Shown: positions 1-64,000 of the stretch, piece by piece
Layout of the letters: every line of letters starts with the position of its first letter
Numbering within the stretch: position 1 is the stretch's first letter
NCBI GenBank assembly: GCA_903836465.1
Contig: CAILRB010000023.1
Span: forward strand, 1-64,000
Origin: an uncultured Chlorobiaceae bacterium
Lineage (GTDB): Bacteria > Bacteroidota > Chlorobiia > Chlorobiales > Chlorobiaceae
Direction of reading: 5' to 3'
Length of the DNA: 64,000 nucleotides
The notes under the pieces: model-generated
Told to the model about the DNA's origin: nothing
Databases searched by the model: none
Seen by the model: the letters and a program-made list of their open reading frames with translations, nothing else
Translations under genes and position numbers: made by a program

Positions 1-1
1 C

Positions 2-331
2 GAAAAAATCACGCTGGTGATGGACAACTTGAACACTCATAAAGCCGGGTCGCTTTATGAAACCTTCAAGCCAAAGAAAGCAAGGGCGTTGCTGGACCGA
101 TTTGAATTTATTCATACACCGAAGCACGGCAGTTGGCTGAATATGGCAGAGATTGAGCTTAGGGTGCTATCAAATCAATGCCTGAACCGTCGAATTGATA
201 CAATGACTGAGGTGCGTCGTCAGGTTGGTGCTTGGGAGAAAGAACGCAATAACAAGGAAGCCGTTATCAACTGGCGCTTTACAACAGAAGATGCACGAAT
301 TAAATTGAAGAGGCTTTATCCGTCAGTTTAG
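2..331 (+). CDS. IS630-family transposase, C-terminal part (5' end outside window)
   Basis: Frame open from window start: [22 protein letters not shown]...[29 protein letters not shown], typical IS630 DDE C-terminus ([21 protein letters not shown]); TAG at 329-331. Confidence 0.85.
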
Positions 332-381
332 TCCTGACATGACACTAGTCTTTGCTCAGATTGAAGAAGTGCTTGATAGAC

Positions 382-3300
382 GTCGCAATCCGCTATGCGT
401 GCAATAAGATATAATCATCTTGAGACCTTCCTTATAATATCTGGGTATAAAAGTCGCAATCCGCTATGCGTGCAATAAGATATAATCGTTTTTCCGGTCT
501 CTAAGGGCGAACAATCAACCACGCTCTCAAGTCGCAATCCGCTATGCGTGCAATAAGATATAATCCGGCGGGTATCAGGTAGGTGACGGGAACCTTAACG
601 GGGAAGTCGCAATCCGCTATGCGTGCAATAAGATATAATCCTGAAGTGCCTCACCGGAGACGATACAGGGCTTGTGTCGCAATCCGCTATGCGTGCAATA
701 AGATATAATCCCAAAAAGGTCTGGCATATATCCAAATCTTAAAAAGGCAAGGAAGTCGCAATCCGCTATGCGTGCAATAAGATATAATCAGATCCGAGTT
801 GCGAACCAACTGTTGCTATGGTTTTGAGGATAGGTCGCAATCCGCTATGCGTGCAATAAGATATAATCACAATTTAAAAGGAGAACAGAAAAAATGTTAA
901 TACCAAAGTCGCAATCCGCTATGCGTGCAATAAGATATAATCCCCACGAGTCGGTGGGCTTCGTAAATGGTTAAGAGAGAAAAGTCGCAATCCGCTATGC
1001 GTGCAATAAGATATAATCCTTACTTACTTGGTATGACTATTTGCTTAATTCCGACGACAGTCGCAATCCGCTATGCGTGCAATAAGATATAATCGTGATA
1101 CCCAATAATTGTACATTCGCTGCGCATCCTTAGCAGGTCGCAATCCGCTATGCGTGCAATAAGATATAATCATTCCAAGAAAGGAAACATACCAGTTACT
1201 GCTAAATTGATTCAGTCGCAATCCGCTATGCGTGCAATAAGATATAATCCAGTAGAGGTTATATCCGAGGTTTTTATTGAGCTTGGTCGCAATCCGCTAT
1301 GCGTGCAATAAGATATAATCTGGGGATGGGATCACGGAGTTGAGGCTGTTCCAAGTTGTCGCAATCCGCTATGCGTGCAATAAGATATAATCATGCGGCA
1401 CGTGCGTTCAATCATATCGTCAATCTGCCGAGTCGCAATCCGCTATGCGTGCAATAAGATATAATCCCTCCGTGGAGAAGATATTGACCACGAAGACTAC
1501 TGCCAAAGTCGCAATCCGCTATGCGTGCAATAAGATATAATCATAAGGTCAATAATGATTCGAGTTGCAAATGGCCAGAGCACAAAACGTCGCAATCCGC
1601 TATGCGTGCAATAAGATATAATCACTCTGATGATGTTCGTGCCGAGAAGTACCTTAAGGGAGTCGCAATCCGCTATGCGTGCAATAAGATATAATCCGAA
1701 ATCTTTCGGCAAAAATGTAAGTGGAGGTTTTTATGAAAAAGTCGCAATCCGCTATGCGTGCAATAAGATATAATCCTATTTGAGGATCGGGGTGTTGACG
1801 GGCTTGATGCAGTCGCAATCCGCTATGCGTGCAATAAGATATAATCATAGAGTAGTAGGTAGTATTAGTACACTACTTAAAGATGGTCGCAATCCGCTAT
1901 GCGTGCAATAAGATATAATCGAGGGAGAATGTCTCAGTAAGTTAGCAAGTGGTGAGTGTCGCAATCCGCTATGCGTGCAATAAGATATAATCTGGTGCAA
2001 GTTGATGTGGGTACAGGATTGAGTGATGAAGTCGCAATCCGCTATGCGTGCAATAAGATATAATCCTAACATCTCCAAAACTTCTCGAGATGCTTCTTTG
2101 GGTCGCAATCCGCTATGCGTGCAATAAGATATAATCTGGGCCACTTCTTCCAGCTTAGGGCCGTTGACTGAGTCGCAATCCGCTATGCGTGCAATAAGAT
2201 ATAATCTCTCGATTTCGGAGATGGGTTTACTTGTGTTGAAGTAAAGTCGCAATCCGCTATGCGTGCAATAAGATATAATCACAACAGTTGTACAGTGAGA
2301 AAGAAGCAGCCGAAAAAGTCGCAATCCGCTATGCGTGCAATAAGATATAATCTCAAGCAACGACTCACAGGGAATCACGCAACAGGCAAGTCGCAATCCG
2401 CTATGCGTGCAATAAGATATAATCCAAATGGAAAAGAATTCGCTGGAAAGGTATATTCATACAGTCGCAATCCGCTATGCGTGCAATAAGATATAATCCA
2501 TATTTTTCCGTTGACGTTATCAGAGTTGAAGAATAGTCGCAATCCGCTATGCGTGCAATAAGATATAATCCCACGTTATAATGGCTCCACCTAAGACTGG
2601 TAAGTCTGTCGCAATCCGCTATGCGTGCAATAAGATATAATCTTCATCATCGGGAGCGTGAAATGAAAAAGCTCTACCGGAGTCGCAATCCGCTATGCGT
2701 GCAATAAGATATAATCTTGAGGAGGGAATGAAGTTGAAGGTTGAGCATTTGAAGGTCGCAATCCGCTATGCGTGCAATAAGATATAATCAGTAGGATAGC
2801 GTAATTAAACTGTACAAACGAACCATAGTCGCAATCCGCTATGCGTGCAATAAGATATAATCACAAAGGGAGACAAGCATCGCAATCTTTATCTTAGTCG
2901 CAATCCGCTATGCGTGCAATAAGATATAATCACGGCAAATGAACTCGGAGCAGCAATGTCAACAAGGTCGCAATCCGCTATGCGTGCAATAAGATATAAT
3001 CCATTCGAGGTGATAAACTTCCTCAATGTAGAGAGAGAAGGTCGCAATCCGCTATGCGTGCAATAAGATATAATCCAAAACGAAATACTACTCGAACATA
3101 GATTCACGTCGCAATCCGCTATGCGTGCAATAAGATATAATCTGGGGATCTACTGAGGAAGCAGAAAGCAAAATGGTTAGTCGCAATCCGCTATGCGTGC
3201 AATAAGATATAATCCAAGCGATACATGGGGATACGGACACTTGCTTTCCGGGTCGCAATCCGCTATGCGTGCAATAAGATATAATCCTGGCGCTGTGGTA

Positions 3301-3502
3301 GCTTTGAGACTGAAGGAACATTTTGTCGCAATCCGCTATGCGTGCAATAAGATATAATCGAAAATGAGGGTGAATACAATGAGCGTCGCACTTTGTCGCA
3401 ATCCGCTATGCGTGCAATAAGATATAATCTTTCAAAAACATCTCGCAGAAATGTTGAGCTTCATAACGTCGCAATCCGCTATGCGTGCAATAAGATATAA
3501 TC
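382..3502 (-). CRISPR. CRISPR array, 35-bp repeat GTCGCAATCCGCTATGCGTGCAATAAGATATAATC (+ strand), about 43 repeats, spacers about 33-44 nt; probably transcribed on the minus strand
   Basis: Exact repeat copies counted by eye from 382-416 through 3468-3502. Minus-strand repeat GATTATATCTTATTGCACGCATAGCGGATTGCGAC ends in ATTGCGAC, resembling the ATTGAAA(C/G) 3' end that gives the 8-nt crRNA handle in many type I/III systems. Adjacent RT-cas1 lies on the high-coordinate side and is on the minus strand. Confidence 0.95.
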
Positions 3503-3754
3503 TGTACCTCTGGAAACCCGCACCAGTAAAGGGCTGCTGGCGCAAAAACCGGAGGATCGGTATTTTTCAGTAATGTCAAAGGACATTGAGCTGATTTTTA
3601 GTTGTTCAAGCGCCTGCATGTTATCAAATAATTGTGAGTTATGCAATATCCGAAGGATGCTAATTTATGGTTTTCCATATAACGTCATAATATATAAAGC
3701 GATAAGCGATATTTTCGAGCATTGGAAGCATTGCCGTAAATTATCATCCGGTTC
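3503..3754 (-). promoter_or_regulatory. Putative CRISPR leader between RT-cas1 and the array
   Basis: Non-coding, AT-rich interval between the last repeat and the RT-cas1 stop; leader side inferred from repeat orientation. Confidence 0.5.
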
Positions 3755-6001
3755 TTACCATTCTGTCCGGTATGGCTCATACAGGGTTGTTGTTCCGGCA
3801 AGTACTCCACTTATTTTGACCACCTGCGATTCAATGTGCCGACGAAGATTCATGCTTTTGCCGCTTTGTGGGTCGAGTGACTCTTCCCACATGCGCTGTT
3901 CAAACACTTCAAGAAACTTTTTCCGTGCTTCGTCTGTAAGAAAGCATCCTGCTTTGTCTTTACGATAATAAAAATCCTTATTTCGTAAAACACCTTTGTT
4001 GAGGGTATAGAGCGTCATGGAATCGATAATGGTTCTGAACTCTTCGACGAGGTCGTTGATCAGCGCAGGGTTCCCCTTGTCTTCAGCGTGCAGGAAGCCG
4101 ATATAGGGGTTCAGTCCTTTCATGCGCACAAGAGAAAAGACATTGTTGTGCAGCAGGGTATAACCGAAACTGAGCAGGCTGTTGACTGGATCGGTTGGGG
4201 GTCGGCGTACCCGGCGAAATGCATCGGTGTAGAAAGGAAGCTCTTTTTTGAAGAGCAGGCCAAAGAGTTCAAAATACAACGCAGCAGCTTTGCCTTCAAG
4301 GCCTCTGAGCGCATCCATGTTTTCGCAGGTTTTGGTATGTTCAGCAAGCGATGTCATGAGCGAGAGGGTGGTGTCGAATTTTTCTTTCAACTCACCGTTG
4401 CTTTCCCATGCCATAGCGCGGCGTTTCTGGATCATGGTGCGTGAGTTCCTGATTTTTGCCTGCACGATGCGACTGGCAATGTCGAAGGCAAAGGGTTCAT
4501 CGAGCGATCGGAGGTACTGGAAGCGCTCTACTGCCGAGTTGTCGTTTGTGGTTGCTTCAAGTCTGCCGAAGTAGCTGCCATGTTGCGAAATAAAGGTAAT
4601 GGGAATGTTGTTTTTCATGCAGTACTGCATGGCTGGTGTGGTGAGCGAGACGTTGCCAAGCACCAGAATCTGATCTACCCTGCGGACGATGATGTCGTTA
4701 ATCTGGCGCTCCTCTTTTTCGACGCTGAACCGTTCACCCTCTTTGCGCAGAATGCTCCCCTGCTCTTGGAGATAAAGTGTGTTGAGCAGAGGAGAGTAAA
4801 GTTTATTGAGGGCAGCCTGCTTCTCTTTTTGCCGCAGAATGTCCTCTTTTGCCGTTTTTTCAAGGAACTTGTCGACATCAACCTGCTGTTTTTCAAGGCT
4901 CTGCAGCAGCTTTTCACCAAACTCCGTCTGAAGCAGTGTCTCTTTGGTGACGGTTATGGTGCCGGAGTCGCCGTCGCCGTTTTGCAGCTCGTATGCATCA
5001 GTATCGGCTTCAGAGCTCTGTTTCGGCGCTTTGCGGAGTTTCAGTTTGCCGAGTTTGTCGTACCACTCTTCCGGGTGCATTTTGGTGGGCAGCACCAGTG
5101 AGCGGATAAAGAGGTAGCCAAGATATTTGAACCCTTCGGAGAAAGTGGTGATCCTGGTTTTTTCGTTGTTGAGGTGCAGCTTCAGTTCTGCAAGCGCACT
5201 TTCGGAAAGTTCAAGTGCGGCTTCAGCTTTTGGTTTTGTTTTGCAGAGGATGAGAAAATCGTCGGCGAACCGAACCAGTTTGAACCCCTCTTTTTCAATA
5301 CGCTCATCGAACTTGTCGAGATAGAGGTTTGCCAGCATCGGTGAAATCGGACACCCTTGCGGCAGGCCGATGGTGTTCTTAACTTTTGGGTTCTGGCCGT
5401 CAACAATTTCTGCGGTCAGCCATCGGCTTATCAGCTTGAGCAGCTCCTCATCGTCACAAAGTTCACGAAACCGCTGAAAGAGTAACGGGTGATCAACCGT
5501 ATCGAAAAAGCTGCTGATGTCGGCATCAACGACCCAGTGGTAGCCAAGGTTTCGCAGTCGTTCAATTTCACGGGCAGCAGTTATGCGAGATAAGCCCTGA
5601 CGGTAGGCAAAAGTATTGGCGCCAAGTTCCGATTCAACAAGTGGAGTCAGCACAATTGCGGCTGCGGTCTGGGCAACCCGGTCCATCACTGTTGGAATCA
5701 AAAGGGTGCGGAGTTTTCCGGTAGGTTTGAGCATAACCAGTTTCAGGAGCGGCTGCGGCTCGTAGGTGCCGGTCAAAAGCTGTCTGCCAAGAGCGGCAAG
5801 ATGCTCTTCAATGCGCCACGAATAGTCGGTAATCGACTGCTTGTCGTACCCGGCCATGCCGTCGTTGGAAACCACTTTGTTCCATGCCTGAAAAAGTGTA
5901 TCAGGCAAAGCCATCTGGTTGTAAAGCCACCCCATGTGTTGCTCCGGGTTATTGAGGTTGAAGAAATGGTTACGGAACTTTGATAAGAGCACAGACGGCA
6001 A
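3755..6001 (-). CDS. cas1: Reverse transcriptase-Cas1 fusion (RT-Cas1)
   Basis: 748 aa. N-terminal group-II-intron-like RT (VVDADISSFFDTVDH, GLPQGCPISPMLANLYLDKFD, LVRFADDFLIL). C-terminal Cas1 (GLEGKAAALYFELFG, GLNPYIGFLHAEDKGNPALINDLVEEFR) with Glu/His/Asp catalytic positions apparently present. Confidence 0.95.
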   Translation of the reverse strand: MPSVLLSKFRNHFFNLNNPEQHMGWLYNQMALPDTLFQAWNKVVSNDGMAGYDKQSITDYSWRIEEHLAALGRQLLTGTYEPQPLLKLVMLKPTGKLRTLLIPTVMDRVAQTAAAIVLTPLVESELGANTFAYRQGLSRITAAREIERLRNLGYHWVVDADISSFFDTVDHPLLFQRFRELCDDEELLKLISRWLTAEIVDGQNPKVKNTIGLPQGCPISPMLANLYLDKFDERIEKEGFKLVRFADDFLILCKTKPKAEAALELSESALAELKLHLNNEKTRITTFSEGFKYLGYLFIRSLVLPTKMHPEEWYDKLGKLKLRKAPKQSSEADTDAYELQNGDGDSGTITVTKETLLQTEFGEKLLQSLEKQQVDVDKFLEKTAKEDILRQKEKQAALNKLYSPLLNTLYLQEQGSILRKEGERFSVEKEERQINDIIVRRVDQILVLGNVSLTTPAMQYCMKNNIPITFISQHGSYFGRLEATTNDNSAVERFQYLRSLDEPFAFDIASRIVQAKIRNSRTMIQKRRAMAWESNGELKEKFDTTLSLMTSLAEHTKTCENMDALRGLEGKAAALYFELFGLLFKKELPFYTDAFRRVRRPPTDPVNSLLSFGYTLLHNNVFSLVRMKGLNPYIGFLHAEDKGNPALINDLVEEFRTIIDSMTLYTLNKGVLRNKDFYYRKDKAGCFLTDEARKKFLEVFEQRMWEESLDPQSGKSMNLRRHIESQVVKISGVLAGTTTLYEPYRTEW

Positions 6002-6072
6002 TCAACGGATGCGCAATTAGCTGGTAAATTACGTATTTTTCTTTTTTTCTTGCACGAGCAAATACAAACTAA

Positions 6073-6807
6073 ATGACGATGAAGGGTTCTATTGTACCGG
6101 ATTTATCAGAGCGGAGTCGCAGAGCGGTGGCTCATTATTGGCAAACAAGGAGAGCCCAGATAAAAAAGCAGCAAGAGATTGGCAAAACAGATCAAGGCCT
6201 TCGTAGTGCGGTTACTGGAGGCGCTCAAATGGATGGATTTATTGACTTGTTCACAGCACTCATTATCAATGCAGGTATTTCGGAACAGTATGTCTTTAGA
6301 AAAAAATCTGTTGAACTTCCGGGATATTTCAGGCCAACAAAAGAGTGGGATCTTCTGGTGGTAAGGGATCAAACGCTTATAGCGGCTATTGAAGCAAAAT
6401 CTCAAGTAGGGCCTTCTTTTGGAAATAATTTTAATAACCGGACTGAAGAGGCTATGGGCAGTGCTCTCGATTTGTGGACTGCTTATCGTGAACATGCTTA
6501 TCTTGATAGCCCTCAGCCCTTTCTCGGCTACTTCTTTATGTTGGAAGAGTGTGAGGCATCCAGTCGCTCGGTAAAGGTTAAAGAGCCTCATTTTAAGGTG
6601 TTTCAGGAGTTTGAAGGGGCATCGTACCAGCGTCGCTATGAACTTTTTTGTCGCAAACTTGTGCTTGAACGGCATTATACTGCTGCGGCTTTTATAACTT
6701 CTTCCGACAAAGAGGGGATTGACGGTAGTTTTCATGTACCGGCAGTTGATCTTTCTCTTGAACGGTTTGCTAAAATTCTTACGGGTCATATTGGCACATT
6801 TGTATGA
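6073..6807 (+). CDS. PaeR7I/XhoI-family type II restriction endonuclease
   Basis: GGAQMDGFIDLFTALI...KEWDLLVVRDQTLIAAIEAKSQVGPSFGNNFNNRTEEAMGSALDLWTAYRE; start overlap with a downstream methyltransferase gene. Confidence 0.8.
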   Translation: MTMKGSIVPDLSERSRRAVAHYWQTRRAQIKKQQEIGKTDQGLRSAVTGGAQMDGFIDLFTALIINAGISEQYVFRKKSVELPGYFRPTKEWDLLVVRDQTLIAAIEAKSQVGPSFGNNFNNRTEEAMGSALDLWTAYREHAYLDSPQPFLGYFFMLEECEASSRSVKVKEPHFKVFQEFEGASYQRRYELFCRKLVLERHYTAAAFITSSDKEGIDGSFHVPAVDLSLERFAKILTGHIGTFV

Positions 6808-7730
6808 ACAGCAGTCACAATAATACGTTGCACCGGCTCATTAACGGTGATGCCCGTGAACTTTCATTCCTTGAGGACGATTCGGTTCACCTTGTCATAA
6901 CCTCACCTCCTTACTGGAATCTGAAGCGGTACAATGAATCTCCTGATCAGCTTGGCCATATTGACGACTATGAGGCATTTCTTTTTGAACTTGAAAAAGT
7001 GTGGCATCATCTCTACAGGGTTCTTGTGCCGGGCGGGCGCCTTGTGTGTGTGGTCGGAGATGTTTGCGTTGCCCGGCGCGATTTTGGGCGGCATCTTGTT
7101 TTTCCCCTTCATGCAGATATTTGTGTTTCCTGCCGTCGAATTGGCTTTGATAACCTGAATCCGATTATCTGGCATAAGATAGCCAATGCCTCTTATGAGG
7201 TTACCAATGGCTCCAAGTTTCTTGGCAAGCCGTACGAACCAAATGCCATTATCAAAAATGATATGGAATTTATTCTTATGCAGCGAAAACCTGGAGGTTA
7301 TCGCAAACCAAGTGAACAACAGCGAGATGCCAGCAGGATCAGTAAAGATGATTTTAACCGATGGTTTCAGCAGATCTGGACGATTCCCGGTGCCTCAACT
7401 AAACAGCATCCCGCACCTTTTCCTCTTGAACTTGCCTTGCGGATTGTCAGAATGTTCTCGTTCGAAGGCGATACTGTACTTGATCCGTTCTGTGGTTCAG
7501 GGACTTCCATGATTGCCGCACTTAAAACTGGTCGCAACAGCATTGGTGTAGAAACTGATCCAGATTATTGCCGCATGGCTGCACGATATCTTAAAGCTGA
7601 AGCAAATGATTTTTTTTCTACAGCAAAGCTCGTTTTTGAAAAAGCGATGGTTCACGATGGTATCAGCATCAACGAAGATCAGGAGTTGTACAATATTTGT
7701 CCAGCAAAACAGAAGTTGGAGCAGGGCTGA
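6804..7730 (+). CDS. Site-specific DNA methyltransferase (TSPPY type)
   Basis: Motif IV TSPPYWNLKRY and motif I DPFCGSGTSMIAALKTGRNSIGVE; ATG overlaps the stop of the endonuclease gene. Confidence 0.9.
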   Translation: MNSSHNNTLHRLINGDARELSFLEDDSVHLVITSPPYWNLKRYNESPDQLGHIDDYEAFLFELEKVWHHLYRVLVPGGRLVCVVGDVCVARRDFGRHLVFPLHADICVSCRRIGFDNLNPIIWHKIANASYEVTNGSKFLGKPYEPNAIIKNDMEFILMQRKPGGYRKPSEQQRDASRISKDDFNRWFQQIWTIPGASTKQHPAPFPLELALRIVRMFSFEGDTVLDPFCGSGTSMIAALKTGRNSIGVETDPDYCRMAARYLKAEANDFFSTAKLVFEKAMVHDGISINEDQELYNICPAKQKLEQG

Positions 7731-7751
7731 TATGGCGCTATCCCTCAATGC

Positions 7752-8072
7752 TTATGCAGCGCTTTCGGTTGTGTTGAAAGGTGAGTGCTCCGGATGTTTC
7801 TCCCAATATTTTTTTGCAAAGTTGGTCTGGTCTCCATGACCTGCCAGAAGTCCTTTTACCGAAATGTCCTCATCAAGATCAGGCCAATGAATCCCTTCCC
7901 CGTCACCGGACAGTTCGTAATGGTTCAGCAACTCAGCCGATGCTCCAATCAATCGGGGGAACCAGGTATAGGGGATGGAGAGAATGCGCCCATCCTTGAG
8001 TTCCACATCAAATCGATGTTGACCAAATGTGAGATGCAATGCCTGAGGATTACTGTTCGCCGAAATGTTCAT
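7752..8072 (-). CDS. DUF2442 protein (possible partner of DUF4160 protein)
   Basis: FDVELKDGRILSIPYTWFPRLIGASAELLNHYELSGDGEGIHWPDLDEDISVKGLLAG; start chosen at MNISANSN. Confidence 0.75.
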   Translation of the reverse strand: MNISANSNPQALHLTFGQHRFDVELKDGRILSIPYTWFPRLIGASAELLNHYELSGDGEGIHWPDLDEDISVKGLLAGHGDQTNFAKKYWEKHPEHSPFNTTESAA

Positions 8073-8301
8073 TCCATACCTCCTCAATTCTTGACTTATG
8101 AGTTACAACCATTTTTTGAAGGAGTTGTAACTCTCTTGAGCCGAACCCTTTATTATAAGCAATGCTGCCATCAAGCCAAAATTTCGCTTTATTACTATCT
8201 TTTCGGATATGCACATGAACAGGTTCGTGTTGTCCGCCGCTTATTTCATTACTGAAAAAATGGAACTGGTATTGATCTGAAATGCCAGTGATTTTAGGCA
8301 T
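8050..8301 (-). CDS. DUF4160 protein
   Basis: FFSNEISGGQHEPVHVHIRKDSNKAKFWLDG...NKGFGSRELQLLQKMVVTHKSRIEEVWNEHFG; overlaps the following DUF2442 gene. Confidence 0.8.
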   Translation of the reverse strand: MPKITGISDQYQFHFFSNEISGGQHEPVHVHIRKDSNKAKFWLDGSIAYNKGFGSRELQLLQKMVVTHKSRIEEVWNEHFGEQ

Positions 8302-8432
8302 AACTTCATCTTTAATCTGTCGGAAGCAATTGTCTGAACAAACAACTATGCAATGAATATAATCTTGCTGTGAGTGATATAAAAGTATTTAATGTAAGGC
8401 GACTTATTGAGCGACGATGATAGCGAACTGCT

Positions 8433-8732
8433 TTGAACAAAAATATCATGCAATTCATTCTCGTGACCTACGATATCGAAAACGACCGGCGCAGGACAAA
8501 AATCCATAAACTCCTTGAAGGGTATGGTTCAGCGGTGCAGTTCAGCGTGTTTGAGTGTTTCATCTCCGAAGAGGATTATGCCCAGTTGCGTATGCGTCTT
8601 CAAAAACTTCTGGATCCGAAGCACCCCCTTGATTCGGTTCGCTATTACGTACTGTGCAGGAACTGTGTTGAGCGGGTCGATGTTGATGGCAATCGAGATT
8701 TTGAGATTCAGAGCCCGTTTATTATTTCATAA
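8433..8732 (+). CDS. cas2: CRISPR-associated endonuclease Cas2
   Basis: FILVTYDIENDRRRTKIHKLLEGYGSAVQFSVFECFISEEDYAQLR...RYYVLCRNCVERV; start possibly at the internal Met (MQFILVTYDI). Confidence 0.93.
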   Translation: MNKNIMQFILVTYDIENDRRRTKIHKLLEGYGSAVQFSVFECFISEEDYAQLRMRLQKLLDPKHPLDSVRYYVLCRNCVERVDVDGNRDFEIQSPFIIS

Positions 8733-8780
8733 AATACGTTATAACCAGCTCTCGTTCTGTAATAATTAGTTATAAAGTAG

Positions 8781-9632
8781 GTGATTATGGACATCAAGAA
8801 GGTTATGGGTTCTCAACGCATAAAACGACTCGCTGAAAGCGTTTTTGGTAGAAACAATATTAGCGTCCAGGCAGTGATTTATGCTGCATTGCTTTTGCTG
8901 GCCATTGCTTGGTTACCAGTTGGTATAGCTGATTTTATAGATGACCATTGGTTATGGTTTAGCTGGTTGCCCTGTTCTTACAAGCTGATTGTATCTTTAG
9001 CAATCTTTGTAATTTTTGCTTGGCAACTGAGCCGTTTAGGCGGTGATGATAATAAAGTCCAGGTGCAGAAAACATCGCCAAAAAAGGTACGGGCACTTGG
9101 CGTATTTCTCAGTACTTTGGGCCCAACAAATGAGATTGTAGAAGAGAAAATTCTTGAAATTCAAAATTCTTTAGCTGTCTTGCCTGATACATCAGCGATT
9201 CTGTCAGTGTTGACTGGCAAGAACTGGGAAATGCCTCTCAAAGCAATTGAGTATCATCAGGGACAGCTTGAAGCGCTTTACGTTTTTACATCGAAAGGCA
9301 ATCCGGGCTCATCCGAAACAATGGCACTTTTTGAAACAATTGTTAATGCTCTTTATCCGGACTTGAAGATCAGGGAGGTTGATGTGCATGGAATAGAATT
9401 TGAAGATGTTGAAGCGGTGTTTAACCAAGTTGAATCATTTTACGACATGGCCAAAAAAGACGGATTTCCGGAGCAGGAGATTCTTGTAGATGTTACTGGC
9501 GGACAAAAGCCTAACAGCATTGCTGCTTCAATAGCGACACTCATAACGGGCAGAAAGTTTCAGTATATCAGTACTGTCACAAAAGAAGTTCACGCATACG
9601 ATGTATGGTATATTGATCAAGTAAAAAGTTAG
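8781..9632 (+). CDS. Predicted membrane-anchored CARF-domain protein (two N-terminal TM helices + CARF-like domain)
   Basis: Hydrophobic segments VQAVIYAALLLLAIAWLPVGIADFI and YKLIVSLAIFVIFAWQL, then a Rossmann-like domain with ILVDVTGGQKPNSIAASIA (CARF-type D-x-TGGxK motif). Confidence 0.75.
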   Translation: MIMDIKKVMGSQRIKRLAESVFGRNNISVQAVIYAALLLLAIAWLPVGIADFIDDHWLWFSWLPCSYKLIVSLAIFVIFAWQLSRLGGDDNKVQVQKTSPKKVRALGVFLSTLGPTNEIVEEKILEIQNSLAVLPDTSAILSVLTGKNWEMPLKAIEYHQGQLEALYVFTSKGNPGSSETMALFETIVNALYPDLKIREVDVHGIEFEDVEAVFNQVESFYDMAKKDGFPEQEILVDVTGGQKPNSIAASIATLITGRKFQYISTVTKEVHAYDVWYIDQVKS

Positions 9633-9719
9633 TGCCTTGTCCTTGAAGAGAATACGTTTATTAGCTGATAAAAGCGTAATTACGAAAGATATTATTTCTT
9701 AAATATTATTAATAATTGA

Positions 9720-9962
9720 ATGACTTACCTCACCATATATTTTTACGATGTGCACAAAACTATAGCTGTACTTGCAAGAAAGGTTGCAAGTTTGTGCGCA
9801 ATTTTTAAGATACCCAAGCTTCCTCGTTATGGAGAACTTGAAAAAAAGAGATCCCGTCAAGAGGTGGTGCGGCAAATATCAAAGAGCAATCTCTCTTTAC
9901 AGCTCGGTTACTATGTGACGGTTGAGGATATTGAGCGGATGAAAAAAGAGCTGATCGTGTAA
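9720..9962 (+). CDS. Small hypothetical protein, possibly a gene remnant
   Basis: 80-aa ORF, no family recognised. Confidence 0.3.
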   Translation: MTYLTIYFYDVHKTIAVLARKVASLCAIFKIPKLPRYGELEKKRSRQEVVRQISKSNLSLQLGYYVTVEDIERMKKELIV

Positions 9963-10567
9963 GGTATTTTCTACTGTTGACTGAGTTATTGCAACAAGCC
10001 GTTGTCAAAGGCATTCTATGGAACATATCAAAATGAGAGAGCTGAACAAACATTAATTTCCTTGAGTACCCGAACACAAAGCGTTTTTGTGAGGATATCA
10101 AACGTTTGCAAGCTTCAGATACAAAGGAACCGGAACGTGATAAGCTGGTTATCCCCTTCATTCCAAAAGCAATAGAGCAGGTAAATTCTTCAGTTATAAA
10201 AATCAATGATTTTAGCCACTCTTGAAAAATCACTTGTATATAACTGAGAAGATACTTACACTATCTAAGTTACCATGCTTGTTGTTATGCACTCTTATGT
10301 TAATGCCACGTTTGTAGTTACGTCCGTTCAGACTAATTTGTTTTGGATTGAGAGTATATTCTCAATTTTCTTCAGTTTTTGTTATTTGGCCTTATAGTTT
10401 TTCGAGAGTTACTGAGCCTTACATCTTCCGGGTAGTGGGTCTTTCAATTATCGGTTTAGTGGTTTCTTGTAAACCGATTCTTGCCGAAGGTATTATCGAA
10501 AAGCACTGTTTTATGTGGCTTGAAAAGAATCTGTTAGAGAACGTACTAACGAAAGGAGTGTGCTGTT

Positions 10568-11746
10568 ATGAGTGTGCAACAAAGAAATTGCAAACAACTT
10601 CTTCTTCTCGTCGGTTCCAACCCCCTGCCTAACTTTTTGGCCGCTCTCATTTTGAAGCCCGAATCTATCTGTCTTTTCTACAGCCCTGAGACCGAAAGAG
10701 TAAAGAATTATCTTCTTGAAATCCTGAAAGCTAGGGTTGGGAAGGAGGGCTTGAGTGAAAAGTGTATTGCGAATGCGACAGACCCGTCAGTAGTTAGACA
10801 AGCCTTTAAATCGATTTCCAGAGATTCACATCTTCATTACACTGGCGGAACCAAGATCATGGCGGCTCATGCCCGAATGGCTTTTCGTGATGCTGGTGGG
10901 AAAGATGAACAAGCCTCTTACCTGGATGAGCGAAATGCAGTTTTGCGCTTCGACGATAACTATGAAATTCTTGTATCAAAGCAGCTCCTCGAATTGACTA
11001 TAGACGAGATTCTTGGGCTGCATGGGATCAAGAGACAACCTATTTTCATGGTGCAACACTCTCCTTCTGCCAATCAGGCACTTCCGTCGGATGTGGATGT
11101 GAAAAAGATGGTCGAGGCTGTTCTTGATAATCCATGTATAGCTAATCAGCTTTATAATATCACTCGTGATGAGGGGAAAAACCGTTCTTTTTCTGATGCC
11201 AAGAGTTGCCCAGTACTGATCGATAATTTTGTGTCAGGTTTGACTATTAAGCAACTTCCAGAAAATGGCTGGTCAAGAAATACTTTTGATAAGTGGTGTG
11301 AATTTCTGGAAAGTGGATGGCTTGAGAGATGGTGTGGTGGTCTTGTGCAGGATATTGCAGCTGAATCGGTGGTTTGTATCAATGTTAACTGTGTGCGGAA
11401 AGATGGTCGGCAATTTGAAATTGATGTGGCGCTTGTCTGCGGACATAGGCTTTATGTAATCTCATGTACTACTGATACCAAGATTAAACTTTGTAAATCA
11501 AAGTTGTTTGAAGTTGCCATGCGCGCACGCCAGTTGGGTGGTGATTTGGCTCGTTGCGCCCTTGTCTGTCTGCTCCACGGCAGCGATGAAAAAGGGTCTT
11601 TTGTCGATCAACTTCGAAGTGATGTAGCCGATATCTGGGATGCACAGAATACACCTCAAGTCTTTGGCCTTGACGATCTCAAGGAGTGGGCTGGTATCCA
11701 GGGGGAGCCGAATGTGGGCACCCTTCAACAATGGATTGAATCATAG
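10568..11746 (+). CDS. CARF-domain protein with DUF1887/Card1-Can2-like C-terminal PD-(D/E)xK-type domain
   Basis: N-terminal LHYTGGTKIMAAHARMAF (CARF motif); C-terminal FEIDVALVCGHRLYVISCTTDTKIKLCKSKLFEVAMRARQLGGDLARCALVCLL; RBS AAAGGAG upstream. Confidence 0.75.
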   Translation: MSVQQRNCKQLLLLVGSNPLPNFLAALILKPESICLFYSPETERVKNYLLEILKARVGKEGLSEKCIANATDPSVVRQAFKSISRDSHLHYTGGTKIMAAHARMAFRDAGGKDEQASYLDERNAVLRFDDNYEILVSKQLLELTIDEILGLHGIKRQPIFMVQHSPSANQALPSDVDVKKMVEAVLDNPCIANQLYNITRDEGKNRSFSDAKSCPVLIDNFVSGLTIKQLPENGWSRNTFDKWCEFLESGWLERWCGGLVQDIAAESVVCINVNCVRKDGRQFEIDVALVCGHRLYVISCTTDTKIKLCKSKLFEVAMRARQLGGDLARCALVCLLHGSDEKGSFVDQLRSDVADIWDAQNTPQVFGLDDLKEWAGIQGEPNVGTLQQWIES

Positions 11747-11758
11747 GAGGAACTTCTT

Positions 11759-13327
11759 ATGCCTGTTTTGACAGGGATTGACGTGTTAGGGGTGCAGCGG
11801 TTTGTCTTTGCTTCGAACCGGTTGAAGGATGTGGTGACGGGTTCGTTTCTTGTGCATTGGTGCACCGTGCCTGACGGACCACTGTCCTGTTCAGGCTCTA
11901 CGGGAAGCATCTTGTTTGCCGGTGGTGGGAACGCCATAGTCGAGTTTAATACCAATGAGGAAGCAAAAGTCTTTGCTGCCCTCTATACCCGCCTTCTTTA
12001 CGATGAAGTACCGGGGCTTGAAGTCGTTTTGGTGCACGAGATATTCGAACACGGAAATCTGGCTGTAGCACTCCAGAATCTTCAGATCAAACTTGCTCGT
12101 GCGAAAACGCAGCGTTTTCCATCAGTACCACTATCAGGTCTTTCAGTAACAGCTACCTGTATGGAAACAGGCCAGCCAGCCACACGATTTGATCGAGATG
12201 AAAAGAGCGTCAAAATTTCGCACAATATCGTTAGCCGTCGAGAAAAAAAGGGCAAAGCCATCGAATATTGGGAAAAATATTTGGAGGATAAGACGTGTTA
12301 TGATTTTCCGCTGGAACTGGATAATCTCGGCCGTGACAAGGGCGATACCAGTCTGATAGGAGTCGTTCATGTTGACGGAAACGGGGTTGGTAAAAAAATC
12401 ACGGCTTGGCTCTCAGCACAGTCTGATGATGAGACGGTGCGGCGAGAATACAGAGAGTGGTCTCAGGCCATTGATCGACTTGGGCAGGAAGCATTGTTCG
12501 CTGTTGTAGATCGTATTTTTCAGAGGGTGGAGAGAAGCGATGATGGGAACCCGCCAAAGGTAACCGGAATACCGAAGGGGTTGTGTTTTGACTTGAAGGC
12601 TGAAACAGGCAGTAAATGGATGCTTCCAATACGACCTATATTGCTCGGAGGAGACGACCTGACATTCGTTTGCGACGGTCGCATCGCTTTGGATTTGGCA
12701 GAAACAGCACTTAGCGTATTTGAACATAGCAATATCCCACATCTCGGAAATATATCCGCAAGTGCAGGTATAGCTATCGTTCGCGTTCATGCGCCCTTTG
12801 CAAGGGCTTACGAATTGGCTGAAAAACTGTGCCGGTCCGCAAAGGACAAACTGAAAAAAGAAGATGATCAAGGTTGTGCACTGGATTGGCACATCGGCAT
12901 TGCGCGACCGGGAGAGTCGGTAACAACTATTCGGAATAAGCAATATCTGGCAAATGGTTATCAACTAACTTGCAGACCTTATCTTCTTGGCTCAGAACAA
13001 GATGATAACAAGGTAACTTGGCGTTGGCTGTCCCGAACCCTTTTGGATGGCAAAGTGTTCGGCTTAAGAGGCGAAAGCTGGTCTGAACGGCGAAACAAGG
13101 TCAAGGATTTTGCCGAATTGGTGCGTGAAGGGCCGGATGTTGTTCTGTCAGCCCTTGACGCATGGCGTGTGGTGGAAAACAAGCTTCAACTGCCACAACC
13201 TATTGGAAACAGTGGTTTTATCGCGACTCGAACACCTTTACTGGATGCAGCCGAGATCGTTGATTTGCACCTTGTACTGGAACATATTGATCATCAGCAA
13301 GCAAAGGAATCGGAGGTTAAGCAATGA
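11759..13327 (+). CDS. cas10: Cas10-like protein without an HD domain, with GGDD cyclase motif
   Basis: Palm motifs GVVHVDGNGVGKKI and PILLGGDDLTFVCDG; 522 aa, N-terminus starts directly at the first palm (LTGIDVLGVQRFVF); co-operonic with RAMPs. Confidence 0.9.
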   Translation: MPVLTGIDVLGVQRFVFASNRLKDVVTGSFLVHWCTVPDGPLSCSGSTGSILFAGGGNAIVEFNTNEEAKVFAALYTRLLYDEVPGLEVVLVHEIFEHGNLAVALQNLQIKLARAKTQRFPSVPLSGLSVTATCMETGQPATRFDRDEKSVKISHNIVSRREKKGKAIEYWEKYLEDKTCYDFPLELDNLGRDKGDTSLIGVVHVDGNGVGKKITAWLSAQSDDETVRREYREWSQAIDRLGQEALFAVVDRIFQRVERSDDGNPPKVTGIPKGLCFDLKAETGSKWMLPIRPILLGGDDLTFVCDGRIALDLAETALSVFEHSNIPHLGNISASAGIAIVRVHAPFARAYELAEKLCRSAKDKLKKEDDQGCALDWHIGIARPGESVTTIRNKQYLANGYQLTCRPYLLGSEQDDNKVTWRWLSRTLLDGKVFGLRGESWSERRNKVKDFAELVREGPDVVLSALDAWRVVENKLQLPQPIGNSGFIATRTPLLDAAEIVDLHLVLEHIDHQQAKESEVKQ

Positions 13328-13959
13328 ATCAGAGCCAGTTTATTCAGATTGAGCTTCTTTCCGATGCAGCTTTCAGCCGAGGCGAAGGCACTGCTGGTGT
13401 CGTGGATATTGAGGTAGAGCACGACGAATTGGGGTTACCGTTTCTGGGAGGTAAAACGCTTCGTGGATTGCTTCACGATACATGGCTTTCCATGCAATAC
13501 TGCTTTCCGGAATTGAATTTATTGGCGGATCGAATCTTCGGATCTGATGCTGATTTCGATGAGAACTCTATCTTGCGGATCGGAGATGCTGTAGTGGATA
13601 GTGAAACTCGCAATTGGATTGAGGCGGCTGTATCTCGGCAAAGCCATCCTATATGCCCAAAAATGGTATTGGAGGCACTTACTGATATCCGTCAACAGAC
13701 TTCAGAAGAGAGAAGTACAGGAGCACCAGCCGAAACTACTTTACGGTCGATTCGTGTGATAATTCGAGGTTTGAAGTTGCAGTCACCTCTCTATTGGCTG
13801 GCTGAGCCAACTGATGAAGAACTCCGTTGCTTGTCATTGGCACTTCTGGCTACCCGGTATGCAGGGCTTGGTCGTAATCGTGGCCGGGGGCATATCAGCT
13901 TGACTCTCAATGGAAATAGAGCAAAAACAATTCAGTTGGTCAACGGAGTTGAAATATGA
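13324..13959 (+). CDS. RAMP-superfamily CRISPR protein (small, Cas7-like)
   Basis: FSRGEGTAGVVDIEVEHDELGLPFLGGKTLRGLLHDTW and glycine-rich AGLGRNRGRGHISL; ATGA overlap with cas10. Confidence 0.85.
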   Translation: MNQSQFIQIELLSDAAFSRGEGTAGVVDIEVEHDELGLPFLGGKTLRGLLHDTWLSMQYCFPELNLLADRIFGSDADFDENSILRIGDAVVDSETRNWIEAAVSRQSHPICPKMVLEALTDIRQQTSEERSTGAPAETTLRSIRVIIRGLKLQSPLYWLAEPTDEELRCLSLALLATRYAGLGRNRGRGHISLTLNGNRAKTIQLVNGVEI

Positions 13960-15659
13960 ATCGATACTGCTACCTGCCCTATACCCTCAGGCTGAATTCT
14001 CCTGTTATCATCACAGCTCCCGGAGGTGATCCGAACAGCTCCTCAACTCTCTCGTACATCCCCGGAACGGCTATGCGGGGGGCTGTAGCAAAAGCATTAG
14101 GTGATCCGGGTGTTGACAGCTTAAGACAACATGAATTCCATGAGCTTGTCCTTGGCGGAATAGTTCGTTATTTGAATGCCTATCCACTTGTTGACAAGCG
14201 GCGAGCATTGCCAACCCCTGTCAGCTTCAGGCTGCGTAAGGATAGGCCAGAAAATACACGAGATATAATAGACCTTTCTGCTGATGGTTGGCCGAAGGAA
14301 GAATTAATTTCTATTGGCGAGGAGTTTCTCACCGTAGGAGCTGCTCGTCCTGCATTGTTCCATCCGAAAATCAGTTCCCGTATTCACCATCAACGCGACC
14401 GTGAGAAAGGACGAGCTTGGAAAAGCAAGAATGGTACGCTTGAAAAAGCACTTGAGGAGGCCACTGAGATCAGTGAGAAAGGGCAAGAATGGAAAAATAA
14501 AAATGACAATACCCATGGTGCTATTTTCACCTTTGAATCTCTGGATTCCAATCAAACGTTTGAAGGATTGATCCAGTTGTGCTCTGGGCAAGCAGAAAAA
14601 TGGGATCAAATCGAGAGTCGTATCAAGGTGTTGCTGGGAGGGTCATTACTTGTGGGGAGATCCCGGCGGGCGGGCTATGGCGGGATGGCAACCATTGAAT
14701 GGGGGGCCAGACAAAGCCATGAGACAGGAGGAGGCGGAACAGATGGTTTACGACCGTTGAACTGGAATATCGAACCAGGTAAGCAATTTCGCTTACTTCT
14801 TTCTTCTCCCTGTATTGCGAGAAATCAAACGACGGGTCAGCCAGATCCTGCCGCATTGGTGGAAATAATCACGAGCCGGTTCAGTAATCGGGCGGAAGTG
14901 ATACGAAAAGTATGGACCTTCGAAGCTGTCGGAGGATTTAACCGAAAATGGCGATTGGAATTACCACAAACTTTGGCTGTTTCTGCCGGGTCGGTGTTTG
15001 TGCTCAAAGCAAATCAAGCAATTACTCTCAACGAACTGCACGAGATTGAGCATGAGGGTTTTGGAGAGCGAAAAGGTGAGGGGTATGGGCGTCTGCTGTT
15101 TCTTGATAAACCTTCAAATATCTCTCTGAATATATTTACTGAACCACCATCCAAGACAGCAGTTATCGGTCAACCCTCTGAGATTGTCACCAAAATTGAA
15201 TCAAGAATAGTTCAGGCTCAACTTGCAAGAAGGATAGAGGAGAAGGCCGCTGAATTAGCCGGGTCTGCCAAAAAACCGCTGCCGACAAACAGCCTGATCG
15301 GACGGTTGAGAACACCGTTTCGCAGCGCAACTCATGAAGCTATCAGTACCATGAAGTTGTGGCTGTCTAACAACGAAGCTCATCAATTGAAGCGGTCAGC
15401 CATGGATCAGTTGGAGGGCTGCAAAATCAATGACGGAAAAGATATGCGTTCATGGATACTGGCGGCGATGAACAGAGATGTGATACTCAAATGGCTTGAT
15501 TTAGACGTTCTGGCTCAACGATTTTACGTGGTTTCCAAAGAATCAGTAAATAGTGGGGTAGAAAAAAAATTCGAAGAGCTTTCTGTCAGATTGATCGATG
15601 CCGTACTGGCCAACCTCACCATCCGGAACAAATTGCAGGAGGAAAATCATGCTCAATAA
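13956..15659 (+). CDS. csx10: Csx10-like RAMP protein (type III-D)
   Basis: LPYTLRLNSPVIITAPGGDPNSSSTLSYIPGTAMRGAVAKAL, LLVGRSRRAGYGGM, GFGERKGEGYGRLLFL. Confidence 0.8.
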   Translation: MNRYCYLPYTLRLNSPVIITAPGGDPNSSSTLSYIPGTAMRGAVAKALGDPGVDSLRQHEFHELVLGGIVRYLNAYPLVDKRRALPTPVSFRLRKDRPENTRDIIDLSADGWPKEELISIGEEFLTVGAARPALFHPKISSRIHHQRDREKGRAWKSKNGTLEKALEEATEISEKGQEWKNKNDNTHGAIFTFESLDSNQTFEGLIQLCSGQAEKWDQIESRIKVLLGGSLLVGRSRRAGYGGMATIEWGARQSHETGGGGTDGLRPLNWNIEPGKQFRLLLSSPCIARNQTTGQPDPAALVEIITSRFSNRAEVIRKVWTFEAVGGFNRKWRLELPQTLAVSAGSVFVLKANQAITLNELHEIEHEGFGERKGEGYGRLLFLDKPSNISLNIFTEPPSKTAVIGQPSEIVTKIESRIVQAQLARRIEEKAAELAGSAKKPLPTNSLIGRLRTPFRSATHEAISTMKLWLSNNEAHQLKRSAMDQLEGCKINDGKDMRSWILAAMNRDVILKWLDLDVLAQRFYVVSKESVNSGVEKKFEELSVRLIDAVLANLTIRNKLQEENHAQ

Positions 15660-17118
15660 CCTGGCAAGCTCCAGAAATGCTGGCGGCATACGGCCCATGG
15701 TTGCCCGCTGGGTCGTTACCGGAGAGATGAGGCTGGAAACGGCAGCTCACTTTGGTGGCGAAGGCGAGAGCTTGGCTGACATGACGCTTTTGCGTGATTC
15801 TTTGGATGGTATAACACCACTTTTTCCCGGTACTTCGCTGGCAGGTGCTCTACGCAGTCATTTAGCCGATGTGCTGGGCGGATATTTTTCTAATGAGGAT
15901 AAAGCTGTGGCCACGTTATTCGGGATGTCCCGGAAAAATGATGCTGATGGTGCACAAAGCCCATTGATCGTCTTTGATTCTTCAGGTGAGTTGCCAGATG
16001 GTCTGAAAGTGGAAATCCGTGATGGTGTTGCCATAAATTCCGCTACCGGGACGGCAGATCCTCACAAGAAGTTCGATATTGAGGTACTTCCGACAGGGAC
16101 AATTTTTCCTGTCAGAGTGGAACTTGTTGTTGAAAAGAGTGAGGAGGAGCCTAAACTTGTTACCCTTCTGGTTAAAGCTCTCGACGGACTGACCAGCGGG
16201 GAGATTTCACTCGGCATGAGGCGTTCCCGAGGGCTTGGAGCTGTTGGTGCCCGAAACTGGAAAACCAGGAGGTTTGAGTTGAACACCAGTGATGGCTGGA
16301 TAAACTGGCTGACATCGGATCATGTAAATCCCTTAGCCCATGAGACTCCGTTCAATTCAGCCCGTGAAGCCATTGAATCAGCATGTCCGGCATTGCGTTT
16401 GGAAAAGACTCCTGACGACAAGAGGTCTCGATTGGTTATTGATGTTGATTTACAACTTGACGGAGATTTGCTGGTTAGAAGCCCAGGATGCGATCCTACG
16501 GCACCGGATGCTGTCCATCTGCACAGTGCAGGAAAGCCCGTCCTGCCTGGAACGAGTTTGGCTGGCGCACTGAGGGCCCAAGCACTGAGAATTGCACGTT
16601 GTGTCCGTAGTTCTCAGAAAGACGGTGATGAATGGATCAACCGGCTTTTCGGCCCGCATATCGAAAACAAGCAGAATTCAAGCTCACCTCGACCAAGTGC
16701 ATCCAAACTGCGTGTTTCGGAAAACATCATCGGTGATAGCAAACCTCGCCGACAGACACGTATAGCCATTGACCGTTTTACAGGAGGCGTTGTATCGGGA
16801 GCACTTTTCGATGAGGAGGTTCAAGCTGGAGGTAAAATCAACGTGCGACTTGAACTGCGCCAACCGACCGAAGCTGAAACCGGCCTGATTCTCCTATTAC
16901 TCAAAGACCTTCTTTCTGGAGAGATTCCCGTTGGTGGATCGGCTTCGGTAGGCCGGGGCGTTTTCAAGGGGACGGCTAAATTGTTGCTGGAGAATGGAAA
17001 ACAATACGATATCAGCCCTGATTTGCAGGTAAAAAAAGAGGTTATGTATGACTTCAATGCTTTTATCACAAAATTTCGTGATGCAGCACAGTTAAAAGCC
17101 GGGGAGGTGATCTCATGA
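15649..17118 (+). CDS. Double RAMP (Cas7-Cas7-like) fusion protein
   Basis: Two internally similar RAMP units: PLFPGTSLAGALRSHLADVL ... SLGMRRSRGLGAVG and PVLPGTSLAGALRAQALRIA ... IPVGGSASVGRGVFKG. Start ATG 15649 preceded by AGGAGG (ORF track extends to 15598). Confidence 0.88.
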   Translation: MLNNLASSRNAGGIRPMVARWVVTGEMRLETAAHFGGEGESLADMTLLRDSLDGITPLFPGTSLAGALRSHLADVLGGYFSNEDKAVATLFGMSRKNDADGAQSPLIVFDSSGELPDGLKVEIRDGVAINSATGTADPHKKFDIEVLPTGTIFPVRVELVVEKSEEEPKLVTLLVKALDGLTSGEISLGMRRSRGLGAVGARNWKTRRFELNTSDGWINWLTSDHVNPLAHETPFNSAREAIESACPALRLEKTPDDKRSRLVIDVDLQLDGDLLVRSPGCDPTAPDAVHLHSAGKPVLPGTSLAGALRAQALRIARCVRSSQKDGDEWINRLFGPHIENKQNSSSPRPSASKLRVSENIIGDSKPRRQTRIAIDRFTGGVVSGALFDEEVQAGGKINVRLELRQPTEAETGLILLLLKDLLSGEIPVGGSASVGRGVFKGTAKLLLENGKQYDISPDLQVKKEVMYDFNAFITKFRDAAQLKAGEVIS

Positions 17119-17711
17119 AAGAGCCTAAAGGATGCACAATCGAACGGCTCGATAATGATGCTTGCAAAGCTGTTCTGAATTGGGTAAGGAAGGAGGGAGA
17201 ATCTTGTCAAGAAGGCACTTTTCCTTGGTTGTTGGCACATTGCCACGATGGCGTGACCTGGGGGCGATTCGATATCGTAACCAAGGATTGGCTTCTCTCT
17301 TCAAAGCCCTTTCCAACCCTTTGCCCGCAAGTGTCAGAATCCAATCTTCTTGAAATCCGACTGTTCGGTTCGGAACGGGAAATCCTTATCTGGCAAACTG
17401 AGACTGGATTTTCTGGCAGATGCCTGATTGATAAAAAAGAACAGGACAACAACGATCCCTGCCGTCCTGATAATGAAACCCGAATTTTGCTGGGGGATCG
17501 GGTTCTGGAGACTTCAAAAGGGGGTTTTACCTGCGTTGGCACTGCCAGAGGTCTCAAGCAGGCTGTACCGTTAGAATGTACGGATAATGATTTTGCAGAA
17601 GGCCGTTGGCCGCTTCGGGTAACGATGCGGCATTATTTTGAGCAAGATGATGAAACTGGTGCAGTCCGTGTGGCTGCAAGCCGCCTTGTAACTATTTTCA
17701 AGGAGAATTGA
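17115..17711 (+). CDS. csx19: Csx19/TIGR03984-like type III-D CRISPR protein
   Basis: FPWLLAHCHDGVTWGRFD...KPFPTLCPQVSESNLLEIRLFGSEREILIWQTETGFSGR...GFTCVGTARGLKQAVPLEC; position in the III-D operon. Confidence 0.7.
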   Translation: MKEPKGCTIERLDNDACKAVLNWVRKEGESCQEGTFPWLLAHCHDGVTWGRFDIVTKDWLLSSKPFPTLCPQVSESNLLEIRLFGSEREILIWQTETGFSGRCLIDKKEQDNNDPCRPDNETRILLGDRVLETSKGGFTCVGTARGLKQAVPLECTDNDFAEGRWPLRVTMRHYFEQDDETGAVRVAASRLVTIFKEN

Positions 17712-17714
17712 CAG

Positions 17715-20162
17715 ATGGCACTTGAACGAGGAAAATTGGTGCTCAGCAAGAAAGGAAAATCCTTGGTTGAAATAGAAGGAAAGCTTTTCAATCCAGCGCA
17801 AGGGGAGCTTTCCCAATCCATTTTGGAGCGGTTACCACAGTTGAACGGAGTAGAAGTGGAATTTGAACGAGAAGGTGGTCTGCCAAAAAAGATTCGTGAA
17901 GCTGGAGGTGTATTTGTTCCTCCTCATGCTGGTGTAACTATCAGAAAAAATGATCCTCGACATAATGAAGGTCGCAAAGAAATGCATAGCCGAACTCATG
18001 GTAGTACAATAGATATGGTACCGGATTTTCATAACCCATACAATTTTATTCCTGCTCCCCCAAGACAAACAGATGACCCTGATCTTGGCGATCATGTCCC
18101 TGTTAGCCAAGATAAATTTTACCCGGATAGAATTACAGGTCGTATCCGTGTTGGAATGGAAGCAATTACACCGCTTCTCGTTCCCGATCCAAGTAATTGC
18201 AGTGAAGATAACGGGCACAAGACATTTGAATTGCTGCGAGGCGATGACGAAAAACCATTGATTCCTTCATCAAGTATTCGGGGGCTGCTTCGTAGTGCAT
18301 TTGAAGCTGTGACAAACTCGCGGTTAGGTCGCTTTCCCAAAAAAGAGCATGGTAAGAGACTTGCTTATCGAATGGATGTTAAGGATGGACTTAAATTAAT
18401 TCCGGCTCGGATTGAGAATGGACTAATTCATTTGTTAACCGGCACCTCAGAGATTGGGCAGAATGGTGTTCCAAGGGGGTCTCAGTATGCTGCATGGCTT
18501 CCAAGGTACAGTGGACGTGATAAGGTCACGTTCACAGAATATACAGTAAAATATCCTGACGGCTCACTTCCTCAGCATGGAGACGAGGTAGATTGCCAAG
18601 TGGAGTTGACTACACATAGCCGTAATAAATTCAAATATTGGAAAATTGTTAAGGTCGAAAAAATAGGAAAAGCACATCAAATATATCGAAATAACTTAGC
18701 AGAAGGGATACGACAAATCCGTGGTTGGGTTTGTATCACTAATCCTAACATTAATAGCAAGCATGATGAACGGGTATTTTTCTTTTCTCCAACTGAATCC
18801 GGTTTACAGAAACAGACGTCATTCCCACTTAAAGAAGTGCATCGGCAGATGTGGCGTGAGCTTATCGAAAACTACCAAGATATTCATCAGGATGAGTTAA
18901 AAAAAAGAGATGATAACAAGGAGGCATATTACCAATACTTCGATCATGACCCAGGGCGTACGGCATGGTCAAGGCATGTTTATTCAAAAGCCGACAAAGA
19001 ATTGCAGGAAGGGACAATCTGCTATGTGAGATTATCAAGAGACAAACAAGACGTGGAAGCTCTTTTTCCAGTCATGATTGCCAGAGAGCTTTATTCTTCT
19101 TCTCCTTGGGAGTTGTTGCATTCTTCGCTTAGACCGGCGTCAAAGATATCTGAACTGTCACCAGCAGATCGTGTTTTTGGTTGGGTGCAGGCTGATTCTG
19201 AAGTTGAACAAGGGGAATCAAACTCTCAAACAGCAGTTCGGGGTTTGTTGCGTGTCGGACGGGTGAGATGCGAGTCATCTGTGGAGGATGCCATCAAAGT
19301 ATTTGCAGGGGATGGATTGCCATTGGCTATTCTTGCAGCTCCCAAGCCGCAGCAGGGTTGTTTTTATGTGGCTAATAAATCGAAAAATGGTGAGGCGCAA
19401 GGAAACGGGTTATCTAAAGTTGAGGCAGGATACTCTCTTGAAAAGGGGCTTCGTGGTCGCAAAGTTTACCCGCACCATCATCATAACAGCATATCAGAAA
19501 GTCATTGGGAAAATCCAATGACAGATCGAACACAAGAGAAGCAAGGGCCTTGGCAGGAATATCGGCGTCCTGATAGTGAAAAATTGCGGGATGAGCAAAA
19601 CCGTTCGATGCTTGGTTGGGTAAAGCCAGGCTGTCGCTTTGTTTTTGATATCCATGTGACAAATCTTTCTAAAGTGGAGTTAGGGGCATTATTATACTTT
19701 CTGCAACTCCCGAAAAATCATTTTCATCGTTTTGGCGGAGGCAAACCGCTCGGTTTCGGAAGCGTGCGGTTGTCGGTTACTGACTGCGAACTAATGACCG
19801 AGGATGCCTTGCGAGAAAGGTATTGTTCATGGGATTCTATAAGTAAGCTTGATAATATCTCGGAAGATGCGGTTGCCGTTTTCAGGGATGCTGTTCACCG
19901 CGCTTACGGCCAAAATCATCAAGGGAGTTTTGAGCAAATTCCGTTTATAAAGGCGTTTTTACGTGCTTGTACAGGTTTCGATGACCATTTGCCCATCCAT
20001 TACCCTCGAACCACCGAAAGTGGTCAACCCGGGCCACCCAATCCTAAAGGTGAGTCTTTCAAATGGTTCGTAGCAAATGAAAAAAGTGCAGCACGTTGTG
20101 CTCTTCACGATCTTGCAACTGATAACGGCTTGCCTACCTTGAAGGATCGTCAACCTCATTGA
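17715..20162 (+). CDS. TIGR03986-like large RAMP protein
   Basis: PLIPSSSIRGLLRSAFEAVTNSRLGRFPKKEHGKRLAYRM...HFHRFGGGKPLGFGSVRLSV. Confidence 0.8.
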   Translation: MALERGKLVLSKKGKSLVEIEGKLFNPAQGELSQSILERLPQLNGVEVEFEREGGLPKKIREAGGVFVPPHAGVTIRKNDPRHNEGRKEMHSRTHGSTIDMVPDFHNPYNFIPAPPRQTDDPDLGDHVPVSQDKFYPDRITGRIRVGMEAITPLLVPDPSNCSEDNGHKTFELLRGDDEKPLIPSSSIRGLLRSAFEAVTNSRLGRFPKKEHGKRLAYRMDVKDGLKLIPARIENGLIHLLTGTSEIGQNGVPRGSQYAAWLPRYSGRDKVTFTEYTVKYPDGSLPQHGDEVDCQVELTTHSRNKFKYWKIVKVEKIGKAHQIYRNNLAEGIRQIRGWVCITNPNINSKHDERVFFFSPTESGLQKQTSFPLKEVHRQMWRELIENYQDIHQDELKKRDDNKEAYYQYFDHDPGRTAWSRHVYSKADKELQEGTICYVRLSRDKQDVEALFPVMIARELYSSSPWELLHSSLRPASKISELSPADRVFGWVQADSEVEQGESNSQTAVRGLLRVGRVRCESSVEDAIKVFAGDGLPLAILAAPKPQQGCFYVANKSKNGEAQGNGLSKVEAGYSLEKGLRGRKVYPHHHHNSISESHWENPMTDRTQEKQGPWQEYRRPDSEKLRDEQNRSMLGWVKPGCRFVFDIHVTNLSKVELGALLYFLQLPKNHFHRFGGGKPLGFGSVRLSVTDCELMTEDALRERYCSWDSISKLDNISEDAVAVFRDAVHRAYGQNHQGSFEQIPFIKAFLRACTGFDDHLPIHYPRTTESGQPGPPNPKGESFKWFVANEKSAARCALHDLATDNGLPTLKDRQPH

Positions 20163-20345
20163 ATGTGCTGTTGGAATACGATCTGTTAATGAATCTTGAT
20201 GACTGTTTTGGAACCGCTTTGAAACCGTATTACGCAATTTTTTATTGAAACAGGAGTAAGTGAATTGTTGGACGCAGATGGACAATACCTCTTCAGGAAG
20301 CGCCAATTTCACAGTGTACAAAATCTTATAATTGCACTCCAAAAT

Positions 20346-21197
20346 ATGCGCATCACCCTCGAACTATCCCACCGCAAACGGACAGTGACGCTGCCAATAA
20401 ACAACAGCCACCTCATCTCCTCCCTCATCTACAACATCGTTGATAAAAGCTCAAGCGACTACGCCGAGCGGTTGCATGAGCAAGGATACAGGTTGCAGAA
20501 CAGGGCTTTCAAGCTGTTCACTTTTTCACCGCTTTATCCCGGAAACCACCATAAGTGGGTGATGCACGAGAACGGGACAATGAGCACTGCCGAGGCATTA
20601 CTGCATGTTACGGTCTCTTCTCCAAAGAATGAGTTTATTGAGCATCTGGTGATTGGCTTGTTGCAGGAGCCGTTGGTCTTGGTCGGGAATCAACGGTTCA
20701 AGGTTGAGACGGTTCGCAAGCTTGATTCACCTGACTTGAGTGACAACATGCCGTTTATCATGCTTTCACCTTTGGTCTGTACTACAAAGCGTGAGCTTGA
20801 GCAGTATCCTCAGTATCTTTTTCCGGGTGATTCGGAGTTTGAACGGGTTTTGCTTGAAAATCTTTTGCGGAAATATCAGGTGCTGCATGGGCGTGAGTTT
20901 GCCTGCACAAGTGAGCAATTCAGCTTTTCGATTGATCATGCTTATGTCGAGCGGATGAATGGTAAAATTCAGAAGTTGATCACCCTGAAGGAGGGGAGAA
21001 GTGATGAAACAAAAATCAAGGGTACGCTTGCACCGTTCAGGCTTCAAGCTCCTCGTGAACTGATTGAGGTTGGGTATGAGTGCGGGTTTGGGGAAAAGAA
21101 TTCGCAGGGTTTTGGGATGGTGAAGCTTGATACTACTCATCCCACTGACGATGTAAAGGATGGGCATCCGGCAAATAGAGAGATATCTGATCTGTGA
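20346..21197 (+). CDS. cas6: CRISPR repeat endoribonuclease Cas6
   Basis: MRITLELSHRKRTVTLPINNSHLISSLIYNIVDKSSSDYAERLHEQGY...GYECGFGEKNSQGFGMVKL (glycine-rich loop); ATG 20346 preferred over the upstream TTG at 20265. Confidence 0.9.
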   Translation: MRITLELSHRKRTVTLPINNSHLISSLIYNIVDKSSSDYAERLHEQGYRLQNRAFKLFTFSPLYPGNHHKWVMHENGTMSTAEALLHVTVSSPKNEFIEHLVIGLLQEPLVLVGNQRFKVETVRKLDSPDLSDNMPFIMLSPLVCTTKRELEQYPQYLFPGDSEFERVLLENLLRKYQVLHGREFACTSEQFSFSIDHAYVERMNGKIQKLITLKEGRSDETKIKGTLAPFRLQAPRELIEVGYECGFGEKNSQGFGMVKLDTTHPTDDVKDGHPANREISDL

Positions 21198-21268
21198 CCA
21201 GCGAAGTGGTTGGTAGTGAACGGGTCTTTATGAAACTTCCCACTTTTTGAGGTGCTTAAGGGATAAGT

Positions 21269-21328
21269 ATGTCGATACGATCGACATGTTGTTGTGATAT
21301 GTCGAAAAAGTCGCCATTTTTCGACATA
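21269..21328. repeat. Two adjacent perfect inverted repeats sharing ATGTCGA/TCGACAT
   Basis: ATGTCGAT-ACG-ATCGACAT (21269-21287) and TATGTCGAAAAA-GTCGCCA-TTTTTCGACATA (21298-21328). Confidence 0.85.
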
Positions 21329-21374
21329 GAGACAGTTGTTGTAGCTCAATAGTCTCTCGTGAAAAAATCTGCCT

Positions 21375-22379
21375 ATGCCTGAATGGTTATCACATATCCC
21401 TCGTCTTGAACTGGCGGAACCCTGGTGGCTGTTGCTGTTGCCGTTGTTGGCTGTTGCGGCCTGGTTGAAGGAGCGGCTTCAGGATAAGAGTCCTGCGATA
21501 CTTTTTCCGGGCCTTGAGCGACTCAAGGCTTCGGGATTTGAGGCGCGCCGGTGGTTGACTGTTGTGCCTCAGTGGCTGCGGGGGAGTGCGGTGGTGTTTT
21601 GTGTTCTGGCATTGACGGGACCCCGTCTTCTTATCCGCCAGAGTGAAGCTGAGGCGCGGGGTATTGATGTGATGCTGGCGCTTGATATTTCGGAGTCGAT
21701 GTTGCAGAAGGATTTTGCCGGTAAAAGCCGTCTTGATGCCGCAAGGGAGGTTGCCCGCAATTTTGTGCTGCGTCGATCGAATGACCGGATGGGTCTGGTG
21801 GTTTTTCGGGGAAAGGGGTACACGCAGTGTCCGCTGACGCTCGATCATGAGGTGCTTGCCATGTTGCTTGACCACCTCTCTCCAAAGGTGATACAGGATG
21901 ATGGTACGGCTATCGGCACGGCAATTCTTATTGCGGTGAACCGGCTCAAGGTATCGGAGTCGTCGAACAAGGTTATTATTCTGGTGACGGATGGTGAAAA
22001 TAATGCCGGAGAGGTTGGCCCGGCAACGGCTGCCGGGCTTGCTGCACGCAACGGAATAAGGATTTATGCTATTAACGCAGGGTTTAAAACTGTTGAAGGT
22101 CGGCAGGATGTTGCAGGGGAACGTGGCGGCGATCCACTGCGGGATGAGGAGTCGCTTCAGGGGATTGCCCGGACAACGGGCGGCGGCTATTTCAGGGTGG
22201 ATGATCCGGCAGGATTTGATAAAACGATAAGCACTATTGATCGGCAGGAAAAGAGCCGTCATGCGGGGCCGGTGATGGAGCACCGTTCTGGATTGTTTTT
22301 CTTTTTTTTGCTGGGGGCGGTGGTACTGCTCTTGCTTGAAGTTATGTTGTCAAATACTCGATTGTTGAGGGTGCCGTAG
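21375..22379 (+). CDS. batA: VWA-domain membrane protein, BatA-like
   Basis: PWWLLLLPLLAVAAWL; MIDAS DISES (LALDISESMLQKDF); C-terminal TM. Confidence 0.8.
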   Translation: MPEWLSHIPRLELAEPWWLLLLPLLAVAAWLKERLQDKSPAILFPGLERLKASGFEARRWLTVVPQWLRGSAVVFCVLALTGPRLLIRQSEAEARGIDVMLALDISESMLQKDFAGKSRLDAAREVARNFVLRRSNDRMGLVVFRGKGYTQCPLTLDHEVLAMLLDHLSPKVIQDDGTAIGTAILIAVNRLKVSESSNKVIILVTDGENNAGEVGPATAAGLAARNGIRIYAINAGFKTVEGRQDVAGERGGDPLRDEESLQGIARTTGGGYFRVDDPAGFDKTISTIDRQEKSRHAGPVMEHRSGLFFFFLLGAVVLLLLEVMLSNTRLLRVP

Positions 22380-22411
22380 TCTCGAAATGTTGAGTGGACG
22401 GGAGTGTGCCT

Positions 22412-23428
22412 ATGTGTTTTACCTGGCCTGAAAATATTGTTTATCTGCTTTTGCTGATACCGCTTGCCGTGTTTCTTGGCTATGGTGTCATGCGGGCGTT
22501 CCATGTTCGCGAAGCCCTTGTGGGGTCCGATACGGCTGAGGCGATCATGCCCCGTTTGCGATTGGGAATGGTGTTGCTGAAAAAAGGGCTGCTTTTTTCA
22601 GCTATTGCCTTGCTGCTTGTTGCCTTGACCGGTCCCCGATTTTGCAGCGGGGGCCGGCCGGTGCCGCGCAAAGGTGCTGATCTGGTGTTTATGCTTGATA
22701 TTTCCCGCAGCATGATGGCGCGCGATGTGCTTCCTGACCGTCTCGGGCAGGCGAAACAGGAGATAAGCAGCATCAGCCATGCCGTGCGAGGCGGCCGGAG
22801 GGCTATTCTTCTTTTTGCCGGCGCGCCGCTGGTGCAGTGCCCTCTGACGACCGACAAGGAGGCGTTCGATGCGCTGCTTGGCATGGCTTCGCCTGATCTT
22901 ATTGAGGATCAGGGCACCTCTTTTCGCCAGGCCCTTCAGCTTGCCGCTTCTCTTCTCGAGCCTGGATCGGAAAATCGCCTGGCGCCGGGACTCAAAGGTG
23001 AAAAGATTCTGGTGCTGTTGAGTGATGGTGAGGATCATGCCGGTGATATCCAGGCCGCAGCGCAGCAATTGAAAAAGGCGGGCGTTCATCTTTTTGTGAT
23101 AGGAGTTGGCATGCGTCAGCCGGTTGCGATTCCGCTGGGCGGGGGCGTCCTTAAACGGGATGAACATGGCCAGGTGGTGATGAGCAGTTTCAAGCCTGAA
23201 ACGTTGCAGGAGCTGGCTCGTGATGCGGGTGGCTTATACTACCGCAGCAGGGCGGAACACACTGTTTTTGCTGAGGTTTCTGAAAGGATTAACCGCATGG
23301 AGGCCGCTTCTCGCTGGATGATGGAGCCTGCTGAGCATGACGCATCGCTTACCCGTACCCTTCTTGCGGCAGCTCTTTTTCTCCTGCTTTCTGAAACCAT
23401 ACCTGGAAAAGGAGCGGGACGACGATAA
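22412..23428 (+). CDS. batB: VWA-domain membrane protein, BatB-like
   Basis: FMLDISRSMMARDVLPDRLGQAKQEI; paired with BatA; ATG 22412 used. Confidence 0.75.
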   Translation: MCFTWPENIVYLLLLIPLAVFLGYGVMRAFHVREALVGSDTAEAIMPRLRLGMVLLKKGLLFSAIALLLVALTGPRFCSGGRPVPRKGADLVFMLDISRSMMARDVLPDRLGQAKQEISSISHAVRGGRRAILLFAGAPLVQCPLTTDKEAFDALLGMASPDLIEDQGTSFRQALQLAASLLEPGSENRLAPGLKGEKILVLLSDGEDHAGDIQAAAQQLKKAGVHLFVIGVGMRQPVAIPLGGGVLKRDEHGQVVMSSFKPETLQELARDAGGLYYRSRAEHTVFAEVSERINRMEAASRWMMEPAEHDASLTRTLLAAALFLLLSETIPGKGAGRR

Positions 23429-23539
23429 AGGAGTGTGCAGGGTATCAAGCATGGCCCTTTCTTGTTGCAAAAAATTGTTACATTGCTTATTACAATCAAA
23501 GTAATAGCAGTCCATTATCAGACGAAACACAGAACCGTT

Positions 23540-23836
23540 ATGGAGCAGCAGAATACAGGTCTAAGAGCTCTTGACTCTATCGAAAGGGCGAAACTGGGAA
23601 TCAAGGTTTTTAACATGCCTTTTGATCAAGCTGAAGAGGTGATTGATGACTATGTCAGTCAGGGAAATTATGATCCGGCCTCCGTGGAACTTTTCAAGGA
23701 GCAGCTTGATACCCAGCGTCACATTCAGGAGAAAAGCGTTGAGATTTTTTCTACCGGCGCCCAGATTCTTCGGCTGGTGATCAATGCTGTTGTAAAAAAC
23801 ATGCCATCGTCTACGGGAGATACTTCTCATTCCTGA
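23540..23836 (+). CDS. Hypothetical protein
   Basis: Open frame MEQQNTGLRALDSIERAKLGIKVFNMPFDQAEEVIDDYV; start chosen at 23540. Confidence 0.5.
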   Translation: MEQQNTGLRALDSIERAKLGIKVFNMPFDQAEEVIDDYVSQGNYDPASVELFKEQLDTQRHIQEKSVEIFSTGAQILRLVINAVVKNMPSSTGDTSHS

Positions 23837-23868
23837 ACCTGAACATTGTATAATAAAGACTCAGAATT

Positions 23869-25191
23869 ATGCAATTTGATCCTAACAGATTCACTCTGAA
23901 AGCCCAGGAGGCTTTACAGGCGGCGTCAACGCTTGCTGGCAGCCGACAGCATCAGCAGATTGAACCCGAACATCTGCTTTTTGCCATGTTTGACGATAAA
24001 AGCAGTATTGCCATGCAGATAGCGCAGAAGCTTGAGGCTCCTGCCGAAACGTTGCAAGCGGCGCTTAACCGGGAAATTGAGAGGATTCCCAAGGTGACCG
24101 GAGCATCGGCTACGGGCCAGTATCTTTCGCAAAATCTTGCAAAGGTGTTTGATGTGGCTTTGAAAGAGGCCGAAAATCTGAAGGATGACTATATCAGTTC
24201 TGAGCATCTTCTGATTGCTCTGAGCGAAGCCGGTGTTACGGTGTCGCGCATGCTGCAGGATGCCGGATTCAGTCGCAACGCCATTCTCAAGGTGCTTGCC
24301 ACCATCAGGGGGACGCAGCGGGTGACCAGCCAGAGCGCTGAGGAAACCTACAATTCACTGAAAAAATATTCGCGCAATCTCAATGACCAGGCGCGCAAGG
24401 GCAAGCTCGATCCGGTTATCGGGCGTGACGAGGAGATTCGCAGGGTGCTGCAGATCCTTAGTCGCCGAACCAAGAACAATCCTGTCCTTATCGGTGAGCC
24501 GGGAGTCGGCAAGACGGCGCTGGTGGAAGGTATTGCGCAACGCATTGTGGCTGGTGACGTGCCTGAAAACCTCAAGAGCAAACAGATTGCGGCGCTTGAT
24601 ATTGCGCAGCTTGTTGCGGGTGCGAAGTTTCGCGGGGAGTTTGAGGAGCGTTTGAAAGCTGTCGTGCGCGAGGTGCAGTCGTCTGATGGCGAGATTATTC
24701 TGTTTATTGATGAACTTCATCTGCTGGTGGGAGCCGGTTCTGCCGAAGGCTCAATGGATGCCGCCAATATTCTCAAGCCTGCGCTTGCGCGCGGTGAACT
24801 TCGCTGTATTGGTGCCACGACGCTTGATGAGTATCGCAAGCATATTGAAAAAGATGCGGCCCTTGAGCGCCGGTTCCAGACGGTACTGGTCGATCAGCCG
24901 AGTGTTGAGGATACGGTCTCCATTTTGCGCGGTCTCAAGGAGAAATATGAGATTCATCATGGCGTTCGTATCAAGGATGCGGCTATCGTCGCGGCAGCAG
25001 AGCTTTCCAACCGCTATATTGCAGATCGTTTTCTGCCCGATAAGGCCATCGATCTGATTGACGAAGCCTCTTCTCGCCTCAGGCTGGAAATAGACAGCAG
25101 TCCCGAAGAGCTTGACCGGATAAACCGCGAAATCCGCCGTCTTGAAATTGAACGTGAGGCACTGAAGCGCGAAATTGAAATCGGAGGATAG
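23869..25191 (+). CDS. ClpB/Hsp100 N-terminal half only (N-domain + NBD1, ends in the middle domain)
   Basis: [73 protein letters not shown], then LKREIEIGG stop; no NBD2. Confidence 0.9.
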
Positions 25192-25248
25192 CAGATTGCG
25201 ACTGAGCAAAAAAGATTTTTTTATGCCGTTATGGGAAAGGGGTAAAGT

Positions 25249-27870
25249 ATGACCACACGGTTTGTTAAACATAACCCGGCTTTTCTTGAGGAGGAGCAGC
25301 TTATAGAAAATTTTGTGGTGCGTCAGGCTGATGTTGAGCTTCTCAAAAGAATCATCAGCGACCATGTACCTGGCTCAAGCCAGCATCAGCTTCTTACTGG
25401 TGCACGAGGCAGCGGCAAAACACTGTTAGTGCATCGTCTTGCAGCAGAGATCAGGCAGCATGACGAACTGCGCAATCGTTTCTATCCTCTTATCTTTTCC
25501 GAAGAGAGTTATCAGGTCAGTTCAGCCGCTGAATTCTGGCTTGAATCGCTTTTTTGTCTTGGCAGGCAGACTGGTGATGAGCAATGGAAAAAGGCATATC
25601 TTGAACTCCGCTCTGAAATTGATGATCAACTGCTTTCCGGGCGGGCATTGCAGCTTCTGCTTGATTTTGCCGACAGCGAGGGAAAAGTGATTCTGCTCAT
25701 TGTCGAGAATCTCAATATGCTTTTTGGTGATCTGGCAAGTGCTGAGGAGGGGGAGAATATTCGCCAAACCCTCATGAATGAGCCGCGATTACTGCTTCTT
25801 GCCACGGCGACAAACCTGTTCGAAGGGATTGATCATCCCACCACTGCGATGTTTGAGATGTTCAGGATCCATGAACTCCAGCCTCTTGATGATGAGGAGT
25901 GCAATGCTTTGTGGGAGCTCAATGCCGGCGAAAAACTTCCAGGGGAACAGATCAGGCCGGTAAGGATACTGACTGGAGGCAATCCCCGCATGTTGGCTCT
26001 TTTTGCCAGATGCGGAGCAAAACGGCCATTCAGGCAGCTCCTTGATGCCCTTGTCGAGGCGGTTGATGAGCATACTGAATATTTTAAAAGTCATCTTGAC
26101 ACGATGGCGCCGATTGAGAGAAAGGTCTATCTGGCGCTTGCCGAACTCTGGAGCATTTCGTCGGTTCGGGAGATTGCTCTGGTGGCAAGGCTTGATGTCA
26201 ACAAGACCAGCGCCTATCTGAACAGGCTGCTGAACCGTGGCATTGTCGTTATCGAGAAACAGGCTAAAAGAAATAAGTTATATGGCTTGTCAGAAGGAAG
26301 TTACAGTATCTATTACCTGCTGAGAAGATATGGCAGGCTGGCCGACCGGGTCAGGGCTATTGTGACCTTTATGATCCATCTTTACGATCCGCTCTCTGCT
26401 AAACTGTTGCCGGGTGAAGAGGGAGAAGTACTTGTATCTGAGCACTCTCCTGCTGTGTATGCTGCCTTTGAAGAGGCGGTGATGAGTCTTCCGGATCGGA
26501 AACATTTTCAGCAATATCGCGATCATTTTGCCGCAGCAGTGGTCGTGGCCAGGAGTTGTCCTGCCCGGCCTGAAGCGGTAAAAAATATTCGGGTTGCCGA
26601 GAGAATGACTGTTTTGAGGAACGGAGAGGCTCGTGAAGATGACGTGGAAAACAAAGTTCTTGAAGAGGGTTTTAACCATGCTTTTGGACTGCTTGAAGCC
26701 GGTAACTATGCTGAAGCATTTCATGTGTTTGAAGCCATCATCATGGTTCACAAAAGTAGTTCAGAAGATCAGATCGCCGTACAGGTTGCGGGAGCTATGT
26801 TTGGCAAGGGGGTGGCACTTGGCAACTTGAACCGTCCTGAAGAGGCTGTCAAGACTTATGATGAATTAATTACCACGTACAAGGGTCGTTTTGAAGGGCT
26901 TCATGTGCTGCCTGTTGTCATGGCTATGTTCAGCAAAGGATGTAAACTTATTGACTTGAATCGCTCTGAAGGGGCCATAGAGGCTTATGAAGAGCTGATA
27001 GCCACCTACAAAGAGTGTTCTGAAGAGCAGATTGTCAAGCGGGTCGTCATGGCTCTTTTCGGTAAAGCGCTTCTGCTTGACGAGTTGCATCGCAAGCATG
27101 AGGCTCTTCAGCTCTATGAAGAACTTCTGGCACCTTTCAAAGAGCGGCCTGAAGGAGAGATTGCCGAACAGGTGGCAAAGTGCATGGTGCATAACGGCAT
27201 TCTTCTTGGCGATCTGCACCGTATGGACGAAGAGATTCAGCTCTATGAAGAACTTATTGCCCGCTATACAGAGCGGCCTGAAACGGGAATTCTGGAACAG
27301 GTGGTCAGTGCACGGTTCAACAAGGGAATTGCTCTTGACAGTTTGCTCCGCCTGGATGAAGCGGTTCAAACCTATGAAGAACTTATTACTATCTATACAG
27401 ATCGTCCTGAAGAGCAGATTGTTGTCAAAGTGTCGAACGCCATGCTCAACAAAGGAGTTGTCTATGGAAAACTTGACCGATATCAGGAGGCTGAAACTGC
27501 TTTTATGAAGGCCATGGAATTAAGTGCTCAAGGATTGAGAGCGCAATTAGTGTTGCTGAAATTGTTGATGAAGATGCAGGAGCGGCAAAACGAAGCACTG
27601 GAGCTTGCAGGCGAGTATGTCGCCGACGCTGATCTTGTTGAGAGTACCATCGAAGGAGCCATAGAGCAGTTTGTAAAGCTTGCGGCATTGGGGTATGCGC
27701 CGGAAGCGCTGTGCATTCTTGTTGATTCGCCTGCTGAACGACATCTTGAACCTCTTGTTGCGGCCTTGCGGTTGTACACTGGTGCAGAGGTGAGAAGTGC
27801 TGTAGAGATTCTTGAAGTGGCAAAAGATGTGGTGAAAAAAATTGAAGAGCAGCAGCGTCTTATGAATTGA
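25249..27870 (+). CDS. P-loop ATPase-wHTH-TPR protein (STAND-like architecture)
   Basis: Walker A LLTGARGSGKTLLVHRL, ILLIVENLNMLFGDL, winged-helix-like SSVREIALVARLDVNKTSAYLNRLLNRGIV, C-terminal roughly 40-aa TPR-like repeats (EEAVKTYDELITTYK, GAIEAYEELIATYK, EALQLYEELLAPFK, EEIQLYEELIARYT, EAVQTYEELITIYT). Confidence 0.8.
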   Translation: MTTRFVKHNPAFLEEEQLIENFVVRQADVELLKRIISDHVPGSSQHQLLTGARGSGKTLLVHRLAAEIRQHDELRNRFYPLIFSEESYQVSSAAEFWLESLFCLGRQTGDEQWKKAYLELRSEIDDQLLSGRALQLLLDFADSEGKVILLIVENLNMLFGDLASAEEGENIRQTLMNEPRLLLLATATNLFEGIDHPTTAMFEMFRIHELQPLDDEECNALWELNAGEKLPGEQIRPVRILTGGNPRMLALFARCGAKRPFRQLLDALVEAVDEHTEYFKSHLDTMAPIERKVYLALAELWSISSVREIALVARLDVNKTSAYLNRLLNRGIVVIEKQAKRNKLYGLSEGSYSIYYLLRRYGRLADRVRAIVTFMIHLYDPLSAKLLPGEEGEVLVSEHSPAVYAAFEEAVMSLPDRKHFQQYRDHFAAAVVVARSCPARPEAVKNIRVAERMTVLRNGEAREDDVENKVLEEGFNHAFGLLEAGNYAEAFHVFEAIIMVHKSSSEDQIAVQVAGAMFGKGVALGNLNRPEEAVKTYDELITTYKGRFEGLHVLPVVMAMFSKGCKLIDLNRSEGAIEAYEELIATYKECSEEQIVKRVVMALFGKALLLDELHRKHEALQLYEELLAPFKERPEGEIAEQVAKCMVHNGILLGDLHRMDEEIQLYEELIARYTERPETGILEQVVSARFNKGIALDSLLRLDEAVQTYEELITIYTDRPEEQIVVKVSNAMLNKGVVYGKLDRYQEAETAFMKAMELSAQGLRAQLVLLKLLMKMQERQNEALELAGEYVADADLVESTIEGAIEQFVKLAALGYAPEALCILVDSPAERHLEPLVAALRLYTGAEVRSAVEILEVAKDVVKKIEEQQRLMN

Positions 27871-27906
27871 GGGATCAAATCAAATAACGAAAACAGGTAT
27901 TGACAG

Positions 27907-28440
27907 ATGAAGATGATGAAGATAATGGCTCTTGCGTTCATGCTTGCAGGAGTTTTTTCCGTTACGGCAAGGGCTGGATGGGATCCCGCAGAAGAGGATC
28001 ATGCGAGGGCTTCGGTTGAATATTTCAGAACACATGGTCCGGCGCTTGACCGTTTTTTTGATCATGCTTATGGCTATGTTGTTTTTCCTGATGTTTTTAA
28101 AGGCGGCTTTATGCTGTTTGGAGGTGGCCATGGCAAGGGATATGTCTATGAACAGAACAGGATTGTCGGGCGTTCCTCAATTACCCAGCTCAATGTAGGG
28201 CCGCAGCTTGGGGGTCAGTCGTTTTCAGAAATTATTTTTTTTAAAGGGCGCGAAGAGCTTGACAATTTTAAAAAAGGGAATTATGAGCTGAATGCTCAGG
28301 TTGCGGCAATTATCGTCACCAAGGGAATGGCAACCAATACCGATTATTCTAATGGGGTCGCTGTTTTTGTTCTTCCGAAGGCCGGGGTTATGGCTGAAGC
28401 TACCGTTGGTGGGCAGAAGTTCTCGTATAGTCCTTACTGA
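27907..28440 (+). CDS. SYLF/Ysc84-domain secreted protein
   Basis: Signal peptide; HAYGYVVFPDVFKGGFMLFGGGHGKGYVYE...VGPQLGGQSFSEIIFFKG. Confidence 0.8.
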   Translation: MKMMKIMALAFMLAGVFSVTARAGWDPAEEDHARASVEYFRTHGPALDRFFDHAYGYVVFPDVFKGGFMLFGGGHGKGYVYEQNRIVGRSSITQLNVGPQLGGQSFSEIIFFKGREELDNFKKGNYELNAQVAAIIVTKGMATNTDYSNGVAVFVLPKAGVMAEATVGGQKFSYSPY

Positions 28441-28479
28441 CCGAGGTGTTGCTGTTTTTCAATAACGTCAATTTTTGCA

Positions 28480-29907
28480 ATGAAGTATGAATTAGTGGTA
28501 GGCCTTGAGGTTCATTGTCAGCTTAATACGGTGAGCAAGGCTTTTTGTGGTTGTTCTGCACAGTTTGGAAAATCGGCCAATACCAATGTCTGTCCGGTCT
28601 GCCTTGCTCTTCCTGGAGCCTTGCCGGTTCTTAATCGCCAGGTGGTGGAGGATGCCGTCAAGATTGGTCTGGCAATGGGCTGCTCGATAGCTCCTCATTC
28701 GGTGCTTGCCCGGAAAAACTATTTTTATCCCGATCTGCCGAAAGGGTACCAGATTTCGCAGTTTGAAGAGCCGATATGCGGGGAGGGAACCCTCACGATT
28801 GATGCTGGAGAGGGGCCCAGAGAGATCCGCCTGATCAGAATCCATATTGAGGAGGATGCTGGCAAGTCGATTCATGATATTGGCGAGGAGACCTATATTG
28901 ATCTTAATCGGTGCGGCGTTCCGCTGCTTGAGATTGTGAGCTATCCTGATATGCGTACTCCGAAGGAGGCCTCCGCATATCTTCAGAAAGTGCGTCAGAT
29001 TGTTAAATATCTCGGTATTTCGGATGGCAACATGGAGGAAGGAAGTCTTCGTTGTGATGCCAACGTCTCCCTGCGACTCGCAGGAGCGACCGAGTATGGT
29101 ACCCGTACCGAGATCAAGAATATGAATTCGTTCAAGAATGTTGAAAAGGCCATCGAATTTGAGGCGGAGCGCCATAGAGAGATTCTGGATAACGGTGGAG
29201 TGATTATTCAGGAGACCAGACTTTGGGATGCCGACAAGGGGGAGACCCGCTCCATGCGGGGCAAGGAATTTGCCCACGATTATCGTTATTTTCCCGATCC
29301 CGATCTGGTGCCGGTGCTTGTTGATCAGGAGATGATTGACCGTATCAGGCTTGAGCTTCCTGAGTTTCCTGAAGCGCGCGCGCTTCGTTTTGCTGAAGAG
29401 TATGCCATTCCCGTCTATGATGCCGAAGTGCTTACGGTTGAGAGGGAGTTGGCTGACTATTTTGAGGTGACGGTCAGGGTTGCGGGTGATGCCAAGGCTT
29501 CCTCGAACTGGGTGATGGGGGAGGTGATGCGCACGCTGAAAGAGAAGTATCTTGATATTGCGGAGTTTTCTATTTCTCCCGAAAGGCTTGGCGGCTTGAT
29601 CCGTCTTATTGGTGAGGGACTCATCAGCAATACCATAGCCAAGCAGGTGTTTGAACGTATGTTGTCGGAGGAAGCCACTGCCAGGGAGATTGTTGAGCGA
29701 GAAGGGCTTGCACAGGTCTCAGATACCGGCGCGATTGAGACGGTTGTTCAGGAAATTCTGGATGCCAACCCTGGTCAGCTTGCCGCCTATCGTGGTGGAA
29801 AAACCAAGCTGCTGGGCTTTTTTGTGGGCCAGTGCATGAGCCGTATGAAAGGTAAGGCCAACCCACAGATGGTTAATGATGTGCTGCTGAAAAAACTTGA
29901 AGGGTGA
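28480..29907 (+). CDS. gatB: Aspartyl/glutamyl-tRNA amidotransferase subunit B
   Basis: [23 protein letters not shown]...[33 protein letters not shown]; full length. Confidence 0.97.
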
Positions 29908-29913
29908 GCGTTT

Positions 29914-30183
29914 TCATGATTCGCTGTCGAACAGATCTTTGGTGCGCGGTGTTTCGGGCAAAATTTTTGCAAGTTCAGGATTGATTACCTCAATTTTTTT
30001 TCTGGCTTCCTGAAGTCGTTTTTTGCAGGTATCGGCAATGCTCAGTCCCTCTTCGTAGAGGCCGATAGAGCTTTCAAGGCCGGTGTCGGGATTTTCGATG
30101 TTGCTGGTTATCTCCTCAAGTCGCGAGATCAGCTCTTCGATTGAGGGTGTGCCAGGGGATTTAACGGAGGGTGAGGCTGCCAT
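29914..30183 (-). CDS. xseB: Exodeoxyribonuclease VII small subunit
   Basis: SIEELISRLEEITSNIENPDTGLESSIGLYEEGLSIADTCKKRLQEARKKIE. Confidence 0.9.
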   Translation of the reverse strand: MAASPSVKSPGTPSIEELISRLEEITSNIENPDTGLESSIGLYEEGLSIADTCKKRLQEARKKIEVINPELAKILPETPRTKDLFDSES

Positions 30184-30256
30184 AAGTTGTCAGGGTTTAC
30201 ATGATTGTTACTAAAGGTAGGTAAAGAGAAAGATTATTCAAAAGGCAGGTGGGTGA

Positions 30257-31270
30257 GTGAAGTTTGTCGATAGTGCGTCTATTTTTGTTCAGGCCGGTGA
30301 CGGCGGTAATGGCTGTGTGAGTTTTCGCAGGGAGAAGTTTGTGCCCAAAGGGGGGCCTGATGGTGGTGATGGCGGACGTGGCGGCCATGTATGGCTGAGA
30401 ACCAACCCCCAGTTGACCACCCTTCTCGATTTTAAATATAAAAAAAAGTATATAGCCGTTCGCGGTGTCCATGGGCAGGGAGCCCGGAAAACAGGCCGGG
30501 ATGGCGCTGATGTTGTTATTGATGTTCCGTGCGGCACCATTGTCAGAAATGCGGAAACTCATGAGATTATTGCGGATTTGACTGGTGAGGATCAGGAACT
30601 GTTAATTGCCAGAGGAGGCAAGGGGGGGCGCGGCAACCAGCATTTTGCCACTCCGACCCGTCAGGCGCCACGGTATGCCGAGCCAGGCCAGAAAGGTGAG
30701 GGGTTTCTGCTTGAAATGGAGCTGAAGCTTATGGCTGATGTCGGGTTGGTTGGCTTTCCCAATGCGGGCAAGTCTACCCTGATTTCGGTGATCAGCGCCG
30801 CAAAGCCTAAAATTGCCGATTATCCGTTTACGACGTTGGTGCCGAATCTCGGCATTGTGCGCTACGAGGAGTACAAATCGTTTGTGATGGCAGATATTCC
30901 TGGAATTATCGAGGGTGCGGCAGAGGGAAAAGGACTTGGTTTGCAGTTCCTGCGCCATATTGAACGGACGAAAATACTGGCCGTGCTTATTGCTGCTGAT
31001 TCGCCTGATATTGCCGAAGAATACCGTACCCTTCTCGGGGAGCTTGAAAAATTTAACAAGGGGCTGCTTGACAAGCCGCGTCTGGTGGTGGTAACAAAAA
31101 TGGATATTGCTGCTGAGGAGCTTGAGATTCCTGCTCTTGAAGAGGGTGTCAGGCTCCTTCCGATTTCAGCAGTCTCCGGGCAGGGGCTGAAGGAGCTCAA
31201 GGATGAGCTCTGGCGCGAGGTATCGGGACGTATCAGGGCGGCTGAACCTTTGGATGAGGGGCTCGCGTAA
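30257..31270 (+). CDS. obgE: Obg-family GTPase
   Basis: [75 protein letters not shown]. Confidence 0.97.
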
Positions 31271-31272
31271 CC

Positions 31273-31740
31273 ATGCAGCAGGGAGAACTTTTTGTCAGGT
31301 ATGCGCGTCTTGCTGATGCCGGGGCTATTTCTGCCATTACTGCGGAGTATGCCCGACAGGGAACTATGCTGGAGCGCACCGATGATAATATTGTTGAAAA
31401 TATTCGTAATTTTTTTGTTGCTGAATACAACGGTGAGGTTATCGGGTGTTGTGCTATTGCATTCTATACCCAGAAGCTTGCCGAGATTCGGTCATTGGCT
31501 GTTTTTAACCGTTACAAAATGAAGGGTATAGGACGGTTGCTGGTTGAAAAGGCCGAGTCAGTTTTACGTGAGGAGGGGGTCAGGGAGGTTTTTGTTCTGA
31601 CGCTCAGTCGTGAGTTTTTCAGCCGCGTCGGGTACAGTGAAATCCGGAAGGAGTATTTTCCGCAGAAAATATGGAGAGATTGTACTCATTGTCCAAAGCT
31701 CATGGCCTGCGATGAGATCGCGATGGTGAAAACTCTCTAA
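31273..31740 (+). CDS. GNAT acetyltransferase, ArgA-like N-acetyltransferase
   Basis: VRYARLADAGAISAITAEYA...SLAVFNRYKMKGIGRLLVEKAE...FSRVGYSEIRKEYFPQKIWRDCTHCPKLMACDEIAM. Confidence 0.85.
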   Translation: MQQGELFVRYARLADAGAISAITAEYARQGTMLERTDDNIVENIRNFFVAEYNGEVIGCCAIAFYTQKLAEIRSLAVFNRYKMKGIGRLLVEKAESVLREEGVREVFVLTLSREFFSRVGYSEIRKEYFPQKIWRDCTHCPKLMACDEIAMVKTL

Positions 31741-31770
31741 ACTAATTATACAAACAGGGGCCGCAAAGTC

Positions 31771-32037
31771 GTGATTGTTCAGGAAGTTATCGTTAAAAAT
31801 AAGGCAGGGCTGCATACCAGACCTGCAGCAGCAGTCGTCAAGCTGGCATCTCGTTTCAAATCGGATTTTTTTATCGAAATGCAGGGTGTCGAAATTAACG
31901 CAAAGTCAATTATCGGCGTTATGAGTCTTGCTGCTCCGAAAGGAACCCGGCTGACGCTCAAGCTGGATGGCGAGGATGCCGCAGAGGCTGCCCGCCAGTT
32001 GGTTGAGTTTTTTGAGCAGGGTTTTGGAGAACAATAG
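31771..32037 (+). CDS. HPr family phosphocarrier protein
   Basis: VKNKAGLHTRPAAAVVKLASRF...GVEINAKSIIGVMSLAAPKGT. Confidence 0.93.
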   Translation: MIVQEVIVKNKAGLHTRPAAAVVKLASRFKSDFFIEMQGVEINAKSIIGVMSLAAPKGTRLTLKLDGEDAAEAARQLVEFFEQGFGEQ

Positions 32038-32039
32038 CC

Positions 32040-33155
32040 TTGCGCATTGCCTTCATATCTCCTTTTTTCCCTTTGAAGGGAGGTATAGCCCGGTTCAGCG
32101 GACTTTTGGCAGAAGCCCTTCGCGAGCAGCGGGGAGATGATGTTGTTCCTTTTGCGTTCAGGGCGCTTTTTCCGGATTTTATAGCGCAAGGTGCCGAGGC
32201 TCCTCTTCCTGAAAAGGTTCGTCTGGTGCTCTTTAATCCCTTTTCCTGGCCGGAAACCATTCAGCGTCTCAGATCACTGAAACCCGATATTCTGCTGGTC
32301 TCCTATTGGACCGGTTTTCTGGCTCCTCTCTTCTTTGTGGTGCGTCGCCTCACCCGCATTAAAATGGTGGTGCTGCTCCATAACCTCTCTTCACATGAGT
32401 CCTTTTTTTTTGAACCGTTTTTGCAGAGGCTGCTTGCAGCTTCCGCTGACGGTGTTCTTACTCTTTCTGGCGCTGTGTCGCTGGAGGTGAAGGCCTCCAT
32501 GCTGGACATTCCCCTGCTCACGCTTTATCACCCGGTTTATGAGCCTGAGGGAGAAATTCCTTCACTACTGGAGGCGCGCAGGGCGCTGAATCTTGATGCC
32601 CATGCACCAGTCTTGCTTTTTTTTGGTTATGTGCGTCACTATAAAGGCCTTGATATCATGCTTCGAGCCATGCCCGCGATTCTTCAGAGGGAGCCTGCGC
32701 TCAGGCTGGTTGTTGCCGGTCACTTTTATGAAGATGTTTCTCTTTATCGACGCCTTGTTGATCAACTTGGTATCAGCGGAAGTGTCGATCTCTCTCCGGG
32801 CTATGTTTCTGCAAAACGAAGTGCTCTCTTTTTTGCTGCGGCTGATGCCGTTGTGCTTCCTTACCGAAGCGCAACACAGTCGGGGGTGATACCGCTCGCC
32901 TATGGGTACGGTCTGCCGGTCATTGTCACTCCTGAAGGGGCTCTTCCTGAGATGGTTCGCCCCGGCGAGACAGGCTGGGTTGCCCGTGACCGTTCACCTG
33001 AAGGGTTTGCCGATGCGGTCGGGGAGTTTCTTGACAAGAGGGAGACTCTTTCTTTGATGCGTCCTGCAATCGAAGCTTTTCGCCATGAATTTTCCTGGGA
33101 GGCTTTTGCTGCGTCGGCAGGCAGTTTTCTTGAAACTATAGCGGCAGGGAGGTAA
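32040..33155 (+). CDS. Glycosyltransferase (GT4-like)
   Basis: ISPFFPLKGGIARFSGLLAEAL; VLLFFGYVRHYKGLDIMLRAMP; GVIPLAYGYGLPVIVTPEGALPEMV. Confidence 0.88.
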   Translation: MRIAFISPFFPLKGGIARFSGLLAEALREQRGDDVVPFAFRALFPDFIAQGAEAPLPEKVRLVLFNPFSWPETIQRLRSLKPDILLVSYWTGFLAPLFFVVRRLTRIKMVVLLHNLSSHESFFFEPFLQRLLAASADGVLTLSGAVSLEVKASMLDIPLLTLYHPVYEPEGEIPSLLEARRALNLDAHAPVLLFFGYVRHYKGLDIMLRAMPAILQREPALRLVVAGHFYEDVSLYRRLVDQLGISGSVDLSPGYVSAKRSALFFAAADAVVLPYRSATQSGVIPLAYGYGLPVIVTPEGALPEMVRPGETGWVARDRSPEGFADAVGEFLDKRETLSLMRPAIEAFRHEFSWEAFAASAGSFLETIAAGR

Positions 33156-33157
33156 CG

Positions 33158-33997
33158 ATGGAGGCGCTGACCTGCATTGTCGTTCTGAACTGGAATGGCG
33201 CAGAGGAGACGATAGCCTGCCTGGAGTCGCTCGTTCCCGTTATTATAAAGGGATACAAGCTGCTGGTTGTTGATAATGGTTCGACTGATGGTTCTCCTGA
33301 AAAAATACGGAAGGCTTTTCCTGCAGTGGAGCTGCTTTGTTTACCTGTCAACCTTGGCTACGCGCGGGGAAACAATGCCGGGTTCAGGCGTGTTCAGGAG
33401 TTACAGGCGGAGTTCGTCATTTTTTTGAATAACGACACCATTGTTGACTCCGGTTTTTCTGCTCCGCTTGTTGAAACGCTGCGTCTTCAGCCGTTGGCAG
33501 GTGTGGCGGTGCCGAAAATTTATTATTGGGATCGACCTGATCTTCTCTGGTATGCTGGCGGAGTTGTCCGGTTGTCAACCGGACTGATCTGTCATGTGGG
33601 GCTCAGGCAGAAGGATGCGCCTGAATTTGACCGTCCCGGTTCTACTGGATATGCCACTGGTTGCTGTTTTGCTATGCGATGCCGCGATTTCGAGGCGGTC
33701 GGAGGGTTTGATGAGACGTTCGCTATGTATGCGGAGGATGTTGACCTCTCTCTGCGGGTGCGAGCCCTGGGGAAGAGTATTGAGTATGTTCCCTCATCAA
33801 TGGTCTGGCACAAGGTGTCGGCCTCGCTTTCTGGCCGACCTTTCCGGAAGCTGGTAAAGAAGAGCTTTGGCGCACTTCGTCTTTTCCGCAAGCACAGGGC
33901 ATGGAGCGGCATGGTGCTTTATCTCTTGTTGCTTCCCCTCCGCCTTTCCATCAACCTCATGAAGCAACAGTTCGCAAGGAGGGTTTATGCGGAATAA
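33158..33997 (+). CDS. Glycosyltransferase family 2
   Basis: CIVVLNWNGAEETIACLESL; VVDNGSTDGSPE; FLNNDTIV; GGFDETFAMYAEDVDLSLRVRALG. Confidence 0.92.
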   Translation: MEALTCIVVLNWNGAEETIACLESLVPVIIKGYKLLVVDNGSTDGSPEKIRKAFPAVELLCLPVNLGYARGNNAGFRRVQELQAEFVIFLNNDTIVDSGFSAPLVETLRLQPLAGVAVPKIYYWDRPDLLWYAGGVVRLSTGLICHVGLRQKDAPEFDRPGSTGYATGCCFAMRCRDFEAVGGFDETFAMYAEDVDLSLRVRALGKSIEYVPSSMVWHKVSASLSGRPFRKLVKKSFGALRLFRKHRAWSGMVLYLLLLPLRLSINLMKQQFARRVYAE

Positions 33998-34550
33998 ATG
34001 CAGAACGGTACTTGACGAAGCATATTTCAATGATCCGGCTCATCGGATTCGCTGGCAGAAAACGCTCAAATTTTTGCAAGGCTCGTCACCTGCTGCTTTA
34101 CGACTTTCCAGCGGACTTGACCTGGGAGAGCGCACCCCCTTTATCGCACTGCTGGAGCAGCATTTTGGCTGTCCTTTCGAGAACACGACCGTTGATCTTG
34201 ATAGTGAACCACTTGCAGGCTCTTTCGGAGTGGTGACCGCCTTTGAGGTTCTTGAGCATCTCTACAATCCACTCCATGCACTGCTTGAGGTGAGACGGCT
34301 TCTTGCGGGCGAGGATGCAAGGCTTTTTGTCTCCATGCCTCTCTGGAAACCCTCATATCTTGCAAGCCCCGACCATTTTCATGAGATGACGCGGGGTGAA
34401 GCTTTTTCACTTTTCGGCCGTGCCGGATTTGCAGTGCTGCGAAGCGCGGAGTTTCGTATCCGCCAGCCGTTGTTTTATCTTATGGGAGTGAAACCGCTGC
34501 TGCGGGCATGGTATGAAAAAGTGCAGATCTATGAACTTGCCGTCCGATAG
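33987..34550 (+). CDS. Class I SAM-dependent methyltransferase
   Basis: GVVTAFEVLEHLYNPLHALLEVRRLLAGEDARLFVSMPLW. Confidence 0.75.
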   Translation: MRNKCRTVLDEAYFNDPAHRIRWQKTLKFLQGSSPAALRLSSGLDLGERTPFIALLEQHFGCPFENTTVDLDSEPLAGSFGVVTAFEVLEHLYNPLHALLEVRRLLAGEDARLFVSMPLWKPSYLASPDHFHEMTRGEAFSLFGRAGFAVLRSAEFRIRQPLFYLMGVKPLLRAWYEKVQIYELAVR

Positions 34551-35697
34551 GGGAGTTTCCCGCAGCCAACTCAGGCTTGTCTGGTTTTCCGAGATACAGT
34601 GGGATTTCCTCTCCACACGGAAGCAGCGTCTGCTTGCCCGTTTTCCTGAGAACTGGAGCATTCTGTTCATAGAGCCCTTTGCGCTTGGGCGAAGCCATCA
34701 CTGGCTCCCGGTCAAACGGGGCAGAGTTTGGGTGGTCAGCGTCCCCTTTCTGAAGAGTGTTCCCTTCAGGATTGGGCGACTGCTCGATATTCCCTTGCTG
34801 CGCTGGCTGCTCTCCCTGCCCGGTATTGTGCTCATGCTTTTCTGGGTGACGATGCTCGGATTTGGCTCATCCGACAGGATAATCGGTTTGAGTAATGTCT
34901 ACTGGGGCAGGATAGCCGCCCTTCTTCCTTGCCGTCTCCGCTTTTATGATGCCAACGATGACCATCTTGCGTTTCCGGGGAGTCCCGTGTGGCTGAAGGG
35001 CTTTCTCGACTGCTATCTCGCAAAGGTGGACCTTGTGTTCAGTGTGAGCCGCGAACTGACCAGCCAGCTCAAGCTTCCGACCGGGGTGCGTACCGTCGAA
35101 CTTGGCAACGGTGTGGAGTTCAACCATTTTGCCGTTTCCCGTGCTGAAAAGCCCGTTGCGCTCTCCGGGATCAAGGGTACGATTCTTGGCTACGCCGGAG
35201 CGATGGACTGGATTGATACCGCCCTGATTGCCGCAACAGCCCGTGCCTGGCCGGAGTATCATATTGTGCTTCTTGGCCCCGCCTACGAACGGGAGTGGTG
35301 GAACAAACAGCAGGCGATAAATGCGCTTGCCAACGTGCACTATTTTGGGAAAATTGACTATGCCGAGCTGCCTGCCTGGGTGCAGCGGTTTGATCTGGCG
35401 CTGATGCCGCTGCTCTCCAACAGGCTGAAAGGGGTCTCCCACCCCAACAAGCTCTATGAATATACCGCAGTCGGGGTGCCGGTGCTCTCGATGAACTACT
35501 GCAGCGCAGTGGAGCGGGCGCGGGAGGTAGTGCATATTGCTTCGTCGCATGAGGAGTTTGTCTGCATGGTGCCCGAAGCTCTTGCCGACCGGCGGGTTGA
35601 GGCGCGGCAGGCATTTGCCCGCCAGCACAGTTGGGATACACTTGCTGCCGCGATGGAACAGGAGTTGAGGAGCGCTTTTCTGGAGAGATGCCTGTGA
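34534..35697 (+). CDS. Glycosyltransferase
   Basis: LVWFSEIQWDFLSTRKQRLLARFPENWSILFIEPF; GYAGAMDWIDTALIAATARAWPEYHIVLLGP; NRLKGVSHPNKLYEYTAVGVPVLSMNY; start chosen at MNLPSDRG. Confidence 0.8.
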   Translation, partial: NLPSDRGVSRSQLRLVWFSEIQWDFLSTRKQRLLARFPENWSILFIEPFALGRSHHWLPVKRGRVWVVSVPFLKSVPFRIGRLLDIPLLRWLLSLPGIVLMLFWVTMLGFGSSDRIIGLSNVYWGRIAALLPCRLRFYDANDDHLAFPGSPVWLKGFLDCYLAKVDLVFSVSRELTSQLKLPTGVRTVELGNGVEFNHFAVSRAEKPVALSGIKGTILGYAGAMDWIDTALIAATARAWPEYHIVLLGPAYEREWWNKQQAINALANVHYFGKIDYAELPAWVQRFDLALMPLLSNRLKGVSHPNKLYEYTAVGVPVLSMNYCSAVERAREVVHIASSHEEFVCMVPEALADRRVEARQAFARQHSWDTLAAAMEQELRSAFLERCL

Positions 35698-37190
35698 ATC
35701 GCAATGCCGTCATAGCCGGTCAGGCGGGATTCTCCTTTGCAGGATTTTTCTTCGGCCAGGTGGCGCGGTTTGGCTATAATCTTGTTGTTGCCCGGCTGCT
35801 TGGTGTTGATGCTCTCGGTGTCTATGCTCTCGCCATTGCGGTTATCCAGATTTCAGAGGTGCTTGCCATTGCCGGGCTTGATTCCGGCCTCCTGCGTTTT
35901 GTCAGCCTCAACAGTCACGATCCTCTCCGCCAGAGGGGGACGATTGGTTCCGCCCTTAAAACAGCACTCGCTCTCTCGCTCGTTGTGGCACTCCTGCTGC
36001 TGCTTTTTTCAGGCCAGATCGCTTCACTGCTCAACGGCAGCCGCCTGTTGCAGCTTACGATCTGCTGCTATGCGGCGGCGATTCCCTTCAACGTGGCAAC
36101 TGTCTTGTTTGGCCATGCCATGCAGGGGTTTCAGCAGCTCAAGCCCAAAATTATTGCCACGCAGATACTCAGTCCGTTGCTTTTGCTCTTGCTGACGCTG
36201 CTTCTCCGCTACACCGCAGGTCATGATGCTGCCCTCTTTTTCCCCTTTGTGCTGGCAGGTGTCGGGGCATTCTTCTGGATTCGCCCTCGCCTTGCCCCAA
36301 TTACCGGCGTGCTCCCGTCTGATATCCTGCACGCCCGTACGGACAAGGCGATGATGGCCTACGCTCTCCCTTTCATGGCGGTATCGCTCCTGAGCATGAT
36401 GAGCCACTGGCTCGATGTGATGATGCTCGGGATGCTTACCGATACCGCAACGGTTGGCCTCTACCATCCTGCCGCACGAACGGCGGGACTCTTGCGCTCG
36501 GTCCTCCTTGCTTTTACCGGCATTGCCGCTCCGATGATTGCTGATCTGCACGCCAAAAGCCAGAATGCGGAGATAGGTCGCATCTACAAGATGGTGACGC
36601 GCTGGATTGTCATGGTTGTCATTCCGCCGGCAATTCTCTTCATGGCGCTTCCCGAGCCGGTGCTCTCGGTCTTCGGCGACCGGTTTGCGGCAGGAGGATC
36701 GACCGCGCTGCTTCTCTTGACTGTCGCCTCTTTCCTGCAGGCGACCTTTGGGCTCTCGGCAACGGTGCTTGCCATGACCGGCTATGCGCGGCTCAGCCTC
36801 CTCAACGCTCTTGGTGCTCTCGGTTTGCAGGTGGCGCTGAACCTTCTTCTGATTCCCCGCATGGGGCTGAACGGCGCTGCTCTTGCAACACTGCTTCTCT
36901 TTTTGCTGCTCTCCGCTCTCCGACTTGGCGAAATACAACGCCTGCTGAAGATTCACCCGTTTGGCAAAGCACTCTGGAAACCTCTTGCTGCCGGGTTATC
37001 TTGTGGTGCGCTTCTTCTGGTTGTGCGCCCGTGGCTGCTCACCCTTCCACCCTTTGCGGCGCTGGCGACAGGCGCGGTTCTTGCCCTCTCCAGTTATACG
37101 CTCTTGATGTTGCTGCTGAAGTTGGAAGCAGAGGAGCGGGAGATTATTTTAAGGTATATCCCTTTATTGAACAAGGAACCAAAGCGATAA
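35688..37190 (+). CDS. Polysaccharide flippase (Wzx/MATE-like)
   Basis: Multi-TM; FFGQVARFGYNLVVARLLGVDALGVYALAIAVIQI; ATG 35688 used. Confidence 0.85.
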   Translation: MPVNRNAVIAGQAGFSFAGFFFGQVARFGYNLVVARLLGVDALGVYALAIAVIQISEVLAIAGLDSGLLRFVSLNSHDPLRQRGTIGSALKTALALSLVVALLLLLFSGQIASLLNGSRLLQLTICCYAAAIPFNVATVLFGHAMQGFQQLKPKIIATQILSPLLLLLLTLLLRYTAGHDAALFFPFVLAGVGAFFWIRPRLAPITGVLPSDILHARTDKAMMAYALPFMAVSLLSMMSHWLDVMMLGMLTDTATVGLYHPAARTAGLLRSVLLAFTGIAAPMIADLHAKSQNAEIGRIYKMVTRWIVMVVIPPAILFMALPEPVLSVFGDRFAAGGSTALLLLTVASFLQATFGLSATVLAMTGYARLSLLNALGALGLQVALNLLLIPRMGLNGAALATLLLFLLLSALRLGEIQRLLKIHPFGKALWKPLAAGLSCGALLLVVRPWLLTLPPFAALATGAVLALSSYTLLMLLLKLEAEEREIILRYIPLLNKEPKR

Positions 37191-37194
37191 CGCT

Positions 37195-39693
37195 GTGAAG
37201 AAAAAGATTGTCTCGTTACTCACTGTTTATGGAGTCTATACCCTTCTGGCTCTGCTGCTCTTCTGGCCGCTCGTCTTCCAGTCGAATACGCTTGTTGCTC
37301 CCGACTCTCTGATTCCCCACGCCTCAACCCTGGCGCTCGACAAACTTCAGGCCGAAACCGGTGTCTATCCCCTCTGGCAGCCCTGGCTCTTTTCGGGAAT
37401 GCCGACGGTGGAGGCATTCAGCTATCTCAGTGGTCTTTATTATCCGAACGTTGTGTTCAACCTCTTTCATACCGACGGCATGGTGCTGCAACTGCTTCAT
37501 CTCGCCTTTGCCGGTCTGGGAGTTTTCCTCTTTCTTCGCCAGTACGGCCTCGCCTCTCTTGCCGCCCCGTTAGGCGGAGCCATTTTCATGCTCAACCCCT
37601 ACATGAGCGCGATGCTGGTGCACGGTCACGGCAGCCAGCTCATGACCGTGGCCTACATGCCCTGGATGCTCTGGGCCACCTTGCGGCTCATGCAGCGTGG
37701 CGGGCTTGCCGATGCCGGGGTTCTGGCGCTCATTGCCGGTTTTCAGTTACAGCGCTCACATGTGCAGATCGCGTACTATTCATGGATGCTTGTGCTGCTG
37801 CTGGCTGTTGTATTGTTTCTCTTCAGGCGTTTCTTGCCAAAAACAAGTGATGGCGATTTAGCGAGTCTGTCTGGTGGTGGCGAGGGCGTGAACGCAGGTG
37901 GTCGCGGGAGAGGGATTGCAGGCGTTCGTGGGCACTCAGGTGGTGATAAGGTTCCTCAGGGCGTTGATGCGGTCAGCAAAAAGGGCATATTCCGTCCTCT
38001 GTTGTTGCTGATCGTTGCGCTTGGTTGCGGGGTTGCCATGTCGGCCTCAATCTATCTGCCTGCCTCAGAGTATGCGGCATATTCGGTGAGAGGGGTGGCT
38101 GCAGAGGGTGGAGCTTCAGCGTGGGAATATGCCACGCTCTGGTCGATGCACCCTCTGGAGCTCTTTACCTTTCTGGTGCCGGGATTCTTCGGGTTTGGCG
38201 GCGTGACCTACTGGGGCTTTATGCCCTTCACCGACTTCCCCAATTATGCAGGCATTGTGGTGCTGCTCCTCGCCTTTGCGGGCGCTGTTCTGCGGCGGAA
38301 AGAACCGATGACCTGGTTTTTTGTTGCCGCCGCACTGTTGGCGTTGCTGCTCTCCTTCGGCAGGTTTTTCAGCCCTATTTTCGATCTCTTCTTTCATTTC
38401 GCCCCGCTTTTCAGCCGTTTCAGGGTGCCGTCGATGGCGCTCATCATGCTCTACCTGATCATCTCCTTTCTTGCCGCAATTGGAGTGAACGACCTGCTTC
38501 AGCGCCAGCCCAAACGATTGCTGAAACCAATCCGGCTTGGTGCGCTTCTTCTCGCGGCTATCCTTCTGCTTTTTCTTGCCTTTGAACAACCGATCGAGAA
38601 CTTTTTCCGCACACTGTATCCCGAGCCACAGGTTGGCAGTTTTGATCTTGCCTTTATGGTCAACAAAGTGCGCTGGGAGAATCTCACCGGGAGTCTCTGG
38701 ATTGTCCTGACGCTTGCATCGCTGTTTGCTGGAGTGCTCTGGCTCAGCATCAAAGGGAAGCTCTCCCACAAACTGACCGGTCTCTTGCTCTTTCTCCTTG
38801 CGCTTGGCGATCTGCTCTGGATGGACATCCAGATTATTTATCCGTCAGCGCACTCTCTTCGTCCACCACTTTTTGCCGACAGCCGCATTGTCGAGGCCGC
38901 ATTTAAGCCCGACGACATTACCCGCTACCTTGCCGTACAGAAAGGGCCCTTCAGAATCTACCCCGCCGGGCCGCTTTTTGCAGAGAACAAGTTTGCGCTG
39001 TTTGGTATCGAGTCAGTTGGCGGTTATCATCCCGCTAAACTCAAGCTTTACGAAGAGTTTCTTGCCAAAACGGAGAATCTCTCCAGCATCAACGTGCTCC
39101 GAATGCTCAATGTCAGCTACATTGTCAGCCCTGCGCCACTTGGTCATCCATCGCTCGAACTGGTTAAAACCGGCAAACTGCAACTTGCCAGCGGCCCCGT
39201 CACGGCTTATGTGTACCGCCTTCAGCAGACCGCACCAAGAGCATGGTTCGCCAGTCGGGTCATCGCGGTGAACAACAACGACGAGCTGTTTGCCCGGTTG
39301 CTTGATGATGAGGCTCCCGCCGGTGTGGCGTATGTCGATGGCCCACTTTGGAGAGGAGCCAGCACGTTTGCTGCGGCCACCGTGACGTCCCTTGATGCGA
39401 AAGCGGAGACGATGGTTGTGAAGGTTGCCGCGCCAGGCGAAGCATTTCTTGTGGTGAGCGAGCTTTATTATCCCTTGAGGTGGAAGGTGAAGATTGATGG
39501 TCGTTCAGCCGCTATGATCAAGGTGAACGGGCTGTTGCGTGGTGTTGTGGTTCCAGCAGGCAGCCGGGAGGTCAGGTTTTACTATGATCGGAGCGGTTTT
39601 GAAACTGGACGTTGGATATCGCTTGGAGCCTTTGTTGTGGCGATTTTGATGGTGGTGGGGGGAGTGATGGGGAGGCGGGTTCAGCGGGAATAA
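37195..39693 (+). CDS. YfhO-like large membrane protein
   Basis: Many TM segments; PYMSAMLVHGHGSQLMTVAYMPWMLWA; C-terminal VSELYYPLRWKVKIDGRSAAMIKVNGLLRGVVVPAGSREVRFYY. Confidence 0.8.
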   Translation: MKKKIVSLLTVYGVYTLLALLLFWPLVFQSNTLVAPDSLIPHASTLALDKLQAETGVYPLWQPWLFSGMPTVEAFSYLSGLYYPNVVFNLFHTDGMVLQLLHLAFAGLGVFLFLRQYGLASLAAPLGGAIFMLNPYMSAMLVHGHGSQLMTVAYMPWMLWATLRLMQRGGLADAGVLALIAGFQLQRSHVQIAYYSWMLVLLLAVVLFLFRRFLPKTSDGDLASLSGGGEGVNAGGRGRGIAGVRGHSGGDKVPQGVDAVSKKGIFRPLLLLIVALGCGVAMSASIYLPASEYAAYSVRGVAAEGGASAWEYATLWSMHPLELFTFLVPGFFGFGGVTYWGFMPFTDFPNYAGIVVLLLAFAGAVLRRKEPMTWFFVAAALLALLLSFGRFFSPIFDLFFHFAPLFSRFRVPSMALIMLYLIISFLAAIGVNDLLQRQPKRLLKPIRLGALLLAAILLLFLAFEQPIENFFRTLYPEPQVGSFDLAFMVNKVRWENLTGSLWIVLTLASLFAGVLWLSIKGKLSHKLTGLLLFLLALGDLLWMDIQIIYPSAHSLRPPLFADSRIVEAAFKPDDITRYLAVQKGPFRIYPAGPLFAENKFALFGIESVGGYHPAKLKLYEEFLAKTENLSSINVLRMLNVSYIVSPAPLGHPSLELVKTGKLQLASGPVTAYVYRLQQTAPRAWFASRVIAVNNNDELFARLLDDEAPAGVAYVDGPLWRGASTFAAATVTSLDAKAETMVVKVAAPGEAFLVVSELYYPLRWKVKIDGRSAAMIKVNGLLRGVVVPAGSREVRFYYDRSGFETGRWISLGAFVVAILMVVGGVMGRRVQRE

Positions 39694-40096
39694 TTGAGCT
39701 GAGAAGATCGGTTTTGCCAATCAGCTTGTACTGTTATGATGGGATGATTTTGTTCCGTAACCTATGCTGCTCCATTCACCGCCGGGCGAAGCGATTGTTC
39801 CGCACCTTCGAGTTATACAAGATCTTCAATACCCTCGATCTTGCCTAAAAAGTGGTAAAGTATTTACAGTAATATCAAGGCGAAGTGTAGAGTCTGGAAG
39901 TTAATGTTTTCAGGAGTTTTGCTGGTTCAGAAAAGAGGTAATGGGAGGGATAAATATTTTTCTTTGAGGAGGAGAAATATATTGATTTAGGTTTTGTTTT
40001 TTTTCATATTTCGCTTACATTGACTGTCCTTATGGATTTTTAAGGATTTGCGTTTTTTGTAATCAGAGGTTTTTTAAAAAGAAAGAGAGTTTCAGT

Positions 40097-40507
40097 ATGC
40101 CGACGATTCAGCAGCTTATCAGGCTTGGAAGAAGTGTGAAAGTATCTAAAACAGCGTCTCCGGCGCTTGAAAAGTGCCCGCAGAAACGTGGGGTTTGTAC
40201 GCGTGTCTATACGACTACACCAAAAAAGCCTAACTCTGCGTTGCGGAAGGTTGCGCGTGTCAGGTTGTCGAACAAGATTGAGGTCACGGCATATATTCCT
40301 GGAGAAGGTCATAATCTGCAGGAGCATTCAATTGTTTTGATTCGTGGCGGCAGGGTAAAGGATCTTCCCGGTGTGCGGTATCATATTGTGCGTGGTTCGC
40401 TGGATACGTCCGGTGTTGCTGATCGCAAGCAGAGTCGGTCGAAGTACGGGGCCAAGCAGCCTAAGGCTGGTGTTGCTGCTCCTGTCAAGGGTAAGGGTAA
40501 AAGGTAG
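40097..40507 (+). CDS. rpsL: Ribosomal protein S12
   Basis: [12 protein letters not shown]...[29 protein letters not shown]. Confidence 0.98.
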
Positions 40508-40537
40508 ATAAGTCGAATCATAAATTCAGGGAAGAAC

Positions 40538-41005
40538 ATGCCCAAAAAAGTTGGCTATAAAAGAATCGGTGTTGATTTTCGTTACGGGGATGAGAGCGTT
40601 GCCCGTTTTATCAATGCTGTGATGCTTGATGGAAAGAAGGCTGTTGCTACAAAGATAGTCTATGATGCGTTTGCTATCATTGCCGAAAAGTTGAGCGGCG
40701 AGGATCCGCTTGAGGTATATCGCAAGGCTATGTCGCATATTGCGCCTGTCGTTGAGGTTCGCAGCAAGAGGGTTGGTGGTGCTACTTATCAGATTCCTAT
40801 GGAGGTCAAGGCTTCAAGACGTGGTGCGCTGGCTTTCCGATGGCTCAAGATGTATGCTGCAAGACGTGGTGGCAAGTCCATGGCGGAAAAGCTTGCTGCA
40901 GAGCTGATGGATGCTGCTAATGAGCAGGGAGCCTCGGTTAAAAAGCGTGATGAAGTACACCGGATGGCCGATGCCAATAAGGCTTTTGCGCATTTCAGGT
41001 TCTGA
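40538..41005 (+). CDS. rpsG: Ribosomal protein S7
   Basis: Sequence and position between rpsL and fusA. Confidence 0.98.
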   Translation: MPKKVGYKRIGVDFRYGDESVARFINAVMLDGKKAVATKIVYDAFAIIAEKLSGEDPLEVYRKAMSHIAPVVEVRSKRVGGATYQIPMEVKASRRGALAFRWLKMYAARRGGKSMAEKLAAELMDAANEQGASVKKRDEVHRMADANKAFAHFRF

Positions 41006-41046
41006 TGGTTTGTTAAAGTGTAGGATAAAAGGTCTAAAATTTTGTT

Positions 41047-43161
41047 ATGGCAAGGCTGGTTGATTTAGATAAAGTACGCAACATCGGTATCATGGCTCAC
41101 ATTGATGCCGGCAAGACAACGACGACAGAGAGAATTCTCTATTATACCGGTCGTCTGCATCGGATGGGTGAGGTGCATGATGGCGGTGCGACGATGGACT
41201 GGATGGATCAGGAGAAGGAGCGCGGTATCACTATTACCTCTGCGGCGACGACCTGTTTCTGGGTGCCAAGGTTTGGTAATTATGTCGGTGTTAATCACAG
41301 GATCAATATTATCGATACGCCTGGCCATGTAGATTTTACGGTTGAGGTTGAGCGTTCCTTGCGGGTGCTTGATGGTGCTGTAGCGTTGTTTTGTGCTGTT
41401 GGTGGCGTTGAGCCTCAGTCTGAGACGGTGTGGCGCCAGGCAAATAAATACGGTGTTCCGAGGATTGCCTATATAAACAAGATGGACAGGACCGGCGCAA
41501 ACTTTTTTGATACGGTCAAGGCGATCAGGGAAAGACTTGGTGCCAATCCGGTTCCTCTTCAGATACCGATTGGTGAGGGTGAAATTTTTGCTGGTTTCGT
41601 TGATCTTATCAGGATGAAGGGTATCATCTATAATAAAGAGGATGGTAGCACCTATGATGAGGTTGAGATTCCTCATGACCTTCAGAATGAGGCTCGGACA
41701 TGGCGCATTAATATGCTTGAGGCTGTTTCGGAGCATAATGATACTCTTCTTGAGAAATATCTGAATGGAGAGGATATCACCGAGGAGGAGATTCGTAATG
41801 TGTTGCGTCAGGCGACACTCAAGGTGACCATTATTCCGGTGCTTTGCGGATCCTCCTTTAAGAATAAGGGTGTTCAGTTTATGCTTGATGCTGTGGTTGA
41901 GTACCTTGCATCTCCTGTTGATGTTGGCGCGGTCGAGGGGCACCATCCCCGCACAGAAGAATCTGTAAGTCGTGAGCCGAAAGATGAAGAGCCATTTGCT
42001 GCGCTTGCCTTTAAGATTGCTACTGACCCGTTTGTTGGAAAGCTGACGTTTTTCAGGGTTTACTCAGGTGTGCTGAAGGCGGGCAGTTATGTGCTGAATA
42101 CCATGACTGGTAAAAAAGAGCGCATCGGTCGTGTGCTTCAGATGCACTCCAACAAGAGAGAGGATATAGATTGTGTTTATTGCGGTGATATCGCAGCGGC
42201 TGTAGGTTTAAAGGATGTCAGAACCGGAGACACGCTCTGTGATGAAAATAGTCCGGTGGTGCTGGAGAAAATGATTTTTCCTGAACCAGTTATAGAAATA
42301 GCTATTGAGCCGAAAACAAAGAGTGACTCTGACAGGCTGGGTATGTCACTGGCAAAGCTTGCCGAGGAGGATCCAACGTTCAAGGTGAAGACTGATGATG
42401 AAACAGGTCAGACGCTGATTGCCGGTATGGGTGAGCTGCATCTTGAGATTCTGGTTGATCGACTCAAGCGTGAGTTCAAGGTGGAAGCCAATGTAGGGAA
42501 GCCACAGGTTGCATACCGTGAAACGATCAGGGAGTCTGTAGAGTTTGAAGGCAAATTTGTTCGTCAGTCTGGTGGTAAAGGTCAGTTCGGTCTGGTTGTT
42601 CTACGCGTTGAGCCGCTTGAAGAGGGAAAAGGATACGAGTTTGTCGATGCTGTCAAGGGTGGAGTTATCCCGAGAGAGTATATTCCTGCGGTTAATGTTG
42701 GTGTACAGCAGGCGATGAAAGGCGGTGTTGTTGCAGGGTATCCGATGCAGGATATCAAGGTAACCCTTCTGGATGGCAAGTATCATGAGGTTGACTCTTC
42801 GGAAATGGCCTTTAAGATTGCCGGTTCAATCGGGTTTAAAGGTGCGGCTAAAAAGGCTAATCCAGTGTTGCTTGAGCCGATCATGAAGGTTGAGGTCGTT
42901 ACTCCTGAAGAGTATCTCGGAGATGTTATGGGTGATCTGTCAAGTCGTCGCGGCCATATCGAAGGTATGGGGCAAAGGGCTGGAGCTCAGTTTGTTAACG
43001 CCAAGGTTCCGCTTTCGGCAATGTTCGGTTACTCAACCGACCTTCGTTCGATGAGTCAGGGAAGGGCAAATTATTCGATGGAGTTTGACTGTTATCGCGA
43101 AGTTCCCCGCAGTATTGCGGAAGCTTTGCAGGAGAAAAGAATGAGCAAGGATTTGGAATAG
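41047..43161 (+). CDS. fusA: Elongation factor G
   Basis: [25 protein letters not shown]; full length 704 aa. Confidence 0.98.
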
Positions 43162-43228
43162 GCAAGCACAGGCTGTATCAGTTTTAATTATTACAAACAA
43201 TAACAGATAACCGACACGGAGATAAGTT

Positions 43229-44410
43229 ATGGCAAAAGAGTCCTACAAAAGGGATAAACCCCACGTAAATATAGGTACCATTGGTCACGTCGATCATGGC
43301 AAGACAACCTTGACCGCTGCGATTACTTCGGTTCTCGCCAAGCAGGGACTTGCTGCAGCGCGTGACTTCGGCAGTATCGACAAGGCTCCTGAAGAGAGAG
43401 AACGCGGTATTACCATTTCAACAGCGCACGTTGAGTACCAGACAAAAAAGCGTCACTATGCACACATTGACTGTCCAGGTCACGCTGATTACATTAAAAA
43501 CATGATCACCGGTGCTGCCCAGATGGACGGCGCTATCCTTGTTGTCGCAGGTACCGATGGTCCTATGCCTCAGACCCGTGAGCACATTCTGCTTGCCCGT
43601 CAGGTAAACGTTCCTTCGCTGGTTGTCTTCCTGAACAAGGTTGACATTGCTGATCCAGAGCTTATCGAGCTTGTCGAGCTTGAGCTCAGAGAGCTGTTGA
43701 CCGCTTACAATTTCCCTGGTGATGATATTCCGATTATCAAGGGTTCCGCACTGAAGGCTCTTGAAGGTGACCCGGAGGGGGAAGCTGCAATTATGGAGCT
43801 TATGAATGCGGTTGATGAATTTATTCCTGATCCTGTCCGCGACGTAGACAAGCCGTTCCTGATGCCGGTTGAAGATGTGTTCTCTATTTCAGGTCGTGGT
43901 ACGGTTGGTACAGGAAGGATCGAAAGAGGTCGCATCAAGATCAACGAAGAGGTTGAAATCGTTGGTCTGAGACCAACCCGCAAGTCGGTTGTTACCGGTA
44001 TAGAAATGTTCCAGAAGCTTCTTGATGAAGGTCAGGCAGGCGATAACGCCGGTCTTCTTCTCAGAGGTGTTGATAAAACTGAACTCGAGCGCGGTATGGT
44101 TATTGCCAAACCAGGCACGATCAAACCACACACCAAGTTCAAGGCTGAAGTCTACATTCTGAAGAAAGAAGAGGGTGGCCGTCATACTCCGTTTTTTAAC
44201 GGTTATCGTCCTCAGTTCTACTTCCGTACAACAGATGTTACCGGTTCTGTGACGCTGCCTGAAGGCGTCGAAATGGTTATGCCTGGTGACAACCTCGGAG
44301 TAGAAGTTGAGCTCCTTGCTCCTATCGCTATGGATGAAGGGTTGCGTTTTGCTATCCGTGAGGGCGGTCGCACTGTTGGTGCGGGTTCCGTTACCACGAT
44401 TATTGAATAA
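43229..44410 (+). CDS. tuf: Elongation factor Tu
   Basis: [24 protein letters not shown]; full length 393 aa. Confidence 0.98.
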
Positions 44411-44428
44411 GAGTTTGTATGGCGTCCC

Positions 44429-44459
44429 GGGGCGGGGCCGAAAATCCTGCCCCTTTTTT
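44429..44459 (+). terminator. Possible intrinsic terminator/attenuator after tuf
   Basis: GGGGCGGGGCCGAAAATCCTGCCCCTTTTTT: GC-rich imperfect hairpin followed by a T run. Confidence 0.6.
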
Positions 44460-44486
44460 ATTGATAACACGAAAAAGGGTTGACAA

Positions 44487-44798
44487 GTGGCTGTACAGCA
44501 AAAGATAAGAATCAAGCTCAAGTCTTACGACCATAGCCTGGTTGATAAGTGGGCTCTAAGGATTATTGATGTGGTCAAGCAGACGGATGCAATTATCTTT
44601 GGTCCAATACCACTGCCCACAAAATCGCATGTGTATACTGTTAACCGGTCTCCGCATGTTGATAAGAAGTCCCGTGAGCAGTTTTCTTTCTCCTCTCACA
44701 AGAGGTTGATCGAAATTATAAACCCGACATCCAGAACCATTGACATGCTTATGAAGCTTGAGCTTCCAAGCGGTGTTGATGTTGAAATTAAGTCTTAA
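44487..44798 (+). CDS. rpsJ: Ribosomal protein S10
   Basis: [31 protein letters not shown] start. Confidence 0.97.
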
Positions 44799-44820
44799 AG
44801 AATTAGAAAAGGTAATCTTT

Positions 44821-45450
44821 ATGGGTGCGATTCTTGGAAAGAAAATCGGCATGACCCGTTTATTCAATGAGAAACGCGAAGCTGTATCCTGCACAATTAT
44901 CGAGGCGGGTCCATGCTTTGTAACACAGGTTAAACGTGTAGATACAGATGGTTACGATGCTTATCAGGTTGGTATTGGTGAAAGAAAGGAAAAAAAAGTA
45001 AGCAAGCCATTACAGGGTCATTACAAAAAAGCTGGTGTTGCACCAGGCTTCAAGTTGGCCGAATTTGATTTTTCAGAGCTACGTCAGGAGCTGCAACTGG
45101 GTAGTCCTGTTAGCGTTGAATCGTTCACCGAAGGTGAGAAGGTCAATGTTCTCGGGGTTTCAAAAGGAAAAGGTTTTGCTGGTGTTATGAAGCGCCACAA
45201 TTTCAGCGGCGGTCAAAGAACCCATGGTCAGTCTGACAGGCAGAGAGCTCCGGGATCTGTCGGTGGTTCATCCGATCCGTCAAGAGTTTTCAAGGGAACC
45301 AGAATGGCCGGACGTATGGGATCAGACAATATTACGGTCAGAAATCTTGAAATCTTCAAGATCATGCCGGAGTCTAATCTTATTGTGATAAAGGGATCTG
45401 TGCCTGGGCCACGAAATTCCTATGTCAAGATTGTTTCTACAAAAAAGTAA
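44821..45450 (+). CDS. rplC: Ribosomal protein L3
   Basis: [31 protein letters not shown]. Confidence 0.97.
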
Positions 45451-45469
45451 ATGCTGAATGCACGAAGCT

Positions 45470-46096
45470 ATGGAACTTAAAGTCTTAAATACTGCCGGTA
45501 CTGAAACCGGGGAAGTGGTAACGCTCCGTGACGATATATTCGGCGCTGAAATATCTGAACATGCGATGTATCTTGATGTCAAGTCGATACTCGCAAATAG
45601 AAGGCAGGGTACTCACAAGTCAAAAACACGTGGCGAAGTAAGGGGTGGTGGCAGAAAGCCTTTGCGTCAGAAAGGTACTGGCAATGCTCGTCAGGGTTCA
45701 AGCCGTTCGCCGTTGCACATTGGTGGCGGTACTATTTTTGGCCCGGTGCCGCATTCCTATGACCAGAAAGTAAACAAGAAGGTAAAGCTTCTTGCAAGAC
45801 GTTCGGCCCTGAGTTCAAAGGCAAAAGCCGGTCAGATTCTGGTGATTGAGGATTTCAGGTTTGAGCAGATAAAGACCAAGCCATTTGCTGATATTCTGAA
45901 AAACCTTGGTCTTTCAGAGAAAAAAACTCTTATGCTGACCCCCGAGTATGATATGATTATTACACGGTCTGGAAGAAATATAGCGGTTCTTAATATCATG
46001 ACGGCAGATAAGGCTTCAACCTATGATATTCTTCATAGCCATACCCTGCTGGTGCAGAAAACCGCGTTGAAAAAAATTGAAGATACGTTAGGGTAA
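45470..46096 (+). CDS. rplD: Ribosomal protein L4
   Basis: [58 protein letters not shown]. Confidence 0.97.
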
Positions 46097-46128
46097 TTTG
46101 GAGCTTTCCAGAAAAAGGAGTTAAAGAG

Positions 46129-46440
46129 ATGATAAACCCGTTGTTGCGTCCTTTGTTGACTGAAAAAAGTACCGGGCTGACAGAGAAAAAAGGACAGTAT
46201 GTCTTGATCGTCAAACCTGATGCAGACAAGATTGATATCAGAAAAGCGGTTGAGAAAAAATTTGGAGTCGAGGTAAAGTCAGTTCGTACGATTAACTGTT
46301 TAGGTAAATCACGTGCTCAGAATACGAAAAGAGGCAGGATTACCGGTAAGAAGAGTGATTGGAAAAAAGCTATTATCACCCTTGCAAAGGGTCAGTCGAT
46401 AGACTATTACTCAGGTACAGCCCAGAAGAGCGAAGGATAG
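46129..46440 (+). CDS. rplW: Ribosomal protein L23
   Basis: Sequence ([24 protein letters not shown]) and position. Confidence 0.96.
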
Positions 46441-46471
46441 AAATTATAAAAAGGATAGATCATACATTCAA

Positions 46472-47311
46472 ATGGCTATAAGGAAATTAGCGCCGGTTAC
46501 GCCAGGGTCAAGATTCATGTCATACCCTGCATTCGATGAAATCACAAAAAGCACGCCTGAAAAAAGCCTGCTTGTGCCTTTAAAAAAGTCAGGTGGCAGA
46601 AACGCAGCAGGACGGAAGACATCAAGGCACAGAGGTGGTGGACATAAAAGGCATTACAGGATTATTGATTTCAAGCGCAACAAGGATGGCGTTCCTGCAA
46701 CGGTTGCTGCTATTGAATATGATCCGAACCGTTCATCAAGAATTGCATTATTGCATTATAATGATGGAGAAAAACGTTATATTCTCGCCCCGAAAGGTTT
46801 AAATGTTGGCGACAAGGTGGAGAGCGGAGAAAAGGTCGAAATCAAGACCGGCAACACCATGCCGCTGAAAAACATACCGTTAGGTACCGATATTCATAAT
46901 ATTGAGATGAAGGCGGGCAAGGGTGGACAGATTGTAAGGTCTGCCGGGGGATTTGCAGTACTTGCGGCGCGTGAAGGTGATTATGTTACTTTGAAACTTC
47001 CTTCAGGTGAAATCCGCAAGCTTCGTGTTGAATGTCGCGCCACAATCGGTGTTATTGGTAATGCTGATCATGAGAATGTTGTTTTGGGCAAGGCGGGTAG
47101 AAGCCGCTGGCTTGGAATACGTCCTCAGACCAGAGGTATGGCGATGAATCCGGTCGATCACCCGATGGGTGGAGGTGAAGGTAAGTCGAAATCAGGCGGT
47201 GGAAGAAAGCATCCTATGTCTCCGTGGGGACAGCTTGCCAAGGGACAGAAGACCAGAAACAAGAAAAAGGCTTCACAGAAATTGATTGTACGGGGTAGAA
47301 ACGCCAAATAA
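46472..47311 (+). CDS. rplB: Ribosomal protein L2
   Basis: [50 protein letters not shown]. Confidence 0.98.
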
Positions 47312-47344
47312 CTATAGCGGTTAACAACAACAAGCAGAGAAATT

Positions 47345-47644
47345 ATGCCAAGATCACTTAAAAAGGGACCGTTCATTGATATTAAGCTGGAAAAGCGGAT
47401 CCTTGATATGAATAGCAAGGGTGAAAAAAAGGTTATAAAGACCTGGTCCAGAAGTTCAATGATTTCACCTGATTTTGTCGGTCACACGGTAGCGGTGCAT
47501 AATGGAAAAAACCATGTGCCGGTATACGTTGGTGATAATATGGTAGGTCACAAGCTTGGAGAGTTTTCCCCGACAAGATCATTTCGCGGCCATGCTGGTG
47601 GTGGAAAGGCTGAAAAAGGCGGATCAGCACCAAGAAAAAAATAA
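47345..47644 (+). CDS. rpsS: Ribosomal protein S19
   Basis: [19 protein letters not shown]. Confidence 0.97.
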
Positions 47645-47673
47645 ATTGAATAACGCGAAAGGGTAAAGATATC

Positions 47674-48033
47674 ATGGAAGCTAAAGCAATTTTACGGGAT
47701 ACGCCGACATCACCAAGAAAAATGCGTCTTGTGGCAGGTCTTGTTCGTGGAAAGCAGGTCAATCTGGCGAAGGCTATTCTGCTTAACTCAACAAAGGCGG
47801 CTTCACGAAATGTTATGTTGACACTCAAGTCCGCCGTTGCCAATTACGCTCAGCGTAATCCGGATGAACGGGTCAGTGATCAGGAGTTGTTTATCAAAGC
47901 AGTTTTTGTTGACGAAGGTATGACATTGAAACGAACACTTCCAGCCCCGATGGGCAGGGCGTTCAGGATTCGGAAAAGATCGAATCATCTCACGATAGTC
48001 ATTGATAAGATTAAAAATCCAGTAACTAAATAA
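47674..48033 (+). CDS. rplV: Ribosomal protein L22
   Basis: [23 protein letters not shown]. Confidence 0.96.
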
Positions 48034-48048
48034 AATAAGGAGAGAGCA

Positions 48049-48810
48049 TTGGGTCAGAAAGTTAATCCTACTGGATTTAGGCTGGGAATTATCAGGGATT
48101 GGGCTTCACGCTGGTATGATGACAGTCCGGTTATTTCGGAAAAAATCAAGCAAGATCATGTTATTCGTACGTATGTTCTTGCAAGGTTGAAGAAGGAAAG
48201 GGCTGGTATTGCTCGTATTATTATTGAGAGAACAACAAAGCACGTCAAGATCAATATCTATGCAGCACGGCCTGGTGCTGTTGTAGGAAGAAAAGGTGAG
48301 GAGATCAATAATCTCTCCCAGGAGTTAAGCCGTATCACCGGTAAAGAGGTAAAGATTGATGTTGTTGAGGTTGTAAAGCCGGAAATTGAGGCTCAGCTTA
48401 TTGGTGACAACATCGCTTATCAGCTTGAGAATCGTGTTTCTTTCAGAAGAGCGATGAAACAGGCAATTCAGCAGGCAATGCGCTCTGGAGCTGAAGGTGT
48501 AAGGATCAGATGCGGTGGTCGCCTTGGTGGCGCTGAAATAGCCCGTTCAGAGCAGTATAAGGAAGGAAAAATTCCGCTTCATACCATTCGTGCCAATGTT
48601 GATTATGCAAGTGTTACAGCACATACAATTGCCGGTACAATTGGAATCAAGGTATGGGTTTACAAAGGTGAAGTGCTTGTACAGCGTATTGACGCCATAG
48701 AAGAAGAGGAGATGAAGAGGATGAAAGACAGACGAAGCGATGCTGGTGCAAGAAATCGCGATACTCGCGATGGCCGTGCCAAACGCCGCAATCGTACCAA
48801 ACGATCATAA
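48049..48810 (+). CDS. rpsC: Ribosomal protein S3
   Basis: [26 protein letters not shown] start. Confidence 0.97.
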
Positions 48811-48853
48811 TATCAAGTACCATACAATCAGAAAATAGAATGGAGTTGCCTGT

Positions 48854-49273
48854 ATGTTAATGCCAAAGAGAGTTAAATATAGAAAGACACAAAGAGGCCG
48901 GATGAAAGGCAATTCAGGTCGTGGTACATCGGTATCTTTTGGTTCCTTCGGTTTGAAAGCCGTGGAGCAGGCATGGATCACCAGCCGCCAGATTGAAGCT
49001 GCCCGTGTTGCAATGACCAGATTTATGAAGAGAGATGGTAAAATCTGGATCAGGATTTTCCCGGACAAGCCAGTAACCCAAAAACCTGCAGAAACCCGAA
49101 TGGGATCTGGTAAAGGTTCTCCTGAATTCTGGGTTGCGGTTGTAAAGCCAGGAAGAATAATGTTTGAAGCTGATGGAGTGCCGAAAGAGGTGGCTACAGA
49201 GGCTTTCAGGTTGGCTGCAAAAAAACTGCCGATCAAGACCAGATTCATAGTCCGTCCTGATTACGAAGATTAA
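48854..49273 (+). CDS. rplP: Ribosomal protein L16
   Basis: [24 protein letters not shown]. Confidence 0.97.
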
Positions 49274-49307
49274 CCGAGCAACTAATTCGACAAGAGGGTT
49301 ACTTATT

Positions 49308-49514
49308 ATGAAAAAGTATGAAATTGCGGCATTGAGCAAGCAGGAATTGACCGACAAGCTCAAAGAGCTTGAAGAAAGACTTGCTGATATCAATTTTTTT
49401 AGGGTTATTGAGCAGCCGCAGAATCCAATGGTTTTCCGCAATTCCAGAAAGGATATTGCACGCATGAAAAACAGGCTCCATCAGCTTGCGGCTGCTGAGG
49501 CTGGACTTGTTTGA
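49308..49514 (+). CDS. rpmC: Ribosomal protein L29
   Basis: KYEIAALSKQELTDKLKELEERL; position. Confidence 0.94.
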   Translation: MKKYEIAALSKQELTDKLKELEERLADINFFRVIEQPQNPMVFRNSRKDIARMKNRLHQLAAAEAGLV

Positions 49515-49547
49515 CGGAAAGGAAAACAATAAAACGGTTTAACTTAC

Positions 49548-49847
49548 ATGGAAGAAAATAAAATGGGCAGTGAATCGATGGAACCGAGTGCTCCAGTAAG
49601 AGGAAGAAAAAAGAGCTGGTTAGGTAAGGTTGTCAGTGACAAGATGGACAAAGCTTGTATAGTAGCTGTTGAGCGCAGTGTTCAACACCCGGTTTACAAG
49701 AAATATTTCAAGAAGACGACAAGGCTGATGGCTCATGATGAAAAAAATGAGGCAGGAATTGGCGATCTTGTCAAGGTCGTTGAGTGTCGTCCGTTGAGTA
49801 AAAGAAAAAGCTGCCGTCTGGTTGAAATTATAGAGAAAGCCAGGTAA
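49548..49847 (+). CDS. rpsQ: Ribosomal protein S17
   Basis: [42 protein letters not shown]. Confidence 0.96.
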
Positions 49848-49885
49848 GAGAAGATTTTTATACATTTATTAAAGTTTGAAACAGG

Positions 49886-50254
49886 ATGATCCAGAAAGAA
49901 ACAAATCTGGTTGTTGCCGATAACAGTGGAGCCAAAAAAGTTCGCTGTATTCATGTTTTCGGTGGAACCGGGAGGCGATATGCCTCATTGGGTGATCAGA
50001 TTATTGTATCGGTCAAAGCGGCGGTGCCTGGCGGAATTGTCAAGAAGAAAGATGTCTGCAAAGCCGTTGTCGTTCGCTGTGTTAAAGAGTCGCGGAGAAA
50101 AGATGGTTCGTATATTCGTTTTGACGAGAATGCGGTTGTTCTCCTCAATGCTCAGGGTGAACCGAGAGGAACCCGCATCTTCGGACCTGTTGCAAGAGAA
50201 CTTCGTGACCGGAAGTTTATGAAGATTGTTTCTCTGGCTCCGGAAGTCTTGTAA
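49886..50254 (+). CDS. rplN: Ribosomal protein L14
   Basis: [27 protein letters not shown]. Confidence 0.97.
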
Positions 50255-50264
50255 GGCGTTTCAG

Positions 50265-50337
50265 GCGGGAGTAACTCAGTTGGTAGAGTCACAGCCTTCC
50301 AAGCTGTTGGTCGCGAGTTCGAGTCTCGTCTCCCGCT
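50265..50337 (+). tRNA. tRNA-Gly (anticodon TCC)
   Basis: GCGGGAGTAACTCAGTTGGTAGAGTCACAGCCTTCCAAGCTGTTGGTCGCGAGTTCGAGTCTCGTCTCCCGCT: 7-bp acceptor GCGGGAG/CTCCCGC, anticodon loop CTTCCAA, GTTCGAG T-loop; no encoded CCA. Confidence 0.95.
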
Positions 50338-50372
50338 CAGGATTTTATGAAATACTATCATATCAGTGAAAA

Positions 50373-50615
50373 ATGAAAACAGGGATTAAGAAGGTTAAGC
50401 TGCATGTCAAGAAAAACGACTCGGTCGTTGTTATCAGCGGTAACGATAAAGGAAAAGCTGGCAAAATTCTGAAAGTATTTCCTCTAAAAAGTCGTGTTAT
50501 TGTAGAAGGGGTTAATATCAGAAAACGTCATACCCGACCGGCTCAGGGTCAGTCGCAGGGGTCGATCATTGAGAGAGAGTTCCCTATACACTCATCTAAC
50601 GTGAAGAAAAGTTAA
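50373..50615 (+). CDS. rplX: Ribosomal protein L24
   Basis: [29 protein letters not shown]. Confidence 0.96.
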
Positions 50616-50665
50616 GTATTTCTCATAAATGCAAGGATGACAAAGACCATCCTGGTAAACTGATA

Positions 50666-51262
50666 ATGAACAAGATGGACAAGAATAAAGAGATGACACA
50701 GGCAACTCCTTCGGTAGCAAGACTTGAGACTTTCTATAAAGAGAAAGTAACGCCAAATCTTATTGAGCGCTTTCAGTACAAGAATGTCATGAAAGTCCCC
50801 CGACTCAAAAAAATATCCATTAATATTGGTGTTGGTGCCGCTGCAGCAGAACCAAAGTTGCTTGAAATAGCTCTCCAGGAACTTGCCCAGATTACAGGCC
50901 AGAAACCACAGATACGTAAATCCAAAAAGGCGATATCGAACTTCAAATTACGTGAAGGTCAGGCTATAGGATGCCGTGTAACACTCCGTCGCAAGGTTAT
51001 GTATGAGTTCTTTGACCGTTTTGTCAGTCTTGCCGTTCCAAGGATACGTGATTTCCGCGGGCTAAGCGATACCAGTTTCGATGGTCGTGGAAACTACACA
51101 GCGGGAGTAAGGGAGCAGATTATATTTCCGGAAATCGATATTGATAAGGTACCGAGAATATCCGGAATGGATATCAGCTTTGTAACCTCGGCTTCTACCG
51201 ATGAAGAGGCTTACGTACTGCTTTCGGAACTTGGAATGCCATTTAAAAAGAAGAACAACTAA
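50666..51262 (+). CDS. rplE: Ribosomal protein L5
   Basis: [31 protein letters not shown]. Confidence 0.96.
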
Positions 51263-51278
51263 ATAATTTAGAAAACAG

Positions 51279-51548
51279 ATGGCCAAGAAAAGCGTTATAG
51301 CAAGGAACGAAAAAAGAATAAGGCTTGTAGCAAAGTATGCAGACCTTCGTGCGGAGTTGATTAAAGCCGGTGACTATGAAGCTCTCCGTAAGCTTCCAAG
51401 GGACAGTGCAGCGACAAGGGTGCGTAATCGTTGTGTGCTTACCGGTCGTGGAAGAGGTGTCTATGCCAAATTTGGACTTTGCAGGCATATGTTCCGCAAG
51501 TTCAGTCTTGAAGGGAAGTTGCCCGGGATTAAAAAAGCAAGCTGGTAA
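51279..51548 (+). CDS. rpsN: Ribosomal protein S14 (89 aa, long form)
   Basis: [33 protein letters not shown]; lacks the short-form zinc cysteines. Confidence 0.96.
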
Positions 51549-51610
51549 GTTCGCTTGCCTGTAGTCAAAGAAAGGTATTTGTTCATTTTAGAAAGTAACC
51601 AACGTTCGCT

Positions 51611-52006
51611 ATGCCTGTAACGGATTCTATTGCAGATTATATCACCCGTATCAGAAATGCGGGAAGAGCAAAAAATAAAACAACCGATGTCCCGTATTCA
51701 AAGCTGCGGGAAAACCTCTCGCAATTGCTCGTGGAGAAAGGGTACATAAAAAGCTTTACGGTCATAACAACTGAAAAATTCCCTTTTTTGCGGATTGATC
51801 TGAAGTATACGGCCAGCGGGGATCCTGCCATCAAGGAGATCACCCGGGTAAGCAAACCCGGTCGGCGTGTTTATGACGGAAAAGATATTAAAAAATATCT
51901 TGGTGGTCTCGGTTTGTACATCCTTTCTTCATCGAAAGGAGTTATAACCGACAAAGAGGCCAGGGCACAGGGCGTAGGCGGTGAAATCCTGTTCCGTATC
52001 TATTAA
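51611..52006 (+). CDS. rpsH: Ribosomal protein S8
   Basis: [36 protein letters not shown]. Confidence 0.97.
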
Positions 52007-52033
52007 TTATAAGCCAGAGAGCATTAGAATACC

Positions 52034-52573
52034 ATGTCAAGAATAGGAAAAATGCCCATAACCCTGAGTAATCAGGCCAGGATAGAGATCAGCGATATGA
52101 ACATCAGGGTATCCGGTCCTAAAGGTACTCTGGAACAGAGGCTGACAGATCAGGTTACGATTTCAGAAGAGGGAGGACTCCTTACTGTTTTGAGAGTCGA
52201 CGACAGTAAAAAGGCAAAAGCTCAGCACGGTCTTTATCGCATGCTTATCAGTAATATGGTTGATGGTGTGACCAAAGGTTTTACCAGAAAACTTGAAATT
52301 GCCGGTGTCGGGTATCGTGCAGAACTTAAAAATGATCTGCTTGCATTGACTCTTGGCTATTCACATATGATTTATTTCAAGGCTCCTGACGAGATCAAAA
52401 TAGAGGTACCGGATCAGGTTACCATTCTTGTAAGCGGTATTGATAAAGCCTTGGTCGGTCAGGTTGCCGCCAAGATTCGCTCATTCAGAAAACCTGAACC
52501 TTATCGCGGAAAAGGTATCAAGTACGAAGGTGAAGTGATACGCCGCAAGGAAGGTAAGGCTGCAGGTAAATAA
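52034..52573 (+). CDS. rplF: Ribosomal protein L6
   Basis: MSRIGKMPITL...PEPYRGKGIKYEGEVIRRKEGKAAGK. Confidence 0.97.
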   Translation: MSRIGKMPITLSNQARIEISDMNIRVSGPKGTLEQRLTDQVTISEEGGLLTVLRVDDSKKAKAQHGLYRMLISNMVDGVTKGFTRKLEIAGVGYRAELKNDLLALTLGYSHMIYFKAPDEIKIEVPDQVTILVSGIDKALVGQVAAKIRSFRKPEPYRGKGIKYEGEVIRRKEGKAAGK

Positions 52574-52626
52574 CGAAGGAAGAATACAAGTAGTCAGGCA
52601 ATAACATATTACAACGGTTCAAGAGA

Positions 52627-52986
52627 ATGAGTCAAATCGATAAAGCCTCCCGGAGGCAGAAAATCAAGGACAGAAGCAGAGCGAATGTCCAGGGTACACA
52701 GGTAAAGCCGAGGCTTTGTGTCTACAGGAGCCTTTCAGAGATTTATGCGCAACTGATTGATGATGTGAACGGTAAAACGTTGATGGCGGCATCAACGATG
52801 TCGAAAGAGAACAAGGCTCTTCAGGGCACAAAATCTGAATTATGCCGTATCATCGGCAGTCAGATCGGTCAGAAAGCCCTTGCCGCAGGTATAACAAATG
52901 TAGTATTTGACAGGAATGGATTTCGTTATCATGGCAGAGTCAAGGCATTGGCTGATGGTGCGAGAGAGGCAGGACTGATCTTTTAA
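52627..52986 (+). CDS. rplR: Ribosomal protein L18
   Basis: [26 protein letters not shown]. Confidence 0.96.
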
Positions 52987-53009
52987 AAACTTTTCAAAGA
53001 GATAGGTAA

Positions 53010-53528
53010 ATGGCGAAAACATCTGCTAAGAGTATCAGACCCGGTGAATTAAATCTGAAAGAGAAGCTGGTTCATATCAACAGGACTGCGAAGGTTGTTA
53101 AAGGCGGTAAGCGTTTCGGATTCAATGCTATTGTTGTTGTCGGCGATAAAGAGGGTCATGTCGGTTACGGGCTTGGTAAGGCAAACGAAGTACAGGATGC
53201 CATTGCAAAAGGTATCGAAGATGGCAAAAAAAATGTGATTAAGGTGCCTATTGTCAAGGGAACTATACCACATCAGATTGTGGTAAAGTATGGTTCCGCC
53301 AAAGTAATGATGAAGCCTGCAACTCCTGGAACCGGTCTTATTGCCGGTGGCGCAGTCAGGGCTGTTCTTGAAATGGCAGGTATTCACGATATTTTGACGA
53401 AATCGCTTGGATCATCGAACCCGCATAATGTTGTAAAAGCTGCAATCAAGGGGCTGCAGAGTATGTCTGACGCTTATGATGTGGGTGAAAGAAGGTCAAA
53501 GAGCCTGACTGAGGTTTTTGAAAGCTAA
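53010..53528 (+). CDS. rpsE: Ribosomal protein S5
   Basis: [46 protein letters not shown]. Confidence 0.97.
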
Positions 53529-53545
53529 AATGAGAGAATGCGATC

Positions 53546-53731
53546 ATGAGTGATAAAATATTGAAAGTTACCCAGGTCCGTAGTGTCATTGGGTGTACAA
53601 AAAAACAGAAAGCAACAATTCAGGCACTTGGACTCGGAAGACCGAATTACAGTGTTGACAGGCAGGACAATCCCTGCACAAGAGGACAGATCAGGGTCGT
53701 ACAGCACCTTGTAAAGGTTGAAGAAGTCTAA
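53546..53731 (+). CDS. rpmD: Ribosomal protein L30
   Basis: KVTQVRSVIGCTKKQKATIQALGLGRPN. Confidence 0.95.
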   Translation: MSDKILKVTQVRSVIGCTKKQKATIQALGLGRPNYSVDRQDNPCTRGQIRVVQHLVKVEEV

Positions 53732-53765
53732 GATTTTTACTAATAGCAAGTCGGGAATTGAAACC

Positions 53766-54320
53766 ATGGATTTAAGTTCACTTCGTCCAGCAAAAGGCGC
53801 AGTAAAAAACAAAAAGAGGGTTGGCCGCGGTCAGGGTTCAGGTAATGGAACGACCGCAGGCAAAGGTAATAATGGCCAGCAGTCACGAAGTGGCTACAAG
53901 AGACCTCTCATTGAGGGTGGACAGGTTCCCGTGTATCGGCGCCTCCCGAAATTCGGGTTTACACCTCTTGACAAAAAACCGGTCAATACCGTAAATCTTA
54001 CCCAGATCGACAAGTGGGTACAGGATGGTCTTGTCGCAAATGAGATTACGATTCTTGATCTCAAGTCTCTCCTTCATGCCAGTAATGCTGATTATTTCAA
54101 AGTTCTCGGTAATGGTGAACTGACGAGCGCGATTAAAATAAACGCACATGCATTCAGTAAAAGTGCCGAGGAGAAGATTACTGCTGCAGGCGGGGAAGCA
54201 ATCAAGGCATTCCGTACGCTTGAAGAAGCATCAAAGGTCAGGGATCTGCCGTTTGAAGAGGCACTCTTGAAACCAAAAGCCAAACTGGTAAAGAGATCCA
54301 AAAAAACAACCAAGCCCTGA
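53766..54320 (+). CDS. rplO: Ribosomal protein L15
   Basis: MDLSSLRPAKGAVKNKKRVGRGQGSGNGTTAGKGNNGQQSRSG. Confidence 0.96.
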   Translation: MDLSSLRPAKGAVKNKKRVGRGQGSGNGTTAGKGNNGQQSRSGYKRPLIEGGQVPVYRRLPKFGFTPLDKKPVNTVNLTQIDKWVQDGLVANEITILDLKSLLHASNADYFKVLGNGELTSAIKINAHAFSKSAEEKITAAGGEAIKAFRTLEEASKVRDLPFEEALLKPKAKLVKRSKKTTKP

Positions 54321-54339
54321 ATATTGATAAAAGGACGCT

Positions 54340-55671
54340 ATGAAGCTTACTGAAAGTATAAGGAACATTAATAAAATCCCTGAGCTCCGTCAGAGGATCC
54401 TTTATACGCTTCTGTTGTTATTTGTCTACAGGCTTGGTTCACACATTACCATTCCAGGTGTTGATGCGGCTGCAGTGTCAGGCGCATCGCAGACCCATTC
54501 GAACGATCTTTTTGGATTGTTCGATCTTTTTGTTGGTGGAGCTTTTGCGAGAGCCTCTATTTTTTCGCTGGGCATCATGCCTTACATATCCGCCTCGATT
54601 ATTGTTCAACTTCTTGGCGCAGTGACCCCCTATTTTCAGAAATTACAGAAAGAGGGAGAGGATGGCCGGCAGAAAATCAGCCAGTTGACCCGGTATGGAA
54701 CCGTATTGATAGCGATTCTCCAGTCATGGGGAGTGAGTGTCAGTCTTTCAAGCCCGGCATCATTTGGCAAGGTTATTGTACCCGATCCCGGCATATTTTT
54801 TACCATAACCGTTGTGGTTCTTTTGACCTCTGCCACGGTTTTCGTTATGTGGCTTGGTGAAAAGATTACAGAACGCGGTATTGGTAACGGCATATCACTC
54901 ATTATTATGATTGGTATTCTGGCAAGGTTTCCCCAGGCTCTTGTCGCTGAATTCCGCTCAGTATCTTTGGGAAGCAAGAACTGGATTATAGAGATTATTA
55001 TTCTTTCGATGATGGCAGCTATTGTTGCTTTCGTTGTTGTACTGACTGTTGGTACCCGGCGTATACCAGTCCAGCATGCCAAAAGGGTTGTTGGCCGAAA
55101 GGTCTACGGAGGCAGTACTCAGTACATTCCGATGAGAATCAATACTGCTGGTGTGATGCCAATTATTTTTGCGCAGTCTATCATGTTTCTTCCGGGCACC
55201 TTTCTCTCCTTTTTTCCTGAAAATGAGGTGATGCAAAGAATTGCTGGCCTTCTGGCTTATGATTCATGGTGGTATGCCCTCATGTTTGGTACCATGATCG
55301 TCTTTTTTACCTATTTTTATACAGCGATAGCCTTTAATCCAAAGGAAGTTGCAGATACCATGCGCCGACAGGGCGGGTTTATCCCTGGTGTACGGCCTGG
55401 AAAAAGTACTGCGGACTTCATTGATAATATATTGACGCGCATTACGCTGCCTGGAGCAATATCACTGGCCATTATTGCGATTCTGCCAACATTTCTGACA
55501 AAGTTTGGCAATGTGACTCAAGGATTCGCACAGTTTTTTGGAGGAACCAGTCTTCTGATCATTGTTGGTGTTGGACTTGATACATTACAGCAGGTTGAGA
55601 GTCATTTGCTGATGCGTCATTATGATGGCTTCATGAAGTCAGGCAAAACTCGCGGACGCCAGAGCAGGTAA
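54340..55671 (+). CDS. secY: Preprotein translocase SecY
   Basis: Ten-TM SecY; ELRQRILYTLLLLFVYRLGSHITIPGVD. Confidence 0.97.
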   Translation: MKLTESIRNINKIPELRQRILYTLLLLFVYRLGSHITIPGVDAAAVSGASQTHSNDLFGLFDLFVGGAFARASIFSLGIMPYISASIIVQLLGAVTPYFQKLQKEGEDGRQKISQLTRYGTVLIAILQSWGVSVSLSSPASFGKVIVPDPGIFFTITVVVLLTSATVFVMWLGEKITERGIGNGISLIIMIGILARFPQALVAEFRSVSLGSKNWIIEIIILSMMAAIVAFVVVLTVGTRRIPVQHAKRVVGRKVYGGSTQYIPMRINTAGVMPIIFAQSIMFLPGTFLSFFPENEVMQRIAGLLAYDSWWYALMFGTMIVFFTYFYTAIAFNPKEVADTMRRQGGFIPGVRPGKSTADFIDNILTRITLPGAISLAIIAILPTFLTKFGNVTQGFAQFFGGTSLLIIVGVGLDTLQQVESHLLMRHYDGFMKSGKTRGRQSR

Positions 55672-55681
55672 CACATCACCT

Positions 55682-56482
55682 ATGATTACGATAAAAAGCG
55701 AGCGGGAAATTGATCTGATGAGAGAATCTGGCGCGTTGGTAGCCAGGGTGCTTGATCTTATTGAAACGGAAATAAGACCGGGAATGACGACGAAGCAGCT
55801 TGATACCATGGCTGAGGAGTTTATCAGGGATCATCAGGCGGAGCCAAGTTTTTTGAATTATGCCCCGAAAGGTGATCCAGGAGTGACGCCATATCCAGCA
55901 ACACTCTGTGTTTCCCTTAATGAAGAGGTTGTTCATGGAGTACCGAACATCAAAAGAGTTATAAAGGAAGGTGATATCGTCTCCGTCGATTGTGGCGTTT
56001 ATAAAGGAGGTTATCACGGTGATGCGGCACGGACTTTTGTTCTTGGCACTATTGATGAAAAAGTACAGGAGCTGGTTGATGCAACACGTGAATGCCTTGC
56101 CCGTGGAATCGCCATGGCTGTAGCCGGAAATCGACTTCACGATATTTCTTCGGCTATAGAGGATTATGCCCGTTCATTTGGCTTCAGTGTCATTGAAAAT
56201 ATGGTTGGCCACGGTATAGGCAGCGAATTACATGAAGATCCTGCGGTACCAAATTATGGGAAAAAAAATACCGGGGTGAAGCTGCGCGAGGGGATGACAC
56301 TTGCTATTGAGCCTATGATAGCGCTTGGAAGATCACGCCGGGCGATCAGTAAGCGCGGTGGATGGGTTGCAGTAACAGAGGACGGAAAGCCATCAGCTCA
56401 CTTTGAGCATACAATAGTTGTAAGGCCCGGGAAAGCTGAGATCCTGACTCGTACCTTTCTTGAGGGGAAACAGATTGCTTGA
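55682..56482 (+). CDS. map: Methionine aminopeptidase
   Basis: [28 protein letters not shown]; metal-ligand motifs present. Confidence 0.96.
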
Positions 56483-56520
56483 CCGCGCACAACACTTTAT
56501 CGAACAAAGGAGCAAACAAT

Positions 56521-56739
56521 TTGGCTAAAGAAGAATCAATTGAGATTGAGGGAGTGATTCTGGATGCACTTCCGAATGCGCTGTTCAAGGTAAAACTTGA
56601 AAACAGTCTTGAGGTGCTTGCCCATGTTTCGGGTAAAATCAGAATGCACTATATCAGAATACTCCCTGGAGACAAGGTTAAAGTACAGATATCTCCTTAC
56701 GATATCACCAAAGGACGTATTACATACCGGTATAAATAA
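56521..56739 (+). CDS. infA: Translation initiation factor IF-1
   Basis: [56 protein letters not shown] start with AAAGGAG upstream. Confidence 0.95.
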
Positions 56740-56849
56740 GTGATAAAACAGGTCATGTGAATATTGGTTTTGTAATCTTTATTTGTTACATTACAAGCCT
56801 TTTCACATTTCGGAATGAGTTGGTTTAATTATTGCATGTCGGGTTTATT

Positions 56850-56966
56850 ATGAAAATATATTCTTCTATCAAAAAGCGTTGTGAGCATTGCCGCATTGTT
56901 AAACGCAAAGGCAAGAGATATGTGATTTGCAAAGTAAATCCCAGCCATAAGCAGCGCCAGGGTTGA
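56850..56966 (+). CDS. rpmJ: Ribosomal protein L36 (38 aa; absent from ORF track)
   Basis: [38 protein letters not shown]. Confidence 0.95.
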
Positions 56967-56999
56967 TCTTCAGAAAAACAATAGAACATAAATGAGAAT

Positions 57000-57377
57000 A
57001 TGAGGATAGCTGGGGTAAATTTGCCGTTGAACAAACATGCCGTTATCGCTTTGACGCATGTTTATGGTATTGGGAGAGCATCAGCAGAAAGTATTTTGCA
57101 GAGAGCCGGTATTGCGCCTGACAGAAAGATCTCTGAGCTGAATGATGAAGAAGCGCACGCCATTAGAGAAATCATTGCTGAGTCATACAAGGTTGAAGGG
57201 CAGGCTCGCGGTGAGCAGCAGACAGCCATTAAACGTTTGATGGATATCGGTTGCTACAGGGGACTTCGTCACCGTCGCTCACTCCCTGTTCGCGGACAGA
57301 GGACAAGGACAAACGCAAGGACCAGAAAAGGGAAGAGAAAGACCGTCGCTGGCAAGAAGAAGGCTGTCAAGAAGTAG
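57000..57377 (+). CDS. rpsM: Ribosomal protein S13
   Basis: [25 protein letters not shown]. Confidence 0.97.
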
Positions 57378-57423
57378 GAGTGTATAGGCATTAAATCTTC
57401 GATTACTATAAGAATGTAAGTTC

Positions 57424-57807
57424 ATGGCTACAATAAGCAGGAAAAAAAAGAAAGTAAAAGTTACCCCTGAAGGTGCTGTGCATATCAAGGCATCATTCAA
57501 TAATATTATGGTAACCATTACCGATGTTCAGGGCAATACGGTTTCCTGGTCCAGTGCTGGCAAAAACGGATTTAAAGGCTCGAAAAAGAATACACCATAC
57601 GCCTCGCAGGTGACTTCTGAAGCTGCAGCCAAGGAAGCCTATGATCTTGGCATGAGACATGTCAATGTCTTTATTAAAGGTCCGGGTGCCGGACGCGACG
57701 CTGCAATACGTGCTTTGCAGGGGGCAGGACTTGATGTGCGGACGATAAAGGATATAACACCCCTTCCGCATAATGGATGCAGGCCTCCCAAACGCAGAAG
57801 GGTCTGA
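57424..57807 (+). CDS. rpsK: Ribosomal protein S11
   Basis: [41 protein letters not shown]. Confidence 0.97.
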
Positions 57808-57844
57808 TTTTATATATTCATAGAATTTCAATGAAGTAATTGAT

Positions 57845-58456
57845 ATGGCAAGATTCAGAGGGTCAATAACAAAAGTATCCCGCAGGTTAGGTATTGCGCT
57901 TGCACCTAAGGCTGAAAAATATCTCGAAAGACGCCCTTTTCCTCCGGGTCAGCATGGTCAGGGTCGGAAAGGAAAGGTTTCTGAATATGCTCTCCAGCTT
58001 CGAGAGAAACAGAAGATGAAATATCTTTACGGCATTCTTGAGAAGCAGTTCAGAAATTACTATCAAAAAGCGGTTTCGCAAAGAGGTATTACAGGTGATA
58101 ACCTTGTTAAACTTCTGGAAAGGCGTTTTGATAACGTTGTTTTCCGTGCCGGATTTGCACCATCAAGGTCGGGTGCGCGTCAGCTCGTAACACACGGTCA
58201 TCTTCTTATCAATGGCAAGAAGGTTGATATTCCCTCATATATAGTCTCTCCCGGGGAGCTCATTGAGTTCCGTCAGAGAAGCAAAAATATGGGAGCAGTT
58301 ACGGATTCTCTCAATAAAGCGCCTGAATCACGCATTCCTTCATGGATACAGGTTGACAAGGCTAATCAGAAAGCGGTATTTCTGAGCGTTCCTGAGAGAG
58401 TGGAAGTACAGGAGCCATTCAACGAACAGTTGGTCGTTGAATTATACTCGAAATGA
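57845..58456 (+). CDS. rpsD: Ribosomal protein S4
   Basis: [19 protein letters not shown]...[14 protein letters not shown]. Confidence 0.97.
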
Positions 58457-58484
58457 TTTTAATGAATTCTAAGGTATAAACACT

Positions 58485-59468
58485 ATGATATACCAGATGC
58501 AGATGCCTGCAAAAATAGAGGTCGACGAAGCTTCACATAGTGATCGTTTCGGCAGGTTTATTGCGCAGCCGCTGGAACGCGGTTATGGAGTGACCCTTGG
58601 AAACGTTATGAGAAGAGTGTTGCTTGCCTCACTTCCGGGAACTGCTATAACAGGGATTAAAATCGATAATGTCTATCACGAGTTTGCTGCCATTGATGGT
58701 GTCCGTGAAGATGTTCCCGAGATTGTTTTGAACCTTAAGAAGGTTCGATTCAAGTCAACCTGTAAAAGAAACTGCAAGACGTCTCTTTCTCTTGTCGGGC
58801 CGATGGATTTTACAGCAGGAGATATTGTTCCTCAGGAAGGTGAGTTCGAAGTGCTAAACAAGGATATGCACATTGCAACGATCAATGCGGGTGTGACCCT
58901 TAAAATCGATATTTATATTGGAAGAGGCCGTGGATATATGCCTGCAGAGGATAACAGGCCTGAAGGTATGCCAATCGGCTATATTGCTATTGATGCAATT
59001 TATACGCCAATCAGAAATGTTAAATTTACTGTAGAGAATACCCGGGTTGGTCAGCGGACTGATTATGAGAAAATGATTCTTGATGTCGAGACTGATGGTT
59101 CCGTAAGTCCTGATGACTCAATCAGCCTTGCCGGCAAGATCATTACAGAACATGTTATGTTTTTTGCCAATTTCTCACCAACTGAGGAAGAGTTTACTGA
59201 AGAGGAGTTCAAGCAGCAGGATGATGAGTTCGAGACGATGCGCAGACTCTTTCATACGAAAATTGAAGACCTCGATCTTTCAGTTCGTTCGCATAACTGC
59301 CTCAGACTTGCGGAGATCGATACTATAGGGGAACTCGTTTCTCACAAGGAGGAGGAGTTACTCAACTACAAGAATTTTGGTAAAAAGTCGCTGACAGAAC
59401 TTAAAGAGCAGCTTGAGAAATTTGACCTGAAGTTTGGTATGGATATTACCAAATATCAGATGAAATGA
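58485..59468 (+). CDS. rpoA: RNA polymerase alpha subunit
   Basis: [40 protein letters not shown]. Confidence 0.97.
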
Positions 59469-59514
59469 TAAGATTCGTAACCCTTTTTTGAATTATTGAG
59501 ATCAGGAAACAGTC

Positions 59515-59973
59515 ATGCGTAAAGTTAAGCCGGTAAGAAAACTCGGAAGAACCGCAGCCCATAGAAAGGCGACACTCAGAAATCTGTCAACACAACTCCT
59601 TGTTTACAAGCGCATTGAGACGACGGAAGCAAAAGCGAAAGAGACCCGCAGGGTCGTTGAGAAGATCATTACCAAGGCTCGTAAAGGTACGGTTCATGCC
59701 CAGCGTGAAATCTTCAAGGATATCCGTGACAAACAGGCCATAAGAATGCTTTTTGAAGAGATTGTTGCAAAAGTTGGTGCTCGTAACGGAGGGTATACCA
59801 GAGTTATCAAGCTTGCTCCACGGTATGGTGATGCAGCAAAAATGGCGGTGATTGAACTGGTCGATTACACCGAGGCTCCATCAACAAGTCAGAAAACCGG
59901 TAAGCAGGATCGCGCAAAACGAGTAAAGGGTTCGAAGAAAACGGCTGAAGCAGCAGCTTCTGCTACCGAATAA
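59515..59973 (+). CDS. rplQ: Ribosomal protein L17
   Basis: [29 protein letters not shown]. Confidence 0.96.
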
Positions 59974-60030
59974 TTTATCTCGTTTTCAAATTCTTCAAGT
60001 TAACATTAGTCATTGTCAGCAGGAGAGCAA

Positions 60031-60693
60031 TTATCTGCAGGCAATGACTATTTGCTTTTCAGAGAAAAATGGACTGACTTCATCTATAGGATATTGTTCT
60101 ATCCGTGATGGGAATTCGTTGTGTTTTTTGCTTGAACCCAGGGCTTTTGAAATTTCTGTTTCAAGATTCCCTCCCTTGAGGGAAATCAGAATACCTTTTG
60201 GTTTCAAGAGCTTGCCAGCATAATCGCAGAGTTTATCGAGTGAGGCAACTTGCCTTGAGAGTACCGTATCAAAGAGTACCCCCTTCAGTTCTTCAACCCT
60301 TATATGCATTGCGACGGCGTTGCTGATGCCAAGCTCCCTGATCATCTCCTGACAGGCGGTAATTTTTTTCCCTGTTGCGTCGACAAGAAGAAACTGCGTC
60401 TCAGGAAAGACTATAGCAAGTGGAATTCCGGGTAGTCCGCCTCCCGTACCCAGATCAAGAACCTGTTCGCCCTTCCAGAAAGAGTGGTAAAGAGTGATCA
60501 ACAGTGCATGAAAAATATGCTTGATAATGATGGGAGCATCTTCCTTGCGGCTGATAAGGTTAATTTTCCGGTTCCATTGTTCCAGAAAATCACCATAACG
60601 TACCAGTTTATCGAGCATCAAAGGGTCGATCTCTATTGCCTGCTCGGCACACAACCTCCCGAGAGTCGTCAAATTATCATTCAGTCGTTCCAT
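60031..60693 (-). CDS. rsmG: 16S rRNA (guanine527-N7)-methyltransferase
   Basis: VLDLGTGGGLPGIPLAIVFPETQFLLVDATGKKITACQEMI; start chosen at MERLNDNL. Confidence 0.93.
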   Translation of the reverse strand: MERLNDNLTTLGRLCAEQAIEIDPLMLDKLVRYGDFLEQWNRKINLISRKEDAPIIIKHIFHALLITLYHSFWKGEQVLDLGTGGGLPGIPLAIVFPETQFLLVDATGKKITACQEMIRELGISNAVAMHIRVEELKGVLFDTVLSRQVASLDKLCDYAGKLLKPKGILISLKGGNLETEISKALGSSKKHNEFPSRIEQYPIDEVSPFFSEKQIVIACR

Positions 60694-60885
60694 GATGTAC
60701 AATCCTTTACTATTCAGTTGCTTTAACCCAAAAAACAATATTTTGGGATGAATGGCAAATCGGCCTTTATAATTGCAGTGATGCTCCGCCTTATTTTGTT
60801 AAAAAAAATGTAACTTGGCAGCCATTACAACAGTTTATATTCTTTTTCTTTACCAATACCATCAATTATCAAGTTGTACAGTTTT

Positions 60886-62007
60886 ATGATTAATGATCCA
60901 GGCAATCATGTTTATGCCGTTATTATGGCCGGAGGCTTTGGCAAGAAGCTATGGCCTGTTTCAAAAAGAAAAATGCCAAAGCAGTTTATTGATCTTTTTG
61001 ACGATGGCACGATGATTGCCCAAACAGTACATCGCATCTCAGGATTAGTAAATGAAGACAACATTTTTATTATCACCAGCGAATTAGGGCGTAAGCTGAT
61101 TTCTGAATCCCTCATCAGTTTCCGTTCTGACAATATTATTGTTGAGCCTTCCAGTCGCAACACTGCGCCATGCATTGCACTTGCAACAGCGCATATAAAA
61201 AAGAGGGATCCCAATGCCGTGATCATTGTGCTTCCTTCCGACCATCTGGTCCTTGATAACCACTCATTTTTGAGGATTCTTGAGGCGGGCATTACTGTGG
61301 CTACTGAAAACAAAGCGATTGTGACAGTAGGTATTAAACCAGACAGACCTGAAACCGCCTACGGCTATATTCAGGCAGATGGAGAGTTGTCGCTTCCCCC
61401 CGGGTTTTCAGAAGGTAGTGATCTCCGTCTCTTCAAGGTAAGGGCTTTTGCTGAAAAGCCGGACGTTACAACGGCGGAAGAGTTTCTTGAAAGTCATGAT
61501 TTTTACTGGAACAGTGGTGTTTTTATCTGGCATATTGATGCTATATCAAGAGAGTTTGAGCGCTCGATGCCGGATTTGTACAAGGATCTGCTCAATATTT
61601 ATGAGAGTCTCGGGACAGAGCGAGAGCAGAAAGTCATTGAGGATGTTTATTCCTGGATTCATCCTCTTTCTATTGACTATGGTATTATGGAGAAGGCCGA
61701 AAAGGTGTTTATGCTTGCGGGAGAGTTCGGTTGGACTGATCTTGGATGTTGGGATGAAGTCCTCAAAGTTGCTGAAAGCCGGAGTGCCTCTGCCGCGATA
61801 AAGCCCGACAGTCGGTTGGTAAGGATTAACAGCAAGAATGTTTCTGTCAAAAATCCATTAGGCAAGGTTGTCTGTACTATCGGGATAGATGATGTCATCA
61901 TTGTTGAAACTCAAGACGCTTTGTTGATATGCCGTAAAGGGGAGTCTCATCGTGTTCGTGAAGTTGTTGATATACTCCGTCGGGAAGGGCTCGAAGAGTA
62001 CCTTTAA
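60886..62007 (+). CDS. Mannose-1-phosphate guanylyltransferase
   Basis: AVIMAGGFGKKLWPVSKRKMPKQFIDLF; NTAPCIALATAH; VVLPSDH-like region; ATG 60886 used. Confidence 0.9.
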   Translation: MINDPGNHVYAVIMAGGFGKKLWPVSKRKMPKQFIDLFDDGTMIAQTVHRISGLVNEDNIFIITSELGRKLISESLISFRSDNIIVEPSSRNTAPCIALATAHIKKRDPNAVIIVLPSDHLVLDNHSFLRILEAGITVATENKAIVTVGIKPDRPETAYGYIQADGELSLPPGFSEGSDLRLFKVRAFAEKPDVTTAEEFLESHDFYWNSGVFIWHIDAISREFERSMPDLYKDLLNIYESLGTEREQKVIEDVYSWIHPLSIDYGIMEKAEKVFMLAGEFGWTDLGCWDEVLKVAESRSASAAIKPDSRLVRINSKNVSVKNPLGKVVCTIGIDDVIIVETQDALLICRKGESHRVREVVDILRREGLEEYL

Positions 62008-62106
62008 TTATTATAGAGGGGCAATATACTCTCTGCCGATATTGTGCTTATCAGGAGCTGAAGAAGAAAAATTCAGTGTATCTCTTCCATAGACCCTTGG
62101 TTCTGA

Positions 62107-63555
62107 TCACGATTGAACGGACCAGCTCGCTCCTTCACGTGTATCCTTTATTTCAATCCCGGTTTCAAGCAGACGATCCCTTATCTTGTCACTGAGTGCA
62201 AAATCCTTATTTTTTCTAGCTTCAGCCCGGAGTTCGAGCAGAATAGTCATAACGGCGTCGATTTTTTTGACGCTCTCTCTGTTATCGCTGCCACCGGATA
62301 GCTCATCCTGCTTCAGGATGCAAAGTGTTTCGTTTCCAGCGTGTTCAAGAAAAGCCTCAATCTCCTTCCGGGATGCTTCCGAAATCGCTTCGGTGCGATC
62401 AAGCGCTGCATTGATGGCTTTAGAGAGCTCAAAAAGAACCGATATGGCCACAGGTGTATTGAAGTCATCATCCATCGCCTCAGTGAAGCGATACTGGAAG
62501 GGGGCGATAGCAAACACTCCGGTTCCTGACTTTTGTTCCTTAAGGCGGCGTTGGGTCTCGCGAAGCTTTTCAAGCCCCGTTTTTGATGCTTTTATGGCTG
62601 TTTCTGAATAATCGAGTTGTGAACGATAATGAGACTGAAGAACGAAGAACCGGATCACCAGAGGGTCTGTCTCTTTGAACAGCTCTTTTAAATTAATCGA
62701 GTTATTCAGGGACTTGCCCATTTTTATGCCATTGATGGTCACCATGTTGTTGTGCATCCAGAACCTGACATAAGGTTTGCCTGTTACCGCTTCAGACTGG
62801 GCGATTTCACAGTCATGGTGTGGAAACTTGTTCTCCATACCCCCGCCGTGAATGTCAATTGTTTCTCCAAGGTATTTCATCGACATGGCTGAACATTCAA
62901 GATGCCAACCTGGATAGCCAATGCTCCACGGGGAGTTCCACTTCATCAGGTGACCCTCATCCGCTTTTTTCCAGAGCGCAAAATCGGAAGGATCTCTTTT
63001 GTCAGATCGTATTCCTACCCTGATGCCGGACTGATGCGCTTCCTGATCAGTGCGTCCGGAAAGTTTGCCATATCCTTTAAACGACTTCACGGAAAAATAG
63101 ACGTTACCGTTTACCTCGTAGGCATGACCGGTTCTCATCAGCCTCTCAATCAGGGCAATCTGTTCAGGAATGTGGGCAGTCGCCGCCGGGGCAATATTGG
63201 GGCGCAAAACCCCAAGTCGATCCATATCTTCGTAAAAACTTCTCGTGTAGAACTGTGCAATTTCCATCGGATCTGTTTTTTCAAGACGGGCTTGCTTCAT
63301 AATCTTGTCCTCTCCTTCATCGGCGTCATCAGTAAGGTGCCCTACATCAGTGATATTCTGTACATATTTGACTCTGTATCCGCTCTGGCGGAGCCACCGA
63401 ACGACGACATCAAATGATACATAGCTTTTGGCGTGGCCGAGATGTGCATGGCCGTAGACGGTTGGTCCGCATACATACATGCTCACGATCCCGGGATGGA
63501 GAGGTTCAAACTGCTCTTTTGTTCTGCTGAGAGAATTATAAATGAAGAGTGGCAT
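62107..63555 (-). CDS. cysS: Cysteinyl-tRNA synthetase
   Basis: MPLFIYNSLSRTKEQFEPLHPGIVSMYVCGPTVYGHAHLGHA; KMGKSLNN; start chosen at MPLFIYNS. Confidence 0.96.
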   Translation of the reverse strand: MPLFIYNSLSRTKEQFEPLHPGIVSMYVCGPTVYGHAHLGHAKSYVSFDVVVRWLRQSGYRVKYVQNITDVGHLTDDADEGEDKIMKQARLEKTDPMEIAQFYTRSFYEDMDRLGVLRPNIAPAATAHIPEQIALIERLMRTGHAYEVNGNVYFSVKSFKGYGKLSGRTDQEAHQSGIRVGIRSDKRDPSDFALWKKADEGHLMKWNSPWSIGYPGWHLECSAMSMKYLGETIDIHGGGMENKFPHHDCEIAQSEAVTGKPYVRFWMHNNMVTINGIKMGKSLNNSINLKELFKETDPLVIRFFVLQSHYRSQLDYSETAIKASKTGLEKLRETQRRLKEQKSGTGVFAIAPFQYRFTEAMDDDFNTPVAISVLFELSKAINAALDRTEAISEASRKEIEAFLEHAGNETLCILKQDELSGGSDNRESVKKIDAVMTILLELRAEARKNKDFALSDKIRDRLLETGIEIKDTREGASWSVQS

Positions 63556-63695
63556 CTTCTGCTGTTCTGCGTTTTTAATGAAAGAGAGAAAGTGTAGGGT
63601 GTCAAAAGCCCGATGAAAGTTAAACATTTGGGTTTTTAACGCAAGGTTTTTAGCTTCCTTTTTATACCTCTTTTTTTGTGACCGCTCTTTTCTTT

Positions 63696-64000
63696 ATGAA
63701 GATTACTTTTGCCGCCTTTCACATCAGTGTATCCACCCTTTCCGGTCTTCCGGAAGAATCATCTCCTGAAATAGTGTTTGCCGGACGATCCAATGTCGGG
63801 AAGTCCACCCTGCTCAACTCGCTTACCGGGGTGAAAGGTCTTGCCAAAACCAGCTCAACTCCTGGAAAAACAAGGCTGATCAACTATTTTCGAATTAACA
63901 ATGAGTTTTATTTTGTTGATCTGCCAGGGTATGGTTACGCGGCTGTCGGTCATGCAGAGAAGGCTGCCTGGGGAAACTTGCTTGCGTCCTTTATTGAACA
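63696..64000 (+). CDS. engB: YihA/EngB GTP-binding protein, partial (runs off window end)
   Basis: [65 protein letters not shown]...VDLPGYGYA. Confidence 0.93.

Follow-up and report, generated by a model that had tools for sequence, protein, structure and literature searches.

Where did the effector genes of an RT-Cas1 CRISPR locus in a Chlorobiaceae genome come from, and does the locus join RNA-templated spacer acquisition to cyclic oligoadenylate (cOA) signalling? The window, a 64,000-nucleotide stretch whose first base is also that of its contig, comes from a Chlorobium-like genome and contains an array, a leader, RT-cas1, cas2, cas6, six III-D effector genes and two CARF genes (Table 1). 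A sequence-only reading had proposed a III-D-like locus in which such coupling may occur. Our analysis indicates that the locus is, in all likelihood, a complete type III-D CRISPR-Cas locus standing on a resident Chlorobiaceae frame of RT-Cas1, Cas2, Cas6 and repeat; judged from its sequence, it probably functions as an immune system. Several elements lie beyond that earlier description, namely the array, an XhoI-type restriction-modification (R-M) pair, a DUF2442/DUF4160 pair and a conserved 80-aa open reading frame.

Table 1. Features of the locus, with positions in the window.
Feature	Position	Strand	Remarks
CRISPR array	382-3502	-	43 identical 35-nt repeats GATTATATCTTATTGCACGCATAGCGGATTGCGAC; 42 unique spacers, 32-46 nt; Rfam CRISPR-DR38
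Leader	3503-3754	-	96% identical to L022; 73-82% to other RT-Cas1 loci
RT-Cas1 fusion, 748 aa	3755-6001	-	RFADD; Cas1 E/H/D present
XhoI-type restriction endonuclease	6073-6807	+	Nested in adaptation module
N6/N4 DNA methyltransferase	6804-7730	+	Partner of XhoI-type endonuclease
DUF2442 (7752-8087) and DUF4160 (8050-8301) pair	7752-8301	-	
Cas2	8433-8732	+	Profile search
CARF8 membrane protein, putatively Cam1-like	8781-9632	+	Predicted N-terminal helices and CARF
80-aa ORF	9720-9962	+	Conserved at Chlorobiaceae type III loci
Left junction of effector cassette	9963-10567		GC 0.37; no convincing ORF
Can2/Card1-type CARF-PD-D/ExK nuclease	10568-11746	+	PADLOC 1.4e-75
Cas10 of III-D, 522 aa	11759-13327	+	GGDD palm; no HD domain match
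Cas7 (III-D)	13324-13959	+	Asp aligned to catalytic D26 of III-Dv complex
Csx10 (Cas5)	13956-15659	+	C-terminal extension, possibly Cas11-like
Cas7-2x, double Cas7	15598-17118 (likely start 15649)	+	Asp residues matching catalytic D33 and D246
Csx19	17115-17711	+	
TIGR03986 RAMP	17715-20162	+	Cas7-insertion equivalent
Cas6	20265-21197 (likely start 20346)	+	Resident Chlorobiaceae gene

The subtype was assigned as III-D by two HMM libraries, so that the placement in another subtype which would have counted against the sequence-only reading did not occur, and every member of the effector set that had been called III-D-like was matched by PADLOC and NCBIfam profiles. Matches were obtained to Cas10d (2.2e-117), Cas7_IIId (5.7e-61 and 5.3e-125), TIGR03986 (1.1e-104, above the curated cut-off) and Csx19 (90.3 bits against a curated cut-off of 35). 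The Csx10-type Cas5 was matched by the PADLOC Cas5_IIId/Csx10 profile at 5.7e-108; its NCBIfam Csx10 match of 95 bits is under the curated cut-off of 177. Domain profiles gave no HD match in Cas10; in a published survey III-D Cas10 was HD-less in 97% of loci, and its action is presumed to run chiefly through cOA (PMC11229360). As in the Synechocystis III-Dv complex (PDB entry 8s9t; PMC11026444), the window has a GGDD Cas10, Cas7-2x, Cas7-insertion, Csx19 and residues aligned to the catalytic aspartates D26, D33 and D246 (PMC11026444). Cas7-2x matches 8s9t_D at 1.1e-26, whereas the Cas7 alignment to D26 is weak (E 0.4). The two systems differ in that Cas7, Cas5 and Cas11 form a single fusion in III-Dv and cas7 and csx10 are separate genes in the window, where the C-terminal extension of Csx10 may be Cas11-like.

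The RT-Cas1 fusion noticed in the sequence-only reading was borne out by Pfam matches well above cut-off (RVT_1, 3.6e-37; Cas_Cas1, 2.9e-88). A group-II-intron-like RT lies N-terminal to Cas1, and alignment to the solved Cas6-RT-Cas1 (7kft) places both catalytic sites, with the RFADD motif and the Cas1 Glu/His/Asp triad kept. Cas6 is encoded by a gene of its own; it and the separate cas2 were both recovered in profile searches. Among 87 family genomes, including that of the window, a near-full-length RT-Cas1 was found in 17 others at 65-99% identity, and the FADD and GFLH motifs are retained in all 16 relatives checked. Pairwise dN/dS against 16 relatives, where computable, was 0.04-0.16 for the whole gene and 0.01-0.15 for the RT domain. 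Both halves of the protein are under strong purifying selection, across effector subtypes; this constraint shows that the RT is in use and says nothing on its substrate. The R-M pair is placed between RT-cas1 and cas2; the XhoI-type endonuclease is nested likewise in L024 and L029 and stands beside RT-cas1 in L025.

Profile searches also recovered both CARF proteins. The downstream one is of the Can2/Card1 type (7bdv, 8q3y), with a CARF domain and a PD-D/ExK nuclease domain that both match Can2 structures (1.5e-25 to 8q3y); identity is low, the E-x-D motif is kept with its catalytic E and D aligned to those structures, and the Pfam Card1 score (25.8 bits) is just below the cut-off of 26.4. The upstream protein combines predicted membrane helices with a CARF domain whose DxTGGxK motif is common to three relatives. 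It has no sequence match to Cam1; the best PDB fold match of its model (mean pLDDT 65.7) is Cam1 8t66 (E 1.1e-05), so that we describe it as Cam1-like with modest confidence.

The array sits just outside the span covered by the sequence-only reading (3755-21197). Two features give its orientation: the ATTGAAAC-like end of the repeat, common to relatives, and the placing of the leader, a sequence conserved in other Chlorobiaceae that separates RT-cas1 from the array. Counted from the leader, spacer length shifts after about 24 spacers from 37.0 to 40.5 nt (change-point permutation p=0.0025), a lead only, as the test was made after looking at the data. The spread of spacer length shifts as well, and among 12 arrays tested this is the only one with a clear length change point. 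No protospacer was found for the window spacers in phages, plasmids and family genomes, nor for six spacer cores searched in viral contigs; such a lack is common for RT-linked arrays (PMC5513706).

The origin of the effector genes was addressed by tblastn comparison of all window proteins with Chlorobiaceae relatives. RT-cas1, cas2, the leader, the repeat, cas6, the 80-aa ORF and sometimes the gene for the CARF membrane protein recur in these relatives; the block from Can2 to Cas7-insertion does not, and no close relative of its Cas10 was found in the 86 other family genomes. The flanks in L121 are identical to those of the window at 93% (cas2), 82% (small ORF) and 91% (cas6) of DNA positions, and between them L121 carries a III-A block and a CARF-HEPN gene. 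Elsewhere in the family, RT-Cas1 loci hold III-B-type Cas10 (L024, L026, L029 and L031) or III-A-type Cas10 (L028, L030, L033, L034 and L037). L121, L037, L024 and L029 resemble the window in having an orthologous RT-cas1, an orthologous cas2 or both, together with leader, repeat, cas6 and in some cases the CARF membrane gene; what sets them apart is the effector block and the accessory genes (CARF-HEPN, Csx23). The idea that III-D as such is unique to the window within the family was rejected, since other III-D lineages occur in L130, L036 and L127; only this particular III-D cassette is unique to it. In L022, the closest RT-Cas1 relative, the contig ends in non-matching sequence with a broken frame, and the junction is not visible there.

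A parallel in gene order is the III-D cassette of the conjugative Anabaena cylindrica plasmid pANACY.01, where the order from the DUF1887 CARF gene onwards (Can2-cas10-cas7-csx10-cas7-2x-csx19-TIGR03986) is identical. Protein identity is 22-36%, the repeat is different and no RT-Cas1 lies within the 27.6 kb stretch read. A donor of the cassette was not found, the closest candidate Cas10 having about 33% identity. On the simplest reading of these comparisons, an earlier type III effector block appears to have given way, between resident flanks, to the block from Can2 to Cas7-insertion. A fuller account can be offered tentatively, as one possibility: a plasmid-type Can2/III-D cassette took over the locus, the new complex reads the old memory and the spacer-length change dates the exchange. 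The window repeat and the Anabaena repeat have different ends, so loading of resident crRNAs onto the new complex is a presumption, here and in the working picture given below.

Two other histories were weighed against such an exchange. The III-D block could be ancestral in the window lineage and have been lost from the other genomes, which would fit the presence of distinct III-D lineages in L130, near a decayed RT-Cas1, and in L036, near a truncated one. Those lineages, however, share only about 31% identity with the window over part of Cas10 and fit other III-D profiles better (PDLC02058 gives the L130 Cas10 a higher score than PDLC02057 does, while the window Cas10 shows the reverse), and the cas2 and cas6 flanks match, at the identities given above, those of a locus with III-A; we regard an ancestral block as improbable. 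Alternatively, the incoming complex may bypass the resident array, taking crRNAs from elsewhere or being inactive, which would make the array a leftover from the earlier effector. In favour of this, the effector block is alien to the Chlorobiaceae, its cyanobacterial counterpart lies beside a different repeat, and the shift in spacer length might reflect a new regime. Yet every gene is open, with cas6 adjacent, 43 of the 43 repeats are identical and a search of the genome found no second Cas1, which makes a bypassed array very improbable and leaves replacement between resident flanks as the reading we prefer.

Whether the RT captures RNA was approached through the strand bias of 442 unique RT-linked spacers, with control arrays drawn from the same family. 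On the strand complementary to the crRNA, 288 spacers were purine-rich and 132 purine-poor (p=2e-14), the pattern that crRNAs antisense to mRNA would give. This and the other strand-bias p-values are optimistic, since spacers that share an array are not independent. No purine bias was seen in type I-C-like (196:193) or type I-B-like (135:133) arrays, which were named from repeat length and form rather than from typed effectors. Type III arrays without RT gave 48:23 (p=0.004), and arrays with and without RT did not differ (Fisher p=0.89). The antisense bias therefore belongs to type III function and does not demonstrate RNA capture; as proof of RNA capture it was rejected, RT-less type III arrays being equally biased. 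Such bias has been explained by counter-selection (Artamonova 2020, as cited in PMC9048733). A loosely defined Shine-Dalgarno-ATG was present on the target-sense strand of 8 of the 42 window spacers, and a strict one was found 19 times against 0 among the 442 spacers, always target-sense. Sampling of mRNA 5' ends was nevertheless rejected, and only the strand bias stands, because the excess over type I arrays was not significant (19/442 versus 17/694, either strand, p=0.12).

These results bear on the view that adaptation proceeds from DNA only, the RT being kept for another step such as fill-in or priming on DNA ends. The equal bias with and without RT and the non-significant Shine-Dalgarno-ATG excess agree with it, and RTs associated with CRISPR systems prime on both DNA and RNA (PMC10415136). 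Against it, related RT-Cas1 proteins acquire spacers from RNA (PMC11014452), RNA acquisition is recorded for the Vibrio vulnificus III-D system (Gonzalez-Delgado 2019, as cited in PMC9048733), and the RT domain is constrained as much as Cas1 or more in most comparisons. We consider DNA-only adaptation unlikely.

The locus could then be pictured as follows. RT-Cas1 and Cas2 would insert spacers at the leader adjoining RT-cas1, with RNA usable as a source in principle, and Cas6 would cut the array transcript, leaving a ATTGCGAC tag. A complex of Cas10, Csx10, Csx19 and the Cas7 proteins would bind complementary phage mRNA and, to judge from the aligned residues, may cleave it at the Cas7 aspartates. 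The HD-less Cas10 would synthesize cOA, most likely cA4, which by analogy with their families would switch on the Can2-type nuclease and the Cam1-like membrane protein. RNA-templated adaptation and cOA signalling may both operate at the window locus.

The anatomy put forward earlier, RT-Cas1 adaptation with a GGDD Cas10 and membrane and nuclease CARF effectors, stands; the combination belongs to a kind already described. RT-Cas1 has been published with all type III subtypes, III-A to III-D (PMC6753606), and the V. vulnificus system, as summarized in PMC9048733, likewise joins an RT-Cas1 fusion to a III-D effector in a host of a different phylum and is a III-D case for which RNA spacer acquisition is reported. 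Co-occurring CARF effectors are common, Cam1 being found in loci with other cA4-type effectors (PMC11229360). The locus is for these reasons not new in kind, and what it adds to known systems is a clean, if apparent, effector exchange and a spacer-bias control. The latter, in which RT-less type III arrays are as antisense-biased as RT-linked ones and type I arrays show no bias, is a caution against inferring RNA-derived spacers from natural strand bias. As for the former, one RT-Cas1 frame that is combined in related Chlorobiaceae with effectors of III-A, of III-B and of several III-D lineages constitutes a natural experiment on the modularity of adaptation and interference, in which exchanging effectors on one array would show whether crRNA loading, immunity and spacer choice change.

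In the window array (382-3502), spacer length moves from 37.0 nt on the leader side to 40.5 nt beyond a point approximately 24 spacers in, where the spread shifts as well (SD 1.8 versus 3.2). An 80-residue ORF in the window (9720-9962) has conserved counterparts of 54-91% identity elsewhere in Chlorobiaceae, at seven further loci of RT-Cas1 or type III kind; searches of this ORF against Pfam and PADLOC gave no match. Csx23-like membrane effectors were seen in the type III-B loci of relatives where the window has its CARF membrane-protein gene. Feature coordinates are given in the table.

Coordinates of features in the window and in two related loci (L024 and L029)
Feature	Sequence	Positions	Setting
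DDE transposase fragment	window	17-331	contig start, adjoining leader-distal end of array
XhoI-type restriction-modification pair	window	6073-7730	between RT-cas1 and cas2
DUF2442/DUF4160 pair	window	7752-8301	strand opposite cas2
Csx23-like membrane effector	L024	7486-8145	CARF-TM gene position, III-B locus
Csx23-like membrane effector	L029	6979-7647	CARF-TM gene position, III-B locus

A second III-D-like lineage with a Cas10 of 478 residues is present in Chlorobiaceae (L036, 2935-4368; L127, 3679-5112); in L036 this Cas10 carries GGDE instead of GGDD and adjoins a truncated RT-Cas1.

The DUF2442/DUF4160 pair has a toxin-antitoxin-like arrangement, and its DUF2442 is also kept in several relatives. 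The XhoI-type restriction-modification pair occupies the RT-cas1/cas2 interval in several Chlorobiaceae species (the window, L024, L025, L029 and L041), the methyltransferase being the only member seen in L041. In L022, the closest RT-Cas1 relative, all that is left of the pair is short methyltransferase remnants (2847-2956), so the pair is gained and lost.
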